Made by a program: the position numbers and the translations under genes
The notes under the pieces: model-generated
Database searches by the model: none
What the model saw: only the letters and a program-made list of their open reading frames with translations
Told to the model about the DNA's origin: nothing
Shown: one piece after another, positions 1 through 39,146 of the stretch
Position numbering within the stretch: the first letter of the stretch is position 1
Layout of the letters: every line of letters begins with the position of its first letter
Source of the DNA: a virus
DNA: 39,146 nt
IMG/VR virus record: IMGVR_UViG_3300029319_006992
Coordinates: 1 to 39,146 of that record
Direction: 5' to 3' (one strand)

Positions 1-176
1 GCGTCTGCATCTTTCTTTACTTCTAATAAATATTTTTTACCGCCGACAAAAAAATCTGCGTCGGCACCTGTTGCCGATGCGCCTGCCCCCTCCTGAATAT
101 TTCCTGCGATCCCTGCCGTCTTCAACGCTTCGATCACTTCGTTCTCATACGCAAAGCCCAATTCATTATTGCTCAT
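1..176 (-). CDS. PD-(D/E)XK nuclease-like protein, N-terminal part (runs off left edge)
   Basis: The first 58 residues of a gene cut by the window edge. The start is the ATG at 174-176, overlapping the upstream stop as ATGA. The visible part has a helix (ELGFAYENEVIEALKTAG), a glycine-rich stretch, then GADADFFVGGKKYLLEVKK. An Asp on one strand followed by E-V-K on the next is the core of PD-(D/E)XK nucleases such as resolvases, restriction enzymes and phage recombination nucleases. Only this half-motif supports the call; the rest of the protein lies outside the window. It could equally be a nuclease-fold protein with another role. Confidence 0.45.
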   Translation of the reverse strand, partial: MSNNELGFAYENEVIEALKTAGIAGNIQEGAGASATGADADFFVGGKKYLLEVKKDAD

Positions 177-430
177 CGTCTTCTTCCTATTTGTGTTGAT
201 ACTAAATCGATCTCATCTTCTCGGAATACATGTGACGCAAACTTCTTGTCTCCGTCTACTGCAATCGAAACCAAATACATTGCCATTGTCCATTCATCTT
301 CATCTTGACTGTACATGAAGCCAAGCCTCTGCACAACGATACCCATCCTGCCAGAGAAGTATCGAAATGCATCGGGCTTGATCTTCACAAGGTCGCCAAC
401 GTTGTAGGCTGGATCAGGCTGCTGCTTCAC
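173..430 (-). CDS. hypothetical protein with SH3/KOW-like core
   Basis: A small basic protein of 85 residues if it starts at the GTG at 430, or 107 residues from the ATG at 496. I prefer the GTG because the longer form overlaps the zinc-finger ORF (414-569) by 83 bases in another frame, and an AGAAGAAG purine run precedes the GTG. The core (YNVGDLVKIKPDAF, then GRMGIVVQ and a strand-rich C-terminus) looks like a small beta-barrel of the kind phages encode as SH3/KOW-like proteins. It shares an ATGA junction with the next gene. Function unknown. Confidence 0.6.
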   Translation of the reverse strand: MKQQPDPAYNVGDLVKIKPDAFRYFSGRMGIVVQRLGFMYSQDEDEWTMAMYLVSIAVDGDKKFASHVFREDEIDLVSTQIGRRR

Positions 431-569
431 TTCTTCTTCTTTTAGACTCTTTTTCCATTTTATTTCTACACTTCTTGCAACTGCTCTTGAGACCATCCTT
501 GTGAGTTCTGTCTTTTTGAAACTCGGTTGTAGGCATGATCTTTTTACATTTGGCGCACGTCTTTACTGT
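414..569 (-). CDS. CxxC...CxxC zinc-finger ORF without a normal start; possible -1 frameshift extension of the 563-1711 gene
   Basis: This frame reads T-V-K-T-C-A-K-C-K-K, then PTTEFQKDRTHKDGLKSSCKKC and a basic tail to a TGA at 414-416. It matches the well-known small phage/HNH-associated zinc-finger pattern (CxxC, an EF.K....DGL segment, CxxC). No ATG, GTG or TTG lies before the first CxxC; upstream codons are AAA AAA ACA GTA AAG ACG back to a TAA. The frame is -1 relative to the preceding gene, which ends in nine As (569-577) just before its stop. Slippage on that run would fuse the finger to the 382-residue protein. Starting at the internal ATG (536) would lose the first zinc pair. A homopolymer sequencing error is the alternative. 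Confidence 0.6.
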   Translation of the reverse strand, partial: TVKTCAKCKKIMPTTEFQKDRTHKDGLKSSCKKCRNKMEKESKRRRSEAAA

Positions 570-1711
570 TTTTTTTTATCTGTGCTGTCCTTCTTCGCAG
601 CATCATCAAACGCCTTGAACCCTGCATCAATCTTGCCAACGCCTTTTTCCCAGATGAGCACTGGCTTTTCCATATCTTCAATGTTGGTATAGTGAGGATA
701 GCGATAAAGGCGATCAACTGGTAGGTCGTGGTCGTCAATCATCTTTCCATATGTAACAACCTTCTCAAGATATGCTTTTTTCATTTTCGCTGGTGTCGTG
801 TTAGACTCAGTGAGTTCTACACGGAAACAAATGTTACAATCAGTTCTACCTGTAGGATACTGGTAAGTTGCTTTGTCTCTTGCGAAACCCATTTCGCTTA
901 ACTTAGCTAAGATTGTTGCAACTAACTTATTGAACATCCCAGACGTGCTACTGTTCATTGCCCAGCACTCGCCTAGCAAATCATCCCAGTTCTTTTTGAG
1001 CCAGGCCTGCTGTCCAATCTTTTCGTCATTGGCATACTGAGGAGACGAGGAGTAACGTCTAAACTTTGTTTGAGCTTCTTGCTCTGCTAAAGTTCTGCTC
1101 TTTGCATCCTTGTCAATTCTTTTAGCTAGCTTCTTCAACTCCGATTCGGCATATCGTGTCTGTAGTGACAGTAGATACTTTGTCAATTTCTCTACGTCTT
1201 TGTCAATAATAGCTTTCGGATACATCTTCCTTGCTTCTGATTCAATCTCAGCTAGAGTTTGCCCAGGGTTAGGTCTTTCGGGGTTGAGTGCAAGTTGTAC
1301 CGAACCCATGGTAACGCCGATTTGCTCCGCCGCAGCAAAGAAGCCTTGTGGCAGGACATCACCAACGTAGGTGTTGATCTTGCCCTCCTCTTTTAGCGTG
1401 TAGCCAACGTGGTCTCGGTGAGTACCGTCAATCTTTTTGAAGCTAGGCATCCCAAACTTACCACCTCGCTCAAAAAGCGGTTTCTTGTAGAATGGATCTT
1501 TGCCTTCACCAAGCCGCTCAAGTGCCTCAGCGTGATAAATCTCAGCCTTCGCTGGATCTAGCGCAATGTTACGAACCTGAGATTCCAGCGGTGTGTCGGA
1601 CACCAGATAAGGATCAATGTCCTCCTCTACAACGTGCCCATAAACCCACTTGAGTAATACCTTGGAATCAAAAAGATCAAGGTTTGAGTGATCATTAAGT
1701 TGTACTGTCAT
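563..1711 (-). CDS. hypothetical protein, 382 aa
   Basis: A complete ORF with a good start: AAGGAG eight bases upstream of the ATG. No family was recognised. The protein is soluble and charged, with a long helical lysine/glutamate-rich middle (roughly residues 150-215) and a compact region around CNICFRVELTESNTTP near residue 300. The C-terminal tail is DSTDKKKQ, encoded over an A9 run at 569-577 immediately before the stop. That run may allow a -1 shift into the zinc-finger frame that follows. A perfect TATAAT -10 box lies upstream. It is probably the first gene of a minus-strand unit. Confidence 0.8.
   Translation of the reverse strand: MTVQLNDHSNLDLFDSKVLLKWVYGHVVEEDIDPYLVSDTPLESQVRNIALDPAKAEIYHAEALERLGEGKDPFYKKPLFERGGKFGMPSFKKIDGTHRDHVGYTLKEEGKINTYVGDVLPQGFFAAAEQIGVTMGSVQLALNPERPNPGQTLAEIESEARKMYPKAIIDKDVEKLTKYLLSLQTRYAESELKKLAKRIDKDAKSRTLAEQEAQTKFRRYSSSPQYANDEKIGQQAWLKKNWDDLLGECWAMNSSTSGMFNKLVATILAKLSEMGFARDKATYQYPTGRTDCNICFRVELTESNTTPAKMKKAYLEKVVTYGKMIDDHDLPVDRLYRYPHYTNIEDMEKPVLIWEKGVGKIDAGFKAFDDAAKKDSTDKKKQ
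569..577 (-). promoter_or_regulatory. A9 slippery run, candidate -1 frameshift or transcript-slippage site
   Basis: Nine consecutive As in the sense strand are read as AAA AAA AAA CAG TAA in the upstream gene. An A_AAA_AAA heptamer read in that frame is a classical substrate for -1 ribosomal slippage; polymerase stuttering could do the same. A -1 step gives ACA GTA AAG ACG TGC and continues through a complete zinc-finger sequence. No clear downstream stimulator was worked out. Confidence 0.4.
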
Positions 1712-1743
1712 GCTTTCTCCTTGCTGATTCAGTATAAGATAAT

Positions 1744-1771
1744 ATTATATCAATTTTGGATATCTGTTAAA
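1744..1771 (-). promoter_or_regulatory. candidate sigma70 promoter for the 382-aa gene
   Basis: On the minus strand TTTAAC is followed after 16 bases by a perfect TATAAT, about 33 bases before the ATG at 1711. The region is strongly AT-rich, so chance matches are likely; the exact -10 and spacing are the only support. Confidence 0.4.
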
Positions 1772-1780
1772 AATATTTTA

Positions 1781-2173
1781 TTAAAATTCTTCGCAAGCAA
1801 ACTCATCGGGATCACACGGCAGTGGATTCATCCAATCCATCTGTTGTTCGGCTTTAGCTGGCTTTTCGTTACCTTTCGTGCCATCCAAAATATAAAAGCG
1901 TGCCTGGTAAAAGTCCTCGTCTGGACCCACAGTCAACAAAGCACCTTTATCATTGACTCCAAACACAAATTTACAAAGCTGGATACCTTGCTGGATATCT
2001 CTCTTGTGCTTGTCGAATTTGTTGATGCCCTCGGCAAAAACTAATACCTTGCACAGTCTAGAGTACTTCTCCATGTGCTTCATCCTAGTGTCCAGCCTCT
2101 CACAGCAGCCTTTTTTGGGCGCTACACTAGTTGAGGCACAACCCACCAACAACAAACACAATAAAGCTCTCAT
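1781..2173 (-). CDS. predicted lipoprotein, 130 aa
   Basis: The N-terminus MRALLCLLLVGCASTS is a short lipoprotein signal with lipobox L-V-G-C, so the mature protein would be acylated on Cys12. The remainder is soluble and contains further cysteines (CC at about 23-24, C40, C67, and two near the C-terminus in LPCDPDEFACEEF). It is followed downstream by an AT-rich gap and preceded by a zinc-ribbon gene with no spacing. In phages, small lipoproteins next to small membrane proteins can be spanins, superinfection-exclusion proteins or host-surface modifiers. Nothing here decides between these. Confidence 0.7.
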   Translation of the reverse strand: MRALLCLLLVGCASTSVAPKKGCCERLDTRMKHMEKYSRLCKVLVFAEGINKFDKHKRDIQQGIQLCKFVFGVNDKGALLTVGPDEDFYQARFYILDGTKGNEKPAKAEQQMDWMNPLPCDPDEFACEEF

Positions 2174-2380
2174 TTACTCGCCTTTCTCTTTTTTAAGTCC
2201 CTCTGAAAGTAACTCGGAGATGGACTTGCCAGATGTCCCCTCCAAAACTAATGTTGATCCACACTTTGGGCAATTCCAATTGCCGACTTGCTCAAAGTCG
2301 TGCTTAAAGCCGCATGATTCAAACAAATTGTTATTGCCTGGTCCTTGATGTACGCAGACATACGTTTTTTTATTCTTCAT
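2174..2380 (-). CDS. small zinc-ribbon protein, 68 aa
   Basis: A small protein with Cys at 9 and 23 and a clear C-P-K-C knuckle (residues 37-40), followed by a strand G-S-T-L-V-L. This fits a single zinc ribbon; it ends in a charged helix. The 3' end abuts the lipoprotein gene and the 5' end overlaps the tiny membrane-protein gene upstream by 11 bases, so the genes are translationally coupled. Function unknown. Confidence 0.65.
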   Translation of the reverse strand: MKNKKTYVCVHQGPGNNNLFESCGFKHDFEQVGNWNCPKCGSTLVLEGTSGKSISELLSEGLKKEKGE

Positions 2381-2468
2381 TGTTCTTTGATTTCCCCATC
2401 TCGTATCCCATCCAGAAAGTAAGTGCTAGACAGGACATAACCAATAATGCTTCTACAAAGGCACTCAT
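2370..2468 (-). CDS. single-pass membrane miniprotein, 32 aa
   Basis: Reads M-S-A-F-V-E-A-L-L-V-M-S-C-L-A-L-T-F-W-M-G-Y-E-M-G then a charged tail K-S-K-N-N-E-E. One hydrophobic helix fills most of the protein. The start overlaps the upstream stop as ATGA and the end overlaps the zinc-ribbon gene by 11 bases, which supports real translation of such a short ORF. Role unknown; size would suit a holin-like or regulatory membrane peptide. Confidence 0.5.
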   Translation of the reverse strand: MSAFVEALLVMSCLALTFWMGYEMGKSKNNEE

Positions 2469-2596
2469 TTATTAATTCTTTTCTTGTATCTTCTTCTTGC
2501 GATCAGCGTGTATGCCTGGTCGAGCATCAACCCAACCATAACACCAGATCCAACTGCCATAACAGCCATGATAAACCCGTACCAATTATCATTCAT
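2465..2596 (-). CDS. single-pass membrane protein, 43 aa
   Basis: I start it at the ATG at 2596, which overlaps the upstream stop as ATGA; a longer in-frame reading to 2647 would run into the previous gene. The protein has a short polar N-terminus, one hydrophobic helix (GFIMAVMAVGSGVMVGLML), then a strongly basic tail (ARRRYKKRINK) that should stay in the cytoplasm. It is one of five consecutive mini-genes with membrane or export features. Function unknown. Confidence 0.6.
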   Translation of the reverse strand: MNDNWYGFIMAVMAVGSGVMVGLMLDQAYTLIARRRYKKRINK

Positions 2597-2883
2597 CTCT
2601 TTTTCCTCGGGATTCCTGACATATCCAGAAGCATATCTAGCTCCCATTGATTTATCTTGTCAAGGTCTGTTTTTGGGCTGACCTTCTTGCAGTTCTCTCG
2701 TTTGAATTTTACTTTTGGCACCCAGCCCATGTAATACATAACTGAGCGGAGAACACGAGGATTCTGCTTCTTGAGCATTCGCACAATTTGATGAGATTTT
2801 GCCCTAACTTGCCATGGCGTCATCTTCTTCTCAACAGTGTAGCTAGGTATGGCAAACAGGGTTATTAAAAGTAAATTAATCAC
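2593..2883 (-). CDS. small exported basic protein, 96 aa (GTG start)
   Basis: Begins at a GTG overlapping the end of the upstream mini-gene by 8 bases. The first 16 residues (MINLLLITLFAIPSYT) look like a signal peptide or signal anchor. The rest is basic and helical (QVRAKSHQIVRMLKKQNPRV) and ends DMSGIPRKKR. If cleaved, it would be a small periplasmic protein. No family recognised. Confidence 0.6.
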   Translation of the reverse strand: MINLLLITLFAIPSYTVEKKMTPWQVRAKSHQIVRMLKKQNPRVLRSVMYYMGWVPKVKFKRENCKKVSPKTDLDKINQWELDMLLDMSGIPRKKR

Positions 2884-3007
2884 GATCGACCTTTGCGCTC
2901 GCCAACAGAAGGATAGCTTTGTTCTGAAACCACTGGCCTAGAATTTTACCCCTGGATAAAAACAGTCTCGCCATCCAAAAGTAAAACCTAGCCAATGTAA
3001 TTTTCAT
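2876..3007 (-). CDS. small amphipathic membrane-associated protein, 43 aa
   Basis: Reads MKITLARFYFWMARLFLSRG and then an aromatic and hydrophobic middle ending ...LLLASAKVDRD. The start overlaps the upstream stop as ATGA and the end overlaps the next gene's GTG. Mixed aromatic, basic and hydrophobic residues suggest a membrane-interacting helix. The opening MKIT is only a coincidental likeness to the tagged family, because the I-I-K-E-E part is absent. Function unknown. Confidence 0.5.
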   Translation of the reverse strand: MKITLARFYFWMARLFLSRGKILGQWFQNKAILLLASAKVDRD

Positions 3008-3177
3008 TTCTTTTTTCTCTTCTTTTTGTTAATCTTCTTTACTTGTTTGATGTCGTCTTGAACGGACACGATCGCCGCCTCTAGTGCGTCTAGTCGCATA
3101 TTAGTGGTATAATAAAATCCCACCAAGGGGACTAACAAAGTAGCAATCGTTATGATTACTTTGACGTCAACCTTCAT
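3004..3177 (-). CDS. membrane-anchored short coiled-coil protein, 57 aa
   Basis: A short N-terminus, one transmembrane helix (VIITIATLLVPLVGFYYTT), a short heptad-like helix (MRLDALEAAIVSVQDDIKQV) and a very basic tail (KKINKKKRKKK). Both ends use ATGA overlaps with neighbours. The anchor plus coiled coil recalls inner-membrane spanin subunits or phage membrane scaffolds, but at 57 residues it is too short to reach across the periplasm on its own. Confidence 0.6.
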   Translation of the reverse strand: MKVDVKVIITIATLLVPLVGFYYTTNMRLDALEAAIVSVQDDIKQVKKINKKKRKKK

Positions 3178-3350
3178 TCTTTATTCAGAGTTTCACGAAC
3201 AAGGTCTGTTGTCATATTCTTAAGAGTGCGAAGACCCTTGCGAACACGAACGCCAGCAGCTTTGTTACCACCTGCTGTCTTGCCCATATCTGCTTCCAAA
3301 GATTCGATGAGAGCCTTGATCTCGCCCCAATTGTTTAGAATATTATTCAT
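3174..3350 (-). CDS. histone H1-like DNA-binding protein (Hc1 family)
   Basis: A 58-residue protein with a strong Shine-Dalgarno (AAGGAGG). It is a helix (WGEIKALIESLEADMGK), then GNKAAGVRVRKGLRTLKNM, then a second helix. The G-N-K-A-A-x-x-R-V-R segment flanked by helices is the signature of the chlamydial Hc1 N-terminus and of 58-60 residue histone H1-like proteins in Bacteroidota. Those proteins bind and condense DNA. In a phage the likely roles are compacting phage DNA or interfering with the host nucleoid; the sequence does not say which. It heads the run of mini-genes, with ATGA coupling to the next. Confidence 0.72.
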   Translation of the reverse strand: MNNILNNWGEIKALIESLEADMGKTAGGNKAAGVRVRKGLRTLKNMTTDLVRETLNKE

Positions 3351-3431
3351 GTTGTAACCTCCTTAACGGTTAATACTTGTCTAATATATATTATGTTGAA
3401 GCAAGTGTTTAGCTAATTTATCGTAAAAAAC

Positions 3432-3668
3432 TCAATCGTCACCAAACATATCTCTGGCTAGTTTGTTGGAAGCCTCCTCGACAAGACCCTTGAGAGCTTC
3501 CAATGCTGCGTGCGCTTTGTACATGTCAACATAAGCTGCACACCCAGCGTCATACTCGTGTGCATAGTCTCGTGCCTTCTCGCACCAAGCCATTGCATCC
3601 TGAATCTTTCCAGTTGTCTCCTCAAAACTTGTAAGTGTTTTATCGATTTTTGTTGCCCAGCCTGCCAT
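3432..3668 (-). CDS. hypothetical helical protein, 78 aa
   Basis: A small all-helical, alanine-rich acidic protein (DAMAWCEKARDYAHEY, then AAYVDMYKAHAALEALKGLV) ending ARDMFGDD. The start has GGAG seven bases upstream. No family recognised. Tandem helix-turn-helix-like packing resembles a small helical bundle or TPR-like adaptor, but this is only a look. Confidence 0.65.
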   Translation of the reverse strand: MAGWATKIDKTLTSFEETTGKIQDAMAWCEKARDYAHEYDAGCAAYVDMYKAHAALEALKGLVEEASNKLARDMFGDD

Positions 3669-3686
3669 GTGGACTCCTTTCTTTTC

Positions 3687-4595
3687 TTAGTGCTCTGACC
3701 AGCTTGAAACCTGATTGATAAGCTCGTTGATCACTGGCTCAAGGTCAGCATCAACAATTCGCTCACCCGAACCGTCGTCTTTGTTGACACCCCAATGATA
3801 GACACCGTGGGCTTCGGGGCTGAGGAGGGTCACATTGTCACCCTTCCAACCACTGTTCTTGTTGACGGGACCGTCAACGAAACCACTAACGAGACCGTGA
3901 CCCACTGGCTCACCGTCGAAGTGATTGTAGTGGCTTTGCTGCTTGATGTTCCCAGGAATCCGAAGGAGACCCTCTTGACCATTGGGCTTGCGAACCTTGA
4001 TGATCGGACCCTTGAACCACTCGTCAAAGTGGCGAGGTAAGCCTTGGTCGCTGTCGTAGCCAGGATTGGCAACCCGCTCCCAGTTGATGCCAAGGATCAT
4101 GCACATCTGTTGTTCATAATCGTCTTTCTTCCAATCCCACTCCCGAAGCCGCATGATGCCACCTGGGACAATACCAGCTTTGCTCAAGCAGGCAGCGACA
4201 ACCCGATGGGCCAAGCCCTGCATGGCATCGCAGTCCTTGCGGTGCTGCTTCTTGGCTGGGCAGGTACGAGCGTTGTGACCGTGCTCACCGCAGAAACCGC
4301 AGCGACGACCACGCTTGTTCTTGCGAGCCTGGGCGATCTTGCGATCGGCAATCTCTTCCCAGAGCCAGCGGTCACGCCAGGACACTTCATCCTCGGCATT
4401 GCCAGCGGCACTGGCAGCCTCGTTGATTCTGCTAATCCACGCAGTGGATGCATAAGCACGCTCATCTTCCGAACGCTCGATGCCGTACTTCTTGGCAAGC
4501 TCCTCAACTCTGGCGTAGGCTTTTTTGATTTCTGGGCAGCCACGGCGATTATGTCCGAACTGACCACAGTGTTGACATTGATTGGAACGACCCAT
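3687..4595 (-). CDS. double CCHC zinc-knuckle protein, 302 aa
   Basis: Two textbook CCHC zinc knuckles (C-x2-C-x4-H-x4-C): residues 7-20 (CQHCGQFGHNRRGC) and about 99-112 (CGFCGEHGHNARTC), separated by a helical linker. Such knuckles bind single-stranded nucleic acid in retroviral nucleocapsids and many eukaryotic proteins; they are uncommon in phages. The C-terminal half (about 150-302) contains KGPIIKVRKPNGQEGLLRIP and a VTLLSPEAHGVYHW segment and was not recognised. Base composition is visibly richer in G+C than its neighbours. It has its own sigma70-like promoter and a 5' leader almost identical to that of the 13597-14217 gene, so the two are probably co-expressed. Confidence 0.8.
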   Translation of the reverse strand: MGRSNQCQHCGQFGHNRRGCPEIKKAYARVEELAKKYGIERSEDERAYASTAWISRINEAASAAGNAEDEVSWRDRWLWEEIADRKIAQARKNKRGRRCGFCGEHGHNARTCPAKKQHRKDCDAMQGLAHRVVAACLSKAGIVPGGIMRLREWDWKKDDYEQQMCMILGINWERVANPGYDSDQGLPRHFDEWFKGPIIKVRKPNGQEGLLRIPGNIKQQSHYNHFDGEPVGHGLVSGFVDGPVNKNSGWKGDNVTLLSPEAHGVYHWGVNKDDGSGERIVDADLEPVINELINQVSSWSEH

Positions 4596-4615
4596 ATCTC
4601 TCTCCCTTACAATTT

Positions 4616-4643
4616 ATATTACCATGGATAGGGGAGGCGTCAA
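4616..4643 (-). promoter_or_regulatory. sigma70-type promoter of the zinc-knuckle gene
   Basis: Minus strand: TTGACG, 16 bases, TAATAT, then AAATTGTAAGGGAGAGAGAT and the ATG at 4595. The same arrangement, with near-identical bases from the -10 to the start codon, precedes the 13597-14217 gene. Two independent copies make this one of the better-supported promoters in the window. Confidence 0.65.
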
Positions 4644-4676
4644 GGAAACTAGAAAATATATTTTATTTTTCTTAGC

Positions 4677-5210
4677 TTATTTTTTATCAAGTTCTGGGTT
4701 GTCAGCTAATAATTTCTTTATTTCTCTTGCAACTTCGTTGTATCGACTCTCAGCATCCATAAAAGCCGAGGTTCTTGGTCCTCTTCCCGACCGTGCAATT
4801 GCTCTGAGGTCATCCTCCGCAGACTCAAGTCTTTTCGTTAGAACACGAAGATGTTCCTCTGGGTTAGCCTCCAGCTTGGCCTGGGCTTCTTTGTCCTTGA
4901 GGAGTCTAAGGTGTGCCCTGTCGGTAAAAGTCAACTCGTCGCAATCAGGGGCTACGCAATCTTCCATGTTGGTTATAACTTGGTAACCAGTTAGGGGGTG
5001 CTCCTCTTTGTTCAAAGGAGTCACTGGCTTTTCACCCATTTTTTCACGGGCGATGTTATAAAACTTCATATATTCTGGATGGCTCTGATAAAACTTTGAG
5101 CGAGGTAGTTTGCCTTTTTCAGCGTCCTCACGACCATCGCTGCCAGCGCCATACTCGTTGAGGAGTTCTTCTTTAATAATTTGTCGTAGTTCTGATTTCG
5201 TAATCTTCAT
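4677..5210 (-). CDS. IIKEE-tagged protein, 177 aa
   Basis: Starts MKITKSELRQIIKEELLNEY, the recurrent N-terminal segment described for 24674-28840. After the tag comes GAGSDGREDAEKGKLPRSKF, then YQSHPEYMKFYNIAREKMG. That second stretch has a clear counterpart in the tagged protein at 19914-20606 (GDEEYMKAYNAVLVAKGEEPLP), so these two share more than the tag. The C-terminal half is a long charged helix (EAQAKLEANPEEHLRVLTKRL). A TATTTATA motif sits 25-34 bases upstream. I infer a head-associated or tag-targeted protein; no enzymatic domain is visible. Confidence 0.75.
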   Translation of the reverse strand: MKITKSELRQIIKEELLNEYGAGSDGREDAEKGKLPRSKFYQSHPEYMKFYNIAREKMGEKPVTPLNKEEHPLTGYQVITNMEDCVAPDCDELTFTDRAHLRLLKDKEAQAKLEANPEEHLRVLTKRLESAEDDLRAIARSGRGPRTSAFMDAESRYNEVAREIKKLLADNPELDKK

Positions 5211-5234
5211 TTTTATACCCCCAGGGAATGTATC

Positions 5235-5244
5235 TATAAATAGT
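5235..5244 (-). promoter_or_regulatory. ACTATTTATA motif, candidate late promoter
   Basis: The sense strand reads GTGACTATTTATAGATACA 25-34 bases before the tagged ORF at 5210. The same ACTATTTATA occurs before the tagged transcription units at 20606 and 28840. TATTTATA is the exact reverse complement of the T4-type late promoter core TATAAATA; which strand is read cannot be decided here. Confidence 0.4.
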
Positions 5245-5266
5245 CACAAAATTCCTTTGTGGCACC

Positions 5267-5728
5267 TCACCTGTCGCCAGTAGAGCCAAGTGCTCCTTCG
5301 CCCCTGCTGGTTTCGTCGTCATAGATATCATCAGACTCTACCAGCTTCACATTTGTTTCAATCTTGACAAAGACCGCTTGAGCAATTTTATCACCAGCAT
5401 GAAAGGTCTGTGTTCGGTCGCTTGGGTTGTGAAGGTTCACAAAGATTTCTCCTGTGTATCCTCGGTCAACCACACAGGCACCAACGATTAGTCCACGCTT
5501 GGAAGAGATACCAGACTTGTTTTTGATTTCCAGCATATATCCCTCTGGCACTTCAATCTTCAAGCCAGTTGGGAAGAGCGATGACCCATGGGGCAAGACG
5601 CTTTCAATCTGCTTTGGAATATCGTCTCGTGGTGCTGGGCAGAAAAACAAATCCATGCCAGCATCTGTTGGGTGTGCTCGCACAGGTAGTTTGGCATTCT
5701 CGTGAAGTCGCTGGACTCTTACTTTCAT
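5267..5728 (-). CDS. dut: dUTP diphosphatase
   Basis: Hydrolyses dUTP to dUMP and pyrophosphate, keeping uracil out of DNA and feeding dTMP synthesis. All five trimeric dUTPase motifs are visible: (1) HPTDAGMDLF, (2) KNKSGISSKRG, (3) VVDRGYTGEIFVNLHN, (4) DKIAQAVF, (5) RGEGALGSTG at the C-terminus, which normally closes over the neighbouring active site. From the ATG at 5728 (AAGGA seven bases upstream) it is 153 residues, the usual size. The same frame stays open to a TTG at 5830 that overlaps the upstream stop. That form would add 34 residues with four cysteines (CYDCGCDLKPAC), a possible zinc-binding extension. I prefer 5728. Confidence 0.93.
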   Translation of the reverse strand: MKVRVQRLHENAKLPVRAHPTDAGMDLFFCPAPRDDIPKQIESVLPHGSSLFPTGLKIEVPEGYMLEIKNKSGISSKRGLIVGACVVDRGYTGEIFVNLHNPSDRTQTFHAGDKIAQAVFVKIETNVKLVESDDIYDDETSRGEGALGSTGDR

Positions 5729-5826
5729 TTTCTTTCCTTCTCGGTCAGCGCAGGCTGGCTTCAAGTCACACCCGCAATCATAACACTCATCACTAACATT
5801 AAATAATTTACTTTGGTCTATGGCTG

Positions 5827-6039
5827 TCAAAACTTGTCCTTGTGCTTTATTAGCGTCTCCAAAGCCTCATCAGCTTCGGCTAGCTTCTTGGTTTGCTCAA
5901 CAATAACATCAACCAAATCAGGGTGCTCGCCAATGCCCACTGAAGAGTTCAGGTAAACTGATAGGGTGGCGATGGCAGATTCTCGATCAGCCTCAAACCT
6001 TTTGTATGCTGCATTATATAAACGATGTTTGTAACTCAT
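5827..6039 (-). CDS. hypothetical helical protein, 70 aa
   Basis: A small helical protein (YKRFEADRESAIATLSVYL, then VIVEQTKKLAEADEALETL). It is coupled by an ATGA overlap to the methyltransferase gene upstream and lies directly before dUTPase. No family recognised. Confidence 0.65.
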   Translation of the reverse strand: MSYKHRLYNAAYKRFEADRESAIATLSVYLNSSVGIGEHPDLVDVIVEQTKKLAEADEALETLIKHKDKF

Positions 6040-6596
6040 GATGCTTTCCTCTCTGTTAGCTCTACGCCCTCAACTTCATTGCCGTGCACGTCCCAACCTT
6101 CTGGGGCTTCCCTAGCAAACAATTCAATCTTGTTTTGTTCTGGGAACATCTCTTCGATTCTTTTTCTTACTTCCGCTGGCTTGGCACTGTGCCTGCCTCG
6201 CATCTCGGAAACCATCTGTCGGATGTTGCGGGCTCCTCTTGGCTTGGGAATCTTGCCACGCTTACCAATCAAGCATAGTTCCACCTGACTCATCGTGTAG
6301 AAGCCAGGGTTTACTTTTTGCTTGTCCCACACAAACCCTACGGTTGCCCAAGAGAATCCCCATGCCTTGAGTAGCTCGATGGCCTGATCAAGGTGCGGGC
6401 TCGTTGCCCACATAAAAAGCAGACAGTCGTCGTCACACAAACTTGGCACGTCCAGCTTCTTGAGTTCTGGAAGCTTCATGCAGCCATAGTGTCGGACAGC
6501 ACCTCCGCTGTCGGGTCCGCCTTTCCCTGTGTGTTGAAGTTGCCCTTTGTAATCCCAGGGCGGGTCGGCGTAAACAATTTGATATTTCTTCATCAA
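6036..6596 (-). CDS. MT-A70 family N6-adenine methyltransferase
   Basis: Transfers methyl from S-adenosylmethionine to adenine N6. The catalytic D-P-P-W is at residues 11-14 within YQIVYADPPWDY, the MT-A70 form of the motif. Further on are LLFMWATSPHLDQAIELLKA, VGFVWDK and ARNIRQMVSEMRGRHSAKP, matching the conserved order in this family, with the cofactor site near IELFARE. At 186 residues it is a compact, complete phage-type enzyme. DNA is the expected substrate. Together with the Dam-type enzyme at 16951 it would protect phage DNA from host restriction; no cognate restriction enzyme is visible. Confidence 0.9.
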   Translation of the reverse strand: MMKKYQIVYADPPWDYKGQLQHTGKGGPDSGGAVRHYGCMKLPELKKLDVPSLCDDDCLLFMWATSPHLDQAIELLKAWGFSWATVGFVWDKQKVNPGFYTMSQVELCLIGKRGKIPKPRGARNIRQMVSEMRGRHSAKPAEVRKRIEEMFPEQNKIELFAREAPEGWDVHGNEVEGVELTERKAS

Positions 6597-6648
6597 AGCC
6601 TTCTTTCTAATATGAAATATAACACATAGAGCACGTTAGTGTATAGGG

Positions 6649-7119
6649 TTATCTAGTAAACATGTCAGCTATATCTGCTGCCCAAGCATCTGGTTTGCAT
6701 ACAGGCTCAAAGCCCATGCCTTTGATCATCCCCTCAACAGTCGTCAACATCTTGTTGCTTTCGGTTTCGTTTTTAATATTAACATCAGCGTGAACCGTTG
6801 GTGTCCTGCCTGTCAGATCTCGAATCATCTGGGCTACACTAATCGATTCTGTAGTCTCAAACAATAATCGCTCCGCCAGGGAATTGAAGTTATCTATTTT
6901 CAGCCTTCTGTATGCCACTAAGACTCCTGATCCCCTCTGCCGTAAACAAATAGCTGTGCTCATGATTGTATAATCTTTGAACGGCTTGCTATCAGTCCCA
7001 ACGTGAAATGTGTACTTATTCGATGCACTTGTCTGCTCTAGAGTTGTTTTTAGACACGGCACAAGCCTGCCGCCAAGGAACCTCCACTTACCACCAGTAG
7101 GTAATCTCTTATTCCCCAT
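6649..7119 (-). CDS. RNase H-like protein (YkuK/DUF458-type)
   Basis: The segment YTFHVGTDSKPFKDYTIMST has the V-G-T-D-S strand of the YkuK-type RNase H-like family. It is followed by TVHADVNIKN, an E-S-N helix, and a C-terminal GFEPVCKPDAWAADIADMFTR with spaced Asp residues that would complete the acidic metal site. Whether it degrades RNA in RNA-DNA hybrids is not shown by sequence. At 156 residues the length fits. The end-to-start overlap with 7109-7366 places it in one minus-strand unit. Confidence 0.68.
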   Translation of the reverse strand: MGNKRLPTGGKWRFLGGRLVPCLKTTLEQTSASNKYTFHVGTDSKPFKDYTIMSTAICLRQRGSGVLVAYRRLKIDNFNSLAERLLFETTESISVAQMIRDLTGRTPTVHADVNIKNETESNKMLTTVEGMIKGMGFEPVCKPDAWAADIADMFTR

Positions 7120-7366
7120 CGTGAACCACTAGCTCTACATCAGTATTTTCTGTGTCTGTTTCGACCCAAACACGAGCACCACAGCTTAGTGGCTTGTGCG
7201 GGCTGTATACAACCCTGGCTAGCTCTACGCCCTCTTTGGTCATGATGATGGCCTCATGGGCATAGTTGTTCTCTTTATAAGTTTTTACTGTTAAAACTGG
7301 CTCGAAGGTTTTGTTCTTCGTGTTTCTTCGGATGACGTGTTGGTTGACGTGAATAATTTTCTTCAC
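7109..7366 (-). CDS. hypothetical beta-rich protein, 85 aa (GTG start)
   Basis: A small beta-rich protein: HVNQHVIRRN, then EPVLTVKTYK, EAIIMTKEGVELARVVYSP and PLSCGARVWVETDT. The GTG start overlaps the upstream stop as GTGA. The pattern (a basic N-terminus, then a strand-rich core ending in a CGARVW strand) looks like a conserved small phage protein, but I cannot name a family or function. Confidence 0.65.
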   Translation of the reverse strand: MKKIIHVNQHVIRRNTKNKTFEPVLTVKTYKENNYAHEAIIMTKEGVELARVVYSPHKPLSCGARVWVETDTENTDVELVVHDGE

Positions 7367-7605
7367 TGATTATCTCCCTTGGGCATTATTCTCATACCGC
7401 CCCTTGTCAAGTCCGACATGATACCCCTGAGAAGAATGTCTCTGGCGGCGGACACGGTGTCCTCGTTGGACGGACTATCATTCATAAGTAGTGTTTCGTT
7501 GATATACCTGATCGCCTTATCGTTTAGAACAACAGTAAATTTAAGGGATCTTGATAACTCGCTGTACTCGACATCACCAACACCAATTTTCATTCTATCA
7601 CTCAT
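7363..7605 (-). CDS. hypothetical protein, 80 aa
   Basis: A short alpha/beta protein (YSELSRSLKFTVVLNDKAIRYINETLL) with a helical C-terminal half (DTVSAARDILLRGIMSDLTRGGMRI). It overlaps the neighbours on both sides by a few bases, so it belongs to the unit running from the HTH gene. No family recognised. Confidence 0.6.
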   Translation of the reverse strand: MSDRMKIGVGDVEYSELSRSLKFTVVLNDKAIRYINETLLMNDSPSNEDTVSAARDILLRGIMSDLTRGGMRIMPKGDNQ

Positions 7606-7912
7606 ACTTCACATCCTTTGGGTTTAGATTTTCCAATTCCTCATCTGTAACGTCTTCGTTAATCAGATCGTAAATTGATACTTTATCTTCTTTCTTGTGC
7701 ATCTTGCCTGTCAGTATCCCATGGACCATCGACGGGCTTATCTTTATTTGATAATGATTCTTTTTGGCAAACCACTTTGCAATCTGCCTAACACTCATCT
7801 TCCCTTTCTGAGATCTAATCATCTCTACTTGCCGCTCAGTAAGCTTATGCGAGCCTTTCTTTGCTCGGATGCGATCCTTTCTCGGCGGGGTCTTCTTTTT
7901 TTCTTCGCTCAT
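7598..7912 (-). CDS. helix-turn-helix DNA-binding protein, 104 aa
   Basis: A basic N-terminal arm (KKKTPPRKDRIRAKKG) precedes LTERQVEMIRSQKGKMSVRQIAKWFA, then ISPSMVHGILTGK, a clear trihelical HTH. The same layout (L-T-x-x-Q-V, S-V-R-Q-I-A, S-x-V-x-x-I) is found in HNH-linked and resolvase-type phage HTH domains. The acidic C-terminus (INEDVTDEELENL) could bind a partner. It is divergent from the J-domain gene over 47 bases, so it may regulate both. There is no Shine-Dalgarno before the ATG, suggesting a leaderless or weakly translated message. Confidence 0.7.
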   Translation of the reverse strand: MSEEKKKTPPRKDRIRAKKGSHKLTERQVEMIRSQKGKMSVRQIAKWFAKKNHYQIKISPSMVHGILTGKMHKKEDKVSIYDLINEDVTDEELENLNPKDVKYE

Positions 7913-7959
7913 AGTATATTATTATCACACTTTGTTGGTTGCGTATAGCTATTTATATT
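7913..7959. promoter_or_regulatory. divergent intergenic region between HTH and J-domain genes
   Basis: A 47-base AT-rich gap between two divergent start codons. Leftwards it holds GATAATAATATACT directly before the ATG; rightwards GTATAGCTATTTATATT directly before the ATG. Neither start has a Shine-Dalgarno. The rightward side contains CTATTTATA, like the motif before the tagged genes. This must contain both promoters unless transcripts begin inside the genes. Confidence 0.5.
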
Positions 7960-8628
7960 ATGTCCTTACCAAACCCTAAAGCTAAAAAGACAAACAAAAG
8001 ACTCAGATCAAAATATAGCTGGGTTAAGAGTGAATTTGAATACATGGAAGAATGCTGTGCCGAAGGTGATCGAGAGATGAGATCATCCGATTTATGGCGC
8101 AAACTCATGGAGTCACAAGGGGTATACTCTGGGTATGGACCCAAAGATGAGGGCGAGCCTGATCCTGGGGGGCCATTATCTGAAGATGTTATTGAAGGTG
8201 CAGATATATTTGAAACACCTGATGACCTTGGGCACGGCGAGGAGGATCTTGATATGCCGTCAAGTTCAGGAGGTCCAAAAGATCCGAACGCAAAGAAACT
8301 ATTTAGGAAACTGATAGACAAAACACATCCTGATAAAACACAAAACAATGATTATGTAGAGGACTTCTTTAAGGCTAGAGAAGCATACGAAAACAACAAT
8401 ATAGCAGAGTTAGTTGCCTTATGCATGAAACACAACATAGACGTGCCCGAGTACTTGCTTGAGGCTGAAAATCAATCGCTCCAAACTGCTATAACAGATA
8501 TGGAGCGGGAAATAAGAACCAAGCAAGGCACTCTAGCTTACCAATGGTACTTAGCCGAAAACGATGAGCAGAGACAAAATTTATTAGACAGACTCATGGC
8601 GCAGTATGGCGATCAGTTTAGGGCTTGA
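7960..8628 (+). CDS. J-domain (DnaJ-like) protein, 222 aa
   Basis: A lone plus-strand gene in the left half of the window. Residues about 110-150 read KKLFRKLIDKTHPDKTQNND and then EDFFKAREAYENN: helix II, the invariant H-P-D turn and helix III of a J domain. Such domains stimulate the ATPase of Hsp70 (DnaK), so this protein may divert host DnaK to a phage task. The N-terminal 100 residues are polar and acidic; the C-terminus is helical (MEREIRTKQGTLAYQWYL). The zinc and substrate domains of DnaJ are absent. I start it at the ATG at 7960; an upstream TTG (7939) lacks support. Confidence 0.75.
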   Translation: MSLPNPKAKKTNKRLRSKYSWVKSEFEYMEECCAEGDREMRSSDLWRKLMESQGVYSGYGPKDEGEPDPGGPLSEDVIEGADIFETPDDLGHGEEDLDMPSSSGGPKDPNAKKLFRKLIDKTHPDKTQNNDYVEDFFKAREAYENNNIAELVALCMKHNIDVPEYLLEAENQSLQTAITDMEREIRTKQGTLAYQWYLAENDEQRQNLLDRLMAQYGDQFRA

Positions 8629-8938
8629 CCATGTGCCTGTGCAAAACGTAATCTTCTGCAATATAAGTGCTGCCATCAATCAGAATCTCATACAGCCCCT
8701 TAGTTCTATCATCAGATGCTTGTTTGACTCTCGTGATTAATCCACATGCGCCATAATAATGCGTGTAAGGATTAGGATCATACGCACTGTCATTCCGTAA
8801 AGACTTAAGCTCTCTATTGAAGGCGACACCATGCGGTGTGGCGATATGATGTGCAGGACCATACGAACACATAACACGCTGGACTTTGTTGTCTCGCTTG
8901 TCGGTGCAAATAACTAAATCACCGACAGCAAACATCAT
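8618..8938 (-). CDS. hypothetical SH3-like protein, 106 aa
   Basis: Converges on the J-domain gene, with the 3' ends overlapping by 11 bases. From the tandem ATGs at 8938 it reads MMFAVGDLVICTDKRDNKVQ, then HYYGACGLITRV and GLYEILIDGSTYIAEDYVL. The F-A-V-G-D-L-V opening and strand-rich remainder resemble the SH3-like barrels seen elsewhere in the window (173-430, 12144-12374, 32723-32959). A longer reading from a TTG at 8971 overlaps the upstream gene. Function unknown. Confidence 0.65.
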   Translation of the reverse strand: MMFAVGDLVICTDKRDNKVQRVMCSYGPAHHIATPHGVAFNRELKSLRNDSAYDPNPYTHYYGACGLITRVKQASDDRTKGLYEILIDGSTYIAEDYVLHRHMVKP

Positions 8939-8945
8939 CTCACGT

Positions 8946-9218
8946 TTATGATTTGATTTGGAAGTTGACAATGTGTTCTCTTACTTTCTGGATCTCTTCA
9001 GTTGCATCTTTGATTAGGTCTAAAGAGTCTGCAAGAAGATCAATGTCAATCTCGCCGTCTTTGAGCACATGACCCTTAAACTGTTCAGCGCAAGCATCAA
9101 CCAGATCACTAACAAAGATCTTCTGGGCATGAGTCAGGTCCCAGTATTTATCTGATAGTCCTGCGGCCTCTTTCGTGTGCGATGGAATACTATAGTAAAT
9201 CTGTTCTTCAGATGGCAT
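8946..9218 (-). CDS. hypothetical acidic helical protein, 90 aa
   Basis: A helical, acidic protein (YYSIPSHTKEAAGL, then DLTHAQKIFVSDLVDACAEQF, and a long helix DLLADSLDLIKDATEEIQKV). It overlaps the NlpC/P60-like gene upstream by 11 bases. No family recognised. Confidence 0.65.
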   Translation of the reverse strand: MPSEEQIYYSIPSHTKEAAGLSDKYWDLTHAQKIFVSDLVDACAEQFKGHVLKDGEIDIDLLADSLDLIKDATEEIQKVREHIVNFQIKS

Positions 9219-9666
9219 TATTTTTTTCCTCAGTTAAGAGTTGATGTAATTTATTAGGGGATAGGTCCGACAATTCATAGACAGGACCAATAATGTTTGT
9301 GAGCCGTAGGGCATATATAATCCATTCTGAACAATACCATTTACTTACACACTTAACAAAATAGTTTGGTAACGCTTGACTTACCAACATTCCAACCCAA
9401 TCATATCCTTGTCCCTTTGTTTTGTTAAAGAAATTATTGAATATTTCTTTTTGTTCGTCCGTAATCTTAAATGATATGAAATCCCAGTCATCTTCATTAT
9501 AATCACAACGCTTCTTCCTAACGCCTTCCAGATTGAATGGCTCAATAGTATAACATTCTTCGTCTATTATTAATTCGGCGTGTGAATATCTACTCTTAGT
9601 CCAATATCTTATGAAGCGATTATGCCATCTTCCTTTGCCTTTATAGAAAGCAACTTTGGCCTCCAC
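9208..9666 (-). CDS. permuted NlpC/P60 (YiiX-like) cysteine hydrolase
   Basis: Shows the circularly permuted papain-like order: His in RYSHAELIIDEECYTIEP near residue 28, then, after a QGYDWVGMLV helix region, the nucleophile Cys in SKWYCSEWIIYALRL near residue 111. YiiX/YebB-type members have the same S-H-A-E...C-S-E pattern. Family members act on peptidoglycan or on lipid/amide bonds. In a phage this could be a wall hydrolase or an envelope modifier. No signal peptide is visible. The length of 152 residues is normal for the single domain. Confidence 0.65.
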   Translation of the reverse strand: MEAKVAFYKGKGRWHNRFIRYWTKSRYSHAELIIDEECYTIEPFNLEGVRKKRCDYNEDDWDFISFKITDEQKEIFNNFFNKTKGQGYDWVGMLVSQALPNYFVKCVSKWYCSEWIIYALRLTNIIGPVYELSDLSPNKLHQLLTEEKNNAI

Positions 9667-9676
9667 CGAGCCTCCT

Positions 9677-9877
9677 TTAGGCTCCGATATAGTAACCTAT
9701 AAGAAGCCCCGCTAAGAAAAAGATTGGGTTTAAGTAACGATGCAATTCTCTCTGGTTGTGATAATAAGTTAATTGGACCGCTAAAGAACCTACTAATTTA
9801 TCTATATCTTTATGAGAGTTTTTTATCATCAAGTTGCCAATTAACTTGATATCCTCCTCCTCAAGCCTGTTTTTCAT
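9677..9877 (-). CDS. C-terminally anchored membrane protein, 66 aa
   Basis: I start at the ATG at 9877 (AGAAG nine bases upstream); the longer in-frame reading runs far into the previous gene. The protein has a charged helix (KNRLEEEDIKLIGNLMIKN), a middle helix and a C-terminal hydrophobic segment (NPIFFLAGLLIGYYIGA) that would anchor it in the membrane with the N-terminus in the cytoplasm. No family recognised. Confidence 0.6.
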   Translation of the reverse strand: MKNRLEEEDIKLIGNLMIKNSHKDIDKLVGSLAVQLTYYHNQRELHRYLNPIFFLAGLLIGYYIGA

Positions 9878-9881
9878 ATCA

Positions 9882-10241
9882 CTACTTCTCTTCGTGCAGC
9901 CACTTGGGATTTGATACCCTACGCTTGTGTTTGGTAATTCGCAGGTGCTTGGCGATGGGGATCGCCGCCCATGCTTCGACCGTAAAACACCCTTCGGTCT
10001 CACCGTCCTGTCTGACCTTGCAGCCAAACTTCTCGATTAGACGCTTCTTCAAATAAGTGTATTGTGTTTTAGTATCACGTTGAACAAAGATACCAATGAT
10101 GCCTTGCCCAAATCCATCATAAAATTGATCATTTTTCCACCGACCAGCCGAAACTGCAATCGGATGTGCATCTTCTGCCAGGCGATACCTTAAACGGTTG
10201 CTCTCACAAAAAGCCTTGAACCACGATTTCTCTTCATTCAT
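9882..10241 (-). CDS. hypothetical basic protein, 119 aa
   Basis: Starts at the ATG at 10241 (AGGGA upstream), overlapping the end of the previous gene by 8 bases. It is an alpha/beta protein: WFKAFCESNRLRYRLAED, GFGQGIIGIFVQRDTKTQY, a helix KKRLIEKFGCKV, then CFTVEAWAAIPIAKHLR and a basic tail. No family recognised. Confidence 0.65.
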   Translation of the reverse strand: MNEEKSWFKAFCESNRLRYRLAEDAHPIAVSAGRWKNDQFYDGFGQGIIGIFVQRDTKTQYTYLKKRLIEKFGCKVRQDGETEGCFTVEAWAAIPIAKHLRITKHKRRVSNPKWLHEEK

Positions 10242-10491
10242 TTTCGTTCCCTTTCGTTCTAGAACGGATACTCCTGACCACCTCAACCATTGACATGGTA
10301 CCAGATATTACGTTAGTCGTATAAATACGGTTTTGATTTAATATTGGAATATAAAGGTTACACCACAGATTAGCGGTCTGGTTTGATATGTCTGGTAGAC
10401 CTAACCGAATAATGTTTTGTCTGGCCTGAGATTCTGAGTCTCCTGCCATTATACTTTTTAGGTACACTATTTCTGACTTAGTGTGAGCCAT
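10234..10491 (-). CDS. hypothetical protein, 85 aa
   Basis: A helical N-terminal half (KSEIVYLKSIMAGDSESQAR, then QNIIRLGLPDISNQTANLW) that could form an HTH-like bundle, followed by polar sequence. It is coupled by a TAATG overlap to the preceding 36-residue membrane ORF. No family recognised. Confidence 0.55.
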   Translation of the reverse strand: MAHTKSEIVYLKSIMAGDSESQARQNIIRLGLPDISNQTANLWCNLYIPILNQNRIYTTNVISGTMSMVEVVRSIRSRTKGNENE

Positions 10492-10601
10492 TAGGTCTCG
10501 CCCCTATCAAACAACATGGTAGTTGCAATCATCCCTAGAAAAGCAAGTCCAATAACAGCAGTAGCTGCAACTTGTCCATATTGTACGACACTTTTCAACA
10601 C
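10491..10601 (-). CDS. single-pass membrane miniprotein, 36 aa (GTG start)
   Basis: GTG start with AAGGAG nine bases upstream, the Shine-Dalgarno lying inside the end of the previous gene. The protein is a polar N-terminus (LKSVVQYG), a hydrophobic helix (VAATAVIGLAFLGMIATTMLF) and the tail DRGET. Its stop overlaps the next start as TAATG. The strong ribosome site and tight coupling support translation. Function unknown. Confidence 0.5.
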   Translation of the reverse strand: MLKSVVQYGQVAATAVIGLAFLGMIATTMLFDRGET

Positions 10602-10604
10602 TTG

Positions 10605-10943
10605 TTAATGCTCCTTAAAAGAAATATTATACTTCTTCAGGTTTATAATTCTGTCGTTCACCATTTCACTGTAAAGCTTCATGGTATCTACTTCCTCTGG
10701 TGTTACTGGTACTACACCGTCTTTTGGTTGCCTGGGGACAATATCCTCTAGCACCCAATCGACCTGTGCTGTAACCGCTGCAATAAAAGCGCAAAGCTCT
10801 CTCAATAAGTCCTTAGAGTAAAACTCTGAATCTTCGTCGTAACCTATTAAAATAGATTCGGCGTAGGTCCTTATCTCCATCAGATATTCGACGCTACTGA
10901 TAATCGTATTAACTTTTATCCCGTAGCTTTTACTGCTAGACAT
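10605..10943 (-). CDS. hypothetical helical protein, 112 aa
   Basis: A helical protein (TIISSVEYLMEIRTYAESIL, then KDLLRELCAFIAAVTAQVDW) with a conserved-looking W-V-L-E-D-I-V-P-R segment and a final helix ending NLKKYNISFKEH. It follows glutaredoxin with no gap. No family recognised. Confidence 0.62.
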   Translation of the reverse strand: MSSSKSYGIKVNTIISSVEYLMEIRTYAESILIGYDEDSEFYSKDLLRELCAFIAAVTAQVDWVLEDIVPRQPKDGVVPVTPEEVDTMKLYSEMVNDRIINLKKYNISFKEH

Positions 10944-11198
10944 TTATCCCCTCAACAAAGTTTTACCTGTCTCCAAGTGCTCTTTAAGATCCGTGTAGCC
11001 GCCAATAAACATAGTGCCGTTATGGTCAACCTTTGTTATTATTGGTACGGTCTGCCAATTGTAATTAGCCTTTGCCTCTCGTAAAAGCTCGGGATTTCCA
11101 TCAACAGATGTCACGCTGTAAAGGAGATTCTTTTCCTTAAGCAACTCAATCGCTGATACACAGAAAGGACAAGCGTTCTTTACTATCAATTTATACAT
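10944..11198 (-). CDS. glutaredoxin
   Basis: A thioredoxin-fold dithiol reductant of 84 residues. It has the C-P-F-C active site at residues 10-13 (KNACPFCVSAIELL), the cis-proline loop TVPIIT at about 50-55, and the glutathione-binding GGYTDL near residues 66-71. Its most likely partner is the phage ribonucleotide reductase at the right end, whose C-terminal cysteine pair needs re-reduction. It may also draw on host glutathione. It overlaps the end of the upstream gene by 8 bases. Confidence 0.9.
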   Translation of the reverse strand: MYKLIVKNACPFCVSAIELLKEKNLLYSVTSVDGNPELLREAKANYNWQTVPIITKVDHNGTMFIGGYTDLKEHLETGKTLLRG

Positions 11199-12147
11199 TC
11201 TTTATTGCCTCCAATTGTATTGGGTGTACTTCTTCATATACTACATCACCAAACTTTACGGTGAATGATTCTTTCCCGCCATCTTTTTGGTGGCTTGGAA
11301 CTGGGTCCTTCCTGAGCACCAGTCCTAATGGGAATACGCAATCTTTACTCTCCCTGCACCAATTAATAAATTCAACATAAGCTGGCTCTTGACTTTCAGA
11401 TATGCCTGACAGGGCAGAGGAACCTTTAAGTCCAGAGAACAACTTGGTTCGACCTGGGTGTCCTTCAGGGTAATCTTTAACATCACAGTACTTTTCGGCC
11501 ATTGTGATCAGCAAGTTTTTCCTATACTTAAAGTCTGGTGCGAACAGCCCCATCCGTACTTCGACCAGCGAGCCGATCTTTATATCAGCGTCCTCATCAA
11601 TCCTTTGAAGGAAATCTTTTTTAGATTCTAGCTCTTCATTGTTTTCGTACATCAAGTCTATGCATCTCTTGGAGACAAATGGACTACCAAAACAAGAAAA
11701 TGCTAGCCGATGACTTAGCATAAAAAAGTGGTGGTTTGGGTTTATAAACTGATCATCCTCTAGAAAAAGAACGTGTTTCTCACCAACTATAAATCTTTTC
11801 GCCTCGTTGCTTAAATTGAAAGATATCATCCTGCCTTCATTAACGTTGAAGCCCTCGTACTTTATGTTATGTGCCCACACTGGTCGCCCGTCTTTATGGC
11901 ATAGCCGCTTATATCCTGGCTGATAATTTAACAAAGTTCTGAGGAAAACTAACCTAACCCTACTGAGGTCTCTCTTGTCTTCCGATACTTGGTTAAATCT
12001 CCTATTGGTAATAGGCTCAAAATGATTATTAAGATAAGGACCTCCTGGCTGATCGTTGTCATACCAAAAGTCAATTGGGATATGATGATTGGTGGCATAA
12101 TAGTCATAAAGGTTAAGCCACGTATTAGCTTTTACCTTCTGGGTCAT
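11191..12147 (-). CDS. hypothetical protein, 318 aa
   Basis: Start chosen at the ATG at 12147, which overlaps the upstream stop as ATGA; the longer reading to 12180 lies inside that gene. Aromatic-rich N-terminus (TWLNLYDYYATNHHIPIDFW), then KHVLFLEDDQFINPNHHFFM, then a C-terminal beta-rich part (SFTVKFGDVVYEEVHPIQ). The L-F-L-E-D-D-Q segment superficially resembles the D-x-D region of glycosyltransferases, but no other glycosyltransferase feature was found. Unknown. Confidence 0.65.
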   Translation of the reverse strand: MTQKVKANTWLNLYDYYATNHHIPIDFWYDNDQPGGPYLNNHFEPITNRRFNQVSEDKRDLSRVRLVFLRTLLNYQPGYKRLCHKDGRPVWAHNIKYEGFNVNEGRMISFNLSNEAKRFIVGEKHVLFLEDDQFINPNHHFFMLSHRLAFSCFGSPFVSKRCIDLMYENNEELESKKDFLQRIDEDADIKIGSLVEVRMGLFAPDFKYRKNLLITMAEKYCDVKDYPEGHPGRTKLFSGLKGSSALSGISESQEPAYVEFINWCRESKDCVFPLGLVLRKDPVPSHQKDGGKESFTVKFGDVVYEEVHPIQLEAIKNV

Positions 12148-12374
12148 GGCATGAAGCAGCTTTCCTCTTGCACGCACCAAATCTCTCCTTCATAAAGAAT
12201 TTCTACTTTGCCCTGATTCAGCAAGCCTCGATGGAACACTACGTTCTTTGGAGTTGGTAGGAAACAAAACTCATTCGCAACCCCCTGATTATCATATCTT
12301 GTCAAGTGTGTCTTGGCTGGTAAGTAAACTAGGTCGCCCTGTGCAAAGAAGTGTGCTACGCTATTCCTCGGCAT
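12144..12374 (-). CDS. hypothetical SH3-like protein, 76 aa
   Basis: Reads AHFFAQGDLVYLPAKTHLTR, then NVVFHRGLLNQGKVEILYEG and EIWCVQEESCF. The Q-G-D-L-V opening followed by strands is the same small-barrel look as three other mini-genes here. It shares 14 bases with the upstream gene's end and is ATGA-coupled downstream. Function unknown. Confidence 0.6.
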   Translation of the reverse strand: MPRNSVAHFFAQGDLVYLPAKTHLTRYDNQGVANEFCFLPTPKNVVFHRGLLNQGKVEILYEGEIWCVQEESCFMP

Positions 12375-12756
12375 CTTCAGTAGTCTCCTCGATCACCTGA
12401 TCGGAAATCTTTTCCAAGAAGCTATTAAACTTCTCTGCCTGCTGTAGCCTCTGTTCAATGCTGGACTTCAATTTAACTGCATCAATCTCAGTCTCATGAT
12501 CTTGATCCCGATTATGATAGCCGCTTAAGATGTTACCTGCTTGCGCTAGCATCATATCAATATCTGCTAGGTGCTCTCTTAGTTCGTTTAAATTTTCTAA
12601 CACTTCATCAAAATCCTCTTCGCTGTGCGGTTCCATAATGCTTTCACTAAACCCCTTCACTAGCTCAACTAATCTTTGCCCCTCGTTAGCTAGCAAGCTT
12701 TTTGATAATTGTTTTACCTGATCAATATGAATGTTTAGGTTAATATTTGCTCTCAT
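12361..12756 (-). CDS. acidic coiled-coil protein, 131 aa
   Basis: Almost entirely helical with heptad-like spacing: VKQLSKSLLANEGQRLVELV, FDEVLENLNELREHLADIDM, SSIEQRLQQAEKFNSFLEKI. The C-terminus is acidic (EETTEDAEE). An AAGGAGG ribosome site precedes the ATG. It may be a dimerising scaffold or adaptor. No family recognised. Confidence 0.65.
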   Translation of the reverse strand: MRANINLNIHIDQVKQLSKSLLANEGQRLVELVKGFSESIMEPHSEEDFDEVLENLNELREHLADIDMMLAQAGNILSGYHNRDQDHETEIDAVKLKSSIEQRLQQAEKFNSFLEKISDQVIEETTEDAEE

Positions 12757-12768
12757 ATAAGTTCCTCC

Positions 12769-13533
12769 TTATTTTTTATATACTGATTTAATAATCTCAA
12801 CTGTCTCTTCTGGCCCAGACACTTCATGGTATGCGCCGCACAATACTGCTATGTCACTGTCGTTTCCGTTCCCCTCAATCCTATCCCCAAAGAAAACACA
12901 GTCCTCTGGTGATTCTGCTATGCTCCGAAGAGCGTATGATTTATCCCAGCCTCTACGAGTAATATCAATTGAAATCTGTCCGCCTTTTCTGAAGGATAGA
13001 CCCCAGTTCTTAAAAGTTTCTCTTAGTTGCTCAATTGCTCTGTCTCTTTCGCCAGACTTCTCATCCCACTTGGCGTAGTCATCTCGTTGCTCCAGGCTGC
13101 AATTCCTGCCGATCAAAGAGAAATTAATCTGACTATCTCGCCATTCGACAAACGTGCCTGTCTTATATTTTGTGTGGTTATCAGCAGCGAGTCTCAACAG
13201 CGTGCTTATGATATGATTAACATCAGCCTGAGAATAATAGTCAGTCAAGCTGACCTTGTGGATTAGCTCTGGTTCGTAAGACAACATCTCGTCATCCATA
13301 TCCAGATTACAGTTCCAGACCCTAGTGCCATTGCAAGCCATCACACGCTCAAACTTTTCTAACAAAACGTCTGTGCCCATCTGCTCAACAACTTTTACCA
13401 TGTCTGATCCCGTGACCAGATAAAGCTTGGCTGGGCTGAGGCTTTTCAGCGCACTCAGTGTCTGCTCTGTTATACGACGACGGGACTCAGTTAAGGTCCC
13501 GTCCATATCAAATATAAATGCTTTTGGATTCAA
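12769..13533 (-). CDS. phosphomannomutase, eukaryotic PMM2-like HAD type
   Basis: Interconverts mannose-6-phosphate and mannose-1-phosphate, the step before GDP-mannose. HAD motif I is IFDMDGTLT (residues 7-15; Asp9 nucleophile, Asp11 acid/base). The diagnostic PMM cap and substrate segment is visible as NFSLIGRNCSLEQRDDY, then KGGQISIDITRRGWDKSYAL (compare P-I-G-R-S-C and G-G-M-I-S-F-D-V-F-P-x-G-W-D-K in PMM2). The metal-binding F-F-G-D-R...G-N-D-S-D-I follows. At 254 residues it matches the family. PMM2-type enzymes are typical of eukaryotes and scattered in bacteria. No other sugar-nucleotide gene is in the window. Its 5' leader shares AGTATTGTAAGAGG with the leaders at 4616 and 14237. Confidence 0.85.
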   Translation of the reverse strand: MNPKAFIFDMDGTLTESRRRITEQTLSALKSLSPAKLYLVTGSDMVKVVEQMGTDVLLEKFERVMACNGTRVWNCNLDMDDEMLSYEPELIHKVSLTDYYSQADVNHIISTLLRLAADNHTKYKTGTFVEWRDSQINFSLIGRNCSLEQRDDYAKWDEKSGERDRAIEQLRETFKNWGLSFRKGGQISIDITRRGWDKSYALRSIAESPEDCVFFGDRIEGNGNDSDIAVLCGAYHEVSGPEETVEIIKSVYKK

Positions 13534-13596
13534 TAGAATAACCTCTTACAATACTATGTATCCCCTTTTATCACATTATGCTAGTGAGTGTATAAT

Positions 13597-14217
13597 TTAT
13601 TTACCCGCTGACTTCAGGCAACGGTCTTCGAGTTTGACTTGCTCACCGTTGACAAGCACCGTTGATTTAGGCCAGAGACCGACAGGGTGATTAGCCACAA
13701 TCAAGCCAACTTGGTTGTGAAGATCATGACGCTGAACCAAGTTGTAATTGGAGCGGATCTTGCAAAGTGAACCGATAGGGAAGGCAGGCGGCTCAGTTGC
13801 AGCAGCGATAGCCTTCTTGGCGTATTTGTTTTTGGTCAGAGCGTTGAACTGGCGCTCGGTTGGAATAAAGTTCTCATCAGTAAGGACACTGTGAGCAAGG
13901 TCACGGAAGTAGCTAGTCGTCATGTAGTACTGAGCGCAGATCATAGCGATCTCACGGTGACCCTCTGCTTTGTAGCTGGACGCCCATGCATCACGAGCAG
14001 CGATAGCCTCATCAGAGTAACGCTCCTCCATGCGCTCGACACATTCAATCTGCTTAGGTGTCAGACCTGACTCAAGCTGACCTTGAAGCGACTCAGCAAA
14101 CCTACGGTCGCCAGGCTTCAATTCTTTGGCTAGCAGCGCCTCAAAACGTGCAGCCCCATTGTCCAACTCAAGGCGCTCTGCCTTTCGACGGCGGGGGTAC
14201 ATGAAAGAATAAGACAT
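13597..14217 (-). CDS. hypothetical protein, 206 aa, G+C-rich
   Basis: Start at the ATG at 14217 with AAGGAG upstream. The N-terminal two-thirds is helical and charged (ARFEALLAKELKPGDRRF, LTPKQIECVERMEERYSDEA), similar to the zinc-binding/primase-linked LTPKQ...ERM segments in phage replication accessory proteins. The C-terminal part is beta-rich: IGSLCKIRSNYNLVQRHDL, then QVGLIVANHPVG and STVLVNGEQVKL. The gene is richer in G+C than its surroundings and shares promoter and leader with the zinc-knuckle gene at 3687-4595. Function unknown. Confidence 0.72.
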   Translation of the reverse strand: MSYSFMYPRRRKAERLELDNGAARFEALLAKELKPGDRRFAESLQGQLESGLTPKQIECVERMEERYSDEAIAARDAWASSYKAEGHREIAMICAQYYMTTSYFRDLAHSVLTDENFIPTERQFNALTKNKYAKKAIAAATEPPAFPIGSLCKIRSNYNLVQRHDLHNQVGLIVANHPVGLWPKSTVLVNGEQVKLEDRCLKSAGK

Positions 14218-14236
14218 TTCTCTCTCCTTACAATTC

Positions 14237-14264
14237 ATACTACCACAGCATGTTTAGAAGTCAA
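14237..14264 (-). promoter_or_regulatory. sigma70-type promoter of the 206-aa gene
   Basis: Minus strand: TTGACT, 16 bases ending TGG, TAGTAT, then GAATTGTAAGGAGAGAGAA and the ATG. Spacing and most bases from -10 to the start codon repeat the promoter at 4616-4643. The -35 is one base from consensus. Confidence 0.65.
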
Positions 14265-14276
14265 GGAAATTATAAA

Positions 14277-14684
14277 TTAAACTTTATATTTTTTTATCCA
14301 CTCGTAACGTGGGCGGGTTGCGAGGTAGTCAACATCTAGTTCATTATTATAGGCTTCTTGTTCTGCTCGGATACGATGATAGGCTTTGTTAGCAGCAGAG
14401 TGATACTCCCACCCACGGGTATTTTTCTGACCTTTCCAGTCATTGCGGTACTTCCAGCAACCGACCAGATAATCCCAAACATATAATAATATCATCCCAA
14501 TCACACCAGTCTCAAGTGTTTGCTGGAAGTGGATAGTTTCGTGTCGCTTGGTTACCTCATCCATTTTGCCTCGGCTGAACACCAAAAAGAAAATAGTAAT
14601 CGCACCAATGTTCAATGGTGCAAAGTAAGATAATATAACAGGCACCTTGCTGTTCTCTATAAAAAATGGTTTCCAGTTTTTCAT
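14277..14684 (-). CDS. membrane protein with HExxH zinc-metalloprotease motif, 135 aa
   Basis: Start at the ATG at 14684 (ATGA overlap with the upstream mini-gene). Two hydrophobic segments, VILSYFAPLNIGAITIFFLV (about 15-35) and TGVIGMILLYVWDYLVGCW (about 60-78), flank KRHETIHFQQTLE, which carries H-E-T-I-H. A downstream acidic helix (IRAEQEAYNNE) could supply the third zinc ligand, as in gluzincins. Whether it is an active protease is unproven. The basic C-terminus ends EWIKKYKV. Confidence 0.55.
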   Translation of the reverse strand: MKNWKPFFIENSKVPVILSYFAPLNIGAITIFFLVFSRGKMDEVTKRHETIHFQQTLETGVIGMILLYVWDYLVGCWKYRNDWKGQKNTRGWEYHSAANKAYHRIRAEQEAYNNELDVDYLATRPRYEWIKKYKV

Positions 14685-14812
14685 TCGCCCCAGTCCTCCC
14701 ACTGCCAACTGTTCTTAATAAGATTCTTTCTTTTTATTTCGCACTCTTTGAGTTTTTTGCGATAATAAAACGTTGGTAGGGTAAATAGGGCGGCAAAGAG
14801 CAAATAGCTCAT
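14681..14812 (-). CDS. small membrane protein, 43 aa
   Basis: Begins MSYLLFAALFTLPTFYYRKK: one short hydrophobic N-terminal helix, then a basic helix (LKECEIKRKNLIKN) and an aromatic tail SWQWEDWGE. Both ends are ATGA overlaps. It forms a three-gene membrane cluster with the coiled-coil and HExxH genes. Function unknown. Confidence 0.55.
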   Translation of the reverse strand: MSYLLFAALFTLPTFYYRKKLKECEIKRKNLIKNSWQWEDWGE

Positions 14813-15270
14813 TGCATCATTAAATCCATGAAGTGCTTGACCCACATACCACCAGCGGCAGTAGCGATGAGCCAGATCACTTTTTGAGCGCCCGCTTTCC
14901 AGTCTTGAAGTTTGGCAAACTCTATTTGCATTTTTTCAAATTGCTCTAGCTCTCTGTCTGCCTGCTTCTTCCATACAGCCAACTCTTTAGAGAATTCTAG
15001 TGCTGGCTTAGATTCATTTATAAATTCCTGGCGGCGGTCACTTTCAACTTCAAGTTGTTTCACACGACTGTAAAGACCAGAGTCTGGTTCATAAAGACTT
15101 TTCTTAATGCCTTTTACGGCATCTAAAACCTCGCCCTGAACCTCCTTAATATGGCCAACTTCGCCCAACAACTTGTCAAACCCACCATTCATTGCAGGCG
15201 AATTGACTACTTTGTTCTCAACCTTTTCTAGCTTTTCCAGCATTAGCTTTAATAATTGATCTTGACTCAT
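14809..15270 (-). CDS. coiled-coil protein with C-terminal membrane anchor, 153 aa
   Basis: Long helices with heptad character (QLLKLMLEKLEKVENKVV, then YSRVKQLEVESDRRQEFI and REMQ-like EQFEKMQIEFAKLQDWKAG) are followed by a C-terminal hydrophobic segment (VIWLIATAAGGMWVKHFM). The layout is that of a tail-anchored membrane protein with a cytoplasmic coiled coil. A start three codons upstream (15279) is also possible. It lies just after the GroEL terminator and begins a three-gene membrane cluster. Confidence 0.6.
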   Translation of the reverse strand: MSQDQLLKLMLEKLEKVENKVVNSPAMNGGFDKLLGEVGHIKEVQGEVLDAVKGIKKSLYEPDSGLYSRVKQLEVESDRRQEFINESKPALEFSKELAVWKKQADRELEQFEKMQIEFAKLQDWKAGAQKVIWLIATAAGGMWVKHFMDLMMQ

Positions 15271-15289
15271 TTGGAACATACCTCTGGGT

Positions 15290-15319
15290 AAAATAAAAGC
15301 CCAGACTAATGCTGGGCTT
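15290..15319 (-). terminator. Rho-independent terminator after groEL
   Basis: On the minus strand AAGCCCAG, a 7-base loop, CTGGGCTT and then TTATTTTAC: an 8-bp perfect stem with a T-rich tail, placed 32 bases after the chaperonin stop. Confidence 0.8.
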
Positions 15320-15350
15320 CCTTATTTATAGAACTATCAGTAACTAGTTT

Positions 15351-16946
15351 TCAGATTGCCTTTTGATCCTCTTGCTTCCGTAAAACTGAGCAGTTTGTTG
15401 TGATTAATATTCCTGCTGCTGACGAAGCATTTGTAACTGCTGACTTTGTTACTTTGACGGGATCGATGACACCTGCCTCAATCAAGTCCTCGAATCTGCC
15501 CGTCCTCACGTTAAACCCAACTAGATTGGTGTCTTCACCTGTAGGGATGGAGTTTATTACCACATCGCTAGAGATCCCAGCGTTGTCGAGAATCTGCCGC
15601 AGCGGAGAGTAGCAAGCTGACACTAATGTTTGATAGCCTAGAAGCTCGCCTCTAGTTTCAAAGTTTCGCTCTGGTAGTGCCATAGCTGCACGAATCAGAC
15701 TAATACCACCGCCAGGGACCACGCCTTCTTCCTGTGCGCTTCGCACTGCCTCAAGTGCATCTTCAAACCTATGCTTCTTCTCCTCTACCTCAACTTCGGT
15801 TGCTCCACCAACTTGCAATACTGACACGCCTGATGCTAATCGAGTGATGCGCTCTTGAATCTTTGTCGCCTCGTGCATATCTTCTGTGGTCTCAACTTCT
15901 TTCTTTAGTGTCTCCACCAAAGTGTCAAGCTCTTCAAAGTCTGTATTGCCGCCAACAAAAGTTGTTCTGTTCTTGAGGATCTCTACGCTCTTGCAGGCCC
16001 CCAAGTGTTCTAATTTAATATCCCCCAGTCGAATACCACTGTCCCTGCTGATAAACGTAGCACCAGTAGTAACCGCAATGTCGGACAAAATAGCCCGTCG
16101 TTCTTCACCGTACTCGGGCGCTTTGATCGCAGCGATCTTCATACCATTACGCATACGATTGATAATCAGAGATGCTAACAGTTGACCTGTGACCTCTTCT
16201 GCCGCAATGATGCAAGGTCGTCCATCACGAGCGATGACCTCAAGAACTGGTAGCATCTCCTCTAATGAATCTAGCTCATGGTCTGTAACCAAAACTAAAG
16301 CATTATTATATTCTACTGCGTTACGTCTGTGGTCTGTCACAAACTTAGGTGAGACATACCCTGCTGATACTTTGAAGCCTTCAATAACATCCAGCTTCGT
16401 TTCCAGTGACCTGCTCTCTTCAATCTTGACTGCGCCGTCTTTACCAGCAGCTACAACTGCTGATGCAACCAACTGTCCAATCGTTGTGTCACCGTTGGCT
16501 GACACAGTTGCTACGTGCTCAATATCTTCTTCAGATGAAATAGGGCTAGACATCTCATCAAGCTGACCTAAAATATCTTCGGTAGCTAAGTCGATGCCTC
16601 GCTTCATCTCTACGCCCGATACGCCAACCGCTAATTGCTTCTGAGCTTCTCGTAGGAGATCACGAGCAATCACAACTGTTGTAGTTGTCCCGTCGCCACT
16701 AGACTTCTCGGTCTCCATGCTAGCCTGTCGAACCACATCAATACCAGCTTGCTCGAAGTCATCTTCAACTTCCACAACTCGTGCCACGCTTACGCCGTCT
16801 TTGGTCACCACGGGCGGTGCACCCCGTTGGTACAGGATAACATTCTGCCCTGCTGGTCCGAGTGTTGAGCTAACAGCATTGGCTAACTTATCAACTCCTG
16901 CTAGTAATTTGTTTTGTGTTTCTGATCCAAATAATATATTTGTCAT
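15351..16946 (-). CDS. groEL: GroEL-like chaperonin, 531 aa
   Basis: A group I chaperonin subunit that folds proteins in an ATP-driven double ring. The nucleotide-binding segments are present: LGPAGQNVIL, VTKDGVSVA, SSGDGTTTTVV, and the hydrolytic Asp in HRFEDALEAVRSAQEEGVVPGGG. The apical domain (about 190-370) and both hinge regions are in order. Length is slightly short of the usual 548, and the C-terminus lacks Gly-Gly-Met repeats, ending NCSVLRKQEDQKAI. GroESL clients in phages are often capsid proteins. The only GroES-like gene lies 20 kb away (37198-37452). It follows Dam with a 4-base gap, and a terminator ends the unit. Confidence 0.95.
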   Translation of the reverse strand: MTNILFGSETQNKLLAGVDKLANAVSSTLGPAGQNVILYQRGAPPVVTKDGVSVARVVEVEDDFEQAGIDVVRQASMETEKSSGDGTTTTVVIARDLLREAQKQLAVGVSGVEMKRGIDLATEDILGQLDEMSSPISSEEDIEHVATVSANGDTTIGQLVASAVVAAGKDGAVKIEESRSLETKLDVIEGFKVSAGYVSPKFVTDHRRNAVEYNNALVLVTDHELDSLEEMLPVLEVIARDGRPCIIAAEEVTGQLLASLIINRMRNGMKIAAIKAPEYGEERRAILSDIAVTTGATFISRDSGIRLGDIKLEHLGACKSVEILKNRTTFVGGNTDFEELDTLVETLKKEVETTEDMHEATKIQERITRLASGVSVLQVGGATEVEVEEKKHRFEDALEAVRSAQEEGVVPGGGISLIRAAMALPERNFETRGELLGYQTLVSACYSPLRQILDNAGISSDVVINSIPTGEDTNLVGFNVRTGRFEDLIEAGVIDPVKVTKSAVTNASSAAGILITTNCSVLRKQEDQKAI

Positions 16947-16950
16947 TATA

Positions 16951-17904
16951 TTAATCTCCCTTTACATTCAAAATCAGTATCTCTCCTGCCTTGCCCATGT
17001 CTTTGGTCAGGCTCTTTAGCTCGCTAGCTAGCAAGGACTCCATCTTTTCTAGGGCTCCTTGAAAATCTTCTAATAGAGGGGCAGAAGACAAGGCGGCCAC
17101 GGAATCTCTTAGGTTCTTAATATCTGTGCGCTGCTTGACTTGCCCAACTGTGTATATGTTCTTCATACCCATGCTCCACTCAGGGTATTCAATCTTATAC
17201 CCCTCGCTTTCGTATAGGCTAATAATATCAGGATGCGGATTATAGGACATCACCCAATTGTTTCTCTGCCTCATAACCTCAAATAACTTCTGGTGGTCGA
17301 AGTCTTTGTGTGTGTTGCCCCGATCCCCATAGAGCGAGGAGTTCTCCAAAAGGTATGGCGGGTCTGCATACACGAACACGTCAGGATCATGCTTTGACAG
17401 ACTATCTTCAAAGTCAGCGCACTCTACAGTCAGCGTGGGAGCTTTGAAGTTTCTAAGACGGTCAATACTCGACGGGGTAAACCGCTTATGGTACGCTTCG
17501 TTAGAGCAGCCACCACTCAAAGTCGTGCCACTAAATGATGATCTGTTGATTCCATAGAACAGTGCAGCTAGTGCAAAAGCATTATCTTGAGTGACCTCTG
17601 TGTTACGCAGCGTATCTTGTGCCTGTGTCCAAATCTCTGTAAGGTCTGGGTTAGCATTTTTTAGCACGGTCACTTCCTCGGCTAGGCGCTCAGGATCTAG
17701 CAGCGTCATCTCCCAGAACTGTACCAACTGAGGGAATAAGTCGTATCCATGCACCCGTGTTTTGTGCTTTTGTGCATAGTGGATCTCAATCGCACCACCA
17801 CCAAAGAAAGGACTAACCATCTCAGTAAGGTCCTCTGGGAAGTATTTAATAATCTTTTTTAATGCTCTGGCTTTACCGCCTGGGTATCTGAGTAGTGTTC
17901 CCAC
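16951..17904 (-). CDS. dam: Dam-type (D12) N6-adenine DNA methyltransferase
   Basis: Methylates adenine N6 in DNA using S-adenosylmethionine. The N-terminal cofactor motif is RYPGGKARALKKII and FFGGGAIEIHYA; the catalytic D-P-P-Y is at residues 181-184 (DVFVYADPPYLLENSS). The G-T-T-L-S-G...N-E-A-Y-H-K-R-F block matches the Dam target-recognition region. The start is a GTG with AGGA upstream. At 317 residues it is slightly longer than E. coli Dam (278), with a helical C-terminal extension ending ILILNVKGD. GATC is the usual Dam site, but specificity cannot be read directly. Confidence 0.9.
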   Translation of the reverse strand: MGTLLRYPGGKARALKKIIKYFPEDLTEMVSPFFGGGAIEIHYAQKHKTRVHGYDLFPQLVQFWEMTLLDPERLAEEVTVLKNANPDLTEIWTQAQDTLRNTEVTQDNAFALAALFYGINRSSFSGTTLSGGCSNEAYHKRFTPSSIDRLRNFKAPTLTVECADFEDSLSKHDPDVFVYADPPYLLENSSLYGDRGNTHKDFDHQKLFEVMRQRNNWVMSYNPHPDIISLYESEGYKIEYPEWSMGMKNIYTVGQVKQRTDIKNLRDSVAALSSAPLLEDFQGALEKMESLLASELKSLTKDMGKAGEILILNVKGD

Positions 17905-17920
17905 TATTCCTCACTTTCTG

Positions 17921-19912
17921 CTATTTAATCGCTATCGTCATCTTGCCTTTGTTGCCAGTGGCATAATAGTTCTTGCCGCCGTCAACTCGGATCTCGCCAT
18001 CAAACTTAGCTGGGTAGATGATATCTAATGGTCCCGACTTTATGCCTGTATCGCCATCTGCCACATAAGCTCCCCTCTTTGCGTAGATCTGTACTAAAGG
18101 TAATCTATTATACATCGCCTTAGCAAAGTTTGTAAAGATCTTTTCTCCATTCTTATCTTCTGCGTTGTTGACAGTCCGCTGTGCTAGTTTTGCCATGCCA
18201 GCAATAATATGGAGCGCCTCGCTATAATCGGACTTGTCTGTGTTGGGATTGAAGAGTGCCTTGAACTTATCAAGTTTGGCTTTTATATTCTTGTCCGCTA
18301 CTGGTGCCATCTCTCTAGGCCATCTCTTAGCTTTTTCAGCCTTCATCAACTCTCTGATTTGGTTGTACTGATCACCCGTTAGGTTGTAGTCGCCTGCTAT
18401 CTCAACATGCATCCGTATAACTAAATCCCACCAACTATATCTTTTGTCAGCCATCATGTCCACAATACCTGGGTCTTCCATATTGCCAGTGTATAAGTTT
18501 ATCCCTGAAGGGTTGCCTGGTCCATACAATTCTATTAGCTGCTGCTTCTCTTCCTGCTCTATATCCGCCAACTCTGCATAGAGTTCTGCCACGCTTGGGT
18601 TGGCACCTTTCCCAGCCTTTGAGCTAACCATGATATCTTGCTTATCACCAAAGTGAACATAACTATCTTTTAGCTTTTCGTTCTTAGACATAGGCCATGA
18701 TACGCCGTCGTTCTCAGTCCAGTTATTAACACCTCGTGGCTTGAGTAAATTATCCAGGGCACTCTCTAGCACAGCGTCGTTACCCAAATATGTTTTGTTA
18801 CCTGTGGCTAAGAATATTGGACCTGTAACTTCGCTTAAGTATTTAAAAATTGATGGCAAGTACTGATCTCTATTTTCCTCTGACTCGAATTGTAGAACAG
18901 GCAAGGCTTGTCCCGCAACTGCTGCTTTGAGATAAGCAGGAAGACTCCTTGCCAAAGCAGTATCTATTTTACCTAACACAGCCTGGTCAAGTGAGCCTGG
19001 GACGGAGTTGAGAGCCATCTTCTGATCACGGCTGCCGCCCAATAAACTTGGACCTACTTCTTGAATCTCTTTCCCAGCCTGCGTGGTTTTAGAACCAAAA
19101 CCTGTCTGTTGTCGGAATTGTGTTTGCTGCCATGGTGGTCCTGGGCTTGTCTGCCCACTACCGTACTTCACAAAAGCGTATACCTCTTTTCCTAAAGTCT
19201 TTCCTTTGTCCATCTTCGCAAGGAGAATCTGGGCTGACTTGACTCTGGCGGGTAACTTGTCCTCTTGTCCCTCAGCGTTACTGTATAAAACAAGCTTACT
19301 GAGCTTGTTGTTAGCCAAGGCAGCCTTTAAATTGTTGGGGGCAGGGATTTTATTTTGTTTAGCTACAAGTTGATATACAGCTAGAGCAAGTTGTTCTTGA
19401 TTTGTTATTGTTTCTGGTTCGCCTATCTTAATAAATTGTTGCCCGATCGTCTCTATCGCTTGCCCTTCTTTATTAGCTAGCTTAAGACCAAGGGTGTCTG
19501 GGTGCATCACACCTCTGCCTTCCTGAATAATCTCATTGATGCACTGTTCTATAAGAAGCTCTAGGCTTGTCTCTATAGTTTTTTGTTGCGACTCTCTCAT
19601 GCTGTGCTGGATGTCCTTCACGCCTGCCATCAAGTTAGGGCACGTCTGTCGTAAGTCATCGATCACATCAGGACAATCACAATTGTCATGACCAAACTCA
19701 ACATACTCATCTATACTGTCTGCCTGCTCTGGCACAACGAACAGTCCCATCGTGAACACGCTGCGCTGCTTGTCGTTCATGCCATCGTAGTCTCTGTCGT
19801 AATTAAAGCCATTAACAGCCATACGTTTGTTTAGGGCTGATATCTTATTTTTATATTCTAGCGCAACTTGTGGATCAGACGCTAGTGTATGATAGGGGTT
19901 GTGCCCTGGCAT
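17921..19912 (-). CDS. unknown 663-aa protein coupled to a tagged protein
   Basis: The second-largest intact gene in the window, and unrecognised. The N-terminal part is helical with a Cys cluster (HDNCDCPDVIDDLRQTC, near 75-90). The middle is Gln/Gly/Pro-rich (SGQTSPGPPWQQTQF). The C-terminal 350 residues look globular, with WPMSKNEKLKDSYVHFG and SSKAGKGANPS, and a beta-rich end GEIRVDGGKNYYATGN. The segment K-D-S-Y-V-H-F-G...M-V-S-S-K-A-G-K-G is the kind of pattern found in phage-encoded restriction-like nucleases (D...S-x-K), but this is weak. It starts directly after the tagged gene at 19914 and precedes Dam. Confidence 0.75.
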   Translation of the reverse strand: MPGHNPYHTLASDPQVALEYKNKISALNKRMAVNGFNYDRDYDGMNDKQRSVFTMGLFVVPEQADSIDEYVEFGHDNCDCPDVIDDLRQTCPNLMAGVKDIQHSMRESQQKTIETSLELLIEQCINEIIQEGRGVMHPDTLGLKLANKEGQAIETIGQQFIKIGEPETITNQEQLALAVYQLVAKQNKIPAPNNLKAALANNKLSKLVLYSNAEGQEDKLPARVKSAQILLAKMDKGKTLGKEVYAFVKYGSGQTSPGPPWQQTQFRQQTGFGSKTTQAGKEIQEVGPSLLGGSRDQKMALNSVPGSLDQAVLGKIDTALARSLPAYLKAAVAGQALPVLQFESEENRDQYLPSIFKYLSEVTGPIFLATGNKTYLGNDAVLESALDNLLKPRGVNNWTENDGVSWPMSKNEKLKDSYVHFGDKQDIMVSSKAGKGANPSVAELYAELADIEQEEKQQLIELYGPGNPSGINLYTGNMEDPGIVDMMADKRYSWWDLVIRMHVEIAGDYNLTGDQYNQIRELMKAEKAKRWPREMAPVADKNIKAKLDKFKALFNPNTDKSDYSEALHIIAGMAKLAQRTVNNAEDKNGEKIFTNFAKAMYNRLPLVQIYAKRGAYVADGDTGIKSGPLDIIYPAKFDGEIRVDGGKNYYATGNKGKMTIAIK

Positions 19913-19913
19913 G

Positions 19914-20606
19914 TCATGCTCCGTTCAGGGCTGCTAAGATTTCCTGGCGAATCATTGCCTCAAGGTCTAGGCTTTCGTTCTTTTCCTCGTCCTCTTCTTC
20001 TGCGTCACCACCCGCTTTCTTGATGATGGCCTTCTGGAGGCTGTCGGGCAACTCGTCTTGGTCGCCTTTTAGTTTGGGATTGTCGTCATACTTTTTAGTT
20101 GACTTTTGCTTGCCCTCTTGCTTGCCACTGCGTAGGGCATCTAGATAGGCTTGGTCAGGCTTCACTACAGGGAGAGGCTCTTCACCTTTCGCAACAAGAA
20201 CTGCGTTATATGCTTTCATGTATTCTTCGTCGCCTTGTCCAATCTTCGATGGGGGGTTGCCCATTTCAGCATCGATCTTGCCATACTCGGAGAATCTCGC
20301 TTCCTCTATATTCTCTTGACGGTTGCCTGGTTGCATTGCTGGTCCGCCGATCATGTCTATCAATTTAGTCAGGTTTTCCTCAACCCTCTTAGCCAACATA
20401 TATGCGTCGGTGCCTACATCCTGAGCTAGCGGGGTATTGCTCTCACGGACCTTGCGGATCGCTTTAGCAGCCATGGACAAAGCCTCCATAGCATCCTTGT
20501 TGTCACCATAGCCAGCGCCGATGGGACGAGCGATCTCGTCGAGCTTAATCTGCTCTTCTCTAATAATTTGCTTCAACCTAGCTTTGCTAATTTGGAATGA
20601 ACTCAT
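19914..20606 (-). CDS. IIKEE-tagged protein, 230 aa
   Basis: Begins M-S-S-F-Q-I-S-K-A-R-L-K-Q-I-I-R-E-E-Q, the recurrent tag with a three-residue N-terminal extension. A helical domain follows (ALSMAAKAIRKVRESNTPLA, then MLAKRVEENLTKLIDMIGG), then a segment like that of the 4677-5210 protein (MGNPPSKIGQGDEEYMKAYN), a lysine/aspartate-rich linker and a helical C-terminus (LDLEAMIRQEILAALNGA). The last part resembles the C-terminal helix of the acidic protein at 22447 (LDLEVVDDEALTEAVL). A TATTTATA motif precedes it. Inferred head-associated protein. Confidence 0.75.
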   Translation of the reverse strand: MSSFQISKARLKQIIREEQIKLDEIARPIGAGYGDNKDAMEALSMAAKAIRKVRESNTPLAQDVGTDAYMLAKRVEENLTKLIDMIGGPAMQPGNRQENIEEARFSEYGKIDAEMGNPPSKIGQGDEEYMKAYNAVLVAKGEEPLPVVKPDQAYLDALRSGKQEGKQKSTKKYDDNPKLKGDQDELPDSLQKAIIKKAGGDAEEEDEEKNESLDLEAMIRQEILAALNGA

Positions 20607-20626
20607 GATAAAATACCCCTCAATGT

Positions 20627-20636
20627 TATAAATAGT
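20627..20636 (-). promoter_or_regulatory. ACTATTTATA motif, candidate late promoter
   Basis: Sense strand GAAAACTATTTATAACATTG, 21-30 bases before the tagged gene at 20606. Same core as at 5235 and 28883. It would drive the unit of tagged protein, 663-aa protein, Dam and GroEL that ends at the 15290 terminator. Confidence 0.42.
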
Positions 20637-20639
20637 TTT

Positions 20640-21254
20640 CTAACTGGCAAAATCCCGTTCCTCGAACAGAGTATATGTAAATGAATTGCCAAAGGCCTTT
20701 GCAGACTTATTACATATCTCCATGAAGAGATTATAGTCGTCAACCTTCTGGAACACTTGGCAGCCTGCTGACCACTTCTCTACCAGATAAGATTGCGTCC
20801 TTGGGTTGCTTCTGTGGATGTTGATTCCAAACAGACCCTCTTGTGTTTCTTCACAGCCATAGTCTAGGATATCATCTTTATTATTGTCCCGCCAAACCTT
20901 AACTGGTTTGCGCTGACAGAGTGCTTCATATTTACCCTGATGTTTGGCAATCTTCCAAGTCGAACGATACTGACCTGGCATAAGAATCGCTGTACCCTTT
21001 GGGCTTAGTGGGTTCTGAAGCCAGTGTCTCCCTGGGTCTGTGGTTGCTGACCAAACATGGTGCTTCCACTCGCCACCCTCTCTATAGACTGCACAAAGAT
21101 AATCATCAAACCGATTACTCTCTGGGTTGTCAACTCTTACGCCAAAAAGATTAACATTATAATCTTTACCGCCGTCAAAGAATCTGTAGCCTTTCTTTTC
21201 GTAGGCTGCCATCACTGCCTCTCTGTCAGCAATAAGTTCTTCTAAGCTTCTCAA
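20640..21254 (-). CDS. L,D-transpeptidase-like protein (TTG start), 205 aa
   Basis: The C-terminal part reads GLFGINIHRS, fourteen residues after the His, then SAGCQVF: the H-x14-S-x-G-C arrangement of YkuD/L,D-transpeptidase-type cysteine enzymes, which act on peptidoglycan peptides. In a phage a wall-cleaving role such as an endolysin is plausible. The TTG at 21254 is chosen because AAGGAGG lies eight bases upstream, inside the end of clpP; the ORF is open further but would overlap clpP by 86 bases. There is no signal peptide, so it would need a holin or act late. The family assignment rests on the motif alone. Confidence 0.52.
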   Translation of the reverse strand: MRSLEELIADREAVMAAYEKKGYRFFDGGKDYNVNLFGVRVDNPESNRFDDYLCAVYREGGEWKHHVWSATTDPGRHWLQNPLSPKGTAILMPGQYRSTWKIAKHQGKYEALCQRKPVKVWRDNNKDDILDYGCEETQEGLFGINIHRSNPRTQSYLVEKWSAGCQVFQKVDDYNLFMEICNKSAKAFGNSFTYTLFEERDFAS

Positions 21255-21267
21255 CTCTACCGCCTCC

Positions 21268-22017
21268 TTATTCTGGGACGTCCCAATAGGACTGGTCGAG
21301 GATTCTGTCTGCAATACCATATTCAATAGCCTGGTTAGCATTGATATAAACATTTGTCTTCCTCTCCATCATCTTCTTGATCATTCGCTTGTTCATGTTT
21401 GTTACGCTAGATAACGCCTGTATATATTGATCTTGTAACCATTTTGTCTCCTCGTATTCAGTTTCTAATTCATGCATCGCACCTGCATGACCTGCTCGAA
21501 GAGAGTGAATCATTACTCTGGTATTCTTACCAATGAAGCGGGAACCTTCAGCACCCGATGCCAGGAGAAGCACGCCTGCTGACATAACCTTACCTAAGCC
21601 AACAGTCTCAATAGGAGTAGCCGATCTCATTGATAACATCAGATCATGAATACCAAACATGTCGGCAGCATTACCACCAAAGGTAGAAATATAAAACTGC
21701 ATTGGCTTCACAGCCATGTACTGCTTTGTCTTCTCCTGATTCACCAACACCAAATTATTATTATGGTTGTGGTAAATCATAGCAGAGATAATGGCCGATG
21801 CAGACTCCTCGTTGAGATCCCCACAAAAGTTAATTGCCCGTGGGTTCCTCTTCTCCATCGGCACCTCCACTAGTGTCGGCACCACCTCTCTGATTTCATC
21901 TTCCGTGAGATCTTCAATAGAAATCACTTCCATTGATAAGGCATCATCCTCAATTAGGACGTCTACCTCTTCCTTCTTTTCACGACCCTTCTGAGTCGTC
22001 TTCTTCTTCCTCGGCAT
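21268..22017 (-). CDS. clpP: ClpP-like serine protease with altered triad
   Basis: ClpP/crotonase-fold protease subunit. Visible: the substrate-clamp loop YISTFGGNAADMFGIHDLM, nucleophile Ser in GLGKVMSAGVLLLASGAEGSRF (about residue 146 from this start) and the His in TRVMIHSLRAG (about 171). In the usual E-R-D-T position of the catalytic Asp this protein has E-R-K-T, so the triad is changed or another residue serves. It has an extra N-terminus of about 55 charged residues. The start at 22017 has AGGAG six bases upstream. It could mature phage proteins, pair with host ClpX/ClpA, or be a prohead protease of the ClpP-like kind. Confidence 0.85.
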   Translation of the reverse strand: MPRKKKTTQKGREKKEEVDVLIEDDALSMEVISIEDLTEDEIREVVPTLVEVPMEKRNPRAINFCGDLNEESASAIISAMIYHNHNNNLVLVNQEKTKQYMAVKPMQFYISTFGGNAADMFGIHDLMLSMRSATPIETVGLGKVMSAGVLLLASGAEGSRFIGKNTRVMIHSLRAGHAGAMHELETEYEETKWLQDQYIQALSSVTNMNKRMIKKMMERKTNVYINANQAIEYGIADRILDQSYWDVPE

Positions 22018-22360
22018 AATCATCTCCTGTTAGATTATTGTTTTGAAAACTGGGTCTGAACATCTTCGCATACAGGTCTCGATACAAAGACGCATCATCA
22101 CGGGTAAAGTATACCTGTTCTTCTCCAGTTTGTTCATCAATTTTAAAGTTAAATTGCAATTTATCATCTCTGTATTCAATAAGCGCCTGAACATAGCTAG
22201 AGAGATTGTCTACAGTTATGATACCATCGTCAACTTGCTGGTAGGCAAGTGACAAAACTCGGTTAGCAACAAACAACTTTTCTGCTGAGATGAGATTGTC
22301 ATCATCAGTTTTACTAATGAGCTTCAACAATTTTAGTATTTTCATCTTGCGGGAATCCAT
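21980..22360 (-). CDS. hypothetical protein, 126 aa
   Basis: Starts at the ATG at 22360 with GGGAG close upstream, just after the terminator of the acidic-protein gene. It is helical at the N-terminus (RKMKILKLLKLISKTDDDNL), then VANRVLSLAYQQVDDGIITV, a strand pair (LQFNFKIDEQTGEEQVYFTR) and an acidic tail. It overlaps clpP by 38 bases. No family recognised. Confidence 0.65.
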   Translation of the reverse strand: MDSRKMKILKLLKLISKTDDDNLISAEKLFVANRVLSLAYQQVDDGIITVDNLSSYVQALIEYRDDKLQFNFKIDEQTGEEQVYFTRDDASLYRDLYAKMFRPSFQNNNLTGDDYAEEEEDDSEGS

Positions 22361-22370
22361 TTTTCTCCCA

Positions 22371-22411
22371 TAAAAAAATGTAGACCAAGTATATTCCAAC
22401 CTGGCCTACAT
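22371..22411 (-). terminator. Rho-independent terminator after the acidic-protein gene
   Basis: Minus strand: ATGTAGGCCAG, an 11-12 base loop, TTGGTCTACAT, then a T7 run (overlapping the stem end). The stem is ten to eleven pairs including G-U. It lies 36 bases after the stop of 22447-22959. Confidence 0.78.
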
Positions 22412-22446
22412 CTTACATTCCAAATGACAAAGTGTAAAGGATTACT

Positions 22447-22959
22447 TTACTTGTTTGAAAGGATTCTCTTGAGTACTCGCTTAAGAACAGCTTCGGTCAA
22501 GGCTTCATCGTCAACAACTTCTAGGTCGAGTGTTTCGTCCTGGCGGTTGCCATAGTCACCCATTCCGTGATCCATTGCTGGGTCTGCCATTGCTGGCTCT
22601 TCAGCTTCTGGGGCTGCGTCCATTTCCATCTCTTCACCAGCATCTTCTTCGTCTACTTCGACACCAAATGGCTCAAGGGCTGCAAGGACAGCCTGGACAA
22701 CATCCATGCCTTCGGCATCGTCTGCTTCGCCAGCGTCCATGTCTACTTCCATATCACCTTCTTCCTCGCCCATATCACCTTCTTCTTCTTCGATGGTGCC
22801 TTCCTCAGCGACAGCTTCATCTTCAGTTACTGTCTCTTCGGTATCTGTGGTTGTTTCTTCTTCATCCTCAAAGACGTTTTCGTTAATAACGCTTAGGTCA
22901 GCTAACTTTGCCCATCTACGGATGGTCTGTTCATTTAGTAGTTTATCTTTCTTTGTCAT
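22447..22959 (-). CDS. highly acidic protein with basic C-terminal helix, 170 aa
   Basis: After a basic helical N-terminus (LLNEQTIRRWAKLADLSVIN) the middle 110 residues are mostly Glu, Asp, Ala, Thr and Met, with blocks such as EEEEGDMGEEEGDMEVDMDA. The C-terminus is a basic amphipathic helix (ALTEAVLKRVLKRILSNK). The L-N-E and I-N-E sequences in the first 30 residues fit the (I/L)-x-E cleavage rule of T4-type prohead proteases. Acidic, low-complexity proteins with a helical end are typical of phage head-core or scaffold components. It is alone between its own promoter and terminator. Function inferred only from composition. Confidence 0.75.
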   Translation of the reverse strand: MTKKDKLLNEQTIRRWAKLADLSVINENVFEDEEETTTDTEETVTEDEAVAEEGTIEEEEGDMGEEEGDMEVDMDAGEADDAEGMDVVQAVLAALEPFGVEVDEEDAGEEMEMDAAPEAEEPAMADPAMDHGMGDYGNRQDETLDLEVVDDEALTEAVLKRVLKRILSNK

Positions 22960-22979
22960 TTATTCAACTCCTTAAATTA

Positions 22980-23008
22980 GATATACTTTAGCTGACTTCG
23001 CTCGTCAA
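22980..23008 (-). promoter_or_regulatory. sigma70-type promoter of the acidic-protein gene
   Basis: Minus strand TTGACG, 17 bases, TATATC, then TAATTTAAGGAGTTGAATAA and the ATG at 22959. A further AACTATTTACTAAC lies just upstream, a one-base variant of the ACTATTTATA motif at tagged-gene units. Confidence 0.5.
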
Positions 23009-23036
23009 CTGTTAGTAAATAGTTATATAAAAAGTA

Positions 23037-23303
23037 TTATTCCTCCATGAAATCAAAAAGTCCTCTTTTGGCTGCTTTTTCTACTGCTTTGTCTTGAATC
23101 TGCTTGACCCTTGGGAAACTAATATCCAGCCGTGCTGCCACTTCTCTCAGGCTTAGCCCGCCAGGGTTCCTGTTGGCGCAGACAATAGAACAGTTACTAT
23201 CGCCTTCATAGTCGATCCAGTGTCGGCAATCAGTCTTGCTGCACGACCTCCTTACCCGATCAAAGAAATCAAAACAAACACTACCATTCTCTAACTTATG
23301 CAT
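23037..23303 (-). CDS. sigma-region-4-like HTH protein with Cys-rich N-terminus, 88 aa
   Basis: Reads CFDFFDRVRRSCSKTDCRHW, IDYEGDSNCSIVCANRN, then LSLREVAARLDISFPRVKQI, a clear region-4-type helix-turn-helix (compare S-L-R-E-V-A...S-x-x-R-V-x-Q-I-x-x-x-A in sigma70). Six cysteines in the first half could bind zinc or an Fe-S cluster. It lacks sigma regions 2 and 3, so it is a regulator or a sigma adaptor rather than a full sigma factor. It starts directly after the guaB-like stop, so the genes are co-translated. Confidence 0.72.
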   Translation of the reverse strand: MHKLENGSVCFDFFDRVRRSCSKTDCRHWIDYEGDSNCSIVCANRNPGGLSLREVAARLDISFPRVKQIQDKAVEKAAKRGLFDFMEE

Positions 23304-24350
23304 CTATTTTCTCCGCCCGCTTTGGGTTGTTAGAATATGCGTACCACTCTCGATCAAGCCTGCTGAGGTTTGTCGGGCCCACTCTACTTTATGTTGTAGC
23401 TCGTCAATACTACGAGCACCAGTGTAAGATAATCCACTGCGAATACCGCCATCAAGATCCCTCAAGATATCAATAGCACTGCCCTTAAATGGAATATATG
23501 AGGCAACGCCCTCTGGGGTAGAAGACTTGTTGCGCCAGTTCATTTGTGCATCTTTAGAGGCCATGCCTCGATATTCTTTGACCCTGCTATTATCGGGTAG
23601 ACTGATCACCCTGCCAGGACTCTCAGTTGTGCCTGCCAGAAGAGACCCACACATCACAAAGTCGGCTCCTGCGGCTAGGGCTTTGACAATATCTCCAGAG
23701 GTTTTGATTCCGCCATCTGCGATGATTGCAACATCTCTGTCTGTTTTAGCACAATCAAAGATTGTTTGCAAGCCTGGTAATCCATGACCCGTGACTATAC
23801 GAGTGCTACAAATGGAGCCGCCACCAATATTACAGCGCACTGCGTTGGCACCCCAATCAGCAAGATCGTTGATACCTTCTAACGTGCAGACGTTGCCTGC
23901 CATAATATAAATATTATTTCCATATTCTTGCCGCAAAGTCGTAAGTGCTTTCTTCATCAAGGCATGATGTCCATGGGCAACATCCACACAGAGGATATCA
24001 ACACCAGCACTGATAAGCGCCTCGGTACGCTCTAGGTAATCACCCGTCACGCCGATAGCAGCGGCGAGCTTTTTCTCAACCAAGTTAGTAGCCTTGTCTA
24101 CTTCGACTGCCATAGCTTGTTGCTCTGTGATAGAGTTGTAACGGTGGAGTACAGCAAGCCCGCCAGCGTTAATCATGGTGACTGCCATCTCTGTTTCAGA
24201 CACGGTGTCCATCGGTGAAGCAATGATAGGTAAAGTAAACTCTCTGTGCCCAAGGTAGTTTGTAATGTCTACCTCGCTCCTACTTTCGATATCGCTGTAC
24301 TGCGGCACCAAAAGCATGTCATCATAAGTGACTGCTTCTTTAAACTTCAC
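23304..24350 (-). CDS. IMP dehydrogenase/GMP reductase family enzyme, CBS-less
   Basis: A TIM-barrel purine enzyme. N-terminal [26 protein letters not shown]; catalytic loop [17 protein letters not shown] with the active Cys; [22 protein letters not shown]; then [11 protein letters not shown] and [18 protein letters not shown]. At 348 residues it lacks the CBS pair usual in IMP dehydrogenases and has the length of GMP reductase. The Y-R-G-M flap favours IMP dehydrogenase, while the P-F-K-G...G-G-I-R-S-x-x-x-Y-x-G-A end favours GMP reductase, so direction is open: IMP to XMP or GMP to IMP. It begins at GTG with AGGAG seven bases upstream. Confidence 0.88.
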
Positions 24351-24618
24351 TTTGTTCTCCTACAAGTTCAGTGACTTTGTTTTGACAGGCTGGGCAGAAT
24401 AACCTAACCATCTCGTTCTTAGCTCTAACTACTACTTTCCAACTCATGTGTGCTTCTCTTGTCTTTGGGAATTCCATACTACAAGTAGAACATATTTTTG
24501 GTAGTTTGTCAAACAAATTAATCTGCTTCTGCATCCGCCGTTGGGCTTCCTCAGATTGCTGCTTTTGTTTCTTGTTTTTTGCTTTTCTTTTCAGGCGCTT
24601 TTTATGTTTTTTATCCAT
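24340..24618 (-). CDS. zinc-ribbon protein with basic N-terminus, 92 aa
   Basis: Starts at the ATG at 24618 (AAGG upstream). The first 30 residues are almost all Lys, Arg, Gln and Glu. Then come KICSTCSMEFPKTREAHMSW and RLFCPACQNKV: two C-x2-C pairs about 35 residues apart, a zinc ribbon. A basic tail plus ribbon suggests nucleic-acid contact. It overlaps the GTG of the downstream enzyme by 11 bases. Confidence 0.68.
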   Translation of the reverse strand: MDKKHKKRLKRKAKNKKQKQQSEEAQRRMQKQINLFDKLPKICSTCSMEFPKTREAHMSWKVVVRAKNEMVRLFCPACQNKVTELVGEQSEV

Positions 24619-24673
24619 GGGCTGCCTTTCTAACAAAAGGATAACACATCTACATCAGATGTAAAGGATTTAT

Positions 24674-25603
24674 TTATTCTTCAGCAGGCTCTTCGGCGGC
24701 TGGTTCTTCTGCTGGTGCATCGCCCGAAGTATCTTTAGCGGCCAACTGTGTAGCCATCCAAGATTGACCTAGCGGGTTTCCAACTGGTGCCTGAGCAAAT
24801 TCTTGCACTGCTCTAGTTGCCTCCTTGCTAGGTGGCACTGGCTCGTTATTGACAACGATTGTGAAGTTCTTTACGCCGAACAACTCTTGATAGTTTTCTT
24901 TGTTGTCCTGAACTTGTTGCCACATCTTCTCAACTTCTTCAGGATCTAACTTTCTTTCTCTCTTGGCATTTTGCTCTTGTGCACGCTCAAGCGAGGTATC
25001 TACAAAGATCATGTAGGTATCATACCCAAGATCGATTAGGGCTTGTCTTTTCCGATTTAGTTTTTCAAAGTCCTTGCCTGTGCCGTCAATTAACATACCC
25101 AAGCGACCGCTAGCGTAGAAGTCCTTTAATTTATTAAGCTTATCTTTTGCGATGTTGCGAACAGAATCAGGGCGCTTACCAAGCAAGCCAATCTGTGCTG
25201 CTAGTTCTGCTGCATCCTGACCTTTGTACTCGCCCTCTTCTTTGGCAAGCTGGGAGATTTGACCCAAGTCAGCAAGCGGGATCCCCATCTTCTTTAGCCC
25301 TATCTCAAATAGGTTATCACTATTAACATACTTGAGACCATAACGACCTAAGAAAGAAGCAGCATTAAATTTCTTTTTGCCGCCTGGATCTCTGACGCCG
25401 AACATCAGATCAGCCACGTAGGATTTACCACTGCCTGGTCCACCTGCTGTAAAGACAGCTTTGAGGATGCCTGGGTCATAGACGCCTTCTTCTAGCATTT
25501 CCTCGTTGAGTGTGTTGGGCTCATCAAGTAAAAAGTCATAGCGTTCTTGCATGACTTCTTTTTGTACTTGCTTAATAAATTCTCGTAGTTGTTTAATATT
25601 CAT
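24674..25603 (-). CDS. P-loop kinase-like protein with tag-like N-terminal helix, 309 aa
   Basis: Walker A at about residues 53-60 in AVFTAGGPGSGKSYVADLMFG, then KYVNSDNLFEIGLKK (a Zeta-toxin-like acceptor region), GMLIDGTGKDFEKLNRKRQALI and YMIFVDTSLERAQEQNAKRE (an N-x-x-R-x-R-like lid). This order fits Zeta-toxin/polynucleotide-kinase P-loop enzymes that phosphorylate a small molecule or nucleic acid. The N-terminus MNIKQLREFIKQVQKEVMQE is a divergent form of the tag shared by its upstream neighbours. The tail is acidic (EEPAAEEPAEE). It is last in the tagged unit. If the tag targets heads, it could be an injected enzyme; the substrate is unknown. Confidence 0.78.
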   Translation of the reverse strand: MNIKQLREFIKQVQKEVMQERYDFLLDEPNTLNEEMLEEGVYDPGILKAVFTAGGPGSGKSYVADLMFGVRDPGGKKKFNAASFLGRYGLKYVNSDNLFEIGLKKMGIPLADLGQISQLAKEEGEYKGQDAAELAAQIGLLGKRPDSVRNIAKDKLNKLKDFYASGRLGMLIDGTGKDFEKLNRKRQALIDLGYDTYMIFVDTSLERAQEQNAKRERKLDPEEVEKMWQQVQDNKENYQELFGVKNFTIVVNNEPVPPSKEATRAVQEFAQAPVGNPLGQSWMATQLAAKDTSGDAPAEEPAAEEPAEE

Positions 25604-25605
25604 GT

Positions 25606-26631
25606 TTAGAATCCTGATCCGTAGCCGCCTGAGTCGAACGACTCTTGCTCATCTCTTGCTTCTTCTGCATAATCTTCATAGGCTTGCATGGCTTTCATTT
25701 CTTTGCCTTGACCCATGAGACCCATCTTCGTTAGCTGCTGGAAGAAAGTTATCTTTGGATCATTTACTTTATTATAAAGACCCCTCTTTGGATCGGCTAG
25801 TTTCATTATATTTTTCACTGCCTCATCGCCAAGCTTTATGCCCTGCTTCTTTAGAAAAGCGACCATCATTTTGGTTCTTCCCTCTGCTGTAGCGAGGTTT
25901 TCTTTTAAAACTTTCTCGATCTCTTCTTTGATGATCGTGTTGAGTTTACTCTTTGTGATCTTTTTCATCTTACTTTCTCCAAATGGTAACTGTGCTTGCG
26001 CTTCTGGTTCGGCAGCCAATGAACCTGTCTGGCTCTTGTAGAGGCTACCACCTTGTTTAATTAGGTTTAAAACACCCTTTATGCTTTTAATATTTCCATG
26101 CCCGCCACGAAGCTTCTTGATGGCATCATATTTCTCGTCCTCAAGTTGGTCGTCGCCAAATGGAAACTCAACTTTCAGATTGTATACTGTGGCATCACCG
26201 CCACGATTAGGGATGGCTTCAATGTTGAACTCAACATGGTCAGGCGTGAACACGTCAAATTGCAGGATGCGATATCTGATTGGCTGGATGTTCAGGCTGG
26301 GCTTGCCTGAGCCAGGATAGATATCTTTTAGCACTCTGGCTAGTTCATCCTCAACTACGTCAGCAGCTTTGATGAGAGCATCGTAAAGATCGTTGTCCTT
26401 GCCTTTGTCTAGTAGACCTGCATGGATTGCTTTGTTAAGCTCCTCCATGGCCATCTCACCTTGGGTGGCTTCATCAAGTTCAACACTCTCAGCTTTCACA
26501 CAGTTTCTATATCTTCTGCCAAACATTACTTTGGTCTTACGAGTAGGGTGTGTCTTATAGCCTTTCTGGCAACGCTCATTGACGATCTCTTCTTCAATGA
26601 TTTTTAGTAGTTGAGATTTGGTAAGCTTCAT
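25606..26631 (-). CDS. two-tag protein, 341 aa
   Basis: Starts MKLTKSQLLKIIEEEIVNER, followed by CQKGYKTHPTRKTKVMFGRR and YRNCVK, a Cys-flanked basic motif. Residues 60-200 are an alpha/beta domain (VEDELARVLKDIYPG, then IQPIRYRILQFDVFTPDHVE). At residue 222 a second tag begins: MKKITKSKLNTIIKEEIEKV, followed by a helical C-terminal domain (TKMMVAFLKKQGIKLGDEAV) and a Gly-rich end SFDSGGYGSGF. So two tagged proteins are joined in one frame with no stop between. An internal ribosome site stands before the second Met. It may be a recent fusion or a gene giving both a long and a short product. Confidence 0.78.
   Translation of the reverse strand: MKLTKSQLLKIIEEEIVNERCQKGYKTHPTRKTKVMFGRRYRNCVKAESVELDEATQGEMAMEELNKAIHAGLLDKGKDNDLYDALIKAADVVEDELARVLKDIYPGSGKPSLNIQPIRYRILQFDVFTPDHVEFNIEAIPNRGGDATVYNLKVEFPFGDDQLEDEKYDAIKKLRGGHGNIKSIKGVLNLIKQGGSLYKSQTGSLAAEPEAQAQLPFGESKMKKITKSKLNTIIKEEIEKVLKENLATAEGRTKMMVAFLKKQGIKLGDEAVKNIMKLADPKRGLYNKVNDPKITFFQQLTKMGLMGQGKEMKAMQAYEDYAEEARDEQESFDSGGYGSGF
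25966..25980 (-). promoter_or_regulatory. internal in-frame ribosome site and start for the second tag
   Basis: Sense GGAGAAAGTAAGATG: GGAG eight bases before the ATG of residue 222 of the 26631 ORF. It is as good as most starts in this unit and would yield a separate 120-residue tagged protein (25606-25968). Confidence 0.5.
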
Positions 26632-26632
26632 C

Positions 26633-26809
26633 TTACTCTCCCTCGCTATCTACCAGTCTATCTAGGATAGCTTGCAATCTTTCATGCTGGGACTTGTGTG
26701 CCTGCACGGCTTTCTTAAGCTCTGCTATAACATCATTCATCGTGTCTTTGTCACGATCTGAAATCTCTTCTTTGATGATTTGTCGTAGTTGTTGTTTTGT
26801 GATTTTCAT
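26633..26809 (-). CDS. IIKEE-tagged mini-protein, 58 aa
   Basis: Reads MKITKQQLRQIIKEEISDRD, then a single helix (MNDVIAELKKAVQAHKSQHE and RLQAILDRLVDSEGE) with heptad spacing. It is little more than a tag plus one coiled-coil helix. The stop lies one base before the next tagged start, so translation is coupled. The size and order match the neighbouring tagged genes. Confidence 0.72.
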   Translation of the reverse strand: MKITKQQLRQIIKEEISDRDKDTMNDVIAELKKAVQAHKSQHERLQAILDRLVDSEGE

Positions 26810-26819
26810 TTGTTATCCC

Positions 26820-27191
26820 TCAGCCTAAGTCATCTTCGTCAGATAGACGACGACCTGCCTCTTTGGTTAACATCGTTGCAGTTTCAAAAATTATCTCTGG
26901 GTCTGCATCTTGTCCCTCTAGTTCCTTCTTGAACTCCATGAACATACCAGTGGCTTTCTCGAAGCGAGGATCTTTGAGCACCGCTGTTTGCTTGTCGTTA
27001 AGGTTCTGACCTTTTGCTACAGCCCTAAGCATGTAAGTATATCCGTATGTCTGTTTGTCTGTGTTTTCGTTACCATCCAAGCCAAGCTCTTTGAGCATTG
27101 CCTTGACAACCTCGTCTCGTCTTTCAAGCTGGTTGCCAGAATACCTGACTTCTGCAATATACTTGCGCCACTCTGATAATAGTTCTTTCAT
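26820..27191 (-). CDS. protein with variant IAE tag, 123 aa
   Basis: The N-terminus MKELLSEWRKYIAEVRYSGN differs from the common tag but ends in I-A-E, the same cleavage-type triplet found in the T4 internal proteins' targeting peptide (…F-I-A-E). Then a helical domain: EVVKAMLKELGLDGNEN, TYGYTYMLRAVAKGQNLN, EKATGMFMEFKKELEGQD, EIIFETATMLTKEAGRRLSD. It starts immediately after the stop of the Cys-rich peptide. Inferred to belong to the same targeting system. Confidence 0.75.
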   Translation of the reverse strand: MKELLSEWRKYIAEVRYSGNQLERRDEVVKAMLKELGLDGNENTDKQTYGYTYMLRAVAKGQNLNDKQTAVLKDPRFEKATGMFMEFKKELEGQDADPEIIFETATMLTKEAGRRLSDEDDLG

Positions 27192-27293
27192 CTAACACGC
27201 CCCTTCGCAGCTAGTGCAAGCGCAACAACCGCAGCAGCAGCAACAGTGGCTGCTATTGAATAAGTTAACTAATTTGTGTAGAAAGTTTTTCAT
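27192..27293 (-). CDS. cysteine-rich mini-protein, 33 aa
   Basis: Reads MKNFLHKLVNLFNSSH, then CCCCCGCCACTSCEGAC: ten cysteines in the last 17 residues. AGGAAA precedes the ATG, the upstream gene ends 10 bases away, and the stop is directly followed by the next ATG, so the gap is exactly filled by this ORF. A short amphipathic N-terminal helix plus Cys cluster could bind metal, form disulphides or attach to a membrane. It lacks the tag. The TGC repeat could also be a neutral low-complexity stretch, so translation needs proof. Confidence 0.5.
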   Translation of the reverse strand: MKNFLHKLVNLFNSSHCCCCCGCCACTSCEGAC

Positions 27294-27302
27294 AGTGTTT
27301 TC

Positions 27303-27596
27303 CTAATTAAGCCCAAGCCTCTGCGAGTCACTAAAGTGCGCTTTGTATTCTTTAGGGTATAACTCACTAACCATTTTGTCAAACTCCTCATCCTCGCCCG
27401 CAGCCTCTGCTGCCTGTTGGGCGTCGCCGAGGGCGACGACCGTATCGCTCGCTTTTCCAGCAGACTTAACAACTTTACGCCAATCCATATTTTTTGGTTC
27501 TTTTTTCTGGCCGACCCCTAGACCAAAGGGTTTGAAAAATTCTTTCATAATTTCTTCTTTTATAATTTTTCGTAGTTCTGATTTTGTGATTTTCAT
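27303..27596 (-). CDS. IIKEE-tagged protein, 97 aa
   Basis: Tag MKITKSELRKIIKEEIMKEF, then FKPFGLGVGQKKEPKNMDW and a helical acidic part (VVALGDAQQAAEAAGEDEEF). The ATG overlaps the upstream stop by one base (TAATG). The F-K-P-F-G-L-G-x-G motif after the tag is a hydrophobic, glycine-rich segment not found in the neighbours. Function beyond the tag unknown. Confidence 0.75.
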   Translation of the reverse strand: MKITKSELRKIIKEEIMKEFFKPFGLGVGQKKEPKNMDWRKVVKSAGKASDTVVALGDAQQAAEAAGEDEEFDKMVSELYPKEYKAHFSDSQRLGLN

Positions 27597-27862
27597 TAGT
27601 CGTTCTCCAGTGCGAACATGATCTCGTCCATTGCCTTAGAGATGGCCCTAGCAGCATCATCAAGATGGCTCTGTGCATCTTGGATTGGAACGCTGCCGCC
27701 CATCTTATCAATAAGGTCGTTTGAAAGTGAGCCGATCTTTTGACGCATTTCCATCAAAGCTGCAACATGTGGCTGGTCTGCATGAGGGTTCTTACCAAGG
27801 TCAGCGTAGCGTCCAACTTCTTCTTTAATAATTTGCTTTAGCTGTGCCTTGGTGATCCTCAT
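27596..27862 (-). CDS. IIKEE-tagged helical protein, 88 aa
   Basis: I start at the ATG at 27862, where the tag MRITKAQLKQIIKEEVGRYA begins; the six codons before it are an artefact of an open frame. After KNPHADQPHVAALMEMRQKI come two helices (GSLSNDLIDKMGGSVPIQDA and QSHLDDAARAISKAMDEIMF). It resembles the first domain of the tagged protein at 19914 (AAKAIRKVRES...LIDMIGGP), so those two may be paralogues. The stop overlaps the next tagged start. Confidence 0.77.
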   Translation of the reverse strand: MRITKAQLKQIIKEEVGRYADLGKNPHADQPHVAALMEMRQKIGSLSNDLIDKMGGSVPIQDAQSHLDDAARAISKAMDEIMFALEND

Positions 27863-27863
27863 C

Positions 27864-28082
27864 TTAGTAACCACCCCCACTCAGCAAATCATCTATTCTA
27901 AGCAACGTTTCATTCTGAGGGTCTTTTCTTAGAAGCATACCCACTAGTTGAATTATCTCTTCATAACTTGATTGGGTCAGTGCATCTTCAAATCTTTCGT
28001 CCCTTCCCTCTTGGGAATAGTCCATCTCTGTTTGAAGTTCTTCTTTGATAATCTGCTGTAATTGTTGTTTTGTAATCTTCAT
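27864..28082 (-). CDS. IIKEE-tagged protein, 72 aa
   Basis: Tag MKITKQQLQQIIKEELQTEM, then DYSQEGRDERFEDALTQSSY and EEIIQLVGMLLRKDPQNETL, ending RIDDLLSGGGY. A short helical protein with an ATGA overlap with the upstream tagged gene and two bases to the next. No further domain is recognisable. Confidence 0.77.
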   Translation of the reverse strand: MKITKQQLQQIIKEELQTEMDYSQEGRDERFEDALTQSSYEEIIQLVGMLLRKDPQNETLLRIDDLLSGGGY

Positions 28083-28414
28083 TTTGACTCCCCGTATCTT
28101 TTAATAACCTCAACCGCTGCCTTGTTTATATGGTAGAAGTCCTGATCAAATTGGGAGCCGAGGGTTTTTATAATGGCGTCTTTCTTATCTTCCATATTTT
28201 TGCCTGGGGTAAATTTAATAGCCTTCGCCAGGACTGCTGGGTCTGCCAAGAGAGCTTCAAGCTTTTCTTTATAGTCCTCATCACCTTGCTTAGGCATCTG
28301 AGGTTTATCAATAAATCTCTTAATATAAGCGTCAGCCATGTGCTTCGTTTCAGCATCTGTGAAGCTAAGTGCCTCTCTGATCATTTGTCGTAATTGGTTT
28401 TTTGTGATCTTCAT
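28079..28414 (-). CDS. IIKEE-tagged protein, 111 aa
   Basis: Starts at the ATG at 28414 (GGGGAG upstream), giving MKITKNQLRQMIREALSFTD, a variant with M-I-R-E-A in place of I-I-K-E-E. The body is helical (AETKHMADAYIKRFIDKPQM, YKEKLEALLADPAVLAKAIK) and ends in AAVEVIKRYGESK. The frame is open eight codons upstream but that part has no tag character. It lies in the middle of the tagged unit. Confidence 0.76.
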   Translation of the reverse strand: MKITKNQLRQMIREALSFTDAETKHMADAYIKRFIDKPQMPKQGDEDYKEKLEALLADPAVLAKAIKFTPGKNMEDKKDAIIKTLGSQFDQDFYHINKAAVEVIKRYGESK

Positions 28415-28424
28415 TTTGGCTCCC

Positions 28425-28604
28425 CTACATTTCCCCAAGATGACGTGTGAGGATATCTTTTACATCTTTAGTGAGTCCTATAAACTTCAGATCCTCGATG
28501 AGGTCATCCAGTTCTTTAAGACGCATCCGTCTATGATCATACTGCGCCTCTCGTAAGACCTCTTCTTTAATAATTTGTTTTAGCTCTGCCTTAGTAATCT
28601 TCAT
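28425..28604 (-). CDS. IIKEE-tagged mini-protein, 59 aa
   Basis: Reads MKITKAELKQIIKEEVLREA, then QYDHRRMRLKELDDLIEDLK and FIGLTKDVKDILTRHLGEM. A short coiled-coil-like helix follows the tag. The start overlaps the upstream stop as ATGA. Like the 58-residue gene at 26633, it is essentially a tag with a helical payload. Confidence 0.73.
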   Translation of the reverse strand: MKITKAELKQIIKEEVLREAQYDHRRMRLKELDDLIEDLKFIGLTKDVKDILTRHLGEM

Positions 28605-28840
28605 ATGTCGTACCCGCTCATGTCGATATCGCCAACGGGCTCACCACTTGGCTTCATTCCACCATGGCGTACTTTTATAGCCATTAGGTCATCCATAACT
28701 CCCTGTGATAATCCCATCTCTTGAGCGATTTCCATCATCTTCTTGAGTGCTACCTCAACCTGCGGACTGTACTCTTCGTTCATCTCTTTAGCAACTTCTT
28801 CTTTAATGATTTGCTGTAGTGTTTCTCTAGTAATCTTCAT
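28601..28840 (-). CDS. IIKEE-tagged protein, 79 aa, first gene of the unit
   Basis: The ATG at 28840 with GGAG upstream starts MKITRETLQQIIKEEVAKEM; a longer open frame to 28882 crosses the leader. Then NEEYSPQVEVALKKMMEIAQ, EMGLSQGVMDDLMAIKVRHG and a Gly-rich end. Helical. It is the promoter-proximal member of the tagged unit, 43 bases after an ACTATTTATA motif. Confidence 0.76.
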   Translation of the reverse strand: MKITRETLQQIIKEEVAKEMNEEYSPQVEVALKKMMEIAQEMGLSQGVMDDLMAIKVRHGGMKPSGEPVGDIDMSGYDI

Positions 28841-28882
28841 TATTATTTCTCCATATGGGGGTCTGCCTTGGCAGATATACAA

Positions 28883-28892
28883 TATAAATAGT
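28883..28892 (-). promoter_or_regulatory. ACTATTTATA motif, candidate late promoter of the tagged unit
   Basis: Sense GTAACTATTTATATTGTATA lies between the dnaE stop and the first tagged gene, 43-52 bases before its ATG. The leader then contains a TCTGCC..GGCAGA hairpin before the ribosome site. Same core as 5235 and 20627. Confidence 0.45.
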
Positions 28893-28901
28893 TACTATTT
28901 G

Positions 28902-31900
28902 CTATAAAAGCCTAAGATTATGCTTGATGCTGAAAGTGCTAAATCCCCACCGTGCTTCATGCTTGAGCTTACCGACGTAGATGCGATTGGTTTTGATAAC
29001 GTCTGTGTCTTTTACACCCCAGCATTTGATCTGCTCATCCGCCCCGTTGTGGTCCGTGACTGACACAATATAATATTTCTTGCCGTGCTTTGTCTTCTTG
29101 ACCTTGACCTCTCTCGGAATGAACCAACAAAGGATAAGCTCGGGGTCAAACTCGGAGATCGGTGGGCAGCCTTTGTTCATAAGCGACTGTCGTGTAAAGT
29201 CGTCCATGATAAGGTCGATAGGATAGATCCCCGTGAGTGTTGTCAGATGCTCAATCTCCTCTTCCTTGGAGAACTCGCCCTCATCTTTGTAGGCATCGAT
29301 GTTCTCTAGCAGGTTCTTTTCCTTGCGGGGTCTGTCCACAGCAACGGCAGACCAAAAGTGTTTCGTCCCTGTAAACCTGTCGTCCATCAACTCGTCAAGG
29401 GCCTTGCTCCTGACTAGAACATCTAGAGCCTTCTTGTTGAGCTTGGAGTATGTGATGTCCTCGTTGAACAGGAACTCCTCAATATTATTAAATGGTCTGT
29501 TGTCTAGGACCTGCTGAATAGCTGTAGTCCCTAGACCCTTGATCGCTGTCAAAGGCTGGATCAAGCTTTGCCCATCCTCGGAGATCTCCCAAACCATCCC
29601 TGACTTGTTGATGCTAGCAGGGACAACATTGAACCCAAACGACTTCGCTGTATTGATCGCTGCCATCTTGCGCTTCTCTGGCTCTTTGTCTAAGAACGCT
29701 GCGATCCACTCGGTCGGATAGTAATGTGCCAACCAAGCGCACTGGAACGACACCGCCCCATACGAAACTGCATGTGACAGGTTGAAGCCATAGCCTGAGA
29801 AGTATTCCATCTTAGACCACAAGTCTTTGGCTTTTGCTTCTGCTAGACCCTTGTCCTTACAGCCTTTGAGGAACTTATTATAAATCTTGTTCCGCACGCT
29901 GTCTTTGCCTGTGCCACGCTTAGTAAGAACTTTGCGGAGAAGGTTCCCCTCGTCTAGCGTGATGTTATCTCCCAGCTTGTGAGCCAACATAGCCAACTGC
30001 TCTTGGAACACTAGCAACCCATACGTGTCGCCTAGCACCTCCTCGATAAGAGGATGATCGTAAGTCACCTGGCTTGTGTTGCTCTTGTTAGCAATATACA
30101 TCTTGTCTGCCTTAGCCGACAATGGACCTGGCCTAAAGATCGCCGTGATCGCCGCAAAGTCCATAAGCGACTCTGGCTTTGCCTCTTGGCAGAAAGCCTG
30201 GGCTGGACCACTGGTCATCTGAAACACACCTGCCCACTTACCCTGATGAAAGATATTCTTCCAGACTGCCTGGTCATCGAAGTCAATCACATCGGGATGC
30301 AACTCCTTATCATAAAACTCTCTGACCTGCTCGAATGTTGGGTCTTCGATCCCACGGTGCCGCTTCAAGATGTGCCGAATGGCACCCGAGATCATGCGTA
30401 GCGTCGAGAGTCCCAACAAGTCAAACTTAATAAACCCAAGCGGCTCTAGGTGTCGAACGTTCTGCCCCTCGCTCCATGGGGTCTGCATTACCCCACCCGA
30501 GTTGATTAGTGGCATATGCTTGTCTAGGTTCTCTGCGACCACAACACCACCAGCGTGCCTACTCACACTGCGAACATTACCAAAGAGGTTGTCAACGTGC
30601 GTAGCGATATGCGGGTACTTGTCGAAGAACGCTTGTAGCGTTTCACTATATTTTTTTACCTCGTCAAATGTTGGCGTGTATACACCTGCGGTCTGCCCAT
30701 GGGCTGCCTTAGCCTTGGGCGTTGCCTCGCTCATCATCACGCCTGTAACTTTGTTTACCTCTGCAAACGGCACGCCATAGAACTTGCCAATGTCCTTGAT
30801 GAGTGAGCGCAACTGTAGTGTGTTGAAGTTGCTGATAGGCACAACAGTTTCACGTCCCCACTCATTTGCTAGGCGCTCTTTCAACTCCATAGGCTCTTCC
30901 ACATCAAAGTCGATGTCGGGGTACCCTGCGCCACCTTTGGTCAAAAATCTCTCAAACTGTAGACCATACTTGATTGGGTCCACCTGGGTAATGTCGAGGA
31001 CATACGAGAGCAATGATCCTGCCGCCGAGCCTCGGCCGAGCCCGACAAGCATATCCTCCTGTGCCTTGTCACTAATCGCCTTCATAGTCAAGAAGTACTG
31101 TGCAAAGCCTCGGTCCTTGATCACTGACAGTTCGTACTTGAGTCTGTCAATATACACTTGGTCTGTTAGTTGTTTTTCTTTTAGCCCTACCAATGCATCC
31201 TTGGTCAATGCCTGGATTGCCGTGGTGCCCTCTGGCACAACAAAGTCTGGTAGGCGAACCTGGCTGTCTGGCAGGAAGTCCTCGATGCGATCAAAGGCGA
31301 TGTGGTGTGTGCGCTCAATGCTAGCCAACACAAAGTCATCATCATACTCTACCTTGGAGCGACCTGAATACTTCTTGTAGGCCTCCCACATCTGATCACC
31401 GTTACGAGGATACAACTCGTAGCCAATCTCCTCGACTGACTCTGGGAGTCTGTTAGCATCCTGATCGTCATAAGGAGCTTTGCCTGCCCACCCAATACGG
31501 CGGTACATCTCTCGGTCCTTCCACAACTCTGGTCGTGGGTAGTGACTATCTGAAGTGCTGATAACTTCTGCGCCCATCTCGGTGCACGCCTGAATGATTA
31601 GATCGTTGACAGTGTGCTGCTCTGGGATGTCATTCCACTGGATCTCCCCGTAGAACCTATCGCCAAAGATATCTTGGAACTCGGCAATCGTATTACGCAT
31701 CGAAGCCAACACGGTGTCTGCATCGTACTCACCCGTGCTAGGATCACGGTGTTTCCAAAAGTCCCCAAAGAGTGGACCTGACATACAAGCACTGCTAACG
31801 ATCAAGCCTTCGTTGTATTCCCTCAACATCTCAAAGTCAATGCGGGGGTAACGGTAAAAATTTTCGGGACGATAACTGTCCGATACAAGCTTGAAAAGAT

Positions 31901-32324
31901 TATTCAAACCGACCTGATTCTGAGCTAAGAGAACCAAGTGTCTGCGAATGTTTAGAGGATTGAACTTCTTCTGGCGGTTCTCATCCTCAACAACCATAGC
32001 AAACTCTTCTTTCTTTTGCCGCTTGCTGTTGGCTTTGTGCTCTTCGTACTGCTGCCGCCACTTCTTGTGTGACTTAATAAAGTAAGCCTCACAACCATAG
32101 ATTGCTTTGAACTCTTTGCCATCTGCCCTCATCTTCTTTAGATGCTCAACCTGAAAGGATAAGCCGTTCATGTGTCCGTGGTCGGTAAGCGAATGGGCAC
32201 TCATCCCATTCTCGTAAGCGAAGTCCATATGCTCGCCTGGCATACCCAAGCCATCAAATGGGGAAAGACCTGAGTGGGCATGGAGTCCCACAAAAGGAAT
32301 CTTACTATCGATCCTGTTTGTCAT
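28902..32324 (-). CDS. dnaE: DNA polymerase III alpha subunit (DnaE type)
   Basis: Replicative polymerase, 1140 residues, full family length. PHP domain at the N-terminus (VGLHAHSGLSPFDGLGMPG, then HSLTDHGHMNGL). Palm with GLGRGSAAGSLLSYVLDITQ, the two catalytic Asp in GYPDIDFDVEEP (about residue 470) and the third Asp in GFIKFDLLGLSTLRMI. Fingers include MTSGPAQAFCQEAKPESL and FGYGFNLSHAVSYG-like YFSGYGFNLSHAVSYGAVSF. The helix-hairpin-helix region is LTAIKGLGTTAIQQVL, followed by a C-terminal OB fold (KYYIVSVTDHNGADEQIKCW). The start at 32324 has AAAGG seven bases upstream. No proofreading subunit or clamp is in the window. Confidence 0.95.
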   Translation of the reverse strand: MTNRIDSKIPFVGLHAHSGLSPFDGLGMPGEHMDFAYENGMSAHSLTDHGHMNGLSFQVEHLKKMRADGKEFKAIYGCEAYFIKSHKKWRQQYEEHKANSKRQKKEEFAMVVEDENRQKKFNPLNIRRHLVLLAQNQVGLNNLFKLVSDSYRPENFYRYPRIDFEMLREYNEGLIVSSACMSGPLFGDFWKHRDPSTGEYDADTVLASMRNTIAEFQDIFGDRFYGEIQWNDIPEQHTVNDLIIQACTEMGAEVISTSDSHYPRPELWKDREMYRRIGWAGKAPYDDQDANRLPESVEEIGYELYPRNGDQMWEAYKKYSGRSKVEYDDDFVLASIERTHHIAFDRIEDFLPDSQVRLPDFVVPEGTTAIQALTKDALVGLKEKQLTDQVYIDRLKYELSVIKDRGFAQYFLTMKAISDKAQEDMLVGLGRGSAAGSLLSYVLDITQVDPIKYGLQFERFLTKGGAGYPDIDFDVEEPMELKERLANEWGRETVVPISNFNTLQLRSLIKDIGKFYGVPFAEVNKVTGVMMSEATPKAKAAHGQTAGVYTPTFDEVKKYSETLQAFFDKYPHIATHVDNLFGNVRSVSRHAGGVVVAENLDKHMPLINSGGVMQTPWSEGQNVRHLEPLGFIKFDLLGLSTLRMISGAIRHILKRHRGIEDPTFEQVREFYDKELHPDVIDFDDQAVWKNIFHQGKWAGVFQMTSGPAQAFCQEAKPESLMDFAAITAIFRPGPLSAKADKMYIANKSNTSQVTYDHPLIEEVLGDTYGLLVFQEQLAMLAHKLGDNITLDEGNLLRKVLTKRGTGKDSVRNKIYNKFLKGCKDKGLAEAKAKDLWSKMEYFSGYGFNLSHAVSYGAVSFQCAWLAHYYPTEWIAAFLDKEPEKRKMAAINTAKSFGFNVVPASINKSGMVWEISEDGQSLIQPLTAIKGLGTTAIQQVLDNRPFNNIEEFLFNEDITYSKLNKKALDVLVRSKALDELMDDRFTGTKHFWSAVAVDRPRKEKNLLENIDAYKDEGEFSKEEEIEHLTTLTGIYPIDLIMDDFTRQSLMNKGCPPISEFDPELILCWFIPREVKVKKTKHGKKYYIVSVTDHNGADEQIKCWGVKDTDVIKTNRIYVGKLKHEARWGFSTFSIKHNLRLL

Positions 32325-32345
32325 GTGCAACCTTTACTTTTTTAT

Positions 32346-32374
32346 AGTATACTATTCTTCTTCGGGTTTGTCAA
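32346..32374 (-). promoter_or_regulatory. sigma70 promoter of dnaE
   Basis: Minus strand TTGACA, exactly 17 bases, TATACT, ending 22 bases before the ATG at 32324. It overlaps the last codons of the upstream gene. The perfect -35 and optimal spacing make this the best promoter match in the window, consistent with early expression by host polymerase. Confidence 0.7.
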
Positions 32375-32711
32375 CGTCTTCTTTTTTACCGAAGACTTCT
32401 TTTGTGCCATCCTGATATGTGATGATGGTTTGATTTGCTGGGTGTGGTTCAATGTGCACCTTGATGAAATCACCCATGCTATCAAAGATGGCGATACCAC
32501 CTCGTGGTGGTGGATAGAGCCAATGCACTACACACTGACCTGTTGCCATCTTAACGCCCTCGATTACCACGCCCTCACCTGAGACACCTGTCTCGTCTGC
32601 CTGGCGATAAACCGTGAAACTTGTGATACCCCTTGGTGCCAACTTGGGTGGTGGCTGGGGGATTAAGTCATCGGGTACCGACTCTTCTATTTTATTATCT
32701 TCATCTGACAT
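32352..32711 (-). CDS. hypothetical protein, 119 aa
   Basis: An acidic N-terminus and Pro-rich linker (IPQPPPKLAPRG), then a beta-rich domain: TSFTVYRQADETGVSGEGVV, TGQCVVHWLYPPPRGGIAIF, DSMGDFIKVHIEPHPANQTI. The pattern G-x-x-V-V-x-W...P-P-x-G...F-D-S-M-x-x-F...H...H-P is one I associate with small conserved phage proteins of unknown function. AGGAG precedes the ATG. Its 3' end carries the dnaE promoter. Confidence 0.68.
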   Translation of the reverse strand: MSDEDNKIEESVPDDLIPQPPPKLAPRGITSFTVYRQADETGVSGEGVVIEGVKMATGQCVVHWLYPPPRGGIAIFDSMGDFIKVHIEPHPANQTIITYQDGTKEVFGKKEDVDKPEEE

Positions 32712-32722
32712 TTGTTTATCTC

Positions 32723-32959
32723 CTACGACTCAACGGACGAAACGAGTTGTTGCAACCTCTTCAATTCAATAGGTCTAACTTCGTCCCAACGGTAGAATTC
32801 CTTTCTCTCCTGCGGAGAGTTCCAATATTCATACATATTATCTTGATGCCAATTAATCTTAAGATGCCTCCAACCATGGGAGTCAACCATAGTATCTACA
32901 ATAGTCCCAACCCTAAGATTGCTATTGCAGTCCTGCCAAACAATGTCGCCGATTTTCAT
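32723..32959 (-). CDS. hypothetical SH3-like protein, 78 aa
   Basis: Reads MKIGDIVWQDCNSNLRVGTI, HGWRHLKINWHQDN, then RWDEVRPIELKRLQQLV. The G-D-I-V-W...V-G-T-I-V-D pattern is that of small SH3-like barrels. AGGA lies just upstream of its ATG, one base past the protease gene's frame end. Function unknown. Confidence 0.65.
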   Translation of the reverse strand: MKIGDIVWQDCNSNLRVGTIVDTMVDSHGWRHLKINWHQDNMYEYWNSPQERKEFYRWDEVRPIELKRLQQLVSSVES

Positions 32960-32960
32960 A

Positions 32961-33761
32961 TTATCCTAACAGTCTTCCGATATCGGATGTTATAGCCAAA
33001 GCCATGATTCCAAAGACAAATATAATCCCCACATAGGATAGCCATGTGCGTGTCTTATACTTGATCTTTCTACCCATAGCTGTTTCTGCAATAGAGAATA
33101 CCACATGTCCGCCATCTAGTAAAGGGATAGGTAGTAAATTTATTAAACCTAAGTTGATACTCAAGAACGCTATCCACTGATAAAGGAACCCATTGTCCTT
33201 TGTTTCTGCCGAGCGAACTCGTGCCTGTTCGGTAATCTCATAGATTGCTACTGGTCCGCCTATATCTTTGTGAGACACACCCTTTTCCTTGATGATATCC
33301 ACTGACTTATAAATACTATAATACATTTTATGTGTTGTGTCAACACTTCCTTTCCAAGCCCATGCTGCGCTAACTGTTGCTACGTTTGCACCATCGGGTG
33401 CTTTGACGTCTGGCCATGGCATTCCCCAAAAGTAAAAGAAGAAGAGAGCATAAGGAATTAATAAATTGGTTGCTGGTCCTGCTAGTGCTATAACTAATCT
33501 CCTTAGCGGATGCACTGCCCAAAATGATTTTGCATTCTGTGTTTTATTATCGTAATCTTGTTCACCCTCAAACTTAACATAGCCCCCAAGAGGTATCATA
33601 CCAAGGGACCACTTATTGCCAAATGCTTCAAATGAAAAAATTTTGCGCCCGAAGCCGACTGAGAATTCTTCTATCCCGACGCCGCACATCCTACCAACGA
33701 TATAATGCCCAAGCTCGTGAACAAATATTAATGATAATATTATTACTAGTAAGAGAAGCAT
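32961..33761 (-). CDS. M50 site-2 protease, RseP-like but without PDZ domains
   Basis: An intramembrane zinc metalloprotease of 266 residues. Zinc-binding HELGH at 15-19 in LIFVHELGHYIVGRMCGV; the family motif GFGRKIFSFE...GMIPLGGYVKFEGE (35-66); RRLVIALAGPATN at 87-99; and the third-ligand motif INLLPIPLLDGGH (207-219) inside a membrane helix. RseP has about 450 residues with two PDZ domains between the halves; here that part is reduced to about 70 residues. It would cleave membrane proteins already trimmed outside the membrane. The neighbours are a single-pass protein and a periplasmic trypsin-like lipoprotein, the usual set for two-step proteolysis. Confidence 0.88.
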   Translation of the reverse strand: MLLLLVIILSLIFVHELGHYIVGRMCGVGIEEFSVGFGRKIFSFEAFGNKWSLGMIPLGGYVKFEGEQDYDNKTQNAKSFWAVHPLRRLVIALAGPATNLLIPYALFFFYFWGMPWPDVKAPDGANVATVSAAWAWKGSVDTTHKMYYSIYKSVDIIKEKGVSHKDIGGPVAIYEITEQARVRSAETKDNGFLYQWIAFLSINLGLINLLPIPLLDGGHVVFSIAETAMGRKIKYKTRTWLSYVGIIFVFGIMALAITSDIGRLLG

Positions 33762-34210
33762 TGTTCGCTACCGTACCTTCTTATACTTCTATCCTGCCTC
33801 TCAACAGGTATCTCTTCAGGCAAACCATAGCCTGGGATAACCCACTTTTCTTTTGGCTTGCATGTGATGGGCTGCCAGAATTGCAAGTGATGGTGTATCT
33901 TTCTATTTTCCTCCTTCAGGGTTTGGATCTCTTTGTTCTGCTGTAATACCACTCTTTCTAAATTTGATATGGCGTGGTTAGCAGCTTTCTGTAGATTGTC
34001 CTCAAGGTTCAACTCATTGAACATATACAAAAGAAAACCCATAAACACTGCACATACAATTGTTGCAACGACTGATGTCCACAGCACTGCTGAAAAATAG
34101 TTTGGCTTTGCTGGCTTTATGGGTTCAGCGTCGTACACCTGTGGCTCGCTAAAGGAGTTATAAGCGTTTTCTTTTATTCTTCTGTACGCCTCTCGTTCCC
34201 TATCGCCCAT
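33746..34210 (-). CDS. single-pass membrane protein with periplasmic coiled coil, 154 aa
   Basis: A cytoplasmic N-terminus of about 37 residues rich in Arg and Glu, a transmembrane helix (AVLWTSVVATIVCAVFMGFL, about 41-62), then a coiled coil (NLERVVLQQNKEIQTLKEEN) and a C-terminal part with two cysteines, ending GSEQCFSY. Basic residues before the helix favour an N-in, C-out topology. Placed between a site-1-like and a site-2-like protease, with a 16-base overlap into the latter, it is the natural candidate substrate or adaptor. It could also be an inner-membrane spanin-like protein. No DNA-binding or anti-sigma domain is recognisable in the cytoplasmic part. Confidence 0.68.
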   Translation of the reverse strand: MGDREREAYRRIKENAYNSFSEPQVYDAEPIKPAKPNYFSAVLWTSVVATIVCAVFMGFLLYMFNELNLEDNLQKAANHAISNLERVVLQQNKEIQTLKEENRKIHHHLQFWQPITCKPKEKWVIPGYGLPEEIPVERQDRSIRRYGSEQCFSY

Positions 34211-34214
34211 CTTG

Positions 34215-35111
34215 TCATGGCCTCGGAGGTTCTGTTGTTATTGTCTGAGTTTTATCTTGGCTCATGTTCTTTTTAGCCCAACTATCCATTTCGGCTGATA
34301 CTGTCGTGTCTCTTACAAAGGATCGAATTGCCCCTAAGTTCGATCCAAGCCCTATGTTTTCCATAGCTGGGAAACCTGCAAAGATCATCGAGACAAGCTC
34401 CCCTTTCTCATTGAGGATTGGTGATCCGCTTGAACCTGGCTTTGTTGGCAAGGAGAAAAACATATAATTGTTAAATCCAATGCCAGCGTAGTATCCATCA
34501 AACATCAGCAACATGCCTGGTCCAAATATACCACGAGGTGCCGCTGGGTTGTAGACCTTTTCTCCCATGCGTGGAAGATCATCTGCGATTGGGATAATTG
34601 CTGGTCTGTGCTTTTTGGCGTAGCCCTTGACTTTCAACAGGCAAACATCAGCCGTCATATCATATGCTATCACCTCTGCGGCTTTAAGCCTTCCTTTGTA
34701 GGACAAGGTAACATAAGTGCTAGCGACTGTTGATAAAGTATATCCATAGACCTGCTTTTTCTTTATCTTTTCCTGGCAAGAGTGTCCTGCGGTTAGAGCG
34801 TACGCTACCGTTGGATCTACTTCGCTGTGTGCTACAATGGCTCCTGAAGATGTATATTTAACTGCACCTACCGTGCATTCCTCCTTCTTCTTGCCCTCTT
34901 TGTCCACTTCAGACTTACAGGCTTGGATAGCATGTGTTGCCTCTATCCTAACGAAAGATGCAAACGGCATCTTTTCATGCGGGTATGACTTCTCTACGAC
35001 TAATTTCTTACTTGTAGAGCAACCGCCCATGCAACCCATTTGAAGTAACACCATCAGTGTGGCTATTCTTAATATCGGTAATTTTACTTCCATACAGTAA
35101 ATATGAGGCAT
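34215..35111 (-). CDS. trypsin-like serine protease lipoprotein
   Basis: A secreted chymotrypsin-fold protease. The N-terminus has a lipoprotein signal (ILRIATLMVLLQMGCMGGCS; Cys27 or Cys31 as acylation site). Catalytic residues by motif: His110 in AYALTAGHSC, Asp155 in DMTADVCLLK, Ser228 in KPGSSGSPIL. Length and layout resemble DegS/HtrA catalytic domains but no PDZ domain follows. The C-terminal 40 residues are polar. It probably acts from the outer or inner membrane face in the periplasm. Either ATG (35111 or 35093) could start it; neither has a good ribosome site. It heads the protease unit. Confidence 0.85.
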   Translation of the reverse strand: MPHIYCMEVKLPILRIATLMVLLQMGCMGGCSTSKKLVVEKSYPHEKMPFASFVRIEATHAIQACKSEVDKEGKKKEECTVGAVKYTSSGAIVAHSEVDPTVAYALTAGHSCQEKIKKKQVYGYTLSTVASTYVTLSYKGRLKAAEVIAYDMTADVCLLKVKGYAKKHRPAIIPIADDLPRMGEKVYNPAAPRGIFGPGMLLMFDGYYAGIGFNNYMFFSLPTKPGSSGSPILNEKGELVSMIFAGFPAMENIGLGSNLGAIRSFVRDTTVSAEMDSWAKKNMSQDKTQTITTEPPRP

Positions 35112-35182
35112 TTAGTGGTTTTGTTGACTAGTTACGAATGTTTATAGCGCACAACAGCGTAAAGGTAGGATTTCAATAAGTT
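35112..35182. promoter_or_regulatory. divergent intergenic region of the envelope module
   Basis: A 71-base gap between the protease unit (minus) and the exported-protein unit (plus). On the plus strand TTGTTG, 16 bases, TATAGC gives a moderate sigma70 match, with TTGACT overlapping the -35. The leftward promoter is not obvious. Shared control of both units is possible. Confidence 0.45.
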
Positions 35183-35473
35183 ATGAAAACACTAACAATC
35201 ATGCTAACAATCTCGTTTCTATTACTGTTTCCCAACGTTTCTGCTGGAAACGATGCGGGCCCAGTTGCAAGCGAAGAAGCCAAAAAAGTTATTGAACAAG
35301 TATGGAAAGAAGCCACTGAGGGTGGCTGGAAATATACTAAGAAGGATGTAAATATTACTAAGCAAGTGCTAGTTACTCTTGTAAGAGGTGTGAATTTCAT
35401 TAATATTGAAACACACAAACCTCTACACAAGGAGATGACTAAGCTCCCATTTGTAACCTACACTGGGGAGTGA
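35183..35473 (+). CDS. small exported protein, 96 aa
   Basis: A clear cleavable signal peptide (TLTIMLTISFLLLFPNVSA, cleavage after Ala about residue 21), then a 75-residue mature protein (EEAKKVIEQVWKEATEGGWK, then NITKQVLVTLVRGVNFINIE). It is the first of three plus-strand exported proteins. The ribosome site is weak. No family recognised. Confidence 0.65.
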   Translation: MKTLTIMLTISFLLLFPNVSAGNDAGPVASEEAKKVIEQVWKEATEGGWKYTKKDVNITKQVLVTLVRGVNFINIETHKPLHKEMTKLPFVTYTGE

Positions 35474-35489
35474 AGTAACACATGCTGGT

Positions 35490-35957
35490 ATGTCCAAAAG
35501 AATAAAAATACTAAGCCTAGCTCTATTAGCAAGTTGTCTTGTAGCGGGCGGTTCTTATTATTTCTTTGGCGAGCGGACACCTAGCATAGTTATCCCTAAA
35601 CAAACAACATATTACTTGCAAGGACAACGCAAAAATTGCTTGTGGGTCCTTCAAACTCTAGACTCCTTAAATAATAATACCAACTCCATGACTCGGATCG
35701 CCATTGGAATTCCATCAGCAACCAAATTAGGGCTGATAAAGGGTGCTATCCAAGTTTCAAAAGGTAATCAGTTACTTCTAGCTTTTGCAATGCCAGGGAT
35801 GGAGAAGTATCCTCCGATTATATTAAGTGCCGATATCCCCAGTGATCTGCCAGCGAAAACCTTGTCTTTTAGGTGGCTGGGTAGCGATACTTACAAAATG
35901 AACCTTTTCCATACTCAAGAGGCTTGTCTGGAGAGTACAGCCGAATGGAAAGAATAG
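35490..35957 (+). CDS. membrane-anchored or secreted protein, 155 aa
   Basis: The N-terminal segment KRIKILSLALLASCLVAGGS is a signal anchor or a weak lipoprotein signal (A-S-C at residues 14-16). The mature part is beta-rich: SIVIPKQTTYYLQGQRKN, TRIAIGIPSATKLGLIKGAI, PPIILSADIPSDL, with Cys near 50 and 147. It overlaps the MopE/vWA gene by 13 bases, so they are co-expressed. No family recognised. Confidence 0.65.
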   Translation: MSKRIKILSLALLASCLVAGGSYYFFGERTPSIVIPKQTTYYLQGQRKNCLWVLQTLDSLNNNTNSMTRIAIGIPSATKLGLIKGAIQVSKGNQLLLAFAMPGMEKYPPIILSADIPSDLPAKTLSFRWLGSDTYKMNLFHTQEACLESTAEWKE

Positions 35958-37201
35958 TAAGTTTATTATTTCTCATACTTTTAAGCTCTTGCCAGGCTTG
36001 TCTTGAAGACGACCAACTGGTGCCTCTGGATTGCCGCCCTGGTGAAAGACAATTGTGTGATCATAACGGTGCTATACTAACATCCCTTGATCCTGACGAC
36101 CCACCTAAAAAAGCTGGCATATGTCAATATGGTATGAGGACCTGCACCTTCCAGGGATGGTCAGATTGTGTCGGTGCGGTCGGCCCAGAAGAAGAAATAT
36201 GTGATGGTATAGATAATGACTGTAATGCAGTCATAGATGACAGCTTTCCAGAACAACATCAGTTGTGTGGCTTTGTAGAAGGTGCGGACTATGGTGTTGG
36301 TGTGTGCACGCCAGGGGTCATGAAGTGTGACAACGGTGGGTTGTACTGCGATGGACATGTTGGACCTACTGAAGAAACCTGTGATGGCTTAGATAACAAT
36401 TGTGATGGATCTGTGGATGAGGGTGTAGCCAATGCTACAGCAATTGTTTGTTATGATGGACCAAGTAATACCATGGCAATCGGAGAATGTCGGGCTGGTG
36501 TTCGTTATTGTCAGGATGGCGGTTTTGACGGACCCTGTGATGGACAAGTGCTGCCTGCGGAAGAGAGATGTGACAATTTAGATAATGACTGTGATGGTGA
36601 AGTTGATGAAGGGTTTGATACTCGTGGTGTAGATTTAGTTTTTGTTCTTGATATTTCTGGCTCATTCGATGATGAGATTGAGTCGATGATACAGGGGATC
36701 GCTCCCCTTCTAGAAGATCCTATAACTAGCACATTCCGATTTGGGCTAGTTGTTGTAGGGACTGCATCAAATGGGGAACTAAGACCTCCGCACATGTACT
36801 CCAGAGTGGTTTCTAATCTCGTTCCTGCGGATGAGTTCTTGGAAATACTTGAGGCTGCCAGGATGATACCAAGCGCAGGTCAAGAACCCACAATTGATAC
36901 AATGCTATGGACTATGGATTCAACATACCTCTTCTCATGGGGCGCTGGGTCTCAAAAAGTAATTATCACAATGACGGATGAGATTGCTCAGACTATTGTA
37001 GGAACAACTTGCCCGCAGGTAGCAGCAATGGCTGATGATCAACGTTTTGAATTGTTTGTCTTTGCTCTTCAGGAACATCATAATTCGTTTCTGGCCTGCG
37101 TGAGCGATAATCGAGATAGATTATTTACACCTGCTGTCAATTCTGAGACTGTTTTTCTCCAGATCAAACAAATTTTTGAGGACCTCTGTATTGGCGACTA
37201 G
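35945..37201 (+). CDS. lipoprotein with MopE metal-binding repeats and a von Willebrand A domain, 418 aa
   Basis: Lipoprotein signal MERIVSLLFLILLSSC (lipobox L-S-S-C, Cys16). Three MopE-type metal-binding repeats with the C-D-G-x-D-N-x-C-x-G pattern lie at about 86-99 (ICDGIDNDCNAVIDD), 146-160 and 209-223 (RCDNLDNDCDGEVDEGF), separated by Cys-rich spacers (GVCTPGVMKC). A vWA domain follows, starting VDLVFVLDISGSFDDEIES with MIDAS D-x-S-x-S at 236-240, and running to the C-terminus. Proteins of this build are surface adhesins or metal-binding proteins, common in Myxococcota. In a phage it may alter the host surface or be carried on the virion. A TTG at 35924 is an alternative start. Confidence 0.85.
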   Translation: MERIVSLLFLILLSSCQACLEDDQLVPLDCRPGERQLCDHNGAILTSLDPDDPPKKAGICQYGMRTCTFQGWSDCVGAVGPEEEICDGIDNDCNAVIDDSFPEQHQLCGFVEGADYGVGVCTPGVMKCDNGGLYCDGHVGPTEETCDGLDNNCDGSVDEGVANATAIVCYDGPSNTMAIGECRAGVRYCQDGGFDGPCDGQVLPAEERCDNLDNDCDGEVDEGFDTRGVDLVFVLDISGSFDDEIESMIQGIAPLLEDPITSTFRFGLVVVGTASNGELRPPHMYSRVVSNLVPADEFLEILEAARMIPSAGQEPTIDTMLWTMDSTYLFSWGAGSQKVIITMTDEIAQTIVGTTCPQVAAMADDQRFELFVFALQEHHNSFLACVSDNRDRLFTPAVNSETVFLQIKQIFEDLCIGD

Positions 37202-37452
37202 CTAACACAGACAACTCGGTTCTCTAAAAGCAGATGGTATTGCCTGCCTTCAAAAACAATAACCTCTGGATCTGTACTGTGTGCAATAACTACATCGCCC
37301 ACTTCTAGCCCTAAAGAACAATCACTAGCCGTGCTAAGTACCTCGTAAGATACATGTGTCTTCTCTTGGTACTCCTCTGGGATAATAAAAGAGTTCTTAT
37401 TCTCTTTCTCTTGATATGGCTGCACTAGCAGCCTGCGATTCACTGGTTTCAT
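37198..37452 (-). CDS. GroES-like co-chaperonin, 84 aa
   Basis: Starts at the ATG at 37452 (ATGA with the upstream stop). MKPVNRRLLVQPYQEKENKN matches the GroES opening (x-x-P-L-x-D-R-V-x-V-x), followed by a mobile-loop-sized segment (SFIIPEEYQEKTHVSYEVLS), LEVGDVVIAHSTDPEVIVFE and GRQYHLLLENRVVCVS, the usual order including V-G-D and a final E-x-x-I-L-like strand. Phage co-chaperonins (T4 gp31 type) are similarly divergent. It is the likely partner of the GroEL at 15351. It meets the vWA gene tail to tail with a 4-base overlap. Confidence 0.72.
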   Translation of the reverse strand: MKPVNRRLLVQPYQEKENKNSFIIPEEYQEKTHVSYEVLSTASDCSLGLEVGDVVIAHSTDPEVIVFEGRQYHLLLENRVVCVS

Positions 37453-37679
37453 AATTCTGTCCAATACTCTGAAATCATTGCAAACTCAACTTGTGTGACA
37501 GTGCCCCACTCTCGAAGACCGCAATGCTTGCAGTAACATTCGATTGCAACGTGCCCATCTGGTAAAGCCCTGCTTTGACCTGATGGTAGCCAGGTGTGTT
37601 TATTCTTGTTTTGCTTTTCTTCTCTTTCACAAAAACCATCTTTGAGGTCTTGTGGCATAATAAAGTTTAGAGTAGCCAT
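37449..37679 (-). CDS. hypothetical zinc-binding-like protein, 76 aa
   Basis: AAAGGAG precedes the ATG at 37679. The second half has CYCKHCGLREWGTVTQ, a C-x2-C knuckle, with a further Cys near residue 17 (FCEREEKQN). Beta strands follow to the end. It is coupled by ATGA to the GroES-like gene. Function unknown. Confidence 0.65.
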   Translation of the reverse strand: MATLNFIMPQDLKDGFCEREEKQNKNKHTWLPSGQSRALPDGHVAIECYCKHCGLREWGTVTQVEFAMISEYWTEL

Positions 37680-37724
37680 AGCGGGCTCCTTTCATCTTTA
37701 TAATATATTATTTAGTTTTTATTG

Positions 37725-39146
37725 TTAAGTTATTTCACACGCACCACCTGCACAGGCCGCTTCGCCCTTCAGGTCAGTGTTGTCATCAAACTCAACAATC
37801 TTTGTAAGATCCAAAGAAGTCAGCGACTTAACCATCTCTTCGTATTGCTCCTTAGTGCAATTCTCAAATGGCGCTTGGACATATGTGCCGCCGTCATCAG
37901 GCAACACACTCAATCCGTTGTAGCTAACGTTGTTGTCCCACATCCACTCTCCAACTTCTTCCCACTCGTCTTCTTTAATCGAGATGGTAGCAGAGACATT
38001 GTGTGTGTTTTGCCCTGTTCTGTGACCTGGGCGAATCCACTCCTTAGTAACCTTCCTGACTCTGTTTAGCAAATCCAAAGCAGACTCAGTTCTCAAGATT
38101 GAACCATCAGGGGCTTTCTGAGGGATGCCAATGACCGCTGTGTCATGAGGGCGGAAATAGTCATCTTCTACAAGTTCTGGGTGATGGATTGCTAGGTGGG
38201 CATAGATTGCCTCATTCTTGCCAACACGTAGGCGACGAATATAATAATCATTGTGCCATGCGTGAATACCGCTCGATGTTCCAAGTGTCAATGAGGTTGT
38301 GCCAGCAGGCTTAACGCATGTGGTACGAGAAGCTGATCTGATGCCAATAAGCTCAGACACTCTGACATTTTCTTTCTTGACGTTTTGCGAGGCTTCCTTT
38401 AAGGAGATGCCATCTGCAAGAACACGACCTGAAGCAATGCCTGTTAATGAAACGCCAATAAGAGCATCTCTTTCTGTGGTTCGTTGCCATACTGGTCGGA
38501 GATAGTGAAAGTCTGTGTAGCCCGCTTGGAGCGTGCCAATGAACGCTGCTGCTTGGACTCTTTCATTTAGATCTTCTTGACTAGTAATATTGCTAGCGTT
38601 GACCTCTGTCAAGTTACAGAATTGGTGTGGTCTAAGAGCAATTTCACAGCATGGGTTTGTACCCCAGTCTTTATCATTAGACAGATAAAATCCTGGCTCT
38701 CCTGCTCCCGAAGCTCGAATTCTTTCCCACAGGTTCATAAAATATTCTTTGTCTACTTTATGCCGCAGCAAAACAACAGAGTTGTTAGCTCGCCCACGCT
38801 GTGGGTTTGTTTCCCACCAGTTGCCCGACTTTGCTGCGATCATCTCATCGTCGTCTGCCGAAAATAAAGAAATGAGTGCTGCTCGACGGATGCCGCCAGC
38901 CAACACGGCGTCAGCAATATGGCACACGATGTCGTGGACTTCAATAGCGGACAGCTTGCTTCCATCTTCCTTTTCAGAAAGAACGCCCTCTACTTTAACC
39001 AAGCACTCTTTAAGTGGTTGTGGTCCTGGAGCTTTGCCACCAGAGGTTACGAGGCGAGCACCTTTAGCACGAATATCGCTATAATCAAATCGTAGCCGTG
39101 AGCCACCGAAGAAGTAACTGCGAATAAGATATTTGACGGCATCAGC
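37725..39146 (-). CDS. nrdJ: class II (B12-dependent) ribonucleotide reductase, C-terminal part (runs off right edge)
   Basis: Reduces ribonucleotides to deoxyribonucleotides using an adenosylcobalamin radical. The open frame continues to the window end. Visible: FDYSDIRAKGARLVTSGGKA, GDGS-like LSAIEVHDIVCHIADAVLAG, GIRRAALISLFSADD, the N-C-C-E-I...C-N-L-T-E-V-N active-site block, RTTCVKPAGTTSLTLGTSSG and IHAWHNDYYIRRLRVG, and a C-terminal Cys pair (ACAGGACEIT, five residues apart). That pair passes electrons to the active site. The pattern matches the monomeric Lactobacillus-type enzyme. About 470 residues are present of a probable 700 or more. Glutaredoxin at 10944 is the likely reductant. 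Confidence 0.92.
   Translation of the reverse strand, partial: ADAVKYLIRSYFFGGSRLRFDYSDIRAKGARLVTSGGKAPGPQPLKECLVKVEGVLSEKEDGSKLSAIEVHDIVCHIADAVLAGGIRRAALISLFSADDDEMIAAKSGNWWETNPQRGRANNSVVLLRHKVDKEYFMNLWERIRASGAGEPGFYLSNDKDWGTNPCCEIALRPHQFCNLTEVNASNITSQEDLNERVQAAAFIGTLQAGYTDFHYLRPVWQRTTERDALIGVSLTGIASGRVLADGISLKEASQNVKKENVRVSELIGIRSASRTTCVKPAGTTSLTLGTSSGIHAWHNDYYIRRLRVGKNEAIYAHLAIHHPELVEDDYFRPHDTAVIGIPQKAPDGSILRTESALDLLNRVRKVTKEWIRPGHRTGQNTHNVSATISIKEDEWEEVGEWMWDNNVSYNGLSVLPDDGGTYVQAPFENCTKEQYEEMVKSLTSLDLTKIVEFDDNTDLKGEAACAGGACEIT

What the first reader, a model, noticed from the sequence alone, without database searches (positions are those of the whole stretch)
24674..28840. A unit of small unrelated proteins sharing one N-terminal peptide: candidate head-targeting system
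Seen: nine starts in 3 kb encode M-K-I-T-K-x-x-L-x-x-I-I-K-E-E or a near variant (28840, 28604, 28414, 28082, 27862, 27596, 26809, 26631, internal 25968), with looser forms at 27191 and 25603, and two more copies at 5210 and 20606. What follows the tag differs from gene to gene. Known: phage T4 internal head proteins and Alt share a short N-terminal capsid-targeting sequence ending in (I/L)-x-E, cut by the prohead protease. Here I-K-E (and I-A-E at 27191) sits at residues 12-14. Inference: this is an expanded targeting system that loads many small proteins, and a kinase, into the phage head for injection or core formation. The payload list would then be a set of early host-takeover factors.
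Basis: partly seen in the sequence, partly recalled or inferred. Interest (0 to 1): 0.88.

Follow-up and report, generated by a model that had tools for sequence, protein, structure and literature searches.

The report
Phage head-targeting tag on many proteins
A group of mostly uncultured T4-related viruses puts the same short leader peptide on about 10 to 40 otherwise unrelated small proteins per genome, and the evidence suggests this is an address label that loads them into the virus head, where the label is cut off, probably so they can be injected into the host.

Summary
Eight starts between 26,631 and 28,840, one internal start at 25,968 and one at 5,210 encode M-K-[IL]-T-K-x-x-L-x-x-I-I-K-E-E; 20,606 and 25,603 carry looser forms. 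Other large T4-headed contigs carry about 6 to 42 copies each. The reading as a T4-type capsid-targeting sequence (CTS) is well supported. (1) Every tagged contig that carries the gp23 capsid gene (26/26) also encodes a T4 gp21-type protease. (2) A protein encoded just downstream of gp21 has a tag-like N-terminus. (3) The gene at 27,191 carries a second tag, MKELLSEWRKYIAE, common in these phages. (4) Homologous payloads carry the KITK tag in one phage and the WRK tag in another; in two cases the swap boundary is exactly (I/L/V)-x-E14. (5) The window's kinase has cultured-phage relatives whose unrelated N-termini all end in (L/V)-x-E just before the same domain start. One of them, in Agrobacterium phage Atu_ph07, lies in a run of LxE-leader genes inside a gene cluster rich in mass-spectrometry-confirmed virion proteins. 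The tag has no detectable sequence homology to T4's CTS, and virion presence and cleavage are untested. Verdict: a new, greatly expanded variant of a known kind; injection of the payload is inferred.

The parts
28601..28840 (-). tagged gene, 79 aa: MKITRETLQQIIKEEVAKEMNEE...
   Evidence: payload 61% identical in relative G021
28425..28604 (-). tagged gene, 59 aa: MKITKAELKQIIKEEVLREAQ... (second LRE|A at residue 19)
   Evidence: payload absent from relative G021
28079..28414 (-). tagged gene, 111 aa: MKITKNQLRQMIREALSF... (IRE|A at residue 14)
27864..28082 (-). tagged gene, 72 aa: MKITKQQLQQIIKEELQTEM...
   Evidence: payload alone has no match in G021
27596..27862 (-). tagged gene, 88 aa: MRITKAQLKQIIKEEVGRYAD...
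   Evidence: payload 93% identical in G021
27303..27596 (-). tagged gene, 97 aa: MKITKSELRKIIKEEIMKEFF...
   Evidence: payload absent from G021
26820..27191 (-). gene with the second, WRK-type tag: MKELLSEWRKYIAE|VRYSG..., 123 aa
   Evidence: homologue in G021 keeps the tag (MKELLSEWRKYITE)
26633..26809 (-). tagged gene, 58 aa: MKITKQQLRQIIKEEISDRD...
25606..26631 (-). tagged gene, 341 aa, with a second internal tag (MKKITKSKLNTIIKEEIEKVLKE from 25968, own SD-like GGAG); fusion or nested start
24674..25603 (-). P-loop kinase (AAA_33 / Zeta-toxin family) with degenerate tag MNIKQLREFIKQVQKEV and LEE|G (residues 37-39) immediately before the conserved domain GVYDPGILKAVFTAGGPGSGKS
25487..25489 (-). 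codon for Glu39 of the kinase gene, predicted cleavage point after it (mature N-terminus GVYDPG)
   Evidence: conserved (L/V)xE|G column in HTVC008M, Melnitz and Atu_ph07 homologues
19914..20606 (-). outlying gene with offset tag MSSFQISKARLKQIIREE, 230 aa
4677..5210 (-). outlying tagged gene, 177 aa: MKITKSELRQIIKEELLNEYGAG (LNE at residue 19)

Best explanation
The 14-15 residue KITK tag, often extended to about residue 22, is a capsid-targeting propeptide in a T4-headed phage. It forms an N-terminal helix that binds the prohead core during assembly, so each tagged protein is built into the prohead. The gp21-type protease then cuts after (L/I)-x-E, either at I-K-E14 or at a second site usually ending at residue 18-22, and the mature payload stays in the head and is delivered with the DNA. 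Genomes use the tag as an interchangeable address, so the payload set turns over quickly. Shown here: the tag, its spread, its co-occurrence with gp21, its site statistics and its exchange with another (I/L)xE-ending tag on homologous payloads. Inferred: core binding, cleavage, virion presence and injection.
For: gp21 (PF03420) is found in 30/40 tagged viral contigs and 1/25 random contigs (Fisher p 6e-9); all 26 tagged contigs with gp23 have gp21, and contigs without gp21 also lack gp23. The gene one or two places downstream of gp21 has the tag-like N-terminus M-K-K-S-x-L-K-x-I-I-K-E-C...V-(I/L)-x-E and is the best non-tagged match of its head region in most loci. MCPs of these genomes carry (L/V)-L-(R/K)-E|(A/S/T/Q) before the mature domain, 13/13 found. 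Tags carry hydrophobic-(L/I)-x-E with E at 18-30 in 90/295 against 17.9 +/- 3.9 shuffled and 6/295 further downstream. Tags with a small residue at 15 lack it, 3/38 against 82/246, p 0.001. A second tag, MKKLLTEWRKFLKE, ends (L/I/V/M)xE in 46/49; its payloads include ADP-ribosyltransferase, GNAT and P-loop kinase domains. Tag swaps: L053/L084 and L210+L054/L241, with boundary at E14 in both tags, and L073/L017. The kinase at 24,674 has cultured relatives starting MKTFAELQE|GVYDPN, MIPFILKE|GLYDPG and ...VTE|GVNDKH. Atu_ph07 gp53 starts MKWNDLNE|A and gp54-62 start M(K/R)WxQLxE; (L/I)xE within residues 6-17 occurs in 27/46 of gp31-76, a region with 29 MS-confirmed virion proteins (PMC6102473), against 9/64 in flanking genes. 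Published rule: gp21 cuts after L/I-X-E, T4 IP propeptides are 10-19 residues (PMC9026906).
Against: No mass spectrometry or cleavage data exist for any KITK-tagged protein. The tag has no detectable homology to the T4 CTS (0 profile hits in T4, KVP40, P-SSM2). Residue 15 is usually Glu, while these MCPs have A/S/T/Q after the cut, so I-K-E14|E may be a poor site. The exclusivity of the two sites is not seen within genome G016. gp21 co-occurrence is confounded by ancestry, because the tag may simply be a feature of one T4-like lineage. The window record contains no gp21. The detection status of individual Atu_ph07 gp53-63 proteins in the published table could not be read.
Confidence: 0.8

Rival explanations
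1. The tagged proteins are prohead-core or scaffold parts: the tag lets them co-assemble into the core, they are then degraded or packed as DNA-binding filler, and they do nothing in the new host.
For: The gp21-neighbour protein with the same kind of N-terminus is a head-module gene; nearly all KITK payloads have no recognisable domain; T4 core proteins are chopped by gp21 (PMC9026906).
Against: Payloads are highly diverse (264 clusters) and turn over between close relatives whose flanking genes are 86-91% identical, unlike scaffold genes. Proteins under the second tag include ART, GNAT and kinase domains.
Confidence: 0.12
2. The tag is a docking helix for some other phage or host structure (membrane, nucleoid, RNA polymerase, replication factory) and has nothing to do with the head.
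For: It is an amphipathic helix-like segment; many copies do not sit next to head genes; direct virion evidence is missing.
Against: Exact exchange with a second (I/L)xE-ending tag at residue 14; (L/I)xE sites at floating positions; head-module gene with the same start; restriction to gp21/gp23 phages.
Confidence: 0.07
3. One gene family was duplicated many times; the N-terminus is merely its slowest-evolving part.
For: Tags within one genome share a dialect (G005 MKITKRQLKRIIREE), and codon identity is slightly above expectation, so tag copies do spread by duplication.
Against: Payloads are unrelated by BLAST, differ in length from 41 to 422 aa and include LRR, pentapeptide, YkuD, GNAT and EF-hand folds; the same payload occurs under different tags.
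Confidence: 0.05
4. The repeated segment is a DNA-level element (translation enhancer, promoter or recombination site) at gene starts.
For: Copies sit exactly at starts behind strong SD-like sequences.
Against: Third positions vary while the protein is fixed, and 11 copies occur at internal positions of longer open frames.
Confidence: 0.02

Closest known systems
T4 capsid-targeting sequence of internal proteins IPI, IPII, IPIII (and Alt)
   Same: Short N-terminal leader shared by otherwise unrelated small proteins, ending in (L/I)-x-E, in phages that encode gp21 (S77) and gp23; T4 ipII/ipIII start MKTYQEFIAE and ipI starts MKTFKEFTSTTTPVSTITE. T-even internal proteins are described as a diverse set with only the CTS conserved (PMC3012670).
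   Different: Different tag sequence with no profile match in T4; 14-22 residues; about 6-42 tagged genes per genome instead of 3-4; a second tag class coexists; most payloads unknown.
phiKZ/SPN3US ejection proteins cut by a distant gp21 homologue
   Same: Many proteins packed in the head and cut after a Glu-ending motif by a gp21 relative (PMC9026906, PMC5694885).
   Different: I did not test those phages for a shared short N-terminal tag; the KITK phages have T4-like gp21/gp22/gp23 modules instead.
Agrobacterium phage Atu_ph07 gp53-gp63 (virion-rich cluster gp31-76)
   Same: Run of consecutive genes with a common 8-residue leader ending in LxE and differing bodies; gp53 contains the window's kinase domain.
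   Different: Leader is M(K/R)WxQLxE, not KITK; larger proteins (about 250-780 aa). The leader was noticed here; I found no published description.

Membership tests
T4-type CTS-bearing internal head proteins | Common short N-terminal leader on otherwise unrelated proteins | tested here: met
   295 non-redundant tags; 316 payloads in 264 clusters
T4-type CTS-bearing internal head proteins | Leader ends in the gp21 motif (L/I)-x-E | tested here: met
   I-x-E at 12-14 in nearly all (partly by construction of the search); second site above shuffles; tag-swap boundary at E14
T4-type CTS-bearing internal head proteins | gp21-type protease and gp23-type capsid in the same genome | tested here: met
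   26/26 tagged contigs with gp23 have gp21; nearest relatives with a head module, G002 and G001, have both. Not found in the 39-kb window record itself, a fragment
T4-type CTS-bearing internal head proteins | Leader homologous in sequence to the T4 CTS | tested here: not met
   No profile match of either tag in T4; so 'works like', not 'is', the T4 CTS
T4-type CTS-bearing internal head proteins | Proteins present in the virion in processed form | not testable with these tools
   Only indirect: homologous kinase with LxE leader lies in the Atu_ph07 gp31-76 virion cluster (29 MS-identified proteins, PMC6102473)
T4-type CTS-bearing internal head proteins | Leader sufficient to target a foreign protein to the head | not testable with these tools
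   Natural tag swaps are the closest substitute
T4-type CTS-bearing internal head proteins | Payload ejected into the host and acting there | not testable with these tools
   Domain content of second-tag payloads (ART, GNAT, kinase) is suggestive only

The most novel reading that the evidence does not exclude
T4-superfamily phages possess a general, modular cargo-loading code: several unrelated short leader dialects (KITK, WRK, M(K/R)WxQLxE, MKTYQEFIAE) address tens of rapidly exchanged effector proteins per genome to the head for injection. This would make leader-tagged open frames a readable catalogue of injected anti-defence and host-takeover proteins in uncultured phages.
Probability: 0.6. 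Interest if true: 0.85.

Novelty: new variant of a known kind. Interest (0 to 1): 0.76.

Why it matters
Most genes of large environmental phages have no known function. If this tag is a head address, hundreds of small unknown proteins can be assigned at once to 'packaged and probably injected', the class to which T4's IPI anti-restriction inhibitor and Alt belong. It gives a sequence rule for finding injected effectors, a natural set of packaging signals for loading proteins into phage heads, and a testable account of why such genes sit in fast-changing clusters.

Tried and rejected
Looking for gp21 in the window itself: none, but it is a fragment. Looking for the tag in annotated phages by tblastn: only Pectobacterium phage PM2, 65% identity, E 1; no match for a second KITK consensus or a WRK query. 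Pfam/PHROGs on 273 proteins, nearly all KITK-tagged: almost no hits, so payload function could not be read from domains. AlphaFold models: the kinase model is poor (pLDDT 51); a tag-swapped payload gives a 12-residue N-terminal helix (residues 3-14) followed by a small beta domain at modest confidence (pLDDT 65), and Foldseek against PDB found nothing significant. My first idea that I-K-E14 is not a site and only L20-x-E22 matters was weakened by the tag swaps, whose boundary is E14. L098 kinase against window kinase: weak similarity only, so not used as a tag swap. The DNA-level explanation was rejected on codon variation. Literature: no description of this tag found.
Full report
OBSERVATION. 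Against a 21-column profile of the tag, nine window genes score 32-51 bits; the best of 1,850 shuffled ORFs scores -2.1. The tag is kept as protein, not as DNA: synonymous positions vary and most starts have an SD-like sequence. 27,191 carries a different tag, and the copy at 25,968 lies inside a longer open frame with its own SD and ATG.

SPREAD. Genomes of 145-293 kb hold about 6 to 42 tagged genes, often as runs of 5-20 consecutive genes. T4, KVP40 and P-SSM2 have none. Behind the tag, 316 non-redundant payloads make 264 clusters with 243 singletons; median length of tagged proteins is 109 aa. Pfam and PHROGs name almost none: LRR, pentapeptide repeat, YkuD, GNAT and EF-hand occur once or twice each.

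HEAD LINK. Of 40 tagged contigs, 30 encode a T4 gp21-type protease, against 1 of 25 random viral contigs. All 26 tagged contigs with gp23 have gp21; contigs lacking gp21 also lack gp23, so they are fragments without the head module. This includes G021, the closest relative of the window (DnaE 91% identical; no head genes). The next relatives, G002 and G001 (79% and 77%), have the full T4-like module gp17-gp20-gp21-gp22-gp23. One or two genes downstream of gp21 sits a conserved 128-153 aa protein starting MKKSELKNIIKECVKEVIFEEG or a variant. It is the most tag-like start of its head region apart from genuine tags in most loci.

CUT SITE. In these genomes gp23 carries (L/V)-L-(R/K)-E|(A/S/T/Q) about 60 residues in, just before the conserved mature domain. 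T4 gp21 cuts after L/I-X-E and gp23 loses 65 residues (PMC9026906). In KITK tags, conservation continues weakly to V19-L20-x-E22 and then stops. A hydrophobic-(L/I)-x-E with E at 18-30 occurs in 90/295 tags against 17.9 +/- 3.9 in shuffles; position 22 alone has 54. In genome G005 it is 13/19, with varying spacing (LLKE|S, GFIRE|S, GLIRE|T). Tags with A/G/S/T at 15 (IIKE|A) mostly lack the second site, 3/38 against 82/246, as if one good site per tag suffices; within G016 this is not seen. I therefore leave open whether I-K-E14 or the later site is used; both fit gp21.

SECOND TAG AND TAG SWAPS. In the same phages another leader, M-K-x-(L/I)-(L/M/F)-x-x-W-(R/K/N)-x-(F/Y)-(L/I)-x-E, heads dozens of genes, including window 27,191 and six or more neighbouring genes of G021. 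Like T4's MKTYQEFIAE it ends in (L/I)-x-E, in 46/49 cases allowing the site to float by one or two residues. Its payloads include ART-PolyVal (E 7e-8, above the curated cut-off), GNAT and AAA_33/Zeta kinases. The same payload occurs under both tags: L210/L054 MKKLLTEWRKYL(S/N)E-(I/M)KLDIKVGDVLL against L241 MKITKLQLRRIIAEAIDLDIEKGDVIL; L053 MKLILENWNNFVNE-EGELEEAMAKN against L084 MKITKQRLKEIIKE-ELEEALAKD; L073 against L017. In the first two the boundary is residue 14 in both tags. This is natural domain-swap evidence that the KITK tag does the same job as an (I/L)xE-ending, T4-like leader.

THE WINDOW KINASE. The gene at 24,674-25,603 is a P-loop kinase (AAA_33, Zeta toxin) with a degenerate tag. 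Relatives in cultured phages start MIPFILKE|GLYDPG (Pelagibacter phage HTVC008M), MKTFAELQE|GVYDPN (Methylophilales phage Melnitz) and, inside a 778-residue protein, SEVTE|GVNDKH (Atu_ph07 gp53); the window has EEMLEE|GVYDPG and G001 VLKE|GVFDPG. The upstream parts do not align, but each ends in (L/V)-x-E directly before the same domain start, as expected of a propeptide cut. All these cultured phages encode gp21. In Atu_ph07 gp53 is followed by nine genes starting M(K/R)WxQLxE and one starting MRLFQLLE; in gp31-76, a cluster with 29 mass-spectrometry-identified virion proteins (PMC6102473), 27/46 proteins have (L/I)xE within residues 6-17, against 9/64 in flanking genes. Gene numbers were checked against gp125, the head completion protein. 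I could not read which of gp53-63 were detected.

TURNOVER. Between the window and G021 the flanking genes are 86-91% identical. Of the tagged genes, 28604, 28082 and 27596 have no payload match anywhere in G021, 28414 matches only weakly inside a fused frame, and G021 has tagged genes of its own at this place. T-even internal proteins behave alike, a diverse set with only the CTS conserved (PMC3012670).

MECHANISM. Shown: the tag, its exchangeability, its site statistics and its genome context. Inferred: binding to the prohead core, cleavage by gp21, retention in the head and injection. In T4, CTS residues 4 and 7 direct targeting and 8 and 10 processing (PMC9026906); by analogy L8, I11 and I12 of the KITK helix would contact the core and E14 or E22 would be the residue before the cut.

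VERDICT. It works like the T4 CTS but is not shown to be homologous to it, and it is far more expanded. New variant of a known kind.

Noticed in passing
window 25606-26631, internal ATG at 25968: A second complete tag inside the 341-aa frame, preceded by GGAGAAAGTAAG: either a nested start or two tagged genes fused, so that cleavage could yield two products. G021 also has a long frame with two tag matches; ten other internal copies were found in related loci.
   Followed up: partly
MF403008.1 (Atu_ph07) gp53-gp63, about 39.5-50.6 kb; L263, L264: Eleven consecutive proteins of a cultured jumbo phage begin with an 8-residue leader ending in LxE, nearly all M(K/R)WxQLxE, inside a cluster rich in virion proteins.
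   Followed up: partly
L245 (LR756508.1) 12748-14350: Two genes a few kb downstream of the capsid gene of a 484-kb uncultured phage start MRLKEILLEN and MRLKNVLLKEQ; the first continues with YLYRGT, reminiscent of ADP-ribosyltransferases, but Pfam finds nothing.
   Followed up: partly
L242:4143-4370 and the gene shortly after gp21 in L157-L176: A small gene annotated as ribosomal protein S21 (RpsU) in Microcystis phage Mel-JY01 sits two genes downstream of gp21; a similar-looking short basic gene (FIKKVKKEGI...) follows gp21 in many tagged genomes.
   Followed up: no
G004 (140.2 and 142.1 kb), G016 (177.3 and 179.4 kb): Two tandem copies of the gp23 major capsid gene in two of the large KITK genomes.
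   Followed up: no
window 15351-16946, 23304-24350, 28902-32330, 37725-39002: Phage-borne GroEL, an IMP dehydrogenase/GMP reductase-like enzyme (by reading only), a bacterial-type DNA polymerase III alpha subunit and a ribonucleotide reductase part.
   Followed up: partly
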